A DNA stretch of 51,846 nucleotides, taken from positions 1 to 51,846 of the forward strand of contig ONEJ01000100.1 in NCBI GenBank assembly GCA_900316805.1, written 5' to 3'. The notes under the pieces are model-generated. The model saw only the letters and a list, made by a program, of their open reading frames with translations, had not been told where the DNA came from and made no database searches. The stretch comes from an uncultured Lachnospiraceae bacterium. GTDB lineage: Bacteria; Bacillota; Clostridia; Lachnospirales; Lachnospiraceae. The position numbers and the translations under genes were made by a program. Shown in pieces: positions 1 to 51,846 of this stretch. Each line of letters opens with the position of its first letter. The stretch's first letter is position 1.

Positions 1-274
1 ATGCCGTGAAAATACTGTGATTATGTGAAATTTTCAAGATGCAAATTTATGGTGAAAAGCGTTAGCTTTTGACCGGCGAATCATTTATATTATAGCAGAA
101 ACATCAAAAAATTACATCATCGGTTTTATGACACAACCAGTTACTATTGCATCTGGACGAATGAGCGTAACCTGTTGTACCCTTTCTATAAGGTGTTAAG
201 TTTGAACACTTTTTGTTCAGTTTGCGGAAAGCCACCTCCATCATTTGATAATAAAAAGTTCGTCTATTCTTATT
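1..274. other. Left-edge non-coding stretch
   Basis: I see no credible gene here. The sequence is AT-rich with stops in all frames. Near 197-216 there is a weak dyad (GTGTT...AACAC followed by TTTTTG) that could be a poor terminator for something entering from the left, but the stem is only about five pairs. The toxin gene on the minus strand ends at 275. Confidence 0.4.
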
Positions 275-592
275 TTACAACCCACGAATAATATTAAGAT
301 AATCCTGTCTGGCGTCTACAACCGCATAGATAATAACTTCCTTCTTATCATCATCCACTTTGTAAAACACCAAACCCTTTTCTAAAATCAGCACCTTGTA
401 TCCCTGACGCTTTAACACCAAATATTTTGGATCAACACCCATATGTGGATTTTCTTCTAACAGCATTATGCTTGATTCAATATAATCCAATTTTTCAAGA
501 GCAACATCATTACCAAAGTTACTGGCAATGTACAAAATAATTTTTCTAATACCAGCGTCTGCTATATCAGTACGAACAATGTTATATTTCAA
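275..592 (-). CDS. RelE/ParE-family toxin of a type II toxin-antitoxin pair
   Basis: This 105-residue basic protein has the ParE/RelE layout: an N-terminal helical hairpin (about residues 8-50, with the ENPHMG segment typical of the ParE helix end) and a C-terminal beta-sheet (VLILEKGLVFYKVDDD...VIIYAVVDARQDY). Family members are ribonucleases or gyrase poisons; which one cannot be told here. The start is a TTG at 592: a GGAGGG ribosome binding site sits seven bases upstream, inside the last codons of the antitoxin gene, so translation is probably coupled to the antitoxin. The antitoxin-first order is the usual one for Phd/RelE pairs. Likely autoregulated by the complex. Confidence 0.8.
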   Translation of the reverse strand: MKYNIVRTDIADAGIRKIILYIASNFGNDVALEKLDYIESSIMLLEENPHMGVDPKYLVLKRQGYKVLILEKGLVFYKVDDDKKEVIIYAVVDARQDYLNIIRGL

Positions 593-594
593 GC

Positions 595-873
595 TTATCC
601 CTCCTGCAGCATAGATCGTAAATCTGCAAAGGTTTCGCTTATAGGTGCAACACGACCATTTCTTACATCATTCTCTGCCTCAGCTAAAATCTCTAATAAT
701 TCTATTCTGGATTTCATATTTTTATATTCCTCATAGGATAATGTCACTGTATCACCACGACCATTTACTGTAATGATGACAGCCTCTTTATTCTCTTTGC
801 ACTGTTTTGATATATCATTGTAATGATTTCTTAAATCCGCAGATGGTCTAATCGTTTCCTGTAATGTAAACAT
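595..873 (-). CDS. Phd/YefM-family antitoxin
   Basis: A 92-residue protein with a Phd/YefM-like N-terminal DNA-binding half (an IRPSADLRNHYNDISKQC stretch, then VIITVNGRGDTVTLSYEEY) and an acidic, probably disordered C-terminal tail that would wrap the toxin. I place the start at the ATG at 873 because AAAGGAGGC lies seven bases upstream; a longer reading frame starts 36 bases earlier but lacks such a site. It is followed directly by the toxin gene and should bind both the toxin and its own promoter. Confidence 0.8.
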   Translation of the reverse strand: MFTLQETIRPSADLRNHYNDISKQCKENKEAVIITVNGRGDTVTLSYEEYKNMKSRIELLEILAEAENDVRNGRVAPISETFADLRSMLQEG

Positions 874-1066
874 CTTTACCGCCTCCTTTATATAGTCATA
901 TCGTATCATGCATTGACTATATAATCAATGTCATTTTTTATCCAAATTATCCCATCCTTCAAACTGCAGATCAGCAGGTTGTTTAAACAGGCAAATATCA
1001 GGGGCAGGAGCGGTATCTGCCATTTTCCATTCTGAGGGGAAGGGGATAAAGAAAATGAAGGGAATT

Positions 1067-1242
1067 GGGCGCTGACAAACATTTATTTACTATGCGCCCA
1101 CACAAAATAGGAATATTTCAAATCTGAGTTAGAAAATGGGCGCTGGGGAAAATTTATTTCCCATACGCCCAATATCTCGGCATTTTGAAATTCAGGATGA
1201 TAGGAAGCCGGGTGCATACAAGAAAAAGTATCTCCAGCGCCC
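1067..1242. repeat. Array of three 33-nt GGGCG...CGCCC hairpin units
   Basis: Three 33-nt imperfect palindromes lie at 1067-1099, 1138-1170 and 1210-1242 (the last inverted). Each begins GGGCGCTG and ends in a variant of TATGCGCCC; unit two extends its stem with TGGG/CCCA. The intervening 38 and 39 nt resemble each other in inverted orientation (both contain TTTGAAAT). The rest of 910-1361 contains no gene that I can support. This looks like a REP-type or mobile hairpin element rather than CRISPR. A related 34-nt unit lies at 34288-34321. Confidence 0.6.
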
Positions 1243-1361
1243 AATAGGCTCTGTGGATAGAGAGATTTCTCCATCCTGTGGCTTAATTACTAAAACTGCT
1301 TTTTCCAATTATTTGCCCTACGAATACCTGGCCACTGGGAGTAAGGCATGCTCCTCCCAAC

Positions 1362-1913
1362 TTACCGTTCCATTTTCCAGAAGTATGCTGCATACGGCGA
1401 AAGTTCACTGCCACCGCCAAAATCATGCATTTTACCGCTGATTAAGTCCACTGCTGTTCCACATCCTGCATCAAAATGTGCCGTATATGGCTGGTCAGAT
1501 GCATTAATAGCTACCAGAACACGTTCACTCTCACAGGCACGCTCAAATATACATTGGTGGTTCGTTAATACCACGGTGCGGAAGCTGCCATAATTCAATG
1601 CCTGACTGTTTTTCTTTGCAGCCGTCAGTTTCGAAATCCACTCTGCCAGTTCACCGAATTCCGGTTCATCAAAACATGCCCGCAAGGCCGGATCCCCTTC
1701 GTTCTTATGCGGCTTTGCGCCCCACTCACTGCCATAATATACACAAGGAATCCCCGGCATACCAAATGCAATGGCATAAATCAAAGGCAAATGTTTTTCA
1801 TTAATCAGATTTAATTTTACCAGATCATAATTGCCTTCCCAGCCCTCATACCAAAGACCGTCATTATAAATCCTAAAGGATAAATCTGATAAAAAACACT
1901 TTCGTAAGCCCAC
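1362..1913 (-). pseudogene. Remnant of a GH13 (cyclomaltodextrinase/maltodextrin glucosidase-like) gene
   Basis: A 183-residue frame joins two non-adjacent parts of a GH13 alpha-glucosidase. Residues about 16-36 (YNDGLWYEGWEGNYDLVKLN) match a block that lies ahead of the catalytic Asp and Glu in GH13_20-type enzymes. It runs straight into NEKHLPLIYA...MPGIPCVYYGSEWG, which normally follows the catalytic HD motif. So the N-terminus and an internal stretch of roughly 200 residues holding the nucleophile, acid/base and third acidic residue are gone. The C-terminal beta domain looks intact to the stop. It cannot be an active glycosidase. It lies 42 bp beyond the secA stop on the same strand and has no promoter that I can see. 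Confidence 0.8.
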
Positions 1914-1954
1914 ATGGTATTGTCCCCCTACTCAAGCCAATTGTAATATCTTCT

Positions 1955-4522
1955 TTATCTGCGCCCACAGCACTGTTTATACTTCTTACCGCTGCCACAC
2001 GGACAGGGATCGTTGGGATAAACCTTTGCATGCTCCCGTCTTTTTGGAGCATTCTGAGCCGTGTCATCCTTATTGGTTCCGGTTACCTGGGCAACCTGTT
2101 CACGTTCTACCTTCTGCTCCACCTTCACATGATAGAGCACGCGGATGGTCTCCTCCTGGATCGCGGTAATCATCTCATCGAACATATCGAAGCCTGCCAT
2201 CTTGTACTCTACCAGCGGATCTCTCTGGCCGTATGCCTGAAGTCCGATTCCCTGACGGAGCTGATCCATGTCATCGATATGATCCATCCACTTGCGGTCG
2301 ATCACCTTGAGAAGAACCACTCGCTCCAGCTCACGGAACTGCTCGATCTCCGGGAACTCCGTCTCTTTCTCTTCGTATAAGAGCACCGCCTGTTCCTTCA
2401 GATGCTGCTTTAATTCCTTACAGCTCTTCACAGAAGCAATGGACTCCTCCGTTACGGGCTCCAATGGAATCGTTGGAAGCAGGATCTCGTTGAGTTCGTG
2501 AAGATCCCACTCTTCTCTGGAAACCTCATTGGAGATGCAGGTATCTACCGACTTCTCCACCTGATCCTGAATCATCTTAAAGATGGCATCCCGCATGCTT
2601 TCGCCATTTAATACGGACAGACGCTCCTTGTAGATGATTTCTCTCTGATCATTATTGACCTGATCATACTCCAGGAGATTTTTACGGATGCCAAAGTTGT
2701 TGTACTCGATTTTCTCCTGTGCCTTCTCAATGGCGGAGGTCAGCATCTTATGCTGGATCTGCTCTCCCTCCGGAACGCCCAGCGCGTTAAAGACTGCCAT
2801 CATCTTGTCAGAACCGAACAGGCGCATCAGATCATCCTCCAGGGAAATGAAAAACTGGGATTCACCCGGATCTCCCTGACGGCCGCTTCGTCCGCGGAGC
2901 TGATTGTCAATACGTCTGGATTCGTGGCGCTCCGTGCCGATGATCCTGAGACCACCGGCCTCCTTCGCATCATCGTCCAGCTTGATATCCGTACCACGGC
3001 CCGCCATATTAGTGGCGATGGTCACAGCCCCATGCTGACCGGCCTGTGCAACGATCTCAGCCTCCTGCTCATGGAACTTCGCATTCAATACAGTGTGAGG
3101 AATTCCCTCTCTCTTCAGCATGCCGCTGATCAGCTCGGAGGTCTCGATGGTAATGGTACCTACCAGCACCGGCTGGCCCTTCGCATAAGCCTCCTTCACT
3201 TCCTCCACAACGGCACGGAATTTCTCCTTCTTGGTCTTATACACCGCATCCTGGTGATCCACGCGGGCGATCGGACGGTTCGTAGGGATTTCGATAACGT
3301 CCATTCCGTAAATATCCCTAAACTCCTTCTCCTCTGTCAATGCGGTACCGGTCATACCGGCCTTCTTCTCAAATTTATTAAAGAAATTCTGGAAAGTAAT
3401 GGTGGCTAAGGTCTTGCTCTCTCTCTTGACCTTCACATGCTCCTTCGCCTCGATGGCCTGATGGAGTCCGTCGGAATAGCGGCGTCCCGGCATAATACGT
3501 CCGGTAAACTCATCTACGATCAGCACCTGATCATCCTTTACCACATAGTCCTGATCGCGGAACATGAGATAATGGGCACGCAGTGCAAGGATCACGTTGT
3601 GCTGGATCTCCAGATTCTCCGGGTCTGCCAGATTGTCGACATGGAAGAACTGCTCTACCCGCTCCACACCCTGCTGGGTCAGGTTGACAACCTTATCCTT
3701 CTCATTGACGATGAAATCTCCGGTCTCCTCCTGCTCCACACCCATGATGGCATCCATCTTGGAGTACTCCGGGATATCCTCGCCTCGGGTCATCTGGCGC
3801 GCCAGAATGTCGCAGGCCTCGTAAAGCTTCGTGGATTTGCCGCTCTGACCGGAAATAATCAGAGGGGTTCTCGCCTCGTCGATCAATACAGAGTCCACCT
3901 CATCGATGATGGCGTAATGCAGACCTCTCTGCACCAGCTGTTCCTTGTAGATGACCATGTTGTCCCTCAGATAATCAAAGCCCAGCTCATTGTTGGTAAT
4001 ATAAGTAATATCGCAGTTGTAAGCTTCCCGGCGTTCATCATTGCTCATGTCATTTAACACAACGCCAACGGTAAGCCCCAGGAATTCGTGTACCTGTCCC
4101 ATCCACTCGGAGTCACGCTTTGCAAGGTAATCGTTGACGGTTACGATGCAGACGCCCTTCCCCTCCAGCGCATTCAGATACGCCGGAAGTGTGGAAACCA
4201 GTGTCTTTCCTTCACCGGTCTTCATCTCTGCGATACGTCCCTGATGCAGGATGATTCCACCGATAATCTGGACTCTGTAATGCTCCATTCCCAGCACACG
4301 GCGGGCTGCTTCCCGCACCGTTGCAAAGGCCTCCGGAAGAAGGTCATCCAGTGTCTCGCCCTTCTCCAGGCGCTCCTTATATTCTTTGGTCTTTCCCTTC
4401 AGTTCCTCATCGGAAAGTGCCATCATGGAATCGCGGAAGGACTCCACCTTATCTACGATCGGGTAGATACGCTTCAGCTCCCGTTCGCTGTGTGTACCAA
4501 AAATCTTTGTGATTGCTTTCAT
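1955..4522 (-). CDS. secA: Protein translocase ATPase SecA
   Basis: The motor ATPase of the Sec export channel. It has Walker A ([12 protein letters not shown]), the [12 protein letters not shown] Walker B region, the GMTGTALTE and [12 protein letters not shown] motifs, [13 protein letters not shown] motif VI, and a C-terminal SecB/zinc-binding tail ([18 protein letters not shown]). The length of about 855 residues is normal for Firmicutes. I chose the ATG at 4522 ([16 protein letters not shown]) over an ATG 24 bases upstream because AGGAG lies about nine bases before it and SecA proteins normally start there. A promoter is predicted at 4582-4610. The gene stands alone, and its 3' end abuts the GH13 wreck. 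Confidence 0.98.
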
Positions 4523-4581
4523 AATGTAATAGCTCCTAACTCCCATAGATCATGCCCGAGTCGCTGGGCACATTTGATGAT

Positions 4582-4610
4582 ATTGTAACACTTTCTCTAT
4601 TTTAAGACAA
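4582..4610 (-). promoter_or_regulatory. Predicted sigma-A promoter of secA
   Basis: On the minus strand, TTGTCT (4610-4605) and TACAAT (4587-4582) are separated by exactly 17 bases, about 60 bases upstream of the secA start. Confidence 0.55.
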
Positions 4611-4652
4611 CTCTCTAAGGGATAAATGTTTTATGAACTTTTTGTAAACAGG

Positions 4653-4681
4653 TTGAAAAGAGGGGAAACGGTTGCTATAAT
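4653..4681 (+). promoter_or_regulatory. Predicted sigma-A promoter of the TSCPD gene
   Basis: TTGAAA (4653-4658), a 17-base spacer, then TATAAT (4676-4681), about 33 bases ahead of the start codon of the small TSCPD protein. Confidence 0.65.
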
Positions 4682-4714
4682 AACCGCAGAAAAGGGAGAA
4701 AGGAGGACGCATCC

Positions 4715-4975
4715 ATGTCCTACACTTATAGAACCAAAGGCACCTGTTCCACCCAGATTGAAGTGGAGTTAGAGGGTGACATCGTTAAAAATGTGAAGTT
4801 TACCGGAGGCTGTGACGGAAATCTCAAAGCCATTCCGCGTCTGGTAGAGGGAATGACGGTGGACGAGGTAGAGCGCCGCATCGGCGGAATCCACTGCGGG
4901 TTCAAGAATACCTCCTGCGGGGACCAGCTTGCAAAGGCACTCCGGGAGGCGTACAACGCACAGAGCAATGCGTAA
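4715..4975 (+). CDS. Small TSCPD-domain protein (TIGR03905-type)
   Basis: An 86-residue protein that is essentially one TSCPD domain, the module found at the C-terminus of class II ribonucleotide reductases and as stand-alone proteins in clostridia. Visible signatures are GTCSTQIEVELEGD, FTGGCDGNLKAI and CGFKNTSCGDQLA, with Cys 10, 33, 61 and 68 as possible metal or thiol residues. The function of the stand-alone form is not established. The start at 4715 is supported by GAAAGGAGG upstream and by its own promoter. Transcribed divergently from secA. Confidence 0.85.
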   Translation: MSYTYRTKGTCSTQIEVELEGDIVKNVKFTGGCDGNLKAIPRLVEGMTVDEVERRIGGIHCGFKNTSCGDQLAKALREAYNAQSNA

Positions 4976-5043
4976 GATAGCAGATTATGTAGCGTGAGCA
5001 CATGATTTCCTGTGCTCACAAAGCATATTTTTTGTGAAAGCAG

Positions 5044-5631
5044 CTAAATCTCTGTAACCAGAATGGGCTGAATCTGCTTTCCCTTCATTGCCGCCTCGAT
5101 AGTTTCCGGCAGAAGCTCCATTTTCGCGATCATGGAGTTGGGCTTGCTCTTACAATTATCCTGTCCGAAGGGGACAAAATAGATATTTTTCATGTTCATG
5201 AGTGTCCCTATGGTCTTGAAGTTAATCCCCAGCGCATCATTGGTGGAAATTGCGATCACCAGCGGCTTTCCGTTTCTCATATGGGCCTTTGCCGCCATCA
5301 GCACCGGTGTGTCCGTGATCCCGTTGCTGATCTTTGCGGCAGAGTTTCCGGTACAGGGCGCGATGACCATGATATCCAGAAAGTTATTTGGGCCGATAGG
5401 CTCCGCCTGCTGCATGGACTTGATGCCCTCATTTCCTGTAATATCACAGATTCCCTCCACAAATTCCTTTGCACTTCCAAACCTTGTATCACAGTTCTGG
5501 GCCTGGTAGGAAAAAACCGGAATGACATTCGCCCCCATCTCCGTCAGCCGGATCACCTGTTTTCTGGTCTTCGCAAAGGTACAGAAGGATCCGGTAATCC
5601 CGTACCCTATATTATAATTTGAAAAATCCAT
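5044..5631 (-). CDS. spoVFB: Dipicolinate synthase subunit B (flavoprotein)
   Basis: A 195-residue flavoprotein of the SpoVFB/DpaB family, the FMN-binding partner that, with subunit A, makes dipicolinic acid for the spore core. The start YNIGYGITGSFCTFAK is the Rossmann-like flavin-binding segment, and VIAPCTGNSAAKISNGITDTPV is the conserved Cys-containing loop of this family. Its start overlaps the end of the A subunit by 25 bases, with AAGGGGGAG about ten bases upstream, so the two are probably translated together. It should be expressed in the mother cell late in sporulation, but I cannot identify a sigma-K promoter with confidence. Confidence 0.93.
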   Translation of the reverse strand: MDFSNYNIGYGITGSFCTFAKTRKQVIRLTEMGANVIPVFSYQAQNCDTRFGSAKEFVEGICDITGNEGIKSMQQAEPIGPNNFLDIMVIAPCTGNSAAKISNGITDTPVLMAAKAHMRNGKPLVIAISTNDALGINFKTIGTLMNMKNIYFVPFGQDNCKSKPNSMIAKMELLPETIEAAMKGKQIQPILVTEI

Positions 5632-6473
5632 GGTTTTTCCACTCCCCCTTCCTGCGATGGCTGCAGCCGTTCCATTGCGTCTGCCAGCACCTTTGCACTG
5701 CTTTTCGTGGTATATTTTCCCGGAAGCCCCAGGGCCGCCACCACCTTGATGCCGTATGCCTCTGCTGCAATGAGATCCGTTCCTCCCGGCCGGGAGGCGA
5801 TATCGATGATCACCGCATCCTTATGCATTTCCCGGATAAAGGGCTCACGAATTACCGGTGCAGGAACCGTATTGACAATAGTTCTGGAGCCATAGGCCTC
5901 CTCCGGTGCGTAGGAAAAATCTGCCGCCTCATATCCGCATCTTCTGGCCTGTTTTCTGGCCTGGGGACTTCTCGCCAGAACCGTAACCTTTGCCCCCATG
6001 GCTGACAGAAGCTTCGCGATTTCTCTCCCACACCTTCCAAAGCCGCACACGAGAATCTTCTGGCACCGGATAGAATAAGGACTGTACCTTAAAATCTCCG
6101 CAATTGTTGCTTCCGCTGTAATACGCGCATTCTGCCTTACTGCCTCTTCCTCCTCCATCAAGTCATACCAGCAGATATCCGCCGTCTGTAGCAGTTGTCT
6201 CCAGGCCGTAGAAACCGCCCCTGCAAACACGGTCCATTCCCTCGCCGTTCTTTTTGTTAACTCCTCTTTTAACAATCGGGAGACGTCAAAGTTTCTCTCT
6301 AGCTTGGAAATTGGTATAGGCAGGACCATTCTTGCGCAGGAACCAAACACCTCTGCCACTTCCTCTCTCCGGGCTTCCCGTCTCCAATCCAGTCTGCGGA
6401 CTTTCCCGTTCAGAAGCTCCGCAAGCTGCTCCTGTCTTTGATCTGTAACAAATACCGCTGTGTTTTTTCCCAT
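5607..6473 (-). CDS. spoVFA: Dipicolinate synthase subunit A
   Basis: A 288-residue NAD(P)-dependent oxidoreductase-like protein of the SpoVFA/DpaA family. The N-terminal half is the family-specific domain (VFVTDQRQEQLAELL matches the usual GGDxRQ start). The C-terminal half holds a Rossmann fold (ILVCGFGRCGREIAKLLSAMG) and IIDIASRPGGTD. Together with subunit B it converts the dihydrodipicolinate-pathway intermediate into dipicolinate. The ATG at 6473 lies immediately after the seven-T run of a terminator, and its ribosome binding site (GAAGGGGG) is buried in the 3' arm of that hairpin (see findings). The aspartokinase upstream feeds the same lysine/DPA branch. Confidence 0.93.
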   Translation of the reverse strand: MGKNTAVFVTDQRQEQLAELLNGKVRRLDWRREARREEVAEVFGSCARMVLPIPISKLERNFDVSRLLKEELTKRTAREWTVFAGAVSTAWRQLLQTADICWYDLMEEEEAVRQNARITAEATIAEILRYSPYSIRCQKILVCGFGRCGREIAKLLSAMGAKVTVLARSPQARKQARRCGYEAADFSYAPEEAYGSRTIVNTVPAPVIREPFIREMHKDAVIIDIASRPGGTDLIAAEAYGIKVVAALGLPGKYTTKSSAKVLADAMERLQPSQEGGVEKPWIFQIII

Positions 6474-6518
6474 AAAAAAACGCCCCCTTCCATATCTAAG
6501 ATATGAAAGAAAGCGTTT
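6474..6518 (-). terminator. Terminator hairpin between aspartokinase and spoVFA, containing the spoVFA RBS
   Basis: On the minus strand a stem of about 19 pairs (Watson-Crick plus four or so G-U pairs) closes a TTA loop at 6499-6497 and is followed by seven Ts (6480-6474). The 3' arm contains GGAAGGGGGCG, the only ribosome binding site available to spoVFA, and the ATG follows the T run directly. Confidence 0.8.
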
Positions 6519-6540
6519 CCGGTTCCGAAATCCCGCAGGA

Positions 6541-7860
6541 TTACAGTCTTGTCTCTACAAAAATATCATAAATCGCTTTGATGGCTGCGTCAAAATCTTC
6601 ATTCTTGACACCGATAATGATATTTAGCTCTGAGGAACCCTGATCGATCATCTTCACATTGATGTTAGCGTGAGCCAGGGCAGAAAAAATTCTTCCGGCA
6701 GTACCGCGGTTTGATTTCATCCCCCGGCCTACCACTGCGATCAGTCCCAGATCAGCCTCCAGTTCAATCACATCCGGATGGGTCAGACGGCGGATGGAGC
6801 TGATGACCTGCTGCTCCTTCCCCTCAAACTCAGCCTGATGAACAAATACGGTCATGGTATCAATACCGGAGGGCATATGTTCAATGGAGATTCCATTTTC
6901 CTCGAAGGCCTGCAGTGCCTTGCGGCAGAAGCCCACCTCTGCGTTCATCATATCCTTATCAATGTTGACCGCAACAAAGCCCTTCTTTCCAGCGATACCG
7001 GTAATGGTGTACTCCGGCTTCTGGCAGGTGCTCTCCACAATCAGTGTACCTTCTGCCTGCGGGTCATTGGTATTGCGGATATTGATAGGAATACCGGCCT
7101 TGCGGACCGGGAATACCGCATCCTCGTGGAGCACGGAAGCTCCCATGTAAGACAACTCGCGAAGTTCACGGTAAGTGATCACTTTAATAGGCTCCGGATT
7201 GTCAATGATTCTCGGGTCAGCCACCAGACAGCCGGATACGTCCGTCCAGTTCTCATACATGCTGGCATGACATGCCTTGGAAACGATGGAACCGGTAATG
7301 TCAGAACCGCCTCTGGAGAAAGTCTTCACGCTTCCGTCCGGATTGGAGCCATAGAAGCCCGGAATAACCGCACGCTCGCATTTTGCAAGTTTCCCGGAAA
7401 GAATCTTGTCGGTCTTATCTGCATCAAAATTTCCATCCTCATCAAAGAAGATGACTGTGGCAGAATCAATAAACTCGTATCCAAGATAATTTGCCATAAT
7501 AATACCATTTAAGTACTCGCCCCGGGATGCTGCGTAATCCTGTCCCGCCTTTGCCTTGAAATTGGCTGAAATGGTCTTAAACTCCTCATCTAAGGAAAGT
7601 TTCAGTTTCAATCCATTAATGATGGAATCATACCGCTCCTTAATTTTCATGAGGGGAACGCGGAACTCCTCGCCTGCCTCTGCCTTTGCATAGCAGGCAT
7701 ACAGCATATCTGTTACCTTGGTATCCTTGGAATTGCGCTTGCCCGGTGCACTGGGCACAACGTACTTGCGGGACTCATCTGCCCGGATAATGTCTCCTAC
7801 CTTGGCAAACTGCTCTGCACTGGCCAGAGAGCTGCCGCCGAATTTCACAACCTTAACCAT
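6541..7860 (-). CDS. Aspartate kinase (monofunctional, with ACT domains)
   Basis: A 439-residue aspartokinase, the first step of the aspartate family (lysine, threonine, methionine, diaminopimelate and dipicolinate). It starts with the signature VVKFGGSSLA and has FSRGGSDITGSIVSKA plus a C-terminal pair of ACT domains (from about residue 300; VVGRGMKSNRGTAGRIFSAL and NVKMIDQGSSELNIIIGV). It is the large clostridial form, without a fused homoserine dehydrogenase. The ACT pair suggests feedback control by lysine or threonine. It has its own sigma-A promoter at 7899-7927 and RBS GAGGAG. The dipicolinate synthase genes lie directly downstream, which suggests supply for sporulation as well as growth. 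Confidence 0.95.
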   Translation of the reverse strand: MVKVVKFGGSSLASAEQFAKVGDIIRADESRKYVVPSAPGKRNSKDTKVTDMLYACYAKAEAGEEFRVPLMKIKERYDSIINGLKLKLSLDEEFKTISANFKAKAGQDYAASRGEYLNGIIMANYLGYEFIDSATVIFFDEDGNFDADKTDKILSGKLAKCERAVIPGFYGSNPDGSVKTFSRGGSDITGSIVSKACHASMYENWTDVSGCLVADPRIIDNPEPIKVITYRELRELSYMGASVLHEDAVFPVRKAGIPINIRNTNDPQAEGTLIVESTCQKPEYTITGIAGKKGFVAVNIDKDMMNAEVGFCRKALQAFEENGISIEHMPSGIDTMTVFVHQAEFEGKEQQVISSIRRLTHPDVIELEADLGLIAVVGRGMKSNRGTAGRIFSALAHANINVKMIDQGSSELNIIIGVKNEDFDAAIKAIYDIFVETRL

Positions 7861-7898
7861 TTTATCTGCTCCTCTTCTATAATAACGTAACTTCGGAT

Positions 7899-7927
7899 AT
7901 TATACTTCTATCTGCTGCTATCGTCAA
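7899..7927 (-). promoter_or_regulatory. Predicted sigma-A promoter of aspartokinase
   Basis: Minus-strand TTGACG (7927-7922), 17 bases, TATAAT (7904-7899). The -10 ends 38 bases ahead of the start codon. Confidence 0.7.
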
Positions 7928-7959
7928 TTTATTTTTTTGTTTGTTCTGTGCTCCCATAG

Positions 7960-7991
7960 AAATGCTCCGCTGCAATGCAGCGGAGCATTTT
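7960..7991. terminator. Hairpin downstream of the dockerin gene
   Basis: A near-perfect dyad AAATGCTCCGCTGC / GCAGCGGAGCATTT with a tiny loop. It lies 20 bases past the stop of the large dockerin gene on the minus strand. The T tract is short on either side, so termination strength is uncertain. Confidence 0.6.
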
Positions 7992-8011
7992 GTGTATCAA
8001 AGTATTTACAT

Positions 8012-11000
8012 TTACCGCTTTGTTCCCTTGGCTGTGTTAACTGCTCCTGCGGGAAGCGGATATCCATTCTCGCCGATTACCCAGTACGCATTACACTGCT
8101 TATCGTTCCACCACGTTACCCAGTTATTCAGTGCAGTGATCAGATCTTTGCTGCCGCAATCTGCGTCACGGCTTAGAGCACTGTCAGGTGCAGTGAAATA
8201 AGCTGCCGATAAGTTTTTCGTGCTGCCATCATTATCAGAACCGGTTTTCGTTCCCGATGCATTACGGCTTTGCCCATTACAGGTCGCAGAGCCTTTCAGA
8301 TAGTACGCTTGATGTACCGTACCTTTATCTTCGTAATTGCGGCCAATTACAGCGCCTACATATTTATCCGTACCTTTGACCGTACCGGCATTGTAACTGT
8401 TCAATACGTAACTGCCTTCTTCCTTGTTCTGTCCCACAATGCCACCCACGCAGCTGACACCGGTAACAGTGGCAAAATTTGCACAGTTCATGACATAACC
8501 TTTACCCTGATTATGTCCAACAATACCTCCGGTGTGGTTTCCTTTATTCACCACTACACCGTAGTTCACGCAGTTTGTAACAATACCGCCTTTCATATCG
8601 CCTGCTATGCCGCCGGCTCTGCTGTCAGATGCATCTGTATTCGTTCCTTTCACATAAGCATGGCTGACACAGGAATCCACCGTAGAATCATACATATATC
8701 CAACAATGCCGCCGACAGAATCTTTTCCGCAGATATAAGAATCCTCCAATAATACATTCTGAATACATGCACCACCCATACGGGCAAACAATCCCACCTG
8801 ACTACTTGTTTGACTGACGTAAACTCCCGTGATCTTATGTTGCTTTCCATCAAATGTTCCACAGAAATTATAACCCGTTATTCCGACAGGTATCCATTTT
8901 TTCCCTGTCAGATCGATATCGGCACCAAGAACAATCTTTTTTCCTGTAAAGAAAGTTGTTCTATTCTTTGCAAGCTTGGAAAGTCCTGCCAGCTGCTCTG
9001 CTGTGGTCAGAGTGAATTCCGTCTGACCGGCGCTATACCAGCTGGTATCTGCCACATCCTCCCATGATTCTGTGGGTGCAGCCATGGTCGATACCACGGA
9101 TGCTCCCGTCATTGATGACTCCGCATCCAAATAGTTCGGATCGTCGGTAACCTTCACCGTAATCAGATACTGTGATTCCGGTTCCAGTCCATTGACAATA
9201 CTTTCTCCATCTGCGCTGCTTCGCTTCGTGTCCGGATATGCAAGAGTTCCATCTACCTTTACAGCCTGATAGGTAAAGGCTGCCTCACTGCTTAGATCAT
9301 CAATTCCGCCATCACCGACAATCTGCAGATCCACATAAGTGTAGCCACAGTCTTTTGCTTCGACTGCTACTGCCCCCAGTGTTCTGACTGCCTTATTGAT
9401 GGTAAGGACTGCTGTATAGGTATAGTCAAATTTCTGATAATCGTTGTCCGCCGGTCTGCTGATATTGATGTCATAGGTACCGGCATTGACCGGAAGTCCC
9501 TCCTCATAGCTGGAAGAGCCCTGCCGCTTGTATTTGATGGTAAAGTCGCTCTCCCGATACAAAGCGCCTTCCGCCGGTTCAAAGGTGTAGTCTGCCTTCC
9601 GGCTCACACCCTTTTCATAGGTTTCTGTTTCCGCATCACCGAAGTTGAATATGGTCTTTGGAATTACCTCGAGTTCTTTCCAGTGTGCATACAGTGTCTG
9701 ATCTGCTGTGATGCTTACAAGAGTCTCACCGGTAATTTCCTCACCACCTTCTTTCGCTGTAAACCAGCCGGCAAAGCCATAACCGCTCTTTGTCGGTGCC
9801 GGAAGCGTACCATAATTGCTGTCGTAGCTTACAAGCTTCGTCTGCTGCGCTTCGTCCAGTGTATTTCCTCCGTTGACATGGAAGGTCACCTTGTACTGGT
9901 TTGCTGTCCACTTTGCATAGAGTGTCACATCACTGTCCGGCATACGTTTTTCTGCAAAAGGATTTGCAAAGGTGCCATCATCCGTATACCATCCCTCGAA
10001 GGTGTAGCCGCTTCGTACAGGTGTTGGCAGCCTGCCAATCATTCCCGTGGGAACCTTTTCCATAGGTGCAACATTTGTACCGCCATTGGAAACAAAGGTA
10101 ATGGTCTTCTTTTCTCCCTCAAGTTCTGCACAGGTAACCACGTAGCTTGTATCCTCTGAAATCTCTCCAAGCTCCGGAGCGATCTCTGTAATATCAAGCC
10201 CTACCTCCATCAGTACATCTTCAATTTCTGACTGTACCAGAGAAAGGTCTGGCTCTGTTCCTTTTCTCACCTTCTGGGAAACCGGATCATGCTGGATTCC
10301 TGTAAAGGTAAATTCTGCTGTCACACTGTCATCCACATAGCATGCCTTTGCCGTCACACTCTCTGCCAAAAGCAAATCTGCCATCTCTTCTGTAATTGCC
10401 TGGGTCAAATCTACCTGGGCAGCGGTTTCCAGCTTATCAAATTTCGTATAAGTAGTACCGGCAACGTCCGTTCCGGAAGCCATGAGATCCGTGAAGTCAA
10501 ATTTCTCTCCAAATCCTGCTTCATAGCTCTTGGAATACATGGTTCCGTCCGCATTCTGAATATCCGTTACCTTAACGCTGTACTTCTTCAGCTTAGCCTG
10601 AATATCATAGGTTTTATCCTCTATGATGGTAAGTCCCTGTAACGGCTGATCCCCATAGCCCTCAAAAACCTCATATTTGTAATCTGAATAATTCACCAGT
10701 TCCCTGATTTCTTCCTCGGTGGGAAGATCGAAGGCCTGATTTTTCTTTACGCTCTTACTCCATACGGTCTGATAGCCGTCTTCATCGTTTCCTACCCGAA
10801 CGCTTGCGGTATAGTTCTGTGCCTGCTCATCGTCAGACAGGCTGGTCCAGACAAGCGGAATGGTGACGGACATATCATAGGTACTGAATGCCATCTTGCT
10901 ATACTTGTAAGTAAAGGTAAGGTCGCATTCCATATACTGTACTCCCTCCGGTGGAGTTACAGTAATGACGCCATCTTCCAGCTTAAAATTCGGATTGGAA

Positions 11001-14000
11001 AGAGTGATGAAATAGTCATCATAATCATATGCTTTACTTCCCAGCTTTCCATCTGTCAGACAGATATTGGATACCGCCCGCAGACTATCCGGCAATTGCA
11101 TTGTGATACCGTTGGTACTGTTACCATCCACATCCTTAACGTCTACCTGCTCATCCTCCTGCGGATCATAGGCAAATTTGTATGGATAGTACTCTTCCCC
11201 TGCTGTCAGAAGCGGAATTTCCTTATCGACAAAATCTTTACTCCACTCAAACATGCTGCCAAGTGCATTGGCATCGGCACCAAATACAATATACAAACCA
11301 AATTCCAGATACAGTGCTCCTGCCATCTGCTTTTGGGAGTTCCACACATTTGTATTGGCCTGACGGGTTCTCTCATACTCGTAGATGAAGAAACCGTACA
11401 GCTTCACATAGGGTCCCATCTCCAGATGTACACCCACAGAGGCAAACTTCGTACATCCGATTCCGACCTTGAAGGTTCCCTCAATTCCCATCTTCAGTCC
11501 AATTTTACCCATGACATAGAACTGGAATGCAAACTGCTCATCCATCAGATCCATGCTGGAGCTTCCTGCTTCCGGCTTAAACAGACCAATCTTGAACCAG
11601 AAGCTGTAACGCTTACCTACCTGGTACTCGATGCTGCTTCCCATGGCAATATTGGCATCTAAACGTACAACAAAGTTCACCCCATAGTTAATGGCGATTC
11701 CGTAATAACAGCTCTCGCTTTCGCACAGACTCTTATTCACCAACGTAACCCAGTTGGTTTCCTTTTCCAGCATTTCGCTGTACTTGCTCATCAGATCCTC
11801 AAGGGATTCGGCATATTTTCCGGAGCTGAGTCCTGTCTCTGTGCTCAGTCCCATCATATCCATGAGATCTTCTGTAATATTGGTCTTGCCCAGAGTCTCA
11901 AAAATCTCATTGACCGATTCTTCTGTTGTTCCGGAGTTTTCAACAACCGCCCAAAGGGTTTCTATATCCTCCTGATATCCCTTGATCTGTTCTGCAGTAT
12001 CCTTAGCCTGTTCAATCTTATTCTGCAGTTCATCAATCTTGTCCAGCGCATCCCCAACCGTCTTTAATCCCTTGGAAAGGTTCTCCGGGATCGTTAGTCC
12101 GAGACTGTCAACAGGCTCCTTACAGAGGTCTTTGAACTTGTCAAGAGTTCCCTTCTCCTCCGGCTCCTCCGTGTAGACATTTACATTAAAGTTTACTGCT
12201 GTATAGTTGTAAATATCAATATTTGCACTTACACATACACCTGTAGGAACAGGAATACCAAGGATGCGTTTCTTCACAAGATCACCCTTGACATTGATGC
12301 CCAGTGCCACTTCCTCAACGAAGACCGCGGAGAGATCAATCTTTATCTTTCCGCCATCCTCTGTTTCCACCTCAAATTCGGCGTCCACACCAACTGCAAT
12401 CTGAACACTTCCCAGATCCTTAAAATGAAGCTGATCGCCTTTGGTCACGATTTCTACTGTGAGTTCAACGTCATCTGACAATTCAAAGGATTTGCCAATG
12501 TTGCGCTTATTGATTTCCTTCTCCGACAGAGTCTGACCATCTGCAGCCTTCAGCAGATACTGCTGTACGCCCATATTCTGACGGAAGCTGTCCGTCTCCA
12601 CAGCCATGGCTGCCAGGAGGTTGGCTGCTTCCTCCGCAAAACCGCTGTTCTCCACCTGCTCCTGAAGCTGTGACTCCAGTTCCTCCTTCGCTTCGTCGGA
12701 AATAATGTCATCCCCGGAGAGAGTCGGTGTAATATAGAGATTCATACATTCCTCGATCTCTTCTCTGGAAGATTTCTCATAGGTAATCTCACCGGTAACC
12801 GAATCATAAGCGGTTATTTTTCCATAATAGACATTGTCTTCGTTTTCGCCAGTGGAATCTAACTCCGTATAGATAGAAATAAAATCCCCTGGATTTATGG
12901 CTTCCTTCGCCTGTGCCAGCAATGCCGCTGTATCCGTAGAAGGTTTTTCATTAGCCTTCACAACCATCCGGGAATAAAGATCTGTGTCCAACCCACTAAT
13001 GTTGATGGTTCCCGTCGTTTGCTCTTCCCCAGGCTTAGTGTCTGCTTTCAGCGGGAAGTTGTCCGGCACTTCATAGAGTTCTTCCGTGTCCGCTTCTTCC
13101 AGAGCTCCGAAAGTAACCGTTGTACCGGAAATATCTTTTACCTTAACATAGACTTCCGGATCGTCCTTGTAGTCTTCATCATGGTTAATGTAATCTCTCT
13201 CTGAAGGCTTTGTTTTTAAATAGAAGCATATGATATCCCCCTTGTCGAAAGCCTTCTCTGCCTCTGCATATGTAAAGGTACCACCGTACTCCGAAACAAG
13301 TGATGGGGTCAGTTTGTCGAAAATTTCTGTACCCTCAGCGTTACCGTCACCATCCTTGTCTACATTCACCTGATAAGTGATCGCATCTGTATCCTGAATA
13401 TACTTGATACTGTCGCTCATCTGAAACTCTGCGACTTCACCCTTCTTGATCGTAAAGGATGCGGTGCGAATGGTGTCCGGCTTGTCCTTGAAATACCAGC
13501 CCTCCGCAAGGGTAAGCTCATAGGAACAGCCCTCGGTAAAGCCCTCCGGAGCCTTTACTTTGTAAACTCCATCACCGCTTTCCGTGATGCTGATATTCAC
13601 AGACTCAGAACCGTCCTTTACGGTCAGTGTTGCTGCATTTTCAGGGGAAATATCCCCGGATGCACGCAGGATTTCAAAGGATAAATCCGGAGACTGATCC
13701 ATCTGCGCAAAGGAGGTCACATTTAACTGCTCACTGCTGCCCATTTCCTCATATTTAGCATATACTTTCATATTCTGCTGGACAGGATTTTCGGCATAGA
13801 AAGGAGTTGTGAATTCCTGGTCCGTATAGTATCCGATTAAAATTGCATTTTCCTTTGATGATTTTGCAACAGAAGGAACTTCCCCTAATGGTTTGTCCTT
13901 TTCGGCATAGATCACATCAATCAGTCTGTCTCCGTCATAAAAGCTGACAGCAAGGCGGTCAGACCCCAGCTGTACATCTCCCGTCAGGTATTGTCTCAGC

Positions 14001-14266
14001 AGAGCAAGATCATCCTCATTCACCTGATTGTCTGTATTCACATCTGCATTGACGGCGTTGAAACCGGAAGGATTCTTTCCCTTCAGATAGCTTGTCAGCA
14101 TCCATGCATCCTTCAAATCCACTTTGCCGTCTTCGTTCACATCACCGTAAACCACTGCAGTGGCCTGCTTGCTTTGATTTTGATCCGTTTGTGCAAAAGC
14201 GGTTACCGGCACTTCTGTCAAAACCAGTGCCGCAGCAAGAATGCCGCTAAGAATTCTTTTCCGCAT
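8012..14266 (-). CDS. Giant secreted multidomain protein with N-terminal dockerin, InlB-type repeats and GLUG repeats
   Basis: A 2,084-residue exported protein. In order: a signal peptide (residues 1-25, cleavage after AFA); a type I dockerin (about 37-100) with two calcium-loop repeats (GDVNEDGKVDLKDAWML and ADVNTDNQVNEDDLALL); a first Listeria-Bacteroides-like repeat (about 105-170); a long unrecognised central region with a helical, probably coiled-coil part near 720-780; two InlB B-repeats (about 1385-1530, each ending YAKWTA or YAHWKE); an MBG-like strand region (about 1540-1640); and GLUG-type repeats (about 1880-1990; AGGIAGDMKG, TGGIVGHNQG, VGGIVGQNKE). I see no LPXTG motif, catalytic domain or C-terminal anchor. 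A dockerin at the N-terminus is unusual. It is cotranscribed 23 bases behind the cohesin gene, with RBS AAAGGAG. Probably a surface adhesin or scaffold cargo. Confidence 0.9.
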   Translation of the reverse strand: MRKRILSGILAAALVLTEVPVTAFAQTDQNQSKQATAVVYGDVNEDGKVDLKDAWMLTSYLKGKNPSGFNAVNADVNTDNQVNEDDLALLRQYLTGDVQLGSDRLAVSFYDGDRLIDVIYAEKDKPLGEVPSVAKSSKENAILIGYYTDQEFTTPFYAENPVQQNMKVYAKYEEMGSSEQLNVTSFAQMDQSPDLSFEILRASGDISPENAATLTVKDGSESVNISITESGDGVYKVKAPEGFTEGCSYELTLAEGWYFKDKPDTIRTASFTIKKGEVAEFQMSDSIKYIQDTDAITYQVNVDKDGDGNAEGTEIFDKLTPSLVSEYGGTFTYAEAEKAFDKGDIICFYLKTKPSERDYINHDEDYKDDPEVYVKVKDISGTTVTFGALEEADTEELYEVPDNFPLKADTKPGEEQTTGTINISGLDTDLYSRMVVKANEKPSTDTAALLAQAKEAINPGDFISIYTELDSTGENEDNVYYGKITAYDSVTGEITYEKSSREEIEECMNLYITPTLSGDDIISDEAKEELESQLQEQVENSGFAEEAANLLAAMAVETDSFRQNMGVQQYLLKAADGQTLSEKEINKRNIGKSFELSDDVELTVEIVTKGDQLHFKDLGSVQIAVGVDAEFEVETEDGGKIKIDLSAVFVEEVALGINVKGDLVKKRILGIPVPTGVCVSANIDIYNYTAVNFNVNVYTEEPEEKGTLDKFKDLCKEPVDSLGLTIPENLSKGLKTVGDALDKIDELQNKIEQAKDTAEQIKGYQEDIETLWAVVENSGTTEESVNEIFETLGKTNITEDLMDMMGLSTETGLSSGKYAESLEDLMSKYSEMLEKETNWVTLVNKSLCESESCYYGIAINYGVNFVVRLDANIAMGSSIEYQVGKRYSFWFKIGLFKPEAGSSSMDLMDEQFAFQFYVMGKIGLKMGIEGTFKVGIGCTKFASVGVHLEMGPYVKLYGFFIYEYERTRQANTNVWNSQKQMAGALYLEFGLYIVFGADANALGSMFEWSKDFVDKEIPLLTAGEEYYPYKFAYDPQEDEQVDVKDVDGNSTNGITMQLPDSLRAVSNICLTDGKLGSKAYDYDDYFITLSNPNFKLEDGVITVTPPEGVQYMECDLTFTYKYSKMAFSTYDMSVTIPLVWTSLSDDEQAQNYTASVRVGNDEDGYQTVWSKSVKKNQAFDLPTEEEIRELVNYSDYKYEVFEGYGDQPLQGLTIIEDKTYDIQAKLKKYSVKVTDIQNADGTMYSKSYEAGFGEKFDFTDLMASGTDVAGTTYTKFDKLETAAQVDLTQAITEEMADLLLAESVTAKACYVDDSVTAEFTFTGIQHDPVSQKVRKGTEPDLSLVQSEIEDVLMEVGLDITEIAPELGEISEDTSYVVTCAELEGEKKTITFVSNGGTNVAPMEKVPTGMIGRLPTPVRSGYTFEGWYTDDGTFANPFAEKRMPDSDVTLYAKWTANQYKVTFHVNGGNTLDEAQQTKLVSYDSNYGTLPAPTKSGYGFAGWFTAKEGGEEITGETLVSITADQTLYAHWKELEVIPKTIFNFGDAETETYEKGVSRKADYTFEPAEGALYRESDFTIKYKRQGSSSYEEGLPVNAGTYDINISRPADNDYQKFDYTYTAVLTINKAVRTLGAVAVEAKDCGYTYVDLQIVGDGGIDDLSSEAAFTYQAVKVDGTLAYPDTKRSSADGESIVNGLEPESQYLITVKVTDDPNYLDAESSMTGASVVSTMAAPTESWEDVADTSWYSAGQTEFTLTTAEQLAGLSKLAKNRTTFFTGKKIVLGADIDLTGKKWIPVGITGYNFCGTFDGKQHKITGVYVSQTSSQVGLFARMGGACIQNVLLEDSYICGKDSVGGIVGYMYDSTVDSCVSHAYVKGTNTDASDSRAGGIAGDMKGGIVTNCVNYGVVVNKGNHTGGIVGHNQGKGYVMNCANFATVTGVSCVGGIVGQNKEEGSYVLNSYNAGTVKGTDKYVGAVIGRNYEDKGTVHQAYYLKGSATCNGQSRNASGTKTGSDNDGSTKNLSAAYFTAPDSALSRDADCGSKDLITALNNWVTWWNDKQCNAYWVIGENGYPLPAGAVNTAKGTKR

Positions 14267-14289
14267 ATTTTTTCATCTCCTTTCCAATC

Positions 14290-15624
14290 CTACTGCACGG
14301 TTACCTTAACTTTTCTGTAGACACCGTTCTGTGCGCATACATAGATGTAACAGGTTCCGGCTTTCTTCGCGGTAATCACACCCTTATTGCTTACAGTGGC
14401 AACCTTATTGTTGTTGCTGCAGTACTTGAAGGATGCCGGATGTTTGATGGGCAGATCTTCTGGAATCTGCTCAGCCACGATGGCAAAGGTCTTCTCCGTT
14501 TCCAGTTCCACGGATGTCTTGTTTAATTTCACGGATTTGGCATTTCCATATTCGCCGCCGGTTGTAACGGCATAGATCACGCCAGATTTCGCAAGCCATA
14601 TTTTTCTGCCATTCACCAGCTTATATGCCCTGATACAATACTTGTATCCCATGCCGGGCTCTAAGTCTTTGCCGGTCCACGTGATTGTGCTTCCCTTTCT
14701 GATCACCGCCAGCTTCACAGCTTTTGTTCCACTGGGGCCTCCGTAAATCACATAACCATCTGCATCGGTAACTTTTTTCCATTTCAGCACATTGGTGGTA
14801 TCGGTGCTTTCCGGTATCCGAAGACACAGCTTGGTATTTGTATCCTGCAATGCTGCAATGGCTCTTCCCTTACTGATGAGTTTGCCGCAGTCCTTACAGT
14901 AGGTATCACCGGTATAGCCCCTGTCCGTATCTGTAGCTGAGCGGACATTTTTCACTTCCTTATGCAGATGACCTGTCGCCTCGATGGTCCTTGTGCCGAG
15001 GTTGCTGCCGCATCTGCTGCAGACCGCGTACTCTATTCCTGCGGTTTCGCAGGTGGCTTCTTTTGCTACCTTCCATACGACATTATGGGTGCATGTCTGA
15101 TCACTGTTCCAGTTATATACCCTCACTGCGCCGTTTCGGACAACAACCGGAATCTCCACGCCTGTCGCATCAATTGCCTGCGTAACCTCCAGTGTGATTG
15201 GATATTCCCCTGAAGCAGCTTTGTCCGTCACCTGAAAATTCAAGGTCACCATTGTCCCTTCTGCCCTGATATCTTCCAGTTTCTCAGCAAAAGCCACATA
15301 CACAAAGGGATCCTTGTCCAAGCTTTGTGAATAGCTGACCTCTTTTTCTGCAAAAATACTGCCATTTACAACTGAGGTAAGTTTCAGGTCAGAATGGTCA
15401 TACCCCACCCTGCATTTCAAGCCCCAGACACCTGCATTATCACTCAGCGTCACAGTAACCGCCACATTTTGACCGGGCTGTGCCTGTTGTGTCGATACGG
15501 TAAGTTTTGCACCGCCGGCAGCATAAACGGACTGGGTTCCTGTCAAAAGTGTCACCATGACACAAAGTACACATAACAGCGCCCCTACCTTCCTGATTCT
15601 GTTACGGCCTAGATATTTTGCCAT
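14290..15624 (-). CDS. Secreted cohesin-domain protein with Cys-rich and Big2 modules
   Basis: A 444-residue exported protein. The signal peptide covers about residues 1-35 (cleavage after VYA). A cohesin-like domain follows (about 37-165; AQPGQNVAVTVTLSDNAGVWG, then GYDHSDLKL and AEGTMVTLNFQV). Next come Cys-rich modules (CTHNVVW...CETAG...CSRCGS, then YCKDCGK) of a kind common in clostridial surface proteins, an Fn3-like segment (about 265-350), and a C-terminal Big2 Ig-like domain (SVKLNKTSVELE...GVITAKKAGTCYIYV). There is no sortase motif. Cohesins bind dockerins, and the next gene encodes one. AAAGGAGGG precedes the start. The divergent LytTR system is the likely regulator, but I could not identify its binding sites with confidence in 15625-15766, where the only promoter-like element for this strand is a TATAAT at 15692-15687 without a good -35. 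Confidence 0.87.
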   Translation of the reverse strand: MAKYLGRNRIRKVGALLCVLCVMVTLLTGTQSVYAAGGAKLTVSTQQAQPGQNVAVTVTLSDNAGVWGLKCRVGYDHSDLKLTSVVNGSIFAEKEVSYSQSLDKDPFVYVAFAEKLEDIRAEGTMVTLNFQVTDKAASGEYPITLEVTQAIDATGVEIPVVVRNGAVRVYNWNSDQTCTHNVVWKVAKEATCETAGIEYAVCSRCGSNLGTRTIEATGHLHKEVKNVRSATDTDRGYTGDTYCKDCGKLISKGRAIAALQDTNTKLCLRIPESTDTTNVLKWKKVTDADGYVIYGGPSGTKAVKLAVIRKGSTITWTGKDLEPGMGYKYCIRAYKLVNGRKIWLAKSGVIYAVTTGGEYGNAKSVKLNKTSVELETEKTFAIVAEQIPEDLPIKHPASFKYCSNNNKVATVSNKGVITAKKAGTCYIYVCAQNGVYRKVKVTVQ

Positions 15625-15766
15625 TTTATTCCCTCCTTTATCATTTTTCCTATGCAGACATAAATCCCAACTGCACAGACACCCTGATTATACGTTATTC
15701 ACCTGCGGCCTGGACCTGCTGTGCGTGAAATGTCGATTTAGGGGAGTGAATTGCACACGGTTCAAA

Positions 15767-15795
15767 TTGAGAAGAACCTGATTTTCTGATAAAAT
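15767..15795 (+). promoter_or_regulatory. Predicted promoter of the two-component system
   Basis: TTGAGA (15767-15772), a 17-base spacer, then TAAAAT (15790-15795). The predicted transcript would start near 15802, about 35 bases ahead of the ribosome binding site of the sensor kinase. Confidence 0.5.
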
Positions 15796-15850
15796 GGTAG
15801 AAAAGTAAACTTGTCATACATCTTTGTTTTGGCAGTAAGGGGGGATCTTT

Positions 15851-17119
15851 ATTTTACAATTATTATTCCAGCTCATTGATTTTGGCGTTCTTCTGCTGTT
15901 CGGAGTCTTTTCTTCCGCACTGTTTTGCGAAGTTGTCATGAATAAAAAGAATATTGGGACGCTGCTTTTCCTTAGCACCGCTCTGATCGGTCTGCAGGCC
16001 ATCATCTATGCCACCCTGGGGCTTGATGTCACCCAGAAGCTTTATCCTCTGATTTCTCATCTGCCACTTATTTTGCTGCTTGTTTTTCGTTACAAAAAGA
16101 AGCTTTTATCATGCATTTATGCCATTACATCCGCCTATCTGTGCTGCCAGCTCAGCAAATGGGCCGGCATTATGGCAATGTCGATCACCGGCAGGAAATG
16201 GGTCTTTTATGCCGCTCAGCTGGTAAGTACCCTCCTTCTGTTTTTCCTGATCCTGCAATATATTGCATCTGCCATTGCATTGGTCATCAACAAACCCGGA
16301 AAATCCATTGTAATTTTCGGTATTCTGCCTGTAGCTTATTATCTGTTCGATTATTGTACAACGGTATACTCCCATCTGCTTTACAGTGGTTCACAGGTGG
16401 TTTGCGAGTTTTTATCCTTCATGTATTGTCTCGCATTCCTTCTATTTACCGTGGTTTATTGCAGGGCGTACGAGAAAAATCAGCAGCTGGAGCAGTATAA
16501 AAGGATCACCGATATCCAGATTGCACAGACAAAGAAGCAGATCGAAGAAATCCAAAGAACCGAACATGAAATTGCACTGCTTCGCCACGACATGAAACAT
16601 TTTTTGTGCAATATTTTATCCTATGTGGAAAACGGCAGCATAGAAGAAGCCCAAAGCTATATCCGGGAAATTATTTCAACGACAGATAAGACCTTCATCC
16701 AGAAATACTGTAAAAATCAGCTTGTCAATATGGTTTTATCCTCTTACCAGAGCCGGCTGTCCAATGCAGGTATCCGGCTGGAGCTGTCCGTGAAGATATC
16801 CGAAACACTGCCCTGCTCCGAGCTTGATTTCTCTTCGATCCTTTGCAACGGACTGGAAAATGCAATGCAGGCTGTTTCCACATTGGAAGACAACAAAAAA
16901 TATGTTATCCTTCATATGGATATGAACCGTGACAAGCTGCTACTCTCCATAAAGAATCCCTATGGAGATAAGCCTGCTATGATAGACGGAATTCCGGTTT
17001 CCCACCAGAAAGGACATGGCTTTGGCACCCAGAGTATTCTGGCTGTCACGCAGCGTTTGGGTGGGAATTGCCAGTTTATCGCAGCAGACGGGATGTTTGC
17101 TTTGCGGGTCGTACTGTAA
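15851..17119 (+). CDS. AgrC-like GHKL sensor histidine kinase
   Basis: A polytopic sensor kinase: about six or seven membrane helices in the first 200 residues, then a cytoplasmic part with the phospho-acceptor box (IALLRHDMKHFLCNILSYVENG), the N box (LCNGLENAMQAV) and the G box (GHGFGTQSI). The first ATG is at 15938, but the frame is open and strongly hydrophobic back to an in-frame stop at 15836-15838, and the only ribosome binding site (AAGGGGGG, 15837-15844) sits six bases before an ATT at 15851. I therefore place the start at that ATT, which gives a first membrane helix (ILQLLFQLIDFGVLLLFGVF). No AgrB/AgrD genes are nearby, so the ligand is unknown. Partner of the LytTR regulator downstream. 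Confidence 0.85.
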   Translation: MLQLLFQLIDFGVLLLFGVFSSALFCEVVMNKKNIGTLLFLSTALIGLQAIIYATLGLDVTQKLYPLISHLPLILLLVFRYKKKLLSCIYAITSAYLCCQLSKWAGIMAMSITGRKWVFYAAQLVSTLLLFFLILQYIASAIALVINKPGKSIVIFGILPVAYYLFDYCTTVYSHLLYSGSQVVCEFLSFMYCLAFLLFTVVYCRAYEKNQQLEQYKRITDIQIAQTKKQIEEIQRTEHEIALLRHDMKHFLCNILSYVENGSIEEAQSYIREIISTTDKTFIQKYCKNQLVNMVLSSYQSRLSNAGIRLELSVKISETLPCSELDFSSILCNGLENAMQAVSTLEDNKKYVILHMDMNRDKLLLSIKNPYGDKPAMIDGIPVSHQKGHGFGTQSILAVTQRLGGNCQFIAADGMFALRVVL

Positions 17120-17147
17120 GTGCTGAATCTTTCGGAGTGTGAATGAA

Positions 17148-17861
17148 ATGATAAAAATTGGTATCTGTGATGATGACAGAAAATGCCTTGAACAGGCAAA
17201 AAACATAATTGAAAAGATATTGAAGGATTTCAAGATAACCGCCAGACTTTTTTGCTATGAGAACGGAGATTCCCCTCTTTCCAAGATCCGTGTCTTTAAA
17301 TTTGATATGATCTTTCTTGATATTTTCATGCCTCTGTTAAGCGGCATGGATACGGCAAGAGAGATTCGCGAAGTGGATAGGGATGTATTGATCATTTTTC
17401 TTACCTCTTCACCGGATTTTGCCCTGGAATCCTATACTGTGAAAGCAAATGATTATCTGTTAAAGCCTGTGACCTATGAAAATGTCAGAGGTGTATTTGA
17501 ATATTACATTGCCAAATTTCAAACAGAACCGGATCACCTGATTCTAAAGACCGGCAATACCCATCAAAAAATGTATATGCAGGATATCGAATATATTGAG
17601 GCGCAGAATAAACACTGCGTCTGCTTTCTTAGTTCAAAAAAATCTTATGAAGTTACAGATTCTCTCCGGAATATTGAAAACATGCTGCTTTGCAGAGAAG
17701 GATTCTTCAAGTGCCACCGGAGCTACATCGTATCCATGCAGCATGTGGACCATTTTAATTCCAATGAGATCATAACCAAAAACGGCCACCGGATTCCCAT
17801 CGCCAGGGGAATGGGGAAAGCCTTCTCTGAAGCCTATTTCAGCTTTCTTTTCCCGGATTAG
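17148..17861 (+). CDS. LytTR-family response regulator
   Basis: About 237 residues: a receiver domain (IKIGICDDDRK with the acidic pocket, the phospho-acceptor Asp in DMIFLDIFMPLLSG, the Lys in DYLLKPV) followed by a LytTR DNA-binding domain (about 140-237; DIEYIEAQNKHCVCFL, FFKCHRSYIVSM). I choose the ATG at 17148 with GGAG ten bases upstream rather than the GTG at 17139, which would overlap the site. It follows the kinase by 28 bases, so one operon. The likely target is the divergent cohesin-dockerin operon. Confidence 0.92.
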   Translation: MIKIGICDDDRKCLEQAKNIIEKILKDFKITARLFCYENGDSPLSKIRVFKFDMIFLDIFMPLLSGMDTAREIREVDRDVLIIFLTSSPDFALESYTVKANDYLLKPVTYENVRGVFEYYIAKFQTEPDHLILKTGNTHQKMYMQDIEYIEAQNKHCVCFLSSKKSYEVTDSLRNIENMLLCREGFFKCHRSYIVSMQHVDHFNSNEIITKNGHRIPIARGMGKAFSEAYFSFLFPD

Positions 17862-17871
17862 AATGTCCGGT

Positions 17872-18354
17872 TTATTCCAGATAAAAGACATCCTCTCCGA
17901 TGTGATCCGATCCGCTGTCCACCGTAAGAATTCCGTAAGAAGGAGGAACTCCGCAGGCCGGAGCGCCGATACTGCCGGGATTCAGATAGGTAATGCCGTT
18001 ATGTACATCATATAATACCCTGTGAGTATGCCCAAACAAAGCCGCGTCCACCTGTCGTTCCTCTGCCGTGTACTTCAGTTTCATGTATCCCGCCTTAACA
18101 TTCATGGTGTGGCCATGGCAGATCAGAATCTTTTTCCCCTCGATCAAAAGCTCCCGTTCCTGAAACTCCTGCCGGCAGTCACAGTTCCCCGGCACCTGTT
18201 CCATGGGGATTTCCGGGAATTTTCTCTTCAGACGCTCAGCATCTGCCCAGCAATCCCCCAGATGTATGATCATATCCGGCATGACCCGCCGAACTGCCTG
18301 CACCATATTATTCAGGTTTCCATGAGAATCACTCAAGACCAGAATCTGCTTCAT
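17872..18354 (-). CDS. YfcE/MJ0936-type metallophosphoesterase
   Basis: A 160-residue single-domain calcineurin-like phosphodiesterase. Metal-binding motifs are visible in order: LSDSHGN, HLGDCWAD, GNCD, CHGHTMN and FGHTH. Small stand-alone members hydrolyse phosphodiesters in vitro; the natural substrate is usually unknown. RBS GGAAAGG precedes the ATG. Convergent with the response regulator, with a 10-base gap. Confidence 0.9.
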   Translation of the reverse strand: MKQILVLSDSHGNLNNMVQAVRRVMPDMIIHLGDCWADAERLKRKFPEIPMEQVPGNCDCRQEFQERELLIEGKKILICHGHTMNVKAGYMKLKYTAEERQVDAALFGHTHRVLYDVHNGITYLNPGSIGAPACGVPPSYGILTVDSGSDHIGEDVFYLE

Positions 18355-18471
18355 ACACGACCTTTCCTTTCCTGGAGCTGTTGCAAAACCGGATAAAACA
18401 AAAAGACCTCTGTCTTGGCATCATCACCCCAAACAGAAGCCCCTGTTGTTATCATTATCAGAATATGTATA

Positions 18472-18648
18472 TCATGCCAGTCGTTTCCACTGCCTGCTGC
18501 ACTTATAATAAGAGTAGAACATACAGTTCTCTGCCTGTGCACACCGCTTCGGCGCATCCTCAATATTGCACTGGCAGTTCACGATAGCGTCTGCCTTTCC
18601 CTTGCAGCTTCCCTTGATCATAACATCATCCAAAACTTCATCCGACAT
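18472..18648 (-). CDS. Small Cys-rich protein of unknown function
   Basis: A possible 58-residue protein with six cysteines (GSCKGK, NCQCNIEDAPKRC, ENCMFYSYYKC), suggestive of a small metal or disulfide domain. AAGGAG lies 12 bases before the ATG at 18648; the frame also opens from a TTG at 18687. The spacing of the Cys pairs argues for a real protein, but I do not recognise the family. Downstream, a weak AAGAC/GTCTT hairpin with a T-rich tail near 18400 could end the transcript. Confidence 0.45.
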   Translation of the reverse strand: MSDEVLDDVMIKGSCKGKADAIVNCQCNIEDAPKRCAQAENCMFYSYYKCSRQWKRLA

Positions 18649-18803
18649 AACTATAACAATCTCCTTATCACAATGTTTTGTTTCCAACGGAGACTATTAT
18701 ACAATATCTTGTGTCCAAAGACCATACGGCAATTCGCACAAATAGCTTCTGTTCTTTTGTCAATTTTTCCACTTGACGAAAAAGGTCAAATAGAGTATAT
18801 AGC

Positions 18804-20177
18804 TTACCCCTTCTCTCCGGCAGCCTGCAAAGCCTTCGGAGAATAGATCAAAAAGTAGATCAGATTGATAATAATTCCAAATACGGTTGCCGCCGGTGCG
18901 GCCACTCCCAGATAAACAAGGGAATCCGGCATCAGGCGCGACGCGGCATAGGCCAGAGGCAGTCTCACCAAAAAGGACTGGGCAATGCCCTGGAACAGGA
19001 CAAACAGCGTCTTATTATGTCCGTTGTAATAACCGATAAAGGAGAATAAAACGCTGGTGACAATGGCTTCCAGGCTGAAGCCCTTCAGATACTCGGCAGC
19101 CTTTATCTGGTATAGCACCCGGTCGGTAAAAGCGGACGCCAGCAGCTGTCCCCCGAAAAAAGCCACTGCCGTCATGGCGATGCCGATGCTGCCGCCGATC
19201 AGCATGCCGTAGCCCATGGCCTTCTGCGCCCTCTTTTCCTTCCCCGCTCCTGCATTCTGTGCAATAAAGGAGGACATGGACTGCATCAGGGCAGAGGGAA
19301 CCAGCATTACCACCGCCACGATCTTGCCGGCAATGCCATAGCCCGAGGAGGAAGCCAGCCGAATCTCCGGCGTTGTCCCCATGCTGTTGGCAAAGGACAG
19401 CAGGAACAAAAAGGATATCTGGGTCAGAAGCTCCTGAAAGGCAATGGGAATCCCCAGAGACAAGAACTTCGATACCTCCGGTGACAGCCGAAAGTCCTCT
19501 CTCGTAAGGTGAAAGGGCAGATCAATTCTCCGGCTCACCACCAGAGACATCACCAGACTGACGGCCTGAGCCAGGACTGTAGCCGCCGCAGCTCCCGCTA
19601 CATCCCAGTGGAATCCCGCCACAAACACCAGATCCGCCAGCACGTTGACCAGGCAGGCGATTCCCACAAACAGAAGCGGAAGCTTCGAGTTTCCAATCCC
19701 CCGGAATATACTGCTGACCAGATTATATCCTATGATAAAAACAATGCCGCCTCCGCAGATGCGGATGTAAAGAGCTGTCTTGTCCACAGCAGCCTCCGGC
19801 GCCTGCATCAGCTGCGCTAGCCCCGATGCATAGCCCAATAGGAGCACCGTCAGCAGGGCTGCGATTATTACAAACACCACCACCGAGCCGCCAATAACCT
19901 GAGCCAGACGCTTTTGCTTCTGCTCTCCGATATAGCGTCCCATCAGCACCGTGACTCCCATGGAAAGAGCCGACAGTACAAATACGATCATATTGATGAG
20001 ACTGCTTCCTGTGGACACCGCTGAGATACTCTCATCCGTTCCGAACCAGCCCACCACCAGTATGTCCACAGCCCCGTACATGGTCTGGAGAACCAGTGCG
20101 CCAAGGATCGGCATCATGAAACCCAGCAGCTTTCCAAAGATACTTCCAGTTGTAAAATCCATATTGTTTTTTGACAT
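18804..20177 (-). CDS. MATE-family multidrug/cation antiporter
   Basis: A 457-residue membrane protein with about 12 predicted helices and the two-fold repeat of MATE transporters. The N-terminal MTTGSIFGKLLGFMMPILGALVLQ-like start, VGWFGTDESISAVS, and the second-half AQNAGAGKEKRAQKAM block are typical of the clostridial NorM/DinF-like subgroup. Substrate unknown. It starts ten bases behind the PHP phosphatase stop with RBS AAGAGGG, so the two are one operon. Confidence 0.92.
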   Translation of the reverse strand: MSKNNMDFTTGSIFGKLLGFMMPILGALVLQTMYGAVDILVVGWFGTDESISAVSTGSSLINMIVFVLSALSMGVTVLMGRYIGEQKQKRLAQVIGGSVVVFVIIAALLTVLLLGYASGLAQLMQAPEAAVDKTALYIRICGGGIVFIIGYNLVSSIFRGIGNSKLPLLFVGIACLVNVLADLVFVAGFHWDVAGAAAATVLAQAVSLVMSLVVSRRIDLPFHLTREDFRLSPEVSKFLSLGIPIAFQELLTQISFLFLLSFANSMGTTPEIRLASSSGYGIAGKIVAVVMLVPSALMQSMSSFIAQNAGAGKEKRAQKAMGYGMLIGGSIGIAMTAVAFFGGQLLASAFTDRVLYQIKAAEYLKGFSLEAIVTSVLFSFIGYYNGHNKTLFVLFQGIAQSFLVRLPLAYAASRLMPDSLVYLGVAAPAATVFGIIINLIYFLIYSPKALQAAGEKG

Positions 20178-20187
20178 TGTATCCCTC

Positions 20188-20961
20188 TTATTCGATTTTC
20201 ATTCTATTTATTAAATCCAAATGATATTTTTGAACAAGCTCCGTCGCCTTATAATAAGGCGCCGTATCATAAAACTGCTCCACACAGTGGGCATCGATGC
20301 CCAAAATAACCTTATTGCCGGTCTCTGCCGCGATTTTCCAGAAGCGTTCATTGGGATAATGCTTCTGGGCCCGGATTCCCAGCAGGTTTATCTCCAGCGG
20401 GATATCCATCTCCTTCATGGCTCGGCAAAGCCTGGTCATCTCCCAGTCATATACCGAATCCATCCCCCGGAAATTCATAATATCCGGATGCGCCAGATAC
20501 TGATAGGTTCCCGTATGCATGCCCTCAATGATCAGATCCACATACGTCCGTATCCTGCTCTCGTCCTCCGTAAAGCCGGAGGTGCCGGGGCTTTGATCCT
20601 CCCTTCGCCAGAAATGCTGTCCCATGATCACATAATCCACAGCAAGGGTCTGAAAAAGCTTTTTCTGTTCTTCATAAAATTCCGGCAAATACTCTGCCTC
20701 AAAGCCCACCAGAATCCGGATATCATTCCTATATTCCCTGGCCAGGGCGCGGATTTTCCTCACATACGCCGGAGCCTGTTCCATGGTCATCCGTATTCCC
20801 GAAACATAGCCGTCAGGAAAGGGGCAGGGTACATGATCCGAAAAGCCCAGTTCCCGGATCCCCATGGAAATGGCAGCTTCGATATATTCCCGTTCAGTTC
20901 CCCAGGCATGCTGGCACCGGGTTGTGTGGGTGTGGTAATTCGCCGTCACAAAATTCTGCAT
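20188..20961 (-). CDS. PHP-domain phosphatase (histidinol-phosphatase HisK type)
   Basis: A 257-residue PHP-fold metal-dependent phosphatase. Metal-ligand motifs: NYHTHTTRCQHA at the start, LGFSDHVPCPF, GFEAEYLPEF, MGQHFWRR, LAHPDIMNF and LGIDAHCVEQF near the end. The HisK family dephosphorylates histidinol phosphate, but many clostridial members sit outside his operons, as here, so the substrate is uncertain. The promoter is at 20997-21025, and RBS AAGGAAAAGGAA precedes the ATG. Confidence 0.85.
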   Translation of the reverse strand: MQNFVTANYHTHTTRCQHAWGTEREYIEAAISMGIRELGFSDHVPCPFPDGYVSGIRMTMEQAPAYVRKIRALAREYRNDIRILVGFEAEYLPEFYEEQKKLFQTLAVDYVIMGQHFWRREDQSPGTSGFTEDESRIRTYVDLIIEGMHTGTYQYLAHPDIMNFRGMDSVYDWEMTRLCRAMKEMDIPLEINLLGIRAQKHYPNERFWKIAAETGNKVILGIDAHCVEQFYDTAPYYKATELVQKYHLDLINRMKIE

Positions 20962-20996
20962 GTTCCTTTTCCTTTTCTTACGTAATCTCCGTGCCT

Positions 20997-21025
20997 ATTG
21001 TAGCACATAATTTTTCCCGATACAA
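20997..21025 (-). promoter_or_regulatory. Predicted promoter of the PHP phosphatase-MATE operon
   Basis: Minus-strand TTGTAT (21025-21020), 17 bases, TACAAT (21002-20997), 36 bases ahead of the start codon. Confidence 0.55.
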
Positions 21026-21120
21026 TTTTTATAAAGGATATTTACGGAAACAGTAAAATATATTACTATATAATAAGGAGTTGTAGCATAAGACAAAGCA
21101 CAATTGATAAGGGGGATTTT

Positions 21121-22749
21121 ATGATTTCATGTCCAAACTGCGGCGGTAATCTCAAATTCGATATTCCGTCCCAGCAGATGGCCTGCGAGTATTGTCAATC
21201 TTTCTTTGACCCCTATTCCTTTGGCAATAAATCAAGGGATGCCGAGGAGTCTACATCCTTCGAGGACAACTATGAGGTAACCGTTTTTACCTGTCCTCAG
21301 TGCGGTGGGGAAATCCTAAGTACGGACAATGCAGCCGCAGGCTTCTGTAGCTTCTGCGGTGCTTCCACGATTCTTTACAGCAGGATCAGCAATGAGCGCC
21401 GGCCAAACTACATTGTTCCATTTAAGAAAACCAAGGAGGACTGCAAGCAGGCCTATGCCCAGAAGATGCGCCATGCGCTCTTTGCGCCCAAGGAACTTAA
21501 GGACCCGAAGGCCATCGACAGCTTCCGCGGCATTTACATGCCCTACTGGGCCTTTTACATTACCCAGAAGGGGGCTATCTCTCTGGAGGGAACCACCCAG
21601 CACCGCAGCGGAGATTACATATGTACGGACCATTTCCAGCTGACAGGCGATATGGATTCCTACTACAAGGGGCTTTCTTATGATGCTTCCTCCTCCTTCG
21701 CTGACAGCATCAGCGAGGCGCTGGCCCCATACGATTTGAAAGGAATGAAGGCCTTCACCCCCGCCTACCTGAGCGGTTTTTATGCAGACACCGCCGATGT
21801 ACCGGCAAGTGTCTACCAGACGGACGCAGAATCCACTGCATCCCAGGAGGCATTGGCTGCCATAAAGAAGGAGCCAACTTTTGCACATTATACCATTGAT
21901 GCGGATAAAATCTGCAACCCAAGCCATACGCTGCACACGAAGACAGAGCAGGTGGACAGCACCATGTTTCCGGTATGGTTCATGTCCTACCGCAAAAATG
22001 ACCGTGTGGCCTACGCCACTGTCAATGGACAGACCGGCAAGGTTGTTGCGGATATTCCCATCGATCCGAAGAAGTATGCCTTAGGCTCGCTGATTTTAGC
22101 TCTGCCAATCTTTGTTCTGCTGGCAGCCTTCTTTACGCTGCTGCCCACCAGACTATTGACAATATCTGCGATTCTGGCAGTTCTGACAACCATCATCTAC
22201 ACTGCAGAGCTGTCTGCCATCCAGAAGAAAGATTCCTTCAGCGGGGATAAAGGAAAACTATATCTCCAGGATCCGGAACAACTGGAGCAGCAAAATCACA
22301 AGGCCAGCCTGAAAGTACAGGTAAAAAATACAGGGAAAAAGAATTTAAGCATTGTGAAAATCTTTGTTTTCTTCCAGATTGGAATGATGGTCCTAAACCT
22401 GCTGGCCTCCGTGATCGGCAGTGCCTCCTCCGGCTCTGCCCTCTCATCGCTGTTGTGGCTGGTCATCATCATTGCCATGGCTATTACCATCGGCGTTGGT
22501 TCCGACAAAATGAAGTCGCTGCCCTCCGGACAGAGCGTTGTGGGATTTATTGCTTCCGGCATCGCCGTAGCGGTCAGCTCCGTCATCGCACTGCTGCACC
22601 CGGTCAGTGACCTGTATTATTATGCAGGCACGATTTTTGTTCTGATTGCAGTGATTCTGTCCATTACAGATGTGATTCATTATTATAACATTCTATCCAC
22701 CCGCAGACTTCCACAGTTTGACAAGCAGGGAGGTGATGATCGTGCGTAA
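21121..22749 (+). CDS. Double zinc-ribbon membrane protein
   Basis: A 542-residue protein with two N-terminal zinc ribbons (CPNCGGN...CEYC, residues 4-23; CPQCGGE...CSFCG, about 59-80), a soluble domain typical of this clostridial family (about 95-320; FRGIYMPYWAFYI, VWFMSYRKNDRVAYATVNGQTGKV), and about six membrane helices in the last 220 residues. Function unknown; such proteins often pair with TPM-domain proteins, and here the TPM gene overlaps its 3' end. The start at 21121 is backed by AAGGGGG six bases upstream. A TATAAT is visible near 21069 but has no clear -35. Confidence 0.8.
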   Translation: MISCPNCGGNLKFDIPSQQMACEYCQSFFDPYSFGNKSRDAEESTSFEDNYEVTVFTCPQCGGEILSTDNAAAGFCSFCGASTILYSRISNERRPNYIVPFKKTKEDCKQAYAQKMRHALFAPKELKDPKAIDSFRGIYMPYWAFYITQKGAISLEGTTQHRSGDYICTDHFQLTGDMDSYYKGLSYDASSSFADSISEALAPYDLKGMKAFTPAYLSGFYADTADVPASVYQTDAESTASQEALAAIKKEPTFAHYTIDADKICNPSHTLHTKTEQVDSTMFPVWFMSYRKNDRVAYATVNGQTGKVVADIPIDPKKYALGSLILALPIFVLLAAFFTLLPTRLLTISAILAVLTTIIYTAELSAIQKKDSFSGDKGKLYLQDPEQLEQQNHKASLKVQVKNTGKKNLSIVKIFVFFQIGMMVLNLLASVIGSASSGSALSSLLWLVIIIAMAITIGVGSDKMKSLPSGQSVVGFIASGIAVAVSSVIALLHPVSDLYYYAGTIFVLIAVILSITDVIHYYNILSTRRLPQFDKQGGDDRA

Positions 22750-23524
22750 ATTAAATTCATATTTAATAAAGATAGTTTCCTGTTTCCTGATGTGTTTAGT
22801 TCTGGCGATGGCTTTGCCGGTAACAGTGGCCTTCGCCCAGTCATCACCCTATACCTATGTGCTAGATGATCAGGCAGATTTCTTCACCGACCAGCAGGAA
22901 ACTGCCCTGGAGAAGCTGATGGGGGAGATTACCAGTTACTGTAACGTGGCTCTTGTTACCACCACAAGCCACGACAGCTACTCCACAGAGGATTTCGCAG
23001 CCGATTACTTTGATGATGTATTCGGTCCCCACAGCAACGGAACCATCTTCGTCATCGACCGGTGCCTGAACGAGATTTATCTCTACAGTGACGGTGACGC
23101 CCACAAGACCATTACCAACTCACGGGCTTACTCCATCACGGACAACACCTATATATACGCAACCGAGGATCATGGCAGAGACTACTATACCTGCAGCTAC
23201 AAGACTTTAGAGCAGGTACAGGCCCTGCTGGAGGGACGCGGGATCGCAGAACCCATGAAATACATCTGCAGCGCCCTTTTGGCTATCATCCTTGCCCTGC
23301 TGATCAACTACGTGATCGCCATGTCCCTTTCCCGTTCCCGCAAGGCTGATATCAAGCAGGTTCTGGGGGGCACCTACACCTCTGTCAAGCTCAACAATGC
23401 CAATGCAAGATTTATCAATCAGACCCGCGTCTACAGTCCGCCAAGCTCCAGCGGCGGCAGCAGTGGCGGCGGCGGTGGGGGCGGCGGCGGCCACAGCGGT
23501 GGCGGTGGTGGGCACTCCATCTGA
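22742..23524 (+). CDS. TPM-domain membrane protein with Gly-rich tail
   Basis: About 260 residues: a signal peptide (to AFA, about residue 32), a TPM domain (YVLDDQADFFTDQQETALEKLM ... GTIFVIDRCLNEIYLYSDG), one membrane helix (ALLAIILALLINYVIAM) and a Gly/Ser/His-rich C-terminus of the type seen in YgcG-like proteins. The GTG at 22742 is preferred because GGGAGG is eight bases upstream; an ATG at 22736 is only two bases from it. It overlaps the zinc-ribbon gene by eight bases, so the pair is translationally linked and probably acts in one membrane complex. Confidence 0.85.
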   Translation: MRKLNSYLIKIVSCFLMCLVLAMALPVTVAFAQSSPYTYVLDDQADFFTDQQETALEKLMGEITSYCNVALVTTTSHDSYSTEDFAADYFDDVFGPHSNGTIFVIDRCLNEIYLYSDGDAHKTITNSRAYSITDNTYIYATEDHGRDYYTCSYKTLEQVQALLEGRGIAEPMKYICSALLAIILALLINYVIAMSLSRSRKADIKQVLGGTYTSVKLNNANARFINQTRVYSPPSSSGGSSGGGGGGGGGHSGGGGGHSI

Positions 23525-23539
23525 CATTTTCCAATAAAC

Positions 23540-23577
23540 AAAAACAGCGTGTAGAGAAATTACACGCTGTTTTTCTT
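23540..23577. terminator. Bidirectional terminator
   Basis: AAAACAGCGTGTA / TACACGCTGTTTT hairpin with a six-base loop, T-rich on the plus side and with an A-rich 5' flank that serves the minus side. It separates the convergent TPM and RNA methyltransferase genes. Confidence 0.85.
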
Positions 23578-23596
23578 TATTTTTCAGTTGGACACT

Positions 23597-24970
23597 TTAA
23601 TACCCAATCCGAAGTCCCTTAGGATAGTGGTTCTTCATCATGTTTCCCGCCAGTTTCCCCCACCCAATACTGTAACCGTCCACAGTAATGAGATACCATC
23701 CCTTTTCTCCCTCTGCCGGGAAGGTCTGTCCGCTCAGATAGCTGCGAATCTCCGGTGAATCCGAAGCCAGCTCCCAGGTATGCCACACCTCCTGGGGCTC
23801 TAAGGCAAGCGCCAGGGCGTGGGAAGGCTCAAACCGGTTCTTCTTTAAGGTGCCAAGGTGCAGTCCCGGCCGAAGCACCTTCAGTCCCTTTAAGGAGGGC
23901 AGTTCCTCCGGGGCCAGATACAGCTGTTCACCAAACCTAAGAAGACAGCCCGTGGGTTCCTGCCGCAGGTTCTCCCGGCAGAAAGCGGGATATTCTCCCA
24001 GATCATTTTTTACTGCCGGCTTCTCGAATCCGCCACAGACCCCACCGAAATTCTCCGGGGACTCCCCCTTCTTCTTTAATACCGCAAGGAAATGTCCCTC
24101 TCCCTCCAGCTTGTGGGGGAACAGGCGAAGGGTCTCCTCCAGTCCGGCAACGGGATCCGCGGTCCACTGCGCCTTTCCCGGCTCCATTCCGGGATATTTT
24201 CGCGTCTCACAGAGTTCATACTCCGGGTGCTGCTGCAAAAAGCTGTTGATGACGCCCTCATTCTCCTCCGGAGCAAAGGTACAGGTGGAATAGACCATCC
24301 TTCCTCCCGGCTTTAGCATCCCCGCTGCACAGGAGAGGATTTCCAGCTGCCTCTTGGCACAGAGGCTTACATTTTCCTCGCTCCACTCCTCACAGGCCTC
24401 ACCGTTTTTCCGGAACATGCCCTCACCGGAGCAGGGCGCATCCACCATAATGCGGTCAAACCAGCTCTCAAAACGATCCGCCAGCGCCCCGGGACTCTCA
24501 TTGGTAACCATGGCATTGGCAATCCCCATTCGCTCTATATTTTCCGACAGGATTTTTGCCCGGGCAGGGTGAATCTCATTGCTGATCAAAATCCCACTCC
24601 CCTGCATGGCTGCCGCAATCTGGGTACTTTTGCCCCCGGGAGCTGCACAGAGATCCAGAACCCGTTCCCCCGGCTGTGCATCCAGATAAGCCGCCGGTGC
24701 CATGGCGCTGGGCTCCTGAATATAGTACACCCCCGCCTCATGGTAGGGATGCTTTCCCAGAGTATCCATACTTCCGTAATAGAATCCGTTGGACTCCCAG
24801 GGAACCGGCCGCAGCGTAAAAGGCACCTTCCGGAGAAATTCCCCAATCCCCCCCTTCAGAGGGTTAAACCTAAGAGCCTTGGCCCGCTGTCTTTCATAGC
24901 TTTCCAAAAATGCCGGGTATTCCTCCCCCAGCAAATGTTCCATTCGTTTCAAAAATTCTTCCGGAAGCAT
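23597..24970 (-). CDS. RsmF/NOL1-NOP2-Sun family RNA cytosine-C5 methyltransferase
   Basis: A 457-residue AdoMet-dependent m5C methyltransferase. The SAM-binding motif I is VLDLCAAPGGKSTQIA. Motif IV, APCSGEGMFRK, and motif VI, YSTCTFAPEENE, carry the two catalytic cysteines. The C-terminus has the RsmF-like extra domains ending in a PUA-like segment (GWYLITVDGYSIGWGK). The probable substrate is rRNA, or tRNA in some members. I moved the start to the ATG at 24970 (MLPEEFLKRMEHLLG), with AGGAGG ten bases upstream, instead of the first in-frame ATG at 25045. Confidence 0.92.
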   Translation of the reverse strand: MLPEEFLKRMEHLLGEEYPAFLESYERQRAKALRFNPLKGGIGEFLRKVPFTLRPVPWESNGFYYGSMDTLGKHPYHEAGVYYIQEPSAMAPAAYLDAQPGERVLDLCAAPGGKSTQIAAAMQGSGILISNEIHPARAKILSENIERMGIANAMVTNESPGALADRFESWFDRIMVDAPCSGEGMFRKNGEACEEWSEENVSLCAKRQLEILSCAAGMLKPGGRMVYSTCTFAPEENEGVINSFLQQHPEYELCETRKYPGMEPGKAQWTADPVAGLEETLRLFPHKLEGEGHFLAVLKKKGESPENFGGVCGGFEKPAVKNDLGEYPAFCRENLRQEPTGCLLRFGEQLYLAPEELPSLKGLKVLRPGLHLGTLKKNRFEPSHALALALEPQEVWHTWELASDSPEIRSYLSGQTFPAEGEKGWYLITVDGYSIGWGKLAGNMMKNHYPKGLRIGY

Positions 24971-25063
24971 CTTTTCCCATCCTCCTGCACCGAGTAATCC
25001 TTTTTCGTATGTGCCCATTATACCCATCTTTTTCAGATACCACAAGTGCTTTAAAATATATCA

Positions 25064-25092
25064 TTGGCAAATTTCACAAAAGATAGTAAAAT
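25064..25092 (+). promoter_or_regulatory. Predicted promoter of the HD-GYP gene
   Basis: TTGGCA (25064-25069), 17 bases, TAAAAT (25087-25092), 45 bases ahead of the proposed TTG start. Confidence 0.55.
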
Positions 25093-25137
25093 AGAACTGT
25101 TCAATTGGAAAATATGACGACATCGGGAGGAACAGAC

Positions 25138-26235
25138 TTGCTAAAACGAAAATACATGCGCACGAGACAATTGAGGCCCGGAATGAAGCTTGATCATCCG
25201 GTGGTGGACCGCCTTGGACGAAGCCTTGTGGCACGAGGCGCAGAATTAGATCAATATATGATTGATTCCCTGATCCAGATGGGAATCATGACAGTATATA
25301 TCCAGACCGATGAGGGTAAGGACGAAGAAATGTCCCCGGAAATCTCCCCGGAGGCCAAACAGAAAATTAACCAGCTTCGCACGGAGGATCCGGCTAAGGT
25401 AAGTCTTTCTGCCAGCGTCCGCAAGCGGGTGGCAGAGGGAATCCAGTTTATCTACAACAGCCCGGATTCCAAAGAGGCGGTTCAGGCAACCACCTCCATC
25501 GCAGATGAGCTGTTAAATGCCATCAACAGCAATAACGCCATTGCACTGGATATCTCAGCCCTCAAAACCAGCGACGAATACACCTTTAAGCACAGTGTGG
25601 ATGTAGCCACCATTGCCATGATCGTCGCCAAACAGCAGGGACATTCTGACAAAGAGATTCACGAGATCGGTGTAACAGGACTTCTTCACGATGTTGGCAA
25701 GACTAAGGTTCCGATAGAAATCCTCAATAAACCGGGCCGGCTGACGGATGAAGAGTTCGCCGTCATGAAGCAGCACAGTGTCTATGGCTATCATATCGTC
25801 AAAGATCGCAATGAATTCTCCCCTGCCGTTTGTCTGGGAGTACTCCAGCACCACGAGAAGGTCAACGGCAAGGGTTACCCCATGGGTGTAGATGACTCCA
25901 AGCTTTCCCCCTATGCCAGAGTTCTGGCAGTGGCCGATATCTATGACGCACTTGTCACGGAGCGCCCCTATAAAGCGGCCTACTCCCAGCGGGATGCCGT
26001 GGAAATGATCATGTCCATGACCATGGAGTTAGACATCAATGCCATGAAGAGCTTCTTAGAGAGCATGATTCTCTACCCGGTGGACAGCATCGTGGAGCTG
26101 AGCAACGGGGAAAAGGCCAGAGTCGTAAAGAACTGTCCCCACTACATTCTCCGCCCTACCGTGGTGGGGCTGACCAGCGGCAAAGTATACAACCTGGGGG
26201 AGGATTTAGGCTGTGCCAACATTATCATCTTATAA
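25138..26235 (+). CDS. HD-GYP domain protein (probable c-di-GMP phosphodiesterase)
   Basis: About 365 residues. The N-terminus has a DUF3391-like segment (MRTRQLRPGMKLDHPVVDRLGR). The HD-GYP domain covers about 135-310, with FKHSVDVATIA, the metal pair GLLHDVGKTKVP, HSVYGYHI, LQHHEKVNGKGYP (the GYP signature in full) and VLAVADIYDALVTERPYK. All canonical residues are present, so it should hydrolyse cyclic di-GMP. The start is the TTG at 25138, seven bases after GGGAGG; the longer frame from 25105 has no comparable site. Single-gene unit with its own promoter and terminator. Confidence 0.92.
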   Translation: MLKRKYMRTRQLRPGMKLDHPVVDRLGRSLVARGAELDQYMIDSLIQMGIMTVYIQTDEGKDEEMSPEISPEAKQKINQLRTEDPAKVSLSASVRKRVAEGIQFIYNSPDSKEAVQATTSIADELLNAINSNNAIALDISALKTSDEYTFKHSVDVATIAMIVAKQQGHSDKEIHEIGVTGLLHDVGKTKVPIEILNKPGRLTDEEFAVMKQHSVYGYHIVKDRNEFSPAVCLGVLQHHEKVNGKGYPMGVDDSKLSPYARVLAVADIYDALVTERPYKAAYSQRDAVEMIMSMTMELDINAMKSFLESMILYPVDSIVELSNGEKARVVKNCPHYILRPTVVGLTSGKVYNLGEDLGCANIIIL

Positions 26236-26240
26236 AACAA

Positions 26241-26266
26241 AAAGGGACGCCCCATGCGTCCCTTTT
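26241..26266. terminator. Bidirectional terminator
   Basis: AAAGGGACGC-CCCAT-GCGTCCCTTTT, a ten-pair stem with T-rich flank, five bases past the HD-GYP stop and ahead of the convergent carboxypeptidase gene. Confidence 0.85.
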
Positions 26267-26294
26267 CTAATCCATTTTACTGATAAAAGCCTTA

Positions 26295-27377
26295 TTATTC
26301 CCTTCCATCCACCTCTTCAGGCTTATCCACCTTTGGCAGAAATTTTTTATAAATATCCACCTGGTCATAAATACATCTCCAGCTGCTGGTAGAACCTGCA
26401 GTCACACAGAGGTACTCCTGCCCCCGGACATCTTCTGCCAGGCTCGCCGCACAGCTTCCGGACTGTGCCACATACCCGGTTTTTGCGCAGAGGACTTCCC
26501 CATTGGTATCTTTATCCTCAATTCTTCGTAGAAACCAGTTGGATATGATAAGTCCTTCCGGGTGCTCCTTTGTGCAGCTGGTCGTGTAGGTGTGTGCTGA
26601 CAATACCTCTCTGCACCAGGCATTGTCCGAAGCAGCCTTCATAATGACTGCCATATCATAAACCGTACTGTAATGATCCTCATCATACAGTCCCACACAG
26701 TTCGTAAAATGTGTGGATTCTGCCAGACCAAGATCTTCAAGCTTTTCATTCATCAATTCCACAAAGGCTTCATGGGAGCCTGCCGCATATGTGGCCAGAG
26801 CCACTGCGGAATCTGCCCCTGACGGGAGAATCGTTCCGTAGAACAGATCCTCAATGGTAACCTGTTCGTCCACCTCGTAGCCGGTGTTACTGCAGCCATT
26901 GCTGTAGCTGTAATCCGTGATATCCTTCGTGATAGTAACCTTATCCGTAAGCTTCTCTGCCGGGATATGCTCTGCAGCCACCAACACCGTCAAGATTTTT
27001 GTCATGGAAGCCGGTGAAATGCGCTCATGGGCTCCCTTCTCCGCAAGGATTTCCCCGGTACCCACATTGATCAAAATTCCGTATCCACTGACCACACTTT
27101 GGGGAAGGCCTTTGGTACTACCGGTTTCCTGGGCCTCGAAGGACCAGTCCGGCAGCATCTGGGTTTCCGTTTCCAATACCTCTTCCGCCGCCTGCTGCGC
27201 CTGTGTCTGAGGTGGAATATATTTTGGATCCCTTTTCTCCTTTCCCCGGCGGGTCAAAAGAATGATTCCCGTCAGCAGCAGCACAGAGACCACAAGAAGC
27301 ACCAGAAGACGCATTCTCTTCTGCTGTCTTTGCCTTCTCCGGCGCATTTTCAGATTATTTCTCTGCCTATCATCCAT
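26295..27377 (-). CDS. D-alanyl-D-alanine carboxypeptidase (peptidase S11, DacA-like)
   Basis: A 360-residue low-molecular-weight penicillin-binding protein that trims peptidoglycan stem peptides outside the membrane. A single N-terminal membrane anchor (about residues 22-42, LLVLLVVSVLLLTGIILL) follows a very basic start. Catalytic motifs: SMTK in ISPASMTKILTV, the second motif as PSGADSA (SGxD variant in the SxN position, common in clostridial S11 proteins), and KTG in CAKTGYVAQSG. The C-terminal DacA beta domain is missing, so it is the short form. The ATG at 27377 overlaps the stop of a 41-residue ORF (TGATG), which indicates coupling. Confidence 0.92.
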   Translation of the reverse strand: MDDRQRNNLKMRRRRQRQQKRMRLLVLLVVSVLLLTGIILLTRRGKEKRDPKYIPPQTQAQQAAEEVLETETQMLPDWSFEAQETGSTKGLPQSVVSGYGILINVGTGEILAEKGAHERISPASMTKILTVLVAAEHIPAEKLTDKVTITKDITDYSYSNGCSNTGYEVDEQVTIEDLFYGTILPSGADSAVALATYAAGSHEAFVELMNEKLEDLGLAESTHFTNCVGLYDEDHYSTVYDMAVIMKAASDNAWCREVLSAHTYTTSCTKEHPEGLIISNWFLRRIEDKDTNGEVLCAKTGYVAQSGSCAASLAEDVRGQEYLCVTAGSTSSWRCIYDQVDIYKKFLPKVDKPEEVDGRE

Positions 27378-27502
27378 CACGAATGTTCTCCCATTATCTT
27401 ACGCCGCCTTGAATCCTTCACAGCCAGATACAAAGCACCCACCACTGCAAGTACTTTCATGACCACCCCTGTGATATTCTCTCTTTTTTCTCTCTGATTC
27501 AT
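27377..27502 (-). CDS. 41-residue ORF coupled to the carboxypeptidase
   Basis: A short frame starting with ATG at 27502: a basic start (MNQREKREN), a hydrophobic core (VVMKVLAVVGALYLAV) that could cross the membrane, and a basic tail (KDSRRRKIMGEHS). Its stop TGA shares the A with the ATG of the carboxypeptidase, and a weak AGGGA site lies six bases before its own start. The overlap suggests that it is translated, either as a small membrane partner or merely to load ribosomes onto the next gene. No family recognised. Confidence 0.5.
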   Translation of the reverse strand: MNQREKRENITGVVMKVLAVVGALYLAVKDSRRRKIMGEHS

Positions 27503-27542
27503 CTTTTCCCTGTCTTTCCGTTACGATTCAGAACCTTATTCT

Positions 27543-27887
27543 CTAAAAATTGCCGCCGTTCCAGCCCCAGTTGGAGACTGCCTCATATTTGATGTAAATA
27601 TGATCTGCTGCGATTCCCAGCACTTCGCCAAAAATCTTCGTAATCTCGGCCGTCAGTTTCTCGAAAGCGGCCGGATTCTCCTGTCCGAAGACCTTGACCT
27701 CCACAAAGGCCATAGGCTGGCTGTTGTCTCCACGGAAATACAGATGATAATTGTCCTCAAAGCCGATCATCAGCCAATTCTCACTTTTGCCCGGAATCAG
27801 ACTGATGGCCTGTCCCAGGCGGGATTTTAACTGGGTCTCCTGCTCCTGGGATATACTTACACTTACTTTTGAATTGATAAATGGCAT
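27543..27887 (-). CDS. MIF-family tautomerase-like protein
   Basis: A 114-residue homologue of macrophage migration inhibitory factor / phenylpyruvate tautomerase. Pro2 (the catalytic N-terminal proline after Met removal) is present in MPFINSKVSVSIS. The Lys and Ile of the active site region align with KSENWLMIGFEDNYHLYFRG, and the C-terminus NWGWNGGNF parallels the GWN..TF end of animal MIF. It would be a cytosolic trimer; no signal peptide. It follows thiC by 19 bases with RBS AGGAGG, so it is expressed under the TPP riboswitch. No link between this family and thiamine is known to me. Confidence 0.87.
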   Translation of the reverse strand: MPFINSKVSVSISQEQETQLKSRLGQAISLIPGKSENWLMIGFEDNYHLYFRGDNSQPMAFVEVKVFGQENPAAFEKLTAEITKIFGEVLGIAADHIYIKYEAVSNWGWNGGNF

Positions 27888-27906
27888 AGTACCTGTCCTC
27901 CTGTTT

Positions 27907-29211
27907 TTACAAAATGTCGATATGCTCTCCGTTCAGTGCCTTGTTCATGCTGCGGACAGCGCAGAATTTACCGCACATGGAGCAGGTGTCATCATGCTCC
28001 GGAGCGCGGTCTGCACGGATGGCCTTGGCAGTCTCAGGATCCATGGCACAAGCCCACTGAGCCTCCCAGTCCAGTGCCCGTCTCGCATCTGCCATCTTGT
28101 TATCCATATCCATAGCTCCCCGGACGCCCTTGGCAATATCTGCCGCATGGGCTGCAATCTTGGAAGCCATGATTCCCTGCTTGACATCCTCTACGTTGGG
28201 CAGTGCCAGATGCTCTGCCGGCGTCACATAGCAGAGGAAAGCAGCTCCGCTTGCGGCAGCGATGGCGCCACCGATGGCTGATGTGATATGGTCATAACCC
28301 GGTGCAATATCCGTAACCAGAGGTCCAAGGACGTAGAAAGGTGCTCCCTGACAAATGGTCTGCTGCATTTTCATGTTGGCAGCGATCTGATCCATCGGCA
28401 TATGTCCCGGTCCCTCTACCATAACCTGTACATCCTTCTCCCAAGCACGCTTGGTCAGCTCCCCGAGACGAACCAGCTCCTCGATCTGGCAGACATCGGA
28501 GGCATCCGCAAGGCATCCCGGACGGCAGGCATCCCCAAGAGAGATCGTCACATCATACTCCCGGCAGATATCCAGAATCTCATCATAGTACTCGTAGAAA
28601 GGGTTCTCCTCTCCGGTCATGGTCATCCAGGCGAAAACCAGTGAGCCGCCACGGGAAACTATGTTCATTTTTCTCTTATGCTTTTTGATCTGCTCAATAG
28701 TCTTTCTGGTAATTCCACAGTGCAGGGTAACAAAATCCACACCATCCTGGGCGTGAAGTCTTACCACATCAATAAAATCCTTCGCTGTCAGTGTATCCAG
28801 ATCTCTCTGATAATGAATAACCGAATCGTACACCGGAACCGTACCTATCATGGCCGGACACTCGGAGGTCAGCTTTCTGCGGAATTCTGTGGTGTCTCCG
28901 TGGGAGGACAGATCCATGATGGCATCTGCGCCCATATTCACAGCTTCCATTACCTTCTGCATCTCCACATTATAGTCCTTGCAGTCTCTGGAAACCCCAA
29001 GGTTCACATTGATCTTCGTGCGAAGCATAGACCCCACACCATTTGGATCCAGACATTTGTGGTTCTTGTTGGCACAGATGGCAACCTTACCGGATGCCAC
29101 CAGGGGCATCAGTTCTTCCACCGTCATCTGTTCCTTTGCGGCAACCTTCTTCAGTTCCTCTGTTACGATTCCCTTTTTTGCTGCCTCCATCTGTGTTGCG
29201 TATTCTCTCAT
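27907..29211 (-). CDS. thiC: Phosphomethylpyrimidine synthase ThiC
   Basis: A 434-residue radical-SAM enzyme that rearranges aminoimidazole ribotide into HMP phosphate for thiamine. Recognisable blocks: [53 protein letters not shown], the [23 protein letters not shown] region and the C-terminal cluster motif [13 protein letters not shown]. The cysteine spacing is CX2CX3C, one residue tighter than the CX2CX4C of the E. coli and Bacillus enzymes. It is the short form without the N-terminal extension. RBS AAGGGAG. The 5' leader holds a TPP riboswitch and terminator. No other thiamine genes are in this window. Confidence 0.96.
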
Positions 29212-29250
29212 TTTATTCTCCCTTCGTACCTCGCTTTTACCCCTGCTTCC

Positions 29251-29294
29251 AAAACAAAAACCGCATAGGTACTATAATGCATCGTACTATGCGG
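29251..29294 (-). terminator. Riboswitch-controlled intrinsic terminator of thiC
   Basis: Minus-strand stem CCGCATAG...CTATGCGG with further pairing towards the loop, followed by TTTTTGTTTT. It lies between the TPP aptamer and the thiC start, as expected for transcriptional control. Confidence 0.85.
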
Positions 29295-29310
29295 TCAAAG
29301 TTCCGGTCAT

Positions 29311-29400
29311 ATTTTCCTACGTTGGCATTATCCAAATCAGGTTACAGGTCAAAGCACTACAGCTTACTCTCAGCCTGCTTGCGCAAGCTCCCTTATGTAT
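29311..29400 (-). promoter_or_regulatory. TPP (THI-box) riboswitch aptamer
   Basis: The minus strand carries the conserved elements in order: GGGAGC at the 5' end, GGCTGAGAGTAAGC, GACCTGTAACCTGATTTGG, then ATAATGCCAACGTAGGAAA. Together with the downstream terminator it should switch off thiC (and the genes behind it) when thiamine pyrophosphate is plentiful. Confidence 0.95.
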
Positions 29401-29443
29401 CTAAATCACCGGGATATGACAGTTTCCCAGTCAGCTACTTCCT

Positions 29444-29471
29444 ATTATACAAACTCTCTGATTGGTGTCAA
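29444..29471 (-). promoter_or_regulatory. Predicted sigma-A promoter of thiC
   Basis: Minus-strand TTGACA (29471-29466), 16 bases, TATAAT (29449-29444). Transcription would begin near 29437, just ahead of the riboswitch. The rest of 29472-29651 shows no gene. Confidence 0.75.
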
Positions 29472-29651
29472 GGGAGAAATCCGCGATTTCCGGCTTATTT
29501 AACAGTGTGTTCTAAAACTTACTTCTCACACAGCTTCTTCCACAATCACGGATGTCTCTCCCGCCAGTTCCTGCTTTTTTCATTGATTCTGTATGGAATA
29601 TGTTTCCGCATGAATCATGTAGTTTCTCTTATTTCTATCCTTAACAGTGAT

Positions 29652-30101
29652 TCAGTGTTTCTCATTTCCATGATGGGGTGTTAAGAGCTCCGCCTCTCTC
29701 CGGGTACGGTGAACCGTCCCTCTGGGATGATGGGGCGGCGCGTAGGTAGAAATGATCCGCAGCGGTCCTCTGCCAATGTTCACGATATTGTGCCAGATTC
29801 CCGCCGGAACGAAGATCACATCGTTCATCATCACTCTCTGACGAAAATCCAGATTGTCCTTCCCGGCTCCCATCATCACAAGCCCTATTCCCTGTTCCAC
29901 ACGAAGCATCTGGTCGGTATCTTCATGAAGCTCAAGTCCGATCTCTCCCTGTACCGGAATGCTCATCAGCGTCGTCTGAAGATACTCTCCTGTCCAGACT
30001 GCTGCCCGGAAATAGGGATTCTGACGGACCATACGGTTAAGGTTGGCCACATAGGGATTCGGGCCGTAATCCGCCATCCCCATACGATAATCAGAATTCA
30101 T
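29652..30101 (-). CDS. Cupin-domain protein
   Basis: A 149-residue small cupin. Motif 1 is IGLELHEDTDQMLRVEQGIGLVMMG and motif 2 is NDVIFVPAGIWHNIVNIG, with metal-ligand His and Glu in motif 1 and His in motif 2. The C-terminus (YAPPHHPRGTVHRTRREAE) is typical of a clostridial and Bacillus single-domain cupin group of unknown substrate. The ATG at 30101 is preferred over the TTG at 30113; the ribosome site is weak in either case. It lies 41 bases behind bioY and probably shares its promoter. Confidence 0.82.
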   Translation of the reverse strand: MNSDYRMGMADYGPNPYVANLNRMVRQNPYFRAAVWTGEYLQTTLMSIPVQGEIGLELHEDTDQMLRVEQGIGLVMMGAGKDNLDFRQRVMMNDVIFVPAGIWHNIVNIGRGPLRIISTYAPPHHPRGTVHRTRREAELLTPHHGNEKH

Positions 30102-30142
30102 GCATACATCCAATTACACTTTTCTATCAGAATATGCGTTTC

Positions 30143-30709
30143 CTATGCGGTTTGTGCCTCCGTAAGTACATTTGCACGAAGGAGTGCCTTATAGATCTGC
30201 GGTGCCACCAGAGCAACTAACACCATCTTAAGCAAATCTCCCACAATAAAAGGTGTCACACCTGCTGCCAGCGCCTGGGCAAAGGTGTAGTGTGCCTGAA
30301 AAGCAAGCCATGCTGTTCCAAATCCATAGCAGACCACTGTTCCAAGAATCATTCCCACCATGCTTAACACGAATTTTCTGCCGGATTTCTCAATAAAAAT
30401 TCCTGCGATCAGTGCCATGGCGATAAATCCGATCAGGTAACCGCCTGTGGGTCCAAAGAGTTTCTGGGGACCCGCCGAAAATGCGGAGAACACCGGCACC
30501 CCCACCAGCCCCAGCAGCAAATATACCAGATAGCTGATGGTTCCCTTTTTCACTCCGAGAATATAAAGACCCAGATAGATGGCCAGATTGGTAAAGGAAA
30601 TCGGCACCACACCAATCTGAATGGACAACGGCCCCAAAATACAGGTAATCGCTGTCATCACACCAATAATTGCAATGTTTTTCACAGATAATGTCTTGTT
30701 TTCTTTCAT
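30143..30709 (-). CDS. bioY: Biotin transporter BioY
   Basis: A 188-residue, six-helix membrane protein, the substrate-binding S component for biotin uptake. Family signatures: IGVVPISFTNLAIYLGLYILG, YLLLGLVGVPVFSAFSAGPQKLFGPTGGYLIGF and the C-terminal AAGVTPFIVGDLLKMVLVALVAP. It can work alone or with the shared ECF energising module, which is not encoded here. A promoter with an overlapping BirA-type operator lies upstream (30770-30824), so biotin should repress it. Confidence 0.95.
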   Translation of the reverse strand: MKENKTLSVKNIAIIGVMTAITCILGPLSIQIGVVPISFTNLAIYLGLYILGVKKGTISYLVYLLLGLVGVPVFSAFSAGPQKLFGPTGGYLIGFIAMALIAGIFIEKSGRKFVLSMVGMILGTVVCYGFGTAWLAFQAHYTFAQALAAGVTPFIVGDLLKMVLVALVAPQIYKALLRANVLTEAQTA

Positions 30710-30769
30710 AATCTTTTAACCTCTCTTTTTTTCTAAAAAGGACAGGGCATCTTCCCCTGTGCGGTTCCC

Positions 30770-30824
30770 ATTATACGAGGAACGCCGTCAATTGTCAACC
30801 TATTTTATTCTTTAAGTTAACAAT
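30770..30824 (-). promoter_or_regulatory. bioY promoter with overlapping BirA operator
   Basis: Minus-strand TTGACA (30798-30793), 17 bases, TATAAT (30775-30770). Overlapping the -35 is a BirA-type dyad: ATTGTTAAC (30824-30816) and GGTTGACAAT (30800-30791), separated by about 15 bases, which closely fits the TTGTTAAC-N14-16-GTTAACAA consensus of the biotin repressor. Confidence 0.85.
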
Positions 30825-30839
30825 GTACTACCATCATGT

Positions 30840-31140
30840 GTTACTGATTGTTCATGAGTCGTCCTGGTACAGCGAAAATTAAATAATTGATATATTGAAC
30901 GAGGATACCGTTTCGAGAGTGCATATCAAAAAGCGAAGGCGCAGCGGTGGCTACGGCTAGAAAATCCAACGAAGCAGATGGCTGGAAACTTATTATTCGG
31001 TGTATCAGGTGTAGGGGAACGATATAACGTTACAGTTCACAGGTATGTGAACAGTAGCAATATAACCTATGTACGTACATAGAATCTTTACACATTGATA
31101 GACTTTCCCGCGATCATTTGATAAAATGTACAGGTAATAC
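30840..31140. other. Intergenic region with two dyads
   Basis: About 300 bases without a gene I can support. It contains GTTCAC-aggtat-GTGAAC (31035-31052) and the perfect 16-bp palindrome CTATGTACGTACATAG (31067-31082). A minus-strand frame without stops for some 55 codons crosses the middle but has no start or ribosome site. The nfo promoter is probably near 31101-31129 (TAGACT, 17 bases, TAAAAT). Confidence 0.4.
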
Positions 31141-31170
31141 AGAAATGACTACAAAGGAGGTTTTCCTGCC

Positions 31171-32040
31171 ATGACGGATATCAAGCTGGGCTCCCATGTG
31201 GGGATGTCCGGAAAAGATATGTTTTTGAATTCTGTGAATGAGGCTCTTTCTTACGGAGCCAACACTTTTATGGTGTACACCGGCGCACCCCAGAACACCA
31301 GAAGGAAAGATGTTTCCGCGCTGAATATTCCGGCAGCTTTGGCAGCTATGCAAGCCGGGGGAATCGGAGAGTTTGTGGTACATGCGCCCTATATCATCAA
31401 CCTTGCCAACACGATAAAACCGGAAACCTTTGAGCTGGCAGTCAGCTTTCTGAAGACGGAAATTGAGCGAACCATCGCCATGGGAAGCCATGTGCTGGTG
31501 CTGCATCCCGGCTCCCATGTGAATGCCGGGGTGGAGGCCGGAACCGCTCAGATCATCAAAGGGCTCAACGAAGTACTGACCGCAGATACGGACTGCTTCA
31601 TCGCCTTGGAAACCATGGCGGGAAAGGGCTCAGAAATCGGCCGCAGCTTTGAGGAGCTGGCAGCCATCTACGACGGTGTCGTGCATAATGAAAAGCTTCG
31701 GGTCTGCTTTGACACCTGCCATACCCACGATGCCGGATATGATATTGTAAATGATTTTGACGGAGTAATTGAAGAATTCCACCGGATCCTGGGAAAAGAC
31801 CAGATCGCCGTGTTTCACATCAATGATTCCAAAAATGTCCGGGGCGCCCAAAAGGACCGCCACGAGAATCTGGGGAAGGGAGAGATTGGTTTCGACGCGC
31901 TGAAATCCATCGTGTGGCATCCGGATTTCCTTCAGGTGCCAAAGATTCTGGAAACACCATGGATCAAAAATCCGGAAAATCCCAAGGACACCAGAGCCCC
32001 TTACAAAGAAGAGATCGCACAGTTAAGGGCTGGCCATTAG
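31171..32040 (+). CDS. nfo: Endonuclease IV (AP endonuclease)
   Basis: A 289-residue zinc-dependent AP endonuclease that cuts DNA 5' of abasic sites. The TIM-barrel metal-ligand segments are all visible: [80 protein letters not shown] and ILETPW. AGGAGG lies ten bases upstream of the ATG. Its stop codon sits in the loop of the terminator at 32025-32050. Confidence 0.95.
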
Positions 32041-32050
32041 GCCAGCCCTT
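32025..32050. terminator. Terminator spanning the nfo stop codon
   Basis: AAGGGCTGGCC / GGCCAGCCCTT with the nfo TAG in the tetraloop region. The stem ends five bases from the 3' end of the convergent S1-domain gene, so it can serve both. Confidence 0.75.
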
Positions 32051-32054
32051 TAAT

Positions 32055-32963
32055 CTATAACTTCAGTCCGGAAAGCAGATCTCCAAGACTCGTACCGGCG
32101 GTCTCATTGGAACTGTACTCCACTGCTTCTGCCTGTTCTTCATCCTCTGCCTTTTCCATAATGTCCTCTAAGGCTTTCATGCTGAGGCTGACCTTGCCGT
32201 CATTGGTGTTTAAAATCTTTGCCTTAACCTTCTGGCCTTCCTTCAGCACTTCATGCACCGATGAAATCCGCTTCTGGCTGATCTGGGAAATGTGCACCAG
32301 ACCACTGATGCCATTTCCAATGTTGACAAAAGCACCGTAGGGCATGATGGATTCCACGGTTCCCTCTACCACGGAGCCCGGTACCAGCATGGCAACCCGG
32401 TGATTGTGTTCTTCCTCACGCTCCTGTCTGGCAACAGCCTTGCCGGATAACACCAGTTTTTCTTTCTCCGGATCCACCGTGATCACTTTCACGCGGATAT
32501 CCTTGCCAATCCAGGCACTGGTATCCTCCACATAATCTGCGGAAATCTGGGATGCGGGAACAAAGGCGCGGATGCCCTCCAGATAGCCGATGACACCGGC
32601 GGGTACACTCTCCTTGATGCGGACCGTCACGATGGTCTCCTGCTGCTTCATCTCCTCCAACTTCTCCCATGCCAGCACATCGTTGGCCTCTTTCTTAGAC
32701 AATTCAATATTGCCGCTTCCGTCATCGGTGCTCACCACCGTAGCCTCGATCACATCTCCCGGTTGCAGCTGCTCCTTCGCATTGTAATCCGGGTCATTAC
32801 TGAGATTCTCTATTTTGATGATTCCCGGTGCGAAATAACCAAGATCCAGTGTTACCTCATCATCGGACACCGCAACCACTGTCCCGCTGATGATGTCTCC
32901 TACGTTAATTGTGCGGAAGGACCGCTCCAGTTCCTTCTCAAAATCTTTCATTGATTCTGCCAT
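32055..32963 (-). CDS. S1-domain RNA-binding protein (ribosomal S1 homologue)
   Basis: About 302 residues with three S1 domains: about 14-85 (VGDIISGTVVAVSDDEVTLDLGYFAPG), 95-170 (a divergent one with VPAGVIGYLEGIRAFVPASQI), and 190-260 (PGSVVEGTVESIMPYGAFVNIGNGISGLVHISQIS). This is the short Firmicute RpsA-like type, with roles in mRNA binding or translation rather than a core ribosomal protein. The ATG at 32963 has GGAGG eight bases upstream and is preferred over 32978. Confidence 0.9.
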   Translation of the reverse strand: MAESMKDFEKELERSFRTINVGDIISGTVVAVSDDEVTLDLGYFAPGIIKIENLSNDPDYNAKEQLQPGDVIEATVVSTDDGSGNIELSKKEANDVLAWEKLEEMKQQETIVTVRIKESVPAGVIGYLEGIRAFVPASQISADYVEDTSAWIGKDIRVKVITVDPEKEKLVLSGKAVARQEREEEHNHRVAMLVPGSVVEGTVESIMPYGAFVNIGNGISGLVHISQISQKRISSVHEVLKEGQKVKAKILNTNDGKVSLSMKALEDIMEKAEDEEQAEAVEYSSNETAGTSLGDLLSGLKL

Positions 32964-33115
32964 TGTTATTTCCTCCATTATATTTTTCCAAAGTACCGGT
33001 TTCTAAATTTATTCGCTGTACCGGTATAACAGACGATAAATACCTTATGGTTTCGGTAAGGCTGCTTCTACAACTGTGCTATCGGAATCGCAAACCGGTC
33101 ATATGTATCAACAAT

Positions 33116-33616
33116 TTAATTTTCACTGTACAGGCCAAGCGCCGCCGGGATGGGGCGCTTCTTCGCGGTATAGCTGCCCGCTTGTATTTTCATCACGCTG
33201 ACGATGGACACCATCCGGTCATCAAAGGTAAAATCCTTTCCGGTCTGGGTCTTCATCAGGATCGTAAGGGCCTTTTTCTTTTCCTCCACATCCTCCACCA
33301 ATTCCACAGTTCCCCGGCCAAAGAGGGAGGAATAGGATGTCCCGTACTGACAGGCCACCTGCCCCGCAAAGGGTGTCACATCACATTCCATCACGAAACA
33401 TGCCACAGGATTTTTCTGTATCACATCCAGCTTATAACCTTGTGCAGCGGAATGCAGATAGATGGTCAGCTGCTCATCCTCCATCACATAGCCGTAATTC
33501 ATGGGAACGATGTAGGGCTGCCCCTCATCCACCAGCCCCAGATGGAGCACCTTACAAGTATCAAGAATGCGGATGATCTCCTGTGGATCCGTTACTTCCA
33601 GTTCTCTTCTTGTCAC
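33116..33616 (-). CDS. PNPOx-fold flavoprotein, Nim-like
   Basis: A 166-residue split-barrel flavin protein of the pyridoxamine 5'-phosphate oxidase-like group that includes NimA nitroimidazole reductases. Typical blocks are LHLGLVDEGQPYIVPMNYGY, IYLHSAAQGYKLD, NPVACFVMECD, SLFGRGTVELVED and the C-terminal MKIQAGSYTAKKRPI. A small-molecule reductase role is likely; nitroimidazole reduction cannot be claimed from sequence. No clear operon partner. Confidence 0.85.
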   Translation of the reverse strand: MTRRELEVTDPQEIIRILDTCKVLHLGLVDEGQPYIVPMNYGYVMEDEQLTIYLHSAAQGYKLDVIQKNPVACFVMECDVTPFAGQVACQYGTSYSSLFGRGTVELVEDVEEKKKALTILMKTQTGKDFTFDDRMVSIVSVMKIQAGSYTAKKRPIPAALGLYSEN

Positions 33617-33730
33617 TTCACACTTCCTCTTTCATGGATATATTTTTTCTTGTATCCTCTTCTTTTTCTCTCTTTTCGAAAAAGTGTTCCAAAATGGTAT
33701 ATCATATCTTGCACTCCTACGCAACTAATT

Positions 33731-34158
33731 CTACCGAATGTCTGACTCCTCAAGGAAGTATACCATCTCATTCCAGATTTTGCCACCCCAGATAGAATCT
33801 GCAATCCCTCTGTCCCAAAATCCGAACTTTTGATACATTCCCACCTTTTCCTTCAGGCAGGTAAGAAGCATCCTCTGCCTGCCATTTTTGTGTTCTCTGG
33901 CCGCATACTGCTCTACCAACTCTCTGGCCAGCCCCTGCCCCCGATACTCCGGCAGCACGTCCAGCCCAAGAAGCATCACATTTTCCCCGTCTCCTTATCA
34001 ACTGCCACCAGAAATAAATCCGGCGCATGAAGCACCCGATCCATCATATGCTCTCTGGAACAGGCCTCGTTAGGTGGAAAACAGATCTGCTCGATTTCTG
34101 CCGCCTGATCCGCTTCGTCTATTCTAATATTTCTGAATTCGAATCTTTCTATATTCAT
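33731..34158 (-). pseudogene. GNAT acetyltransferase with internal deletion
   Basis: The N-terminal 60 residues (ending LFLVAVDKETGKM then stop) and, in another frame overlapping by four bases, the C-terminal acetyl-CoA-binding part (MMLLGLDVLPEYRGQGLARELV ... MYQKFGFWDRG) are the two ends of one GNAT protein. In intact relatives about 40-45 residues lie between VDKETGK and the NVMLLGLDV strand; here they are absent and the frame is shifted. The junction is near 33976-33990, around GGGGAAAA. Not functional. Confidence 0.8.
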
Positions 34159-34287
34159 GGTCTTCTCCGAATGGCGTGTATTATTTACCTTTTTAGGGAT
34201 AAATGAGGATAGTCCTATTATAGCAGACTATTCGAGGGTTTACTACCATCAAATTTCGCATGGGATTTACATGTGCTGTTTTATTTT

Positions 34288-34321
34288 GGGCGGTGGGGGG
34301 CGGATTTGGGCTCTATCGCCC
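34288..34321. repeat. Isolated GGGCG...CGCCC hairpin unit
   Basis: A 34-nt unit that begins GGGCGGTGGGG and ends TCGCCC, with ATTT in the middle. It matches the outline of the 33-nt units at 1067-1242, especially the second one. It lies between the GNAT wreck and the AraC/GH13 junction. The rest of 34159-34362 has no gene. Confidence 0.45.
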
Positions 34322-34362
34322 ATTTTATGTGTTGCAATGGGATTTCTCAGGCGGGTGCCACC

Positions 34363-34690
34363 TCAACCCTGCTTTCCATTTAATTCTTTGATAAAAGAAA
34401 GGGGTGTCATCCGGTACTTTTTCTTAAAGGCCCGATAAAAATAGGACAGATTATGGAATCCCACCGACAGGGAGACCTCCAGAATCTCGGTATTTCCCTG
34501 TTCAAACAGTTCGACAGCCTTCTCCAGCCGCAGGTTATTGATGTATTCCACGCAGGTCATGTTCATATGCTTTTTGAAAAAACGCATGAAATGGTAATCG
34601 CTGAAATAGCAAAGCTTCGCCAGATCCGACACGGAAATATTCTCGGCAAAATGAAGTTCAATGTAATCCAATACATTTTTAGGGAAATCA
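34363..34690 (-). pseudogene. C-terminal remnant of an AraC-family regulator
   Basis: Only the double helix-turn-helix domain survives, about 105 residues: VLDYIELHFAENISVSDLA, YFSDYHFMRFFKKHMNMTCVEYINNLRLEKAVELF, then EVSLSVGFHNLSYFYRAFKKKYRMTPLSF. Upstream of about 34690 the frame continues only as sequence antisense to a GH13 fragment. The sensor half is lost, so an unregulated DNA-binding protein is the most that could be made, and no start or RBS is visible at the junction. Confidence 0.75.
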
Positions 34691-35019
34691 ATGTGGAAAG
34701 CCAGGAGAAGGATCCTGATTCCGTGCTGAACTATTACCGTCAGCTGGTAAAGGTGCGCAAATCTCCGGAATACAAAGAAGTGTTTACCTATGGTAAATTT
34801 GTCCCGGTTTATGAAGATACGGATTCGGTCATGGCCTACTACCGGGAGGGTGACGACAAACGGATTCTGGTGGCAGCAAACTTTGGAAGAGATGCGGTAT
34901 CCCTTCCTCTGGATACCCCAATGAAAAAAGTGCTTCCGTCCAACTGCCACAGAACAGAAGCACCTCAGGAGACGCTGACCCTTGACAGCTGTGAAGTCAT
35001 TGTCTTGGAATGCGTGTAG
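34681..35019 (+). pseudogene. C-terminal remnant of a GH13 oligo-1,6-glucosidase
   Basis: About 112 residues: EINVESQEKDPDSVLNYYRQLVKVRK (in two parts the classic GH13_31 segment after the catalytic barrel) and the C-terminal beta domain to ECV-stop. The catalytic barrel is missing. It is joined head-on to the AraC remnant near 34681-34690, so one deletion or inversion removed the 5' parts of both genes. It belongs to a different GH13 subfamily from the remnant at 1362-1913. Confidence 0.75.
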
Positions 35020-35123
35020 AAACAGCCGAGAAACCTGCGCTGTCAGGCGCATGATGTAACAAATATGGGGCTTTCACAAGCCCCATTTCTGCATCGTTTT
35101 TTCCAAATAGCCCAGCCTCGATT

Positions 35124-35616
35124 TCACAGCGAATCAATCAATGCCTTTATGGTAATGCCTTCTGTGGTTTTCCAATATGCCGGCCCATTTAAAGACTCTA
35201 ATCTGGTTTCAATCTGGTTTTTCTTTCGATACATATTTACCGCATCTATGCCTGCCTGGGAGGATGTATTATAATAGCCTATCTTTTCTCCCTTTGCGCT
35301 ATAATAGGGTTTCTTATTGTCATCCAAAAGAAGCATATAGCAGGCATGATCCTGCGGAACATATTCAGCCACAGCATAATGGCAGACCCCCATCATACTC
35401 CATGATGAACTCGGTGCCATCCTGAATTTTGTGGGCGTTATATAAATCTGTAAAGCTTATCATTCTCCGCTGAACGTTTGATTTTGGTATCCTGCCGTAA
35501 TGCTTTTCATCAAGAGAAAGATAGATTTCATTACACAAAGCCGTATTCACCAATGCCATAGGAGAACCATGAACCGGCTCCCTGAGATTATTGGGGTACT
35601 GGGTTTTATTCTTCAA
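35124..35616 (-). pseudogene. Unrecognised gene with a single-base frameshift in a G tract
   Basis: Two minus-strand frames abut: the first runs from 35616 to about 35400 (NKTQYPNNLREPVHGSPMAL ... DGTEFIMEYDG), the second from there to 35124 (VCHYAVAEYVPQDHACYMLLLDDNKKPYYSAKGEK ... ALIDSL). They join into one protein of about 160 residues if the run of five Gs at about 35394-35390 is read as four. No family recognised. It overlaps the 3' end of the cytidylate-kinase-like gene by 11 bases, so it is the tail of that operon. Sequencing error and real decay cannot be told apart. Confidence 0.55.
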
Positions 35617-36232
35617 AACGGATTTTTACATACTCCTTAATCAACTGTACACATTTCTCACGGCCAACCCTGTCACTGTTGAGCACCAAATCGTAGTTTG
35701 TCGGGTTCGTCCAGTCTTTGCCGGAGGTGTAGTAACTGTAATACCTAGAGCGGTATTTATCCGTTGTCTGGATCAGATAATTGGCACGTTTTTCGGAGAC
35801 ATGCATTTTCTCCATAATTGATTTGACACATGCAGCGCGCGGAGCCTCCACGTACACACTAATCACATTTCTATAATTGCGAAGAATGTCATCCGCACAT
35901 TTTCCTATAATGATGCAACTTTCGGTGTTTGCCAGAGTGCGGATAATATCTGCCTGAATATTGAATACATTCACATCGGATACGAAATCGCGATCCATTG
36001 GCTCCACCACACCACTGACTGGCATCCGACGCATAAAGTTCGCCAGATGCTTTCCCCGAAGTATCTCATCCGTCTCGACAAACACGCTCTCGTCAATTCC
36101 GCTCTGGTCAGAGGCCATTGTGAGAATCTGCCGCTCATAGCAGGGGATCCCAAGCTCTTTTCCAAGACGCGTTCCAATGTCCTTTCCACCGCTTCCGAAT
36201 CCCCTTGCTATCGTAATTACATAATTTCGCAT
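35606..36232 (-). CDS. Cytidylate kinase-like protein
   Basis: A 208-residue P-loop protein of the cytidylate-kinase-like family common in clostridia. ITIARGFGSGGKDIGTRLGKELG is a glycine-rich P-loop variant; CIIIGKCADDILRN and the lid-like RANYLIQTTDKYRSRYYSYYTSGKDW follow. The substrate is unknown; it is not the housekeeping Cmk. It lies 14 bases behind the DUF523 gene at the end of the pyrimidine operon. A nucleotide-kinase role would fit pyrimidine metabolism, but that is only suggestive. Confidence 0.82.
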   Translation of the reverse strand: MRNYVITIARGFGSGGKDIGTRLGKELGIPCYERQILTMASDQSGIDESVFVETDEILRGKHLANFMRRMPVSGVVEPMDRDFVSDVNVFNIQADIIRTLANTESCIIIGKCADDILRNYRNVISVYVEAPRAACVKSIMEKMHVSEKRANYLIQTTDKYRSRYYSYYTSGKDWTNPTNYDLVLNSDRVGREKCVQLIKEYVKIRFEE

Positions 36233-36246
36233 GTTCTTACCTCCCG

Positions 36247-36717
36247 CTACTGTGCTTCAAGCTCCGCCAGAAAAACTGCTGCTTCATCTATATCTTCCTC
36301 GCCAAAAACTATAAATCCGGCATTTCTCAGATACTCGACCGCCAGTCCCTGCCCCGGAACCTTTGTGTCTGTAAAAGTTCCGTCATAAATAAACTTGCTG
36401 CCACAGGACGGACTGTCCTGTTTCATAATACAAAATGCAACATCTTCAGACTGTGCTAACCGCAATGCCTCTTTCGCACCCTTCGTATATTCCTCAGTCA
36501 CATCCCGCCCGGTCTGTGCCTGTACATGAATCCCATCAATGCGCTGGGAATCAGGGCGTGGGGTCGGAAGCCCTCCAAAGACCTCCGGACACACCGGAAT
36601 CAGACGCCCCTGCGCTTTCCACTCGAGGAAACGCGGGTCTGTCTCTGTCGTATCACCGCCGTCGTATCGGACAATCTCTCCACCATACAGGCATTTGCTC
36701 ACTAGAATCTTCTTCAT
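36247..36717 (-). CDS. DUF523-family protein
   Basis: A 156-residue protein of the DUF523 family: KKILVSKCLYGGEIVRYDGG, LIPVCPEVFGGLPTPRPDSQRI, and FCIMKQDSPSCGSKFIYDGTFTDTKVPGQGL. The conserved cysteines (in SKCL, PVCPE and SPSCG) suggest metal or Fe-S binding. Function unknown. The ATG at 36717 is preferred over 36732 because GAGG lies ahead of it. Probably cotranscribed with the carbamoylase upstream (63-base gap). Confidence 0.85.
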   Translation of the reverse strand: MKKILVSKCLYGGEIVRYDGGDTTETDPRFLEWKAQGRLIPVCPEVFGGLPTPRPDSQRIDGIHVQAQTGRDVTEEYTKGAKEALRLAQSEDVAFCIMKQDSPSCGSKFIYDGTFTDTKVPGQGLAVEYLRNAGFIVFGEEDIDEAAVFLAELEAQ

Positions 36718-36780
36718 CACTTCTGACCTCATTTCTTACAAACATAATTTCTATCTGCCCCTGAATCGCAACCACAATCT

Positions 36781-38043
36781 TTACTGTTCGTCTGCCTTGA
36801 GCACGGCATTCAACATAACGGATGCGCCTTCCGTACAGTGTTCCGGTGAGGAGTACTCTGGCTCACAATGGGATAATCCATCCCTGGACTGTACGAAGAT
36901 CATGGTTGCCGGGAGCATGTATGCGGCAAACTGTGCATCATGTCCGGCACCGGAATGAATGTACTGGTGTGATACGCCAAGTTCTTCTGCAGCTTCCTTA
37001 ACGAAACCAACCAGCTTCTTATCCCAATATACAGTATCACGGTTCCAAGCCTTTACGACTTCGCAGGTACAGCCTGCCCATGTCTTTTCCGCACAGCTCT
37101 TTACGATTGCAAGAACCTGCTCAAGCACCTTCGGATCCTCATGTCTTGCATCAAATGAAAAATCAAAGAAATCAGGTACACAGGTATGTACACATGGATG
37201 ACAAACCACCTCGCCGGTTGTGTATACAAGCTCCGGATAGCCCAGCTTATCAATCTCCTCATGGAGATAGCAAAGTGCCTGTGATGCAGCTAAAAATGCA
37301 TCCTTTCTCTTTGGCATCGGGAAGGTCCCCGCATGAGTGGTCTGCCCATAGAATTTCAGGCGGTAATTAAACATACCGAGTACACAGTCAACGACACCGA
37401 TATCATTTCCCGCATCCTCAAGGATTGGACCCTGCTCGATATGTGTCTCAAAGTAGTACTCATATTTTTCCGGAGAGAGACGATACTTCTTATCTCCTTT
37501 GAACCCGGATTTTTCCAGTGCCTCACCGAAAGTGCTTGTATTGTCAAGAATGCTCTTCGAATTCATCATGTCTTCATATTTGAACTTGCTGCGGATATCT
37601 TCCGGCAGATAATCGTAGCATACAATTCCGGAACACATCATTGCCGGTGGATAGAGAGAACCTTCCTCATTTGTCCAGATCATCGCTGTAAGAGGATGCT
37701 TATGTGGAATGTTGTTCTCCGCAACGGTCTCAAGTACCTCCATCGCAGACATGACACCTAAGATTCCATCATAATTTCCGCCATTTTTTACAGAATCACA
37801 GTGAGATGCCATCACAATTCTCTTTGCATCCGGATCGCTTCCCGGGAGCGTTGCGTACATGTTGGCAACATCGTCAATTTCGATTGTTGCTCCGATTGCT
37901 TCCATGCGCTTTTTAAATTCATTTCTTGCCATAATCGCTTCCGGAGACAGGGAATAGCGGGTAATTCCGCCATGTCCGGCATCTCCAAACTGTGAAAATG
38001 TTTTAATCTTATCTGTCATTCGTTCCAAACTGCATGTATACAT
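36781..38043 (-). CDS. M20-family N-carbamoyl amidohydrolase (beta-ureidopropionase candidate)
   Basis: A 420-residue di-zinc amidohydrolase of the M20 / allantoate amidohydrolase / N-carbamoyl-amino-acid hydrolase group. Metal and substrate motifs: MASHCDSVKNGGNYDGILGV, WTNEEGSLYPP, FETHIEQGPILED, a dimerisation domain with GQTTHAGTFPMPKRKDAFLAA, and a C-terminal SGAGHDAQFAAYMLPATMIFVQSRDGLSHCEPE. Bacterial beta-ureidopropionases belong to this group. Placed behind PreA and dihydropyrimidinase, the likely reaction is N-carbamoyl-beta-alanine to beta-alanine, CO2 and NH3. I chose the ATG at 38043, with AAGGAAGG upstream, not 38085. Confidence 0.9.
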   Translation of the reverse strand: MYTCSLERMTDKIKTFSQFGDAGHGGITRYSLSPEAIMARNEFKKRMEAIGATIEIDDVANMYATLPGSDPDAKRIVMASHCDSVKNGGNYDGILGVMSAMEVLETVAENNIPHKHPLTAMIWTNEEGSLYPPAMMCSGIVCYDYLPEDIRSKFKYEDMMNSKSILDNTSTFGEALEKSGFKGDKKYRLSPEKYEYYFETHIEQGPILEDAGNDIGVVDCVLGMFNYRLKFYGQTTHAGTFPMPKRKDAFLAASQALCYLHEEIDKLGYPELVYTTGEVVCHPCVHTCVPDFFDFSFDARHEDPKVLEQVLAIVKSCAEKTWAGCTCEVVKAWNRDTVYWDKKLVGFVKEAAEELGVSHQYIHSGAGHDAQFAAYMLPATMIFVQSRDGLSHCEPEYSSPEHCTEGASVMLNAVLKADEQ

Positions 38044-38090
38044 AATCTGCACCTTCCTTTTCGTTAATTCATATTTAATAGTCACACTTA

Positions 38091-39572
38091 TTATTTATCC
38101 ACGCGGGTTCCGGCGGTAATCGATCCGGTCGGACAAACCAGCTTACACAGCTGACATCCCACACACTTCTTCGGATCCATGACCGGCTGCCGATTTTCAT
38201 CCATGCGAAGTGCCTGATGCCCACCGTCAAAGCAGGACAGATAACATCTGCCACAGCCGACACAGCTGCTGCGGTTAAACCGCGGATACTCGATACTATG
38301 ACGATTCACAGCCTCCGCCGGCACCACATTCGGCAATGCCTTTCCAACGATTTCACGAATGGACCGGGCACCAATACTGGTAAGATAATCCGTCATTCCT
38401 TCTATCATATCCTCGATAATACGATAGCCATACTGCATAACGCTGGTGGTTACCTGCACCGTCTCACATCCAAGAGCCATAAACTCTGCCGCATCTCTCC
38501 ATGTCTCAATACCACCCATACCACTTACCGGCACATCCCGGAGTCTGGCATCCTTTTTCAGATCGTGGATAAAACGCAGCGCAATTGGCTTGACTGCCTT
38601 GCCGGAATATCCACCCACTGCCGACTTTCCATCTACATCTGGTGCGGAAGCGAAGGATTCCAGATCAATATTCATCACACTCTTAATTGTGTTGATTGCC
38701 GCCAGTCCATCCGCACCGGACTGAATAGCCGCGTGTGCCGGAATCTCCATGCGGGTGATATTCGGTGTCATTTTGGCAAGAATCGGAAGCTTTGTTCCCC
38801 GTCTTGTTGCAGCTGTATATCTTGCAACAAGCTCAGGGTTTGTTCCCACATCACTGCCCAGTCCCTCACCCACCATCTGCGGACAGGAGAAATTACACTC
38901 AATAATATCGGCTCCAGCCGCTTCCATCAGTTCTGAGAGCTTTGTCCACTCAGTCTCATTTTGTCCCATAATGGACGCTATAATAACCTTTGTAGGATAA
39001 TCCTTTTTCAGCTGCTTTAGATATCCCAGGTTTTCCTCCAGCGTGTGATCGGAAATCTGCTCGATATTTTTAAACCCTACAAATGGATTATTCTCCTTTT
39101 CAAGCGCTGCAAATCGCGGCGATACTTCTTCCGGGACAAACAGACCGATCGTCTTAAACGCGACCCCAGCCCATCCCATTTCAAATGCCTTTGCCACCAT
39201 CTCATAATTGCTTCCCACCACGGAGGATGAGAGGAAAAATGGATTCTCACAGTGTACACCGCAAAAATCAATGGACAAATCTACCGTACTTTCCTTCGAA
39301 GCATCTTCCTCTATGCCGGAAAAAAGCATCGGAATATCAATTCCCCTGTCAATCCGGCTGCGGGTGCAGGCATCCACACAGGGTGCACTGCAGCCTTCAC
39401 ACGGATTACTTTTTCCTAATTTTCTTGCCGCTCCGGTTACATTTTCGAAACGAAGTGAGCGGACAATATCAGCAACTGCAAGCCCTTTCGGGCAACAGCT
39501 GCTGCAGGGAGCGTCCTGACACAACAGGCATCTGCTCGTCTCACTCTTTCTTTTTAACTGTTCATATGCCAT
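38091..39572 (-). CDS. preA: PreA-like dihydropyrimidine dehydrogenase with extra N-terminal Fe-S domain
   Basis: A 493-residue protein. Residues about 10-75 form a cysteine-rich domain ([17 protein letters not shown], then [16 protein letters not shown]) like domain I of mammalian DPD or the start of PreT/GltD. Residues about 100-400 are the DHODH-type FMN barrel ([41 protein letters not shown] with the active-site Cys; [16 protein letters not shown]). The end carries two 4Fe-4S motifs ([11 protein letters not shown] and [14 protein letters not shown]). It should reduce uracil and thymine to the dihydro forms. The FAD and NAD(P)H domains (II and III of DPD; PreT in bacteria) are absent here and nearby, so the electron donor is open. 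RBS AGGAGG. Confidence 0.92.
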
Positions 39573-39593
39573 TGCATCATCCTCCTTCTTTAC

Positions 39594-40961
39594 CTATGCT
39601 CTTTTTGCACGTTTTACAAAATTGCCCATACCAGGCGTTCCAACATAATCTCCGTTATCGTAAACCAGCTTGCCACGAAGATAGGTCTGTACCGGATAAC
39701 CGTGGAGCTTTTTGCCCTCCCAGATTGTGTGATCATAATCGGAATGCATATTGTCCACGCTGATCGTGAAATCCTTATCTTTATCATAGATTACGATGTC
39801 AGCATCTTTTCCAACTGCAATCGCGCCTTTGTTTTCACAGCCGAAAATTTTTGCCACGTTGGTGGAGCAAACCTCTACAACCCGCTCGAAAGAAAGCTTG
39901 CCGGTATTTGCCGCATCCAGCATATATGGATAAAGATTCTCAACGCCGGCACAACCATTTGGAATTTTGGTAAAGTCATCCTTACCCCAATCCTTTTCAT
40001 AGCTCTGGAATGGACAGTGATCTGTTGCCACAGTATCAATGAAACCTGCCTTCAGCGCAGTCCACAATGCGTCCTGGCTCTCCTGCCCCTTCATAGGAGG
40101 CGAGCAGACGAAATTGCGGCCGTCCTCCCGCTTATATACATCGCAGGTAAATTCAAGATACTGCGGACATGTCTCGATCAGAACCTCATGTCCCTCTTCC
40201 TTTGCCTTGATGCATGCTTCAAGTCCTTCCTTGTCTGCCATATGTACGAGATACACTGGGGTATCCAGATGGCTTGCCCAGTGAACAACCCGCTTGTCAG
40301 CCTCTGCCTCCACAAACTCAGGACGGCTCATATAGTGATACCATGCAGAGGTTTTGCCCTCTTTTAAGTACTGCTCTGTACGCAAATCGATTAAATCCGG
40401 ATTCTCTGCGTGAACATTAATCATGGCACCAAGTTCTTTGGCGCGAAGAAGAAGTCTTGCAAGCATTCCGTCATCAACCATCATGCCTTCCTTTTTATAA
40501 ACCAGAAAGCACTTGAAGCTTGTAATACCTTCTGAAACAGCCTGCTCCATCTCATCTAAAATCTCTCCATCATTAAGATCGGTGATGCAGCAGTGAAATG
40601 CATAATCACAGCATGCATCTTTTTCCAGAATCTCTTTCTTGGAATTCACCAGTCCCAGAATGGTCTCTCCCTTGTGCTGTACCGGATAATCAAAAATGGT
40701 GGTAACGCCGCCACACACGGCTGCTCTTGTTCCGGACAGATAACTGTCTGCCGAAACAGTTCCACCAAACGGCATCGCCATGTGTGTGTGGGCATCGAGT
40801 GCGCCAGGCAGCACAAGCCTGCCTGTCGCATCTACAACCTGATCCGCACTAAACGGAAGATTCTTTCCAATTGCTACAATTTTTCCACCGTCCACTGCAA
40901 CATCAGACACAAAGCTCTCTGTCGCGGTAACAACAGTTCCACCTTTAATCAGTAATTCCAT
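39594..40961 (-). CDS. Dihydropyrimidinase
   Basis: A 455-residue amidohydrolase-superfamily enzyme. The metal site is given by ALDAHTHMAMPFGG, the carbamylated Lys in GITSFKCFLVYK, His in VHAENPDLI and VHMADKEG, and Asp in VATDHCPFQSYEKDWG. C-terminal small domain as in D-hydantoinases. It opens the ring of dihydrouracil or dihydrothymine to N-carbamoyl-beta-amino acids. It starts 14 bases behind the binding-protein gene with GAAGGAAG, and is followed by preA after 21 bases. A hydantoinase activity is a possible alternative, but the preA neighbour favours pyrimidines. Confidence 0.95.
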   Translation of the reverse strand: MELLIKGGTVVTATESFVSDVAVDGGKIVAIGKNLPFSADQVVDATGRLVLPGALDAHTHMAMPFGGTVSADSYLSGTRAAVCGGVTTIFDYPVQHKGETILGLVNSKKEILEKDACCDYAFHCCITDLNDGEILDEMEQAVSEGITSFKCFLVYKKEGMMVDDGMLARLLLRAKELGAMINVHAENPDLIDLRTEQYLKEGKTSAWYHYMSRPEFVEAEADKRVVHWASHLDTPVYLVHMADKEGLEACIKAKEEGHEVLIETCPQYLEFTCDVYKREDGRNFVCSPPMKGQESQDALWTALKAGFIDTVATDHCPFQSYEKDWGKDDFTKIPNGCAGVENLYPYMLDAANTGKLSFERVVEVCSTNVAKIFGCENKGAIAVGKDADIVIYDKDKDFTISVDNMHSDYDHTIWEGKKLHGYPVQTYLRGKLVYDNGDYVGTPGMGNFVKRAKRA

Positions 40962-40975
40962 ACTTCCTTCATCTC

Positions 40976-42136
40976 CTATTCCGCTTTGAAGTTGTCATAC
41001 TTATATACTAATGTCATTCCGGATCTCTGGTAGATCTGTGCAATCTCCACCAGATCCATTCCACCGGCATCTGCAACTGCCATATTTGTCGGCCATGTTA
41101 CACCAAAGTCAACAGTTCCATTATTTACGGCTGTTGTCTCGGAGATATCACCACCACCAGATACGATGTTAACTTTCAGACCAACCTCATCATAGTAACC
41201 CTTTGCATCTGCAACATAATAGCCCATGAACTGTGCCTGCGGCAGCCACTTGAGCTGGATAGATACTTCGCTCTTTTCCACGTCGAACTTGCCGTCAGAA
41301 GAACCGGTTGCAGCCTCATAAAAACTGGTATCGCGGATATCATCCAGCGTCAACTTTGAAAAAGCATCCTGTGCTGCGGAATCATCCAATGTCACATACT
41401 TCTTTGCAATATCCAGTGTCTGCTGCATTGCCGCATCATCAATCTTACCAACCTCACTTACAGAATTGCCGTTCATGTCCGTGGAAACAAGCTTTGCCAC
41501 CTCTCCAGCCATGTATAACTGGTGATCCTGCGATACAGAAGAACCTGCCTCATATACGATCTGTGCTGCCTCCTCCGGATTCGCAACTGCATATTCCCAG
41601 CCCTTAAGGGATGCATACAAGAATGCCTTTACGGTCTCTGGATTTTCTGCAGCAAAGCTCTTCTTACAGAAAATGTTATCTTCCAGCATAGCAACACCCT
41701 CATCGTTCATATCAATATATCCAACCGTATCACCATAGCCGTATCCACCATCGTAATTGTTCTTTACCAGACCAAGCTCGTTGTAGGTCATAGCAGATGC
41801 CAAGGTACTGGAGTCATCATCAAAGGCATCCATGGTAAAATCTTCGCTCAAATACTCTGTCGGAAGGCCGTACTTGGCAAGGAGAGCAAGAATCTCATAT
41901 TCGTTTCCGATTCCCCAATTGCTGACCTTCCCTTCGCCTGCTGACTTCTTGATAATCTCTTCGTTGCTCATTACGGCGGCTTCGCTATCTGCTGAACCGC
42001 TCTCTGATGTACTCTGTGTTCCTGCGGGGGGTTCACTCTTGGTCTCACTGGATGAGGAACCACATCCAGTCATCATTGCAACTGTGATTACCGCCGCAAG
42101 GGACATACTCATTAATTTTAATGTTCTCTTCTTCAT
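40976..42136 (-). CDS. Circularly permuted NMT1/THI5-type substrate-binding lipoprotein
   Basis: A 386-residue lipoprotein (signal to MTGC, lipid Cys25; Ser/Glu-rich linker to about 60). The mature part is in the wrong order. Residues about 65-280 hold what is normally the second part of the family (NWGIGNEYEILALLAKYG, ASAMTYNELGLV, GVAMLEDNIFCKK, ASLKGWEYAVANPEEAAQIV). After a short linker (GSSDGKFDVEKS) the last 97 residues are the normal N-terminus (VSIQLKWLPQAQFMGYYVAD, then VDFGVTWPTNMAVA and IAQIYQRSGMTLV). Relatives such as ThiY and RibY bind pyrimidine or flavin-like ligands. Here it should present pyrimidines to the two permeases upstream. RBS AGGAGG. Confidence 0.93.
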   Translation of the reverse strand: MKKRTLKLMSMSLAAVITVAMMTGCGSSSSETKSEPPAGTQSTSESGSADSEAAVMSNEEIIKKSAGEGKVSNWGIGNEYEILALLAKYGLPTEYLSEDFTMDAFDDDSSTLASAMTYNELGLVKNNYDGGYGYGDTVGYIDMNDEGVAMLEDNIFCKKSFAAENPETVKAFLYASLKGWEYAVANPEEAAQIVYEAGSSVSQDHQLYMAGEVAKLVSTDMNGNSVSEVGKIDDAAMQQTLDIAKKYVTLDDSAAQDAFSKLTLDDIRDTSFYEAATGSSDGKFDVEKSEVSIQLKWLPQAQFMGYYVADAKGYYDEVGLKVNIVSGGGDISETTAVNNGTVDFGVTWPTNMAVADAGGMDLVEIAQIYQRSGMTLVYKYDNFKAE

Positions 42137-42242
42137 AATTTTGTCCTCCTAAATTTTTTTATATTAAATATTTTTGTTACCATGAAGTGAAATATGCGAA
42201 TTACTTCGCTGCTGAATTATTACTGTTTCTGCGCCTCCGCGA

Positions 42243-43082
42243 TTAGTGGTAGCGCCGAAGGAGAATACTCTGTACAATCACCAGCACCACATAGGAAACG
42301 ATGCCGAGAATACACGCCGTTGCAATGTATGCCCAGGCGGTTGGATACTGTGCCAGTACAATGTTCTCTCGAATCTGTCTGCCGACACCAATGATATATT
42401 CCGCAAAGTACTCACTGACGATTGCGGTCATAATACTTGCCGGTACCGATACCTTGAGTGCAACAAATATGTATGGTACTGAATTGGGAAGCTGAAGCTT
42501 CAAAAGGGTTGTTCGCTTTTTTGCTGCGTAAGTCGCCATCAGATCTTTTGCGTAGGGTTTTAATTCTGTCAGTCCCCGATAGGCATTCAGACTCATATTT
42601 GCCGCTGCAATCAGCATGACTACCAGAATTTTTGCAACCATGCTTCGTATGCTGGCATCATCGGACACATCCTTGGTCCAGTTATTCATAACGGGTGCCA
42701 GTGCCACAACAGGAATTGATGCAAAGGCACCGATGACACTGAGGCCACCCTTTCCGGCTCTTGGAAAAAACGCTGCGAGAATGGCGATTCCATAGCCCAG
42801 CAGACTTCCGACTGCCAAACCTGCAAGTGCAACGGTCATGGTTGCCACCACGTTCTCCCAGATCTTTCCGATATTTTCCATAAAAATCGTTTTAATCCTG
42901 CCGAGAAGAGGAAGGGTAAAGGTGTCGGTTTTAAACCAGTGATGAAGCACCTGGGTCTGCCAGAGCGCCAGAATTATGATTCCCAGTAAAACCGGCAGTA
43001 TAATGGTTGCCGCAGCCTGTAGCTTTTTATTTTCCTGCATCCGCCGATACAGACTTTTTGGTCTCTTTCTTTTCTGGGCCAT
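42243..43082 (-). CDS. ABC transporter permease (second)
   Basis: A 279-residue SsuC/TauC/ThiX-type permease with about six membrane helices and the cytoplasmic coupling loop AAKKRTTLLKLQLPNSVPYIFVALKVSVPASIMTAIV (here given in full only as a location, about residues 185-220). The start follows the first permease by one base. It forms a heterodimeric channel with that permease and is driven by the ATPase at 43923-44714. The 106-base gap to the binding-protein gene has only a weak GAAGT/ACTTC dyad. Confidence 0.9.
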   Translation of the reverse strand: MAQKRKRPKSLYRRMQENKKLQAAATIILPVLLGIIILALWQTQVLHHWFKTDTFTLPLLGRIKTIFMENIGKIWENVVATMTVALAGLAVGSLLGYGIAILAAFFPRAGKGGLSVIGAFASIPVVALAPVMNNWTKDVSDDASIRSMVAKILVVMLIAAANMSLNAYRGLTELKPYAKDLMATYAAKKRTTLLKLQLPNSVPYIFVALKVSVPASIMTAIVSEYFAEYIIGVGRQIRENIVLAQYPTAWAYIATACILGIVSYVVLVIVQSILLRRYH

Positions 43083-43083
43083 C

Positions 43084-43923
43084 CTAATTTCCTCCCTTCA
43101 TCCTTCTTACCTTTCGCATTCCCCGTTTTTCCGGTGAAATCAGATTTTCAATCCAGTTCATCAAATAGCTGCTGAAAATACCAATGAATGCACTGAAGAA
43201 CACAATTAACCAGAATACGTATATGGACATCGCATGCTTCAAAGACTGGGAGAGCATACATCCCATTCCTCCATCACCTTGAAGTGTATCCACAAGAATG
43301 GATGCGGTAATTGCCATCGGTGCTGCAATCTTTGTTCCCGTGAAAAAGTACGGTATTGCAGAAGGAATCAGCACTTTGGTGTAAATCGTGTGTTTTTTTG
43401 CTGCGTAGGTATACATCAGATCATATTTATCTTTATCCACGGATTTAAAACCTGCCAACGTGTTTGTCGCAACGGGATAAAAGCTTAAGATTGCAGCAAT
43501 CACAATACGGCTCTTATTGATATCCCCTGTTATTGAGAGGACGATCGGCGCCAACCCCAATACCGGAATCAACTGAATCAGCATCAGATACGGGAACAAC
43601 ATTTTCTCACAAAAGCCTGACAGTTTCATTAACAGTGCAAGCAGAAAACCGGCTGCCGTACCAAGTGCAAATCCTAGGAGTGCTCTTAAAATCGTTGCCC
43701 TCGCACTGGTCAGTACCACCATGGTTGCCGTCATTCCGGAAGAAACCTTATTTCCGGAAAATGCTGCCGCAATAATCTGATACAGATGTGGTAAAATGTT
43801 TTCCGGCGACCTCTTCGTTATGGAAACAACAACGGCTCCAATCTCCCACGCTGCAATCAGCAGAAGAATCCAAAGAACAGTTGATACCCATTTTTTATCA
43901 AAAAGTTTACTTATTTTCTTCAT
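43084..43923 (-). CDS. ABC transporter permease (first)
   Basis: A 279-residue permease of the same family, about six helices, with the coupling loop at about residues 175-205 (AKKHTIYTKVLIPSAIPYFFTG). It overlaps the ATPase stop by one base (ATGA-type overlap), so the two are translationally coupled. Being of equal length to the next gene but clearly diverged, the pair probably arose by an old duplication. Confidence 0.9.
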   Translation of the reverse strand: MKKISKLFDKKWVSTVLWILLLIAAWEIGAVVVSITKRSPENILPHLYQIIAAAFSGNKVSSGMTATMVVLTSARATILRALLGFALGTAAGFLLALLMKLSGFCEKMLFPYLMLIQLIPVLGLAPIVLSITGDINKSRIVIAAILSFYPVATNTLAGFKSVDKDKYDLMYTYAAKKHTIYTKVLIPSAIPYFFTGTKIAAPMAITASILVDTLQGDGGMGCMLSQSLKHAMSIYVFWLIVFFSAFIGIFSSYLMNWIENLISPEKRGMRKVRRMKGGN

Positions 43924-44714
43924 TAAACACTGCCCCCTTCAAAGCTGTTGCGAACTTTAAGTACCAGCTCGTTAAAGTGCTGCGTCTCCTTCATTTCCAG
44001 CGTTCTCGGTCTGGGAAGATCCACATCCACCACTGCGGATAATCTTCCCGGATGCGGAGATAACACACAAATCCGATCGGACAGGAACACCGCCTCCTGA
44101 ATATTGTGGGTAACAAAAATAACCGTCTTGTTTGTTTTCCGCCAGATACGAAGCAGATCCTCATGCAATTTTTCTTTGGTGAACTCATCCAAAGCTGAGA
44201 ACGGCTCATCCATTAAAAGAATTTCCGGCCGGATTCCAAAGGCTCTCGCAATATTTACTCTCTGCTGCATTCCACCACTCAGCTGCTTTGGAAAATGATT
44301 GGCAAAATCTTTTAATCCTACCATTTCCAACATCTTGCCTGCCCGCTCGGAGCGTTCCTCTTTGGACTGGTACATAATCTCAAGGGGTAGCTCCACATTT
44401 TTTTTAACGGTTCGCCAGTCGAATAATACCGGCTGCTGAAATACAAAACCGAATTTCTGTTGAAGTCGTACTTCCTTCGGAGTCATTCCTCCAATTCGTA
44501 CGGTTCCCTCTGTCGGCTCCTGCAAATCTGCTATACTTCGTAGTAATGTTGTCTTACCACATCCGGAAGGTCCAAGCAGTGAAATGAACTCTCCTTTATA
44601 GATGTCAAGATTAACGCCGGTCAGTGCCTGTACATCGTTTCCTGCGTTATCCTGAAATGTTACACCCAGATCTTTGATCTGTATTTCAATTTCTCTTCCC
44701 TGCAATTCACCCAT
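43923..44714 (-). CDS. ABC transporter ATP-binding protein
   Basis: A 263-residue ATPase of the SsuB/TauB/ThiZ type. Walker A is LLGPSGCGKTTLLRS, the Q loop FVFQQPVLFDWRTVKKN, the signature LSGGMQQRVNIARAF, Walker B ILLMDEPFSALDEF and the H loop VTHNIQEAVFLSDRI. First gene of the transport and catabolism operon that runs on to 35606. GGAGGG lies eight bases before the ATG. Its leader has an operator dyad, a promoter and a terminator-like hairpin. Confidence 0.95.
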   Translation of the reverse strand: MGELQGREIEIQIKDLGVTFQDNAGNDVQALTGVNLDIYKGEFISLLGPSGCGKTTLLRSIADLQEPTEGTVRIGGMTPKEVRLQQKFGFVFQQPVLFDWRTVKKNVELPLEIMYQSKEERSERAGKMLEMVGLKDFANHFPKQLSGGMQQRVNIARAFGIRPEILLMDEPFSALDEFTKEKLHEDLLRIWRKTNKTVIFVTHNIQEAVFLSDRICVLSPHPGRLSAVVDVDLPRPRTLEMKETQHFNELVLKVRNSFEGGSV

Positions 44715-44741
44715 CTCTTTCCCTCCAGTTTTCTATCAATT

Positions 44742-44790
44742 AAAAAACACGGCAAAGGACTCCTGTCATCAGGCGCCTTTGCCATGTTTT
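44742..44790 (-). terminator. Terminator-like hairpin in the leader of the ABC operon
   Basis: On the minus strand, ACATGGCAAAGG (44787-44776) pairs with CCTTTGCCGTGT (44758-44747); an inner CCTG/CAGG extends the stem, and six Ts follow (44747-44742). It lies between the predicted promoter and the ATPase gene, and also 83 bases past the alcohol dehydrogenase stop, so it may terminate that transcript, attenuate the ABC transcript, or both. Confidence 0.75.
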
Positions 44791-44802
44791 GTGTATGTTG
44801 CA

Positions 44803-44831
44803 AGTATAAATTCCCTTCGAATCCTTTTCAA
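44803..44831 (-). promoter_or_regulatory. Predicted promoter of the ABC-pyrimidine operon
   Basis: Minus-strand TTGAAA (44831-44826), 17 bases, TATACT (44808-44803). The operator dyad lies 20 bases upstream of the -35. Confidence 0.6.
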
Positions 44832-44851
44832 TAAGCTGCAACACAATCCTT

Positions 44852-44869
44852 TTTGTGCCAAAGCACAAA
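44852..44869. promoter_or_regulatory. Operator-like dyad TTGTGC-N4-GCACAA (copy 2)
   Basis: TTTGTGC-CAAA-GCACAAA, a perfect 7+7 dyad with a four-base centre, same half-sites as the palindrome at 47479-47498. There is no T run on either side, so it is not a terminator. It ends four bases from the alcohol dehydrogenase stop. Confidence 0.65.
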
Positions 44870-44872
44870 TAC

Positions 44873-46024
44873 TTATCCGTAGATTTTACGGTACAACTGC
44901 ATGCAGTCCTCTTTTGTCACAGCCTTTCTTGTATTTCCCGGACTGCCGGATGCAACTGCATCCTCCGCCATCTTTTCGATGACTGGCAAAAATTCCCCTT
45001 CCTTAATACCATATTCACGAAGCGTAGGAACCTCGCAAATGCTGCAGAGCTTTTCTATCTGTGTAAGAAGTGCCTTTGCTGCTGTCTCATCACTGTCCTG
45101 CTCCGTTGCTGCACCGATTGCCCTGCCAAGATCTGCAAATGGGACATAAGCTCCATCCAGCGCAAATCCCAGACATTCCTTTAAAAGCATTGCGTTGCTT
45201 AAACCATGAGGAACATGGAAGAGTGCTCCAATCGGACGGCTCATGCCATGCACAAGGGTAACGCTGGAATTATTGATACAAATTCCCGCCTCCAGAGCCG
45301 CAAGCGACATTTCCTCACGGGCCTTTGCGTCATAACCATTCTGATATGCAACCGGCAGATATTTCATAATCCGCCGCACCGCGGAAACCGCAAAAACATC
45401 CGTCAGCGCAAACGCCTTTTTTGAGGTGTACGCCTCCACCGCATGAGTCAATGCATCCAATCCCGTGGCGGCCGTCACACTTTTCGGCATATCCATGGTG
45501 AAATCCGGGTCGACAATCGCAAGATCCGGAACCAGACAATCTCCTTTCAGGAGCATTTTAATATCCTTTTCCTGATCCGTAATGATCGTAAATTTCGTTG
45601 CCTCTGATCCTGTCCCTGAGGTCGTCGGAATTGCGACAATCCCCGGCACCCTTCCTGTCATCTCTTTTCCGTTATAGTCGGCAATCTTTCCCTCATTAAC
45701 CGCCATTGCCGCAATGGCCTTTGCCGAATCAAGCGGGCTTCCACCGCCAATTCCGATTACAAACTGACATCCCGCCTTTCGATACTGTACCAGTCCTTCC
45801 TCAATCATCTGATCGGTTGGTTCGCCAGTAATACCGTCAAAAACATAATAGGCAATCTGTGCCTTTTCAAGTGTCTTTTTTAACTGATCAAGCATTGGGG
45901 ATTTCCCTACATGCTTGCCTGTAACTATAAAAGCCCGGCTTCCATATTCACTTAGATAAGGTATTGCAGAAGTCAGTGCATCCTTTCCTGTCAGAATATG
46001 GGATGGTATTGCAAAATGCGCCAT
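44873..46024 (-). CDS. Iron-containing alcohol dehydrogenase (malonic semialdehyde reductase candidate)
   Basis: A 383-residue group III alcohol dehydrogenase. The NAD(P) site is GIGGGSPLDSAKAIAAM. Metal ligands lie in DPDFTMDMPKS, GLDALTHAVEAY, VHGMSRPIGALFHVPHG. It is cotranscribed 22 bases behind the class III aminotransferase. The inferred job is reduction of malonic semialdehyde, the deamination product of beta-alanine, to 3-hydroxypropionate; sequence alone does not prove it. The ATG at 46024 (MAHFAIPSHILTG), with AAAGGAAG upstream, is chosen over 46087. Confidence 0.9.
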   Translation of the reverse strand: MAHFAIPSHILTGKDALTSAIPYLSEYGSRAFIVTGKHVGKSPMLDQLKKTLEKAQIAYYVFDGITGEPTDQMIEEGLVQYRKAGCQFVIGIGGGSPLDSAKAIAAMAVNEGKIADYNGKEMTGRVPGIVAIPTTSGTGSEATKFTIITDQEKDIKMLLKGDCLVPDLAIVDPDFTMDMPKSVTAATGLDALTHAVEAYTSKKAFALTDVFAVSAVRRIMKYLPVAYQNGYDAKAREEMSLAALEAGICINNSSVTLVHGMSRPIGALFHVPHGLSNAMLLKECLGFALDGAYVPFADLGRAIGAATEQDSDETAAKALLTQIEKLCSICEVPTLREYGIKEGEFLPVIEKMAEDAVASGSPGNTRKAVTKEDCMQLYRKIYG

Positions 46025-46046
46025 GCTGTCACTTCCTTTCCTGATT

Positions 46047-47372
46047 TTAAATAAACTCTTTATCCACGATTCCAAGCACTTCATCAAGCTTTGCCAGTTC
46101 TTCTGTCAACTGCTCTTCTGTAATGATAAGCGGTGGACAGACAAAAATCATATTTTCATGAGAGTATGTCATAAATTTGCGTTCCTTTAGCATTCCGACA
46201 ATCTTTCCCATAACTCCCTGTGGATCACTGCCGTAAGAAACCAAAGCCTCTTTTGTTGTTTTATCCTTAACCAGCTCCACGCAGGAGAACAAACCAATAT
46301 AGCGCACATCTCCGACACAGGCGTGGGTGTCTTTCAGCACCTCCAGCTTTTCACCTAATACTTTTCCAACCTTGTTAACATTGTCCAGAATATTTGCCTT
46401 CGAATAGTAGTTGACACAGGCAACACCTGCCGCACAAGCCAGTGGGTGTCCGCTGTATGTCAGTCCGCAGGAAAGAAGATGATCATCAAAGTAAGATGCA
46501 ATTTTACTGCTGACTGCTACGCCGCCAAGCTGTACATAGCCACAGGTTACACCCTTGGCAAATGTCACAATATCCGGTGTTACATCAAAGTTTTCAAAAG
46601 CAAACATCTTTCCGGTACGTCCCCAGCCTGCCATTACCTCGTCACAGATCATGACAATTCCAAGCTCATCACAGATCTTGCGTACGCCCGGAAGATAACC
46701 CTTTGGCGGGATGATGATTCCGTTGGATCCGGTAATGGTCTCCATAACGATGGCGGCAACCTGATCCGATCCCTCGTAAATAATCTGCTCACGAAGCTTG
46801 GTCAGATAATACTTTGTTGCTTCCTCTTCCGATGCAAACTCGACTGGCTCTCTATATATGTACGGATCAAAGAATTTCACAAATCCAGGAATGCCCGGCT
46901 CCAATGGATAACGTCTCGGCTCACCGGTTAAGTTTCCTGCGCCAAAGGAAGAACCATGATAGCTGCGGTAACGGCTGAAGATCTTCTTCCTGCCTGTAAA
47001 CATCCGGGCAATCTTAATGGCGTTTTCATTGGCATCCGCTCCGGCATTTGTGAAAAAGACTTTTCCAAATGTATCCGGCAACAGGTCTACAATCATTTTT
47101 GCCAGTGTTACCCTCGACTCAGCCGCGTAGGATGGTCCTACAAAGCAAAACTGATCCACCTGTTTCTTTATTGCATCTGCAATATCCGGATTGCCAAAGC
47201 CAAGATTTAAATTTACCAGCTGGGAAGACATATCCGTATAACGATTTCCGTCATAATCATAAAAATAAATTCCTTCCGCCTTTTCCACCGGAATTGGATT
47301 GAGTGCTCCCTGTTTGCTCCAAGACTGAAGTACATATTTCTTTGCATTCTCTTTTATTTCCTGTGATGTCAT
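46047..47372 (-). CDS. Class III aminotransferase (beta-alanine aminotransferase candidate)
   Basis: A 441-residue PLP enzyme. Landmarks: YTDMSSQLVNLNLGFGNP, FFTNAGADANENAIKIAR, YRSYHGSSFGAGNLTG, MICDEVMAGWGRTG, the PLP Lys in DIVTFAKGVTCGYVQLG, and TYSGHPLACAAG. It resembles taurine-, beta-alanine- and omega-amino-acid:pyruvate aminotransferases. The operon with an alcohol dehydrogenase and the neighbouring pyrimidine genes point to beta-alanine (or 3-aminoisobutyrate from thymine). I favour the ATG at 47372, eight bases after GGAAGG, over 47378. Confidence 0.9.
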   Translation of the reverse strand: MTSQEIKENAKKYVLQSWSKQGALNPIPVEKAEGIYFYDYDGNRYTDMSSQLVNLNLGFGNPDIADAIKKQVDQFCFVGPSYAAESRVTLAKMIVDLLPDTFGKVFFTNAGADANENAIKIARMFTGRKKIFSRYRSYHGSSFGAGNLTGEPRRYPLEPGIPGFVKFFDPYIYREPVEFASEEEATKYYLTKLREQIIYEGSDQVAAIVMETITGSNGIIIPPKGYLPGVRKICDELGIVMICDEVMAGWGRTGKMFAFENFDVTPDIVTFAKGVTCGYVQLGGVAVSSKIASYFDDHLLSCGLTYSGHPLACAAGVACVNYYSKANILDNVNKVGKVLGEKLEVLKDTHACVGDVRYIGLFSCVELVKDKTTKEALVSYGSDPQGVMGKIVGMLKERKFMTYSHENMIFVCPPLIITEEQLTEELAKLDEVLGIVDKEFI

Positions 47373-47431
47373 AATCATAACCTTCCTTTCCTGCCCCTGT
47401 ATTTTATGGACGACTCATTTTGATATTCCCC

Positions 47432-47459
47432 ATTATAAGCAAGTCAACGCGCAAAACAA
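47432..47459 (-). promoter_or_regulatory. Predicted promoter of the aminotransferase operon
   Basis: Minus-strand TTGTTT (47459-47454), 16 bases, TATAAT (47437-47432). The operator palindrome begins 19 bases upstream of the -35. Confidence 0.55.
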
Positions 47460-47478
47460 TAAGCCACGGCCCAAACTC

Positions 47479-47498
47479 GATTGTGCTATAGCACAATC
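47479..47498. promoter_or_regulatory. Operator-like 20-bp palindrome (copy 1)
   Basis: GATTGTGCTATAGCACAATC is a perfect palindrome in the divergent region between the aminotransferase and the PucR-type regulator. Its core TTGTGC-N4-GCACAA recurs at 44853-44868. Likely binding site of the adjacent regulator. Confidence 0.7.
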
Positions 47499-47523
47499 CC
47501 ATTGGCAATCGACACTTTTCGAC

Positions 47524-47551
47524 TTGCAAATCAGGAAAAATGTGCTACAAT
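47524..47551 (+). promoter_or_regulatory. Predicted promoter of the PucR-type regulator
   Basis: TTGCAA (47524-47529), 16 bases, TACAAT (47546-47551). The transcript would start near 47558, immediately before a terminator-like hairpin. Confidence 0.55.
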
Positions 47552-47563
47552 TTGTTGTATTCG

Positions 47564-47603
47564 AAAGGCAACGAAGCCCATTGGGGGATTCGTTGCCTTT
47601 TTT
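47564..47603 (+). terminator. Terminator-like hairpin in the regulator's own leader
   Basis: AAAGGCAACGAA (47564-47575) pairs perfectly with TTCGTTGCCTTT (47589-47600); an inner CCC/GGG adds to it, and the T run extends to 47603. The RBS (AAGGAG) follows at once and the ATG is at 47616. As the upstream gene is divergent, this hairpin can only act on the regulator's own transcript. Confidence 0.8.
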
Positions 47604-47615
47604 AAGGAGAAAAAT

Positions 47616-48779
47616 ATGGCAGTAGAATTACAGAGACTAATTGAAAAAGTAGAACATATGGATGTGACACTGATTGCAGGCGAAGGCGGTCTGCATAATC
47701 TGGTGAGCTGGGTACATATGGTTGAAACGACAGAAGCATCGGACTTTTTGCAGGGCGGAGAGATTGCATTTACAACAGGACTTGGTCTGAGTAACCGTGT
47801 GAGTCTGCTCACCCTTACAGAATTTATTTATCAGAAAAAAGCGGCCGGTATTATCGTAAATACAGGTCCTTTTCTTGAATCAATCCCGCAGGAGGTGATC
47901 GACTTTTGCAATGAAAAGGATTTTCCCCTTTTTGTTATTCCCTGGAAAATTCATCTTGCAGAAGTGATGCGCATTTTCTGCTTTTCCATCACCAAGGATG
48001 ATCAGCGCACTCTTGAAACAGCTGCAGCCTTCAAGAATGCAATCTTTTTTCCAAAACAGGAGGAGCTCTATGTGGTTCCACTGTCACAGCAGGGATTTCA
48101 TGTAAACTGGAAATATTCTGTCTGTGTCATCCGGCTTCACAACAGTATTTCCAGTATCTCAAACCGCCTGGAGCAGCTTATGGTCAGCATTTCCACCTTT
48201 GCCCAGCACAAATACCAGAATTCTGCCGTCTTTTCCCATGATGCAGAAATCCTTGTTGTGACAGCTGCCAACTCTGATGAACAGCTTCACAATTTTATTA
48301 ATGAAATCAAGTCTCATACTCTCTCATCCCTCGCCAGCGGCGAAACAATTACCATGGGATGCGGCAAACTGACAAAGAGCGTTCGATGTGTCTGTAAAAG
48401 CTATCATCAGGCATTATCCATCCAGAAGCTTCAGGAGAATTCCAAAATAGATCCTTCTCTTGTCTTTTACTCGGATATGGGCATTTATAAATTACTAATA
48501 GGAATTGAAGATAAGGAAATCATGATAGAATATTATGACAAGACCATCCGGCCTCTCCTAGACTATGACAAAAAAAATGATTCCGACCTCGCCGTTGTGC
48601 TCCGGTGCTACCTGAATCATAATGGAAGTGTGAAAGGAACTGCCGATGAGCTTTATGTCCACCGCAACACAATCAACTATAAATTAAATAAGATTTCAGA
48701 AATTCTAGATATGGATCTCTCACAGCTTGACATCCGCCTGCAGCTGAGTGTGGGGTTCATGCTGCAGGATATGCTGTAA
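47616..48779 (+). CDS. PucR-family transcriptional regulator
   Basis: A 387-residue regulator: an N-terminal PucR sensing domain (about 1-125; GEGGLHNLVSWVHMVETTEASDFL), a middle region with GGDEF-like spacing (CdaR type), and a C-terminal PucR helix-turn-helix (about 325-385; YLNHNGSVKGTADELYVHRNTINYKLNKI). Family members respond to purines, allantoin, amino acids or sugar acids and often activate transcription. AAGGAG stands six bases ahead of the ATG at 47616; the frame is open further upstream but crosses the promoter and hairpin. It probably controls the two catabolic operons through the TTGTGC-N4-GCACAA dyads. Confidence 0.9.
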   Translation: MAVELQRLIEKVEHMDVTLIAGEGGLHNLVSWVHMVETTEASDFLQGGEIAFTTGLGLSNRVSLLTLTEFIYQKKAAGIIVNTGPFLESIPQEVIDFCNEKDFPLFVIPWKIHLAEVMRIFCFSITKDDQRTLETAAAFKNAIFFPKQEELYVVPLSQQGFHVNWKYSVCVIRLHNSISSISNRLEQLMVSISTFAQHKYQNSAVFSHDAEILVVTAANSDEQLHNFINEIKSHTLSSLASGETITMGCGKLTKSVRCVCKSYHQALSIQKLQENSKIDPSLVFYSDMGIYKLLIGIEDKEIMIEYYDKTIRPLLDYDKKNDSDLAVVLRCYLNHNGSVKGTADELYVHRNTINYKLNKISEILDMDLSQLDIRLQLSVGFMLQDML

Positions 48780-48780
48780 C

Positions 48781-49169
48781 TTTCCATCTTCATAAAGCGC
48801 ATAATGTTCCGGAATGAATATCCTATAGACATCATCACTGGCTGTAACTACTACATCATAGCCATTTGCCGTTATTTCATAATTAGTTGTCCCTTCCATC
48901 TGATCTACATACTCCTACTCCGTGAACCCCAATTTGTTCTTTAAAATACGGTATGTCTTTTTGGCAACTTTATCATCCATTACCTTTTTCAAATCAGCTA
49001 AAAATAGATTCTTCTCAGAAGCTTGCTGCGTGGATTCATTGGTTTCCTGCGATCCTGCGGTATCAACTTGCGATGATAATTCCGCTGGATTTGATGCATT
49101 ATCTTCATCCCCTCCAGCCATCTTTACAATCGCAATAATTACAATGATAGCAACACCAGAAACAAGCAT
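48781..49169 (-). pseudogene. Remnant of a small membrane protein with an in-frame amber stop
   Basis: From 49169 a frame encodes a membrane helix (LVSGVAIIVIIAIVKMAGG), a Ser/Glu-rich linker and a helical segment (FLADLKKVMDDKVAKKTYRILKNKLGFTE), then stops at a TAG (48917-48915). The same frame continues without a break as EYVDQMEGTTNYEITANGYDVVVT and DDVYRIFIPEHYALYEDG, which looks like the rest of the same protein. The frame is also closed by a stop right before the ATG, and such proteins often begin with a zinc ribbon, so the 5' end is probably lost too. No family name. Confidence 0.5.
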
Positions 49170-50549
49170 TTATAGTGTCTGGCACCCCACTGTGTTTGTT
49201 GAGATGAATGATTTATCCGAAGGGAAAAGGGAAGTGGCACAGAGATTTTAATACAGAATGCATTCTCAAGTTTTGGCATTCCCATAAAGACAAAATTCAT
49301 GATGCCTGTTTCCAAAAATTTATCTACGCTGTCATAATCCTCCATAATCGCCGCCGCATACACAATTAGTGACCACGTCTGATCATCGTATTCCATCGTG
49401 GTCCAATTCCACTGTTGGCAAAATCGGGAATATACCTGACGGGACTTCTCATCCTCCGGCGTTTCTATCGCAAAAATAACCGGAAAAAGCTGCGGTACTG
49501 CAAACTCATATAGCTTTTCCCAGTCCATTTCCTCTCCGAAATACGGCTGATTATTTCCGTTCAGTACACAGTAATAATATTCCCCACTCCACCAAATACA
49601 TTCAAAGTCGTACTGAAAAAGAGATACCGCATCAGCTATCATTTGAGTTCTATTTTCCTCAGCCCATAAGGTATCATACAATCTGAATGCACACTGCAGT
49701 CCGCAATACACCTCCGCATTGTCCATCAAATACTTTATGCCGCTTCCCTGTATGGTCTCCGTGTATCCCCCCGTCTGCAGACTCAGCAGAAGATCCACCA
49801 GCTGGTCAATTTTTTCTTTGTTCGCGTCAAGAATACCGGCATCCCGATATTGGTCATAATACTCCCAAAGTAAAATCAAAAAAACTGCAGCATACGAATC
49901 GGCAGAATCATAGGACTGCGCATGCGACTCAGAAATTACATCTCTCCTCTGTACATATGCCTGATAATCATAAATGGTCCCGACAGAACCATTTATATCC
50001 GGTTCTGCATTCATATGCGAAAAATACCAATTTATATATGCCTCTATTTCTTCTTTTTTTTGTAAAATCGTAATCGTTTTTCAGCAAAGAAAGTGCCGCA
50101 TAGCTTGAAAAATAAGGGTTTACTCGTACAGGCATCCCCTCTTCTATTTCATAACAGGAAAAACTGCCATCGGAAAGCTGCAGCGAAGCAATCCACGCTG
50201 CTTCCGTATCTGCCAGCTTTCTGTAAGAATCTGACACTCGCTCTCTCACCTCTACCTCACAGGAAAAGTCCTGATCCTCCTCCGTGACGCAATGGATGAT
50301 GGTTTTTCCCGGATGAACGGCTTCTATCACACCATTCGATACGGTTACAACCGATTCATCATCCGATACCCAATTCTTCTGTCCATCGTATTCCAGCAAA
50401 TATACCTCTCTTGTATATCCCTCATACATCAGAATACTGCTTTCACTTAATGCTGTATGATTCCCGATGAATATCACGCCCCAACATGAAATTACGGCTA
50501 TTCCCACAAACAGAAACAGAAACAACCTCATAATATTTTTCTTAGTCAT
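49139..50549 (-). pseudogene. Frameshifted secreted Big2 plus helical-toroid protein
   Basis: The first frame (50549 to about 50065) encodes a membrane anchor (residues 8-28), a Big2-like Ig domain (SSILMYEGYTREVYLLE ... GVIEAVHPGKTIIHCV) and the start of an all-helical domain (AWIASLQLSDGSFSCYEIE). The second (to 49139) continues that domain (EEIEAYINWYFSHM, SYDSADSYAAVFLILLWEYYDQY, LVDLLLSLQTGGYTETI), reminiscent of six-hairpin glycosidase folds. They join if the run of eight As at about 50052-50059 (minus strand) is read as seven. The last 40 residues or so (from about 49260) do not look like part of the fold, so the 3' end is probably truncated as well. Confidence 0.6.
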
Positions 50550-50625
50550 CCTTCTCCAATATATCCGCTATTCTCATGCTGGCTTCCCCATCTCCATATG
50601 GGTTGCTTGCCATACTCGTTTCCTG

Positions 50626-51505
50626 CTATGCTTTCTCATTGCAAAGCAAACGATTGAATTCCTCATAAATGGTATCCTCGTTTGTCCCCACCAGTTTTAG
50701 GGTGCCGGCTTCCACACCCTCCGGACGTTCCGTTGTATCGCGCATTACCAGAATCGGCTTACCGAGACTCGGTCCCTCCTCCTGAATACCGCCGCTGTCT
50801 GTCAAAATCAAATAACTTCTGGACATAAAATTATGAAAATCAAACACATCCAGTGGTTCAATAATATGAATTCTGTCACTGGAAGCCAGAACTTCTTCAG
50901 CAACCTCCCGAACCGCCGGATTCATGTGAATCGGGTAGATTGCCTTTACATCCTCATGTTCATCCAAAATTCTTCTGATTGCACGGAACATATGATGCAT
51001 CGATGGCCGTATTTCCAGTCACAAAAATATGTGCCGGGTCTTTGCCCTCCGAAAGCAGGTTCTCCTTTGCCTTCTCTGTCGGTGCAAAATGATAAGCTGC
51101 CAGAATTCCCACTGCCTGGCGGTTAAACTCTTCCGGATAGGGAGAGTATATATCATATGTCCTGAGTCCAGCTTCCACATGTCCCACTTTGATCTGAAGA
51201 TAAAAGCATGCAAGCGCAGATACAAAAGTGGTTGTGGTATCTCCATGAACCAGCACAATATCCGGCCTTTCTTTCTCAAGAACTTCCCGAATACTGTCTA
51301 AAATATTAACGGTTACATCAAATAACGTCTGTTTCTCTTTCATGACTGCCAGATCATAATCCGGTTTTACGTCAAAAGTCTTTATAACCTGATCCAGCAT
51401 TTGACGATGCTGTCCTGTCACACATACTTTTGTCTCTATGGTATTTCTTTTTTTCAGTTCATTTACCAATGGACACATCTTGATTGCTTCCGGCCTAGTG
51501 CCAAA
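50626..51505 (-). pseudogene. wecB: UDP-GlcNAc 2-epimerase (wecB-like) with internal and 5' deletions
   Basis: The frame begins mid-protein at FGTRPEAIKMCPLVNELKK (the first few residues and the start codon are missing) and runs to HIFVTGNTAIDA. It then shifts to MHHMFRAIRRILDEHEDVKAIYPIHMNP ... LTDSGGIQEEGPSLGKPILVMRDTTERPEGVEAGT. The roughly 30 residues between, including the usual ITAHRRENLG block with its catalytic-site residues, are absent. The junction (near 51003-51010) has ATGCA that fits either side. In life the enzyme epimerises UDP-GlcNAc to UDP-ManNAc for surface polysaccharides; this copy is dead. Confidence 0.87.
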
Positions 51506-51846
51506 AATCTTTCAGGTCATAATATCTGACGGCATAATTGAAAAGTGCAGCCAACTGGTTATTGATACTTTTAAGATATGTCTGTGCATATCCCTGCTTA
51601 ATCAGTTCATTCTGCCATGCCCGGATATCCGCTGTCTTAATCTCACACATCTTTTTCTTTTTGAAATAAGGCGTAACCTTTAAATCAAACACATATCTCT
51701 TATTCTTGATTGTACTTTCTCTAAGCCTGTTCTCCATATCCGCAAAGTAGATTTCAACGAAATTCTCAAAGTTGATATCCAAATCTTTTCTCTGCTGTTG
51801 CCGAAAGTTACGCTCCCACTCCTCTGCTTCAGCTTTTGTCTTAAAG
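51495..51846 (-). pseudogene. Truncated tyrosine recombinase (integrase), runs off the window
   Basis: The frame enters from the right edge and encodes the arm/core-binding (SAM-like) domain of an integrative-element integrase: KTKAEAEEWERNFRQQQRKD, VEIYFADMENRLRESTIKNK, FKKKKMCEIKTADIRAWQNEL, then NNQLAALFNYAVRYYDLKD. It breaks off at DFWH-stop and runs directly into wecB sequence, so the whole catalytic domain (R-H-R-Y) is missing. A relic of a conjugative or integrative element at this border. Confidence 0.8.

Follow-up and report, generated by a model that had tools for sequence, protein, structure and literature searches.

Introduction

Circular permutation is known in binding-protein families other than the one considered here. 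As described in PMC4990184, Tp0684 (TpMglB-2) of Treponema is a 'Type Ic' glucose-binding lipoprotein with a natural circular permutation, in which the first strands of the N-lobe have moved to the C-terminus, and its relatives occur in treponemes and gut Gram-positives. In these respects it resembles the lipoprotein studied here, from which it differs, according to the same text, by its type I fold, its sugar ligand, and a permutation that adds a fourth crossover. Circular-permutation relations have also been reported among glycine betaine-binding proteins, including OpuAC (2b4l), in the CPSARST work (PMC2395249).

A 103-residue block was found at positions 166-268 of 268 in B. subtilis OpuAC and at positions 3-102 of 256 in L. 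lactis OpuAC. This block swap indicates that a type II receptor, the fold class to which OpuAC presumably belongs, has been permuted before, near what appears to be the same crossover and in another family. Like our receptor, B. subtilis OpuAC (2b4l, 3chg, 5nxx) is permuted, with a chain end that, judging from the sequence, would lie near the same lobe crossover; it differs by its Pfam family and its betaine ligand, and it is cut after its SIEDLKK segment, whereas our receptor is cut before the equivalent segment. The homologous family is that of ThiY, THI5, and NMT1 (3ix1, 4h65, 4nmy), supported by a Pfam NMT1 score of 108 bits and by PDB matches. Its members have the canonical order, unlike our receptor, and bind thiamine-precursor pyrimidines according to the depositors' names (3ix1, THI5).

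Here, we describe a receptor encoded in a 51,846-nucleotide stretch of Lachnospiraceae DNA (hereafter, the window). The initial annotation had proposed that the binding protein of a pyrimidine transporter is circularly permuted, and had called such folds rare among lipoproteins. The first proposal was supported by profile, pairwise, structure-prediction, and comparative analyses, with the ligand deduced from gene context; the second has to be qualified, given the permuted precedents of TpMglB-2, itself a lipoprotein (PMC4990184), and B. subtilis OpuAC. No permuted NMT1-type or pyrimidine receptor was present among the literature matches listed, the scope of which left out most subscription journals, and a conserved permuted receptor of this type is apparently new.

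Genomic context of the receptor gene

The receptor gene lies in an operon in the order aminotransferase, iron alcohol dehydrogenase, ATPase, permease 1, permease 2, and receptor, followed by dihydropyrimidinase, PydAc-like dehydrogenase, carbamoylase-family amidase, and 2-thiouracil desulfurase:

36247..36732, minus strand, 2-thiouracil desulfurase family protein (PF04463, E 3.9e-39)
36781..38085, minus strand, hydantoinase/carbamoylase-family amidase, PydC-like (TIGR01879, 331 bits, cut-off 204)
38091..39572, minus strand, dihydropyrimidine dehydrogenase without FAD domain, PydAc-like (NF006183, 574 bits, cut-off 335)
39594..40961, minus strand, dihydropyrimidinase/hydantoinase, PydB-like (TIGR02033, 489 bits, cut-off 393)
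40976..42136, minus strand, permuted NMT1/THI5-type substrate-binding lipoprotein, 386 aa (ORF; Pfam NMT1, E 6.8e-31; rotation tests)
42243..43082, minus strand, ABC permease 2 (BPD_transp_1, E 1.4e-14)
43084..43923, minus strand, ABC permease 1 (BPD_transp_1, E 6.6e-23)
43923..44714, minus strand, ABC ATPase (ABC_tran, E 1.9e-35)
44873..46087, minus strand, iron alcohol dehydrogenase family, PydE-like by position (NF041833, 294 bits, under the cut-off of 550)
46047..47378, minus strand, class III aminotransferase, PydD-like by position (NF004718, 552 bits, cut-off 472)
47481..48779, plus strand, PucR-family regulator, divergent from the cluster (PF07905, E 3.9e-29)

Homologues of PydA, PydB, and PydC, each scoring above its cut-off, thus occur together, as in a reductive pyrimidine degradation cluster, and the PydD and PydE candidates (beta-alanine aminotransferase and malonic semialdehyde reductase) were matched at the family level. 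The Pfam matches of the PydAc-like dehydrogenase included Fer4_20, DHO_dh, and Fer4_21, and no Pyr_redox; in lacking an FAD domain in the Pfam scan, it resembles the ferredoxin-dependent PydAc described in Clostridium chromiireducens in PMC7332683, the main text of which contains no words beginning with transporter, ABC, or permease. The divergent PucR-family protein is a candidate pyrimidine-responsive regulator, and the gene that immediately follows the thiouracil desulfurase gene downstream (35606-36232, minus strand) is cytidylate kinase-like. An Rfam scan of the window at the gathering threshold revealed no riboswitch upstream of the pyrimidine operon.

The receptor ORF is intact and starts with ATG. 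A lipobox (MTGC, with Cys25) and adjacent genes for two BPD_transp_1 proteins and one ABC_tran protein characterize its product as the predicted lipoprotein receptor of an ABC importer. The continuous frame, signal peptide, and ribosome-binding site announced by the initial annotation were all recognized in the sequence, with the quoted motifs at the positions given, as was a short linker between the old termini. The gene could be divided as follows, with L102 denoting a locus with an unpermuted receptor:

42145..42150, minus strand, ribosome-binding site AGGAGG, 8 nt upstream of the ATG (read from sequence)
42062..42136, minus strand, lipoprotein signal peptide, residues 1-25, lipobox MTGC with Cys25 (read from sequence)
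41972..42061, minus strand, low-complexity tether, residues 26-55 (read from sequence)
41306..41971, minus strand, original middle and C-terminal block, residues 56-277 (residues 70-278 correspond to L102 148-347)
41270..41305, minus strand, 12-residue linker GSSDGKFDVEKS, residues 278-289, from old C-terminus to old N-terminus
40979..41269, minus strand, original N-terminal block, residues 290-386 (residues 301-381 correspond to NMT1 profile 2-82)

The first of these blocks comprises the second lobe, followed by the latter portion of the first; the other holds the initial portion of the first lobe together with the crossover strand. The canonical order (lobe 1a, lobe 2, lobe 1b) is therefore not that of the window receptor.

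Block order of the receptor

Pfam NMT1 (PF09084) matched the receptor (E 6.8e-31, 108.3 bits, cut-off 20.5) in two stretches, the best of which, residues 301-381 at the C-terminus, corresponded to the start of the profile (2-82 of 216), in agreement with the proposed displacement of the old N-terminal part. When residues 287-386 were placed before residues 56-277, a single stretch was obtained (15-235, profile 2-216 of 216, 109.8 bits), compared with two stretches and 109.1 bits for the native order in the same test. Rotation thus barely shifts the summed score and instead changes collinearity: the score exceeds the PF09084 cut-off, with full profile coverage only after rotation. An annotation that assumes collinearity therefore captures just a portion of the native protein, whose profile match comes in separate, swapped stretches.

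Comparisons with individual proteins gave the same picture. The native receptor aligned with PDB entries 4nmy and 3ix1 as two blocks each, in reversed order, versus one piece (4-305 on 7-297 of 4nmy) and one stretch (5-241, against 3ix1) after rotation; with THI5 (4h6d), one block passed the threshold and the other fell below it. In BLASTP against L102, the native receptor gave two swapped pieces (E 1e-41 and 8e-29), with residues 282-379 matching 40-133, and the rotated receptor a single alignment (E 6e-75). Similarly, four unpermuted relatives each gave two swapped pieces with the native receptor and one alignment with the rotated one (E 1e-69 to 6e-75); with L103, a weak third piece (E 6e-4) appeared in addition, around the signal peptide. 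In a collinear profile-profile comparison between the permuted family and L102, only columns 20-228 were covered. Alignment to NMT1 HMMs and structures, the check proposed along with the initial annotation, hence yielded one full-length match only after rotation; an end-to-end match of the unpermuted order, named there as evidence to the contrary, was looked for, and the native order never aligned in this way. A fusion of two fragments of different origin was ruled out, because the two blocks have their matches in the same set of unpermuted proteins, which they cover jointly.

Predicted structure and position of the break

The structure prediction that had been suggested was performed with AlphaFold2 on residues 50-386 (67 aligned sequences), and gave a model with a mean pLDDT of 94.3 and a pTM of 0.92. 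In a sequential Foldseek search of the PDB, the leading matches were B. subtilis OpuAC (E 6.6e-7, TM-score 0.41). There was no NMT1-type entry among the 50 matches listed, as expected for a permuted chain. The similarity between the OpuAC break and that of the window receptor rests on sequence position and on sequential Foldseek rank, at this TM-score of 0.41; PF04069 (OpuAC) had no match in the receptor at E up to 1, and this family had no match in the window's genome. With profile matches to NMT1 families and leading structure matches to OpuAC, the receptor would not belong to the 'Type Ic' proteins, which are defined by a type I fold with a permuted N-lobe.

The lysine closing the 'LVYK' strand is followed by 1-7 residues up to the chain end in 80 of the 81 permuted proteins compared, and by 12 residues in L037. 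The other chain end is formed by a short helix, followed by the 'GKVGNWG' strand. Based on type II topology, we take the chain-end position to be the passage from the first to the second lobe. The break would accordingly lie at the first lobe crossover, and the three-dimensional place of the new ends, read from topology and sequence, is likely to be close to it.

The permuted chain may have originated by duplication and trimming, with a cut at the loop passing from the first to the second lobe and with the old ends joined by a short linker (12 residues in the window receptor). A tandem-duplication intermediate was not seen: among 106 motif-bearing ORFs of the loci analysed, a total in which overlapping loci are counted repeatedly, none had two first-strand motifs. 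The predicted fold is that of a usual type II binding protein with two lobes, which would close on its ligand, presumably with unchanged function. Where two continuous chains normally link the lobes, there would be one, supplemented by a free crossover strand at the C-terminus, and the membrane tether would enter at the second lobe. The tether spans 23-40 residues from the lipobox cysteine to the first strand in unpermuted proteins, and a median of 47 residues from the cysteine to the NWG motif in 73 permuted proteins; the permuted proteins of L009 and L073 (value 282), which had been assigned to the wrong class, were disregarded.

Distribution of the permuted order

To find orthologues, as had been suggested, a genome collection was scanned with the permuted receptor as query, and the best 80 of 113 relatives were kept. 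The permuted block order was present in 79 of these 80 loci; in the remaining locus (L082), the contig ends before the second block. Because the query was itself permuted and only the best 80 of 113 were kept, this sample favours permuted forms, and the proportion gives no estimate of how common permutation is. Hosts of permuted loci were Lachnospiraceae, Ruminococcus, and other Clostridia; moreover, nine of the 80 loci were from spirochaetes (L046, L056, L061, L062, L064, L069, and L078-L080), and two from one Acholeplasmatales (Mycoplasmatota) MAG. The 80 other permuted proteins of the rotated set were at least 62.3% identical to the window receptor.

When the rotated query was run against 391 genomes of the class, 38 gave matches. 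Six of these, including the window's own genome, had the permuted order, and one (G617) had just the middle/C-terminal block. Close unpermuted proteins were found in G733, G623, G817, and G801, in the last alongside its permuted one, and the other 28 genomes gave distant one-piece matches only (28-34% identity). With an unpermuted query, 12 of 398 genomes of the phylum had matches: seven unpermuted relatives in seven genomes (39-69% identity to the query), four distant matches (27-29%), and the permuted receptors encoded by G304 and by the window's genome.

Gene context was recorded for 84 loci (83 permuted and one cut), many of whose contigs end early. Both permease 1 and permease 2 were present in 83 loci, the hydantoinase in 77, the ATPase in 75, PreA in 71, the aminotransferase in 60, the carbamoylase in 50, and the alcohol dehydrogenase in 47; these counts hold a few duplicates, as L002 and L086, L005 and L044, and L038 and L146 look, from their identical scores, like the same sequence in each pair. 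Permease 2 was split over two ORFs in L044 and L005, seemingly the same sequence, by a frameshift or a sequencing error.

Unpermuted counterparts in the same pathway

Unpermuted receptors were also found beside pyrimidine-degradation genes. L088 and L102 carry one in the same cluster type, with a PydAc-size dehydrogenase and a hydantoinase; in L144, the dehydrogenase and hydantoinase lie beside it in the opposite direction; and in L103-L107 and L113, its neighbours include a PreA homologue, another gene that matches PreA weakly, and a homologue of hydantoinase. These nine loci share with the window the same type of ABC importer, the pathway genes, and 51 residues of the window receptor, conserved in at least 97% of the 81 permuted and in all nine pathway-linked unpermuted proteins; they differ by the canonical block order of their receptors. 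After rotation, the window receptor was 42.9-45.5% identical to the receptors of L088, L102-L105, and L144, and about 35% identical to those of L106, L107, and L113.

The hydantoinases of L102 and L088 were 73.6% and 72.7% identical to that of the window, more than those of four of six permuted loci (58.0-71.4%), so both topologies serve closely similar enzymes. The window permeases were 35-43% identical to those of six unpermuted loci (38-43% for L102 and L088), versus 48-82% for six permuted loci. A paralogous importer branch (L145, 9005-10051; L147; L148) combines an unpermuted receptor, whose first strand is VQSLWLPQGQF, with a thiouracil desulfurase; its available contigs, short for L147 and L148, carry no pyrimidine-degradation genes. 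G801 has both an importer of this L145 type and a permuted pyrimidine-cluster receptor.

Origin of the permuted order

Phylogenetic analysis was based on two rotated-alignment trees of the substrate-binding proteins (SBPs; 93 rows each, 81 permuted and 12 unpermuted), in the second of which the far rows L108, L110, L111, and L112 were left out and L151 was not included. In both, the permuted proteins formed one clade (100/100). In an importer tree of the ATPase and permeases (47 rows, with outgroups), the 32 permuted-associated rows likewise formed one clade (100/100), which sits inside unpermuted rows (97/100). L151, a very distant outgroup, was used in three quick trees (96 rows each); these were set aside, since L151 was on a capped branch inside the permuted rows in two of them. 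These two, from the joined alignment and the middle/C-terminal-block alignment, gave two order changes because the long L151 branch fell inside the permuted rows, a result that speaks against a single event; the third, from the N-terminal block alone, gave one. One permuted clade was thus recovered in four of the six trees, the other two being quick trees with the distant outgroup.

One permutation inside the importer lineage fits these data best. We consider it very probable that the window protein is the receptor of an ABC importer for uracil-type pyrimidines, and that it derives by one ancient circular permutation from an NMT1/THI5-type receptor of the same lineage. In a draft assembly such as the window's genome (103 contigs, 82% completeness), a misassembly or a private local rearrangement could have produced the swap, and a local misassembly had been named as a possible refutation. 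The recurrence of this order in 79 of 80 loci of other records, including isolates and a complete chromosome (L043), and in a 94%-identical copy of the receptor in G005, rules out such an event and leaves it a practically negligible probability. It would be very improbable, too, that the permuted order is ancestral in the importer family and the unpermuted one derived: the root of the SBP tree is weakly placed, with the branch joining the permuted rows to L088 and L102 supported at 97/70 in the first tree, and in the N-terminal-block quick tree the permuted rows branch outside the near unpermuted rows, but the rooted importer tree nests the permuted group, and the PDB entries with a one-piece match to the rotated receptor (4nmy, 3ix1) have the canonical order.

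Putative ligand and functional significance

The receptor probably hands uracil-like molecules to the uptake pump, and the pathway genes point to uracil or thymine as its ligand. In THI5-like proteins, a first-strand tryptophan stacks on the pyrimidine, and the first-strand tryptophan of the window receptor, W297, is conserved in at least 97% of the 81 permuted and in all nine pathway-linked unpermuted proteins. The 2-thiouracil desulfurase gene, at the end of the operon, lies directly downstream of the carbamoylase gene. In L144, L145, L147, and L148, such a gene immediately follows the unpermuted receptor gene downstream, a placement that suggests thiouracil salvage through the importer family. 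L088 showed a weak, distant match only. Against this hint, the gene was found in just three of the 80 permuted-query loci, 63 of which have at least 5 kb downstream. In PMC11036815, Anaerostipes hadrus, which has PreTA and HydA, is described to convert fluorouracil; the receptor may be a candidate for the uptake of uracil, and perhaps of fluorouracil, in gut Lachnospiraceae.

Another ligand, such as a dihydropyrimidine, hydantoin, cytosine, or a thiopyrimidine, is conceivable, if somewhat unlikely. Enzymes vary among permuted-receptor clusters, with the carbamoylase seen in just 50 of 84 loci, many of them cut by contig ends, and the desulfurase accompanies the unpermuted L145, L147, and L148 receptors on contigs devoid of pathway genes; against this, a PreA homologue occurs in 71 of the 84 loci, and the adjacent PydAc belongs to a family that reduces uracil (PMC7332683). 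It may also be asked whether the permutation itself was selected, the second-lobe tether and single inter-lobe connection altering opening, release, or permease docking. We regard such adaptation as unlikely. It would agree with fixation among the permuted-clade members sampled, which span Bacillota, Spirochaetota, and one Mycoplasmatota MAG, with a break near the same crossover in a second type II family, OpuAC, with the greater permease similarity among permuted loci, and with the effects of hinge connections on binding and dynamics of binding proteins, as stated in PMC10601554. However, the same pathway also runs with unpermuted receptors and similar enzymes (the L102 hydantoinase, for example), SBP divergence between groups (42.9-45.5% identity for the nearer ones) is no larger than permease divergence, and tethers are long in both topologies. 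The use of both topologies for one pathway in different bacteria also fits a near-neutral change. Less likely still is a broader reading, in which type II binding proteins were cut independently at or near the same first lobe crossover at least twice, in OpuAC and in the pyrimidine receptor. Such a 'Type IIc', parallel to the type I proposal for TpMglB-2, would have one continuous inter-lobe connection and a second-lobe tether, which would change opening and docking and be favoured in lipid-anchored receptors of Gram-positives and spirochaetes.

Since both topologies occur in one importer lineage and the same pathway, natural permuted/unpermuted pairs can replace engineered ones in testing what the second inter-lobe connection and the point of tethering contribute, and constitute a natural experiment on how binding proteins work.

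Other features of the window

The only Rfam match in the window was a TPP riboswitch (29296-29404, minus strand) upstream of thiC (27907-29211), unrelated to the operon. In addition, a 2084-aa protein with Listeria-Bacteroides repeats and a dockerin type I domain is encoded at 8012-14266 on the minus strand.
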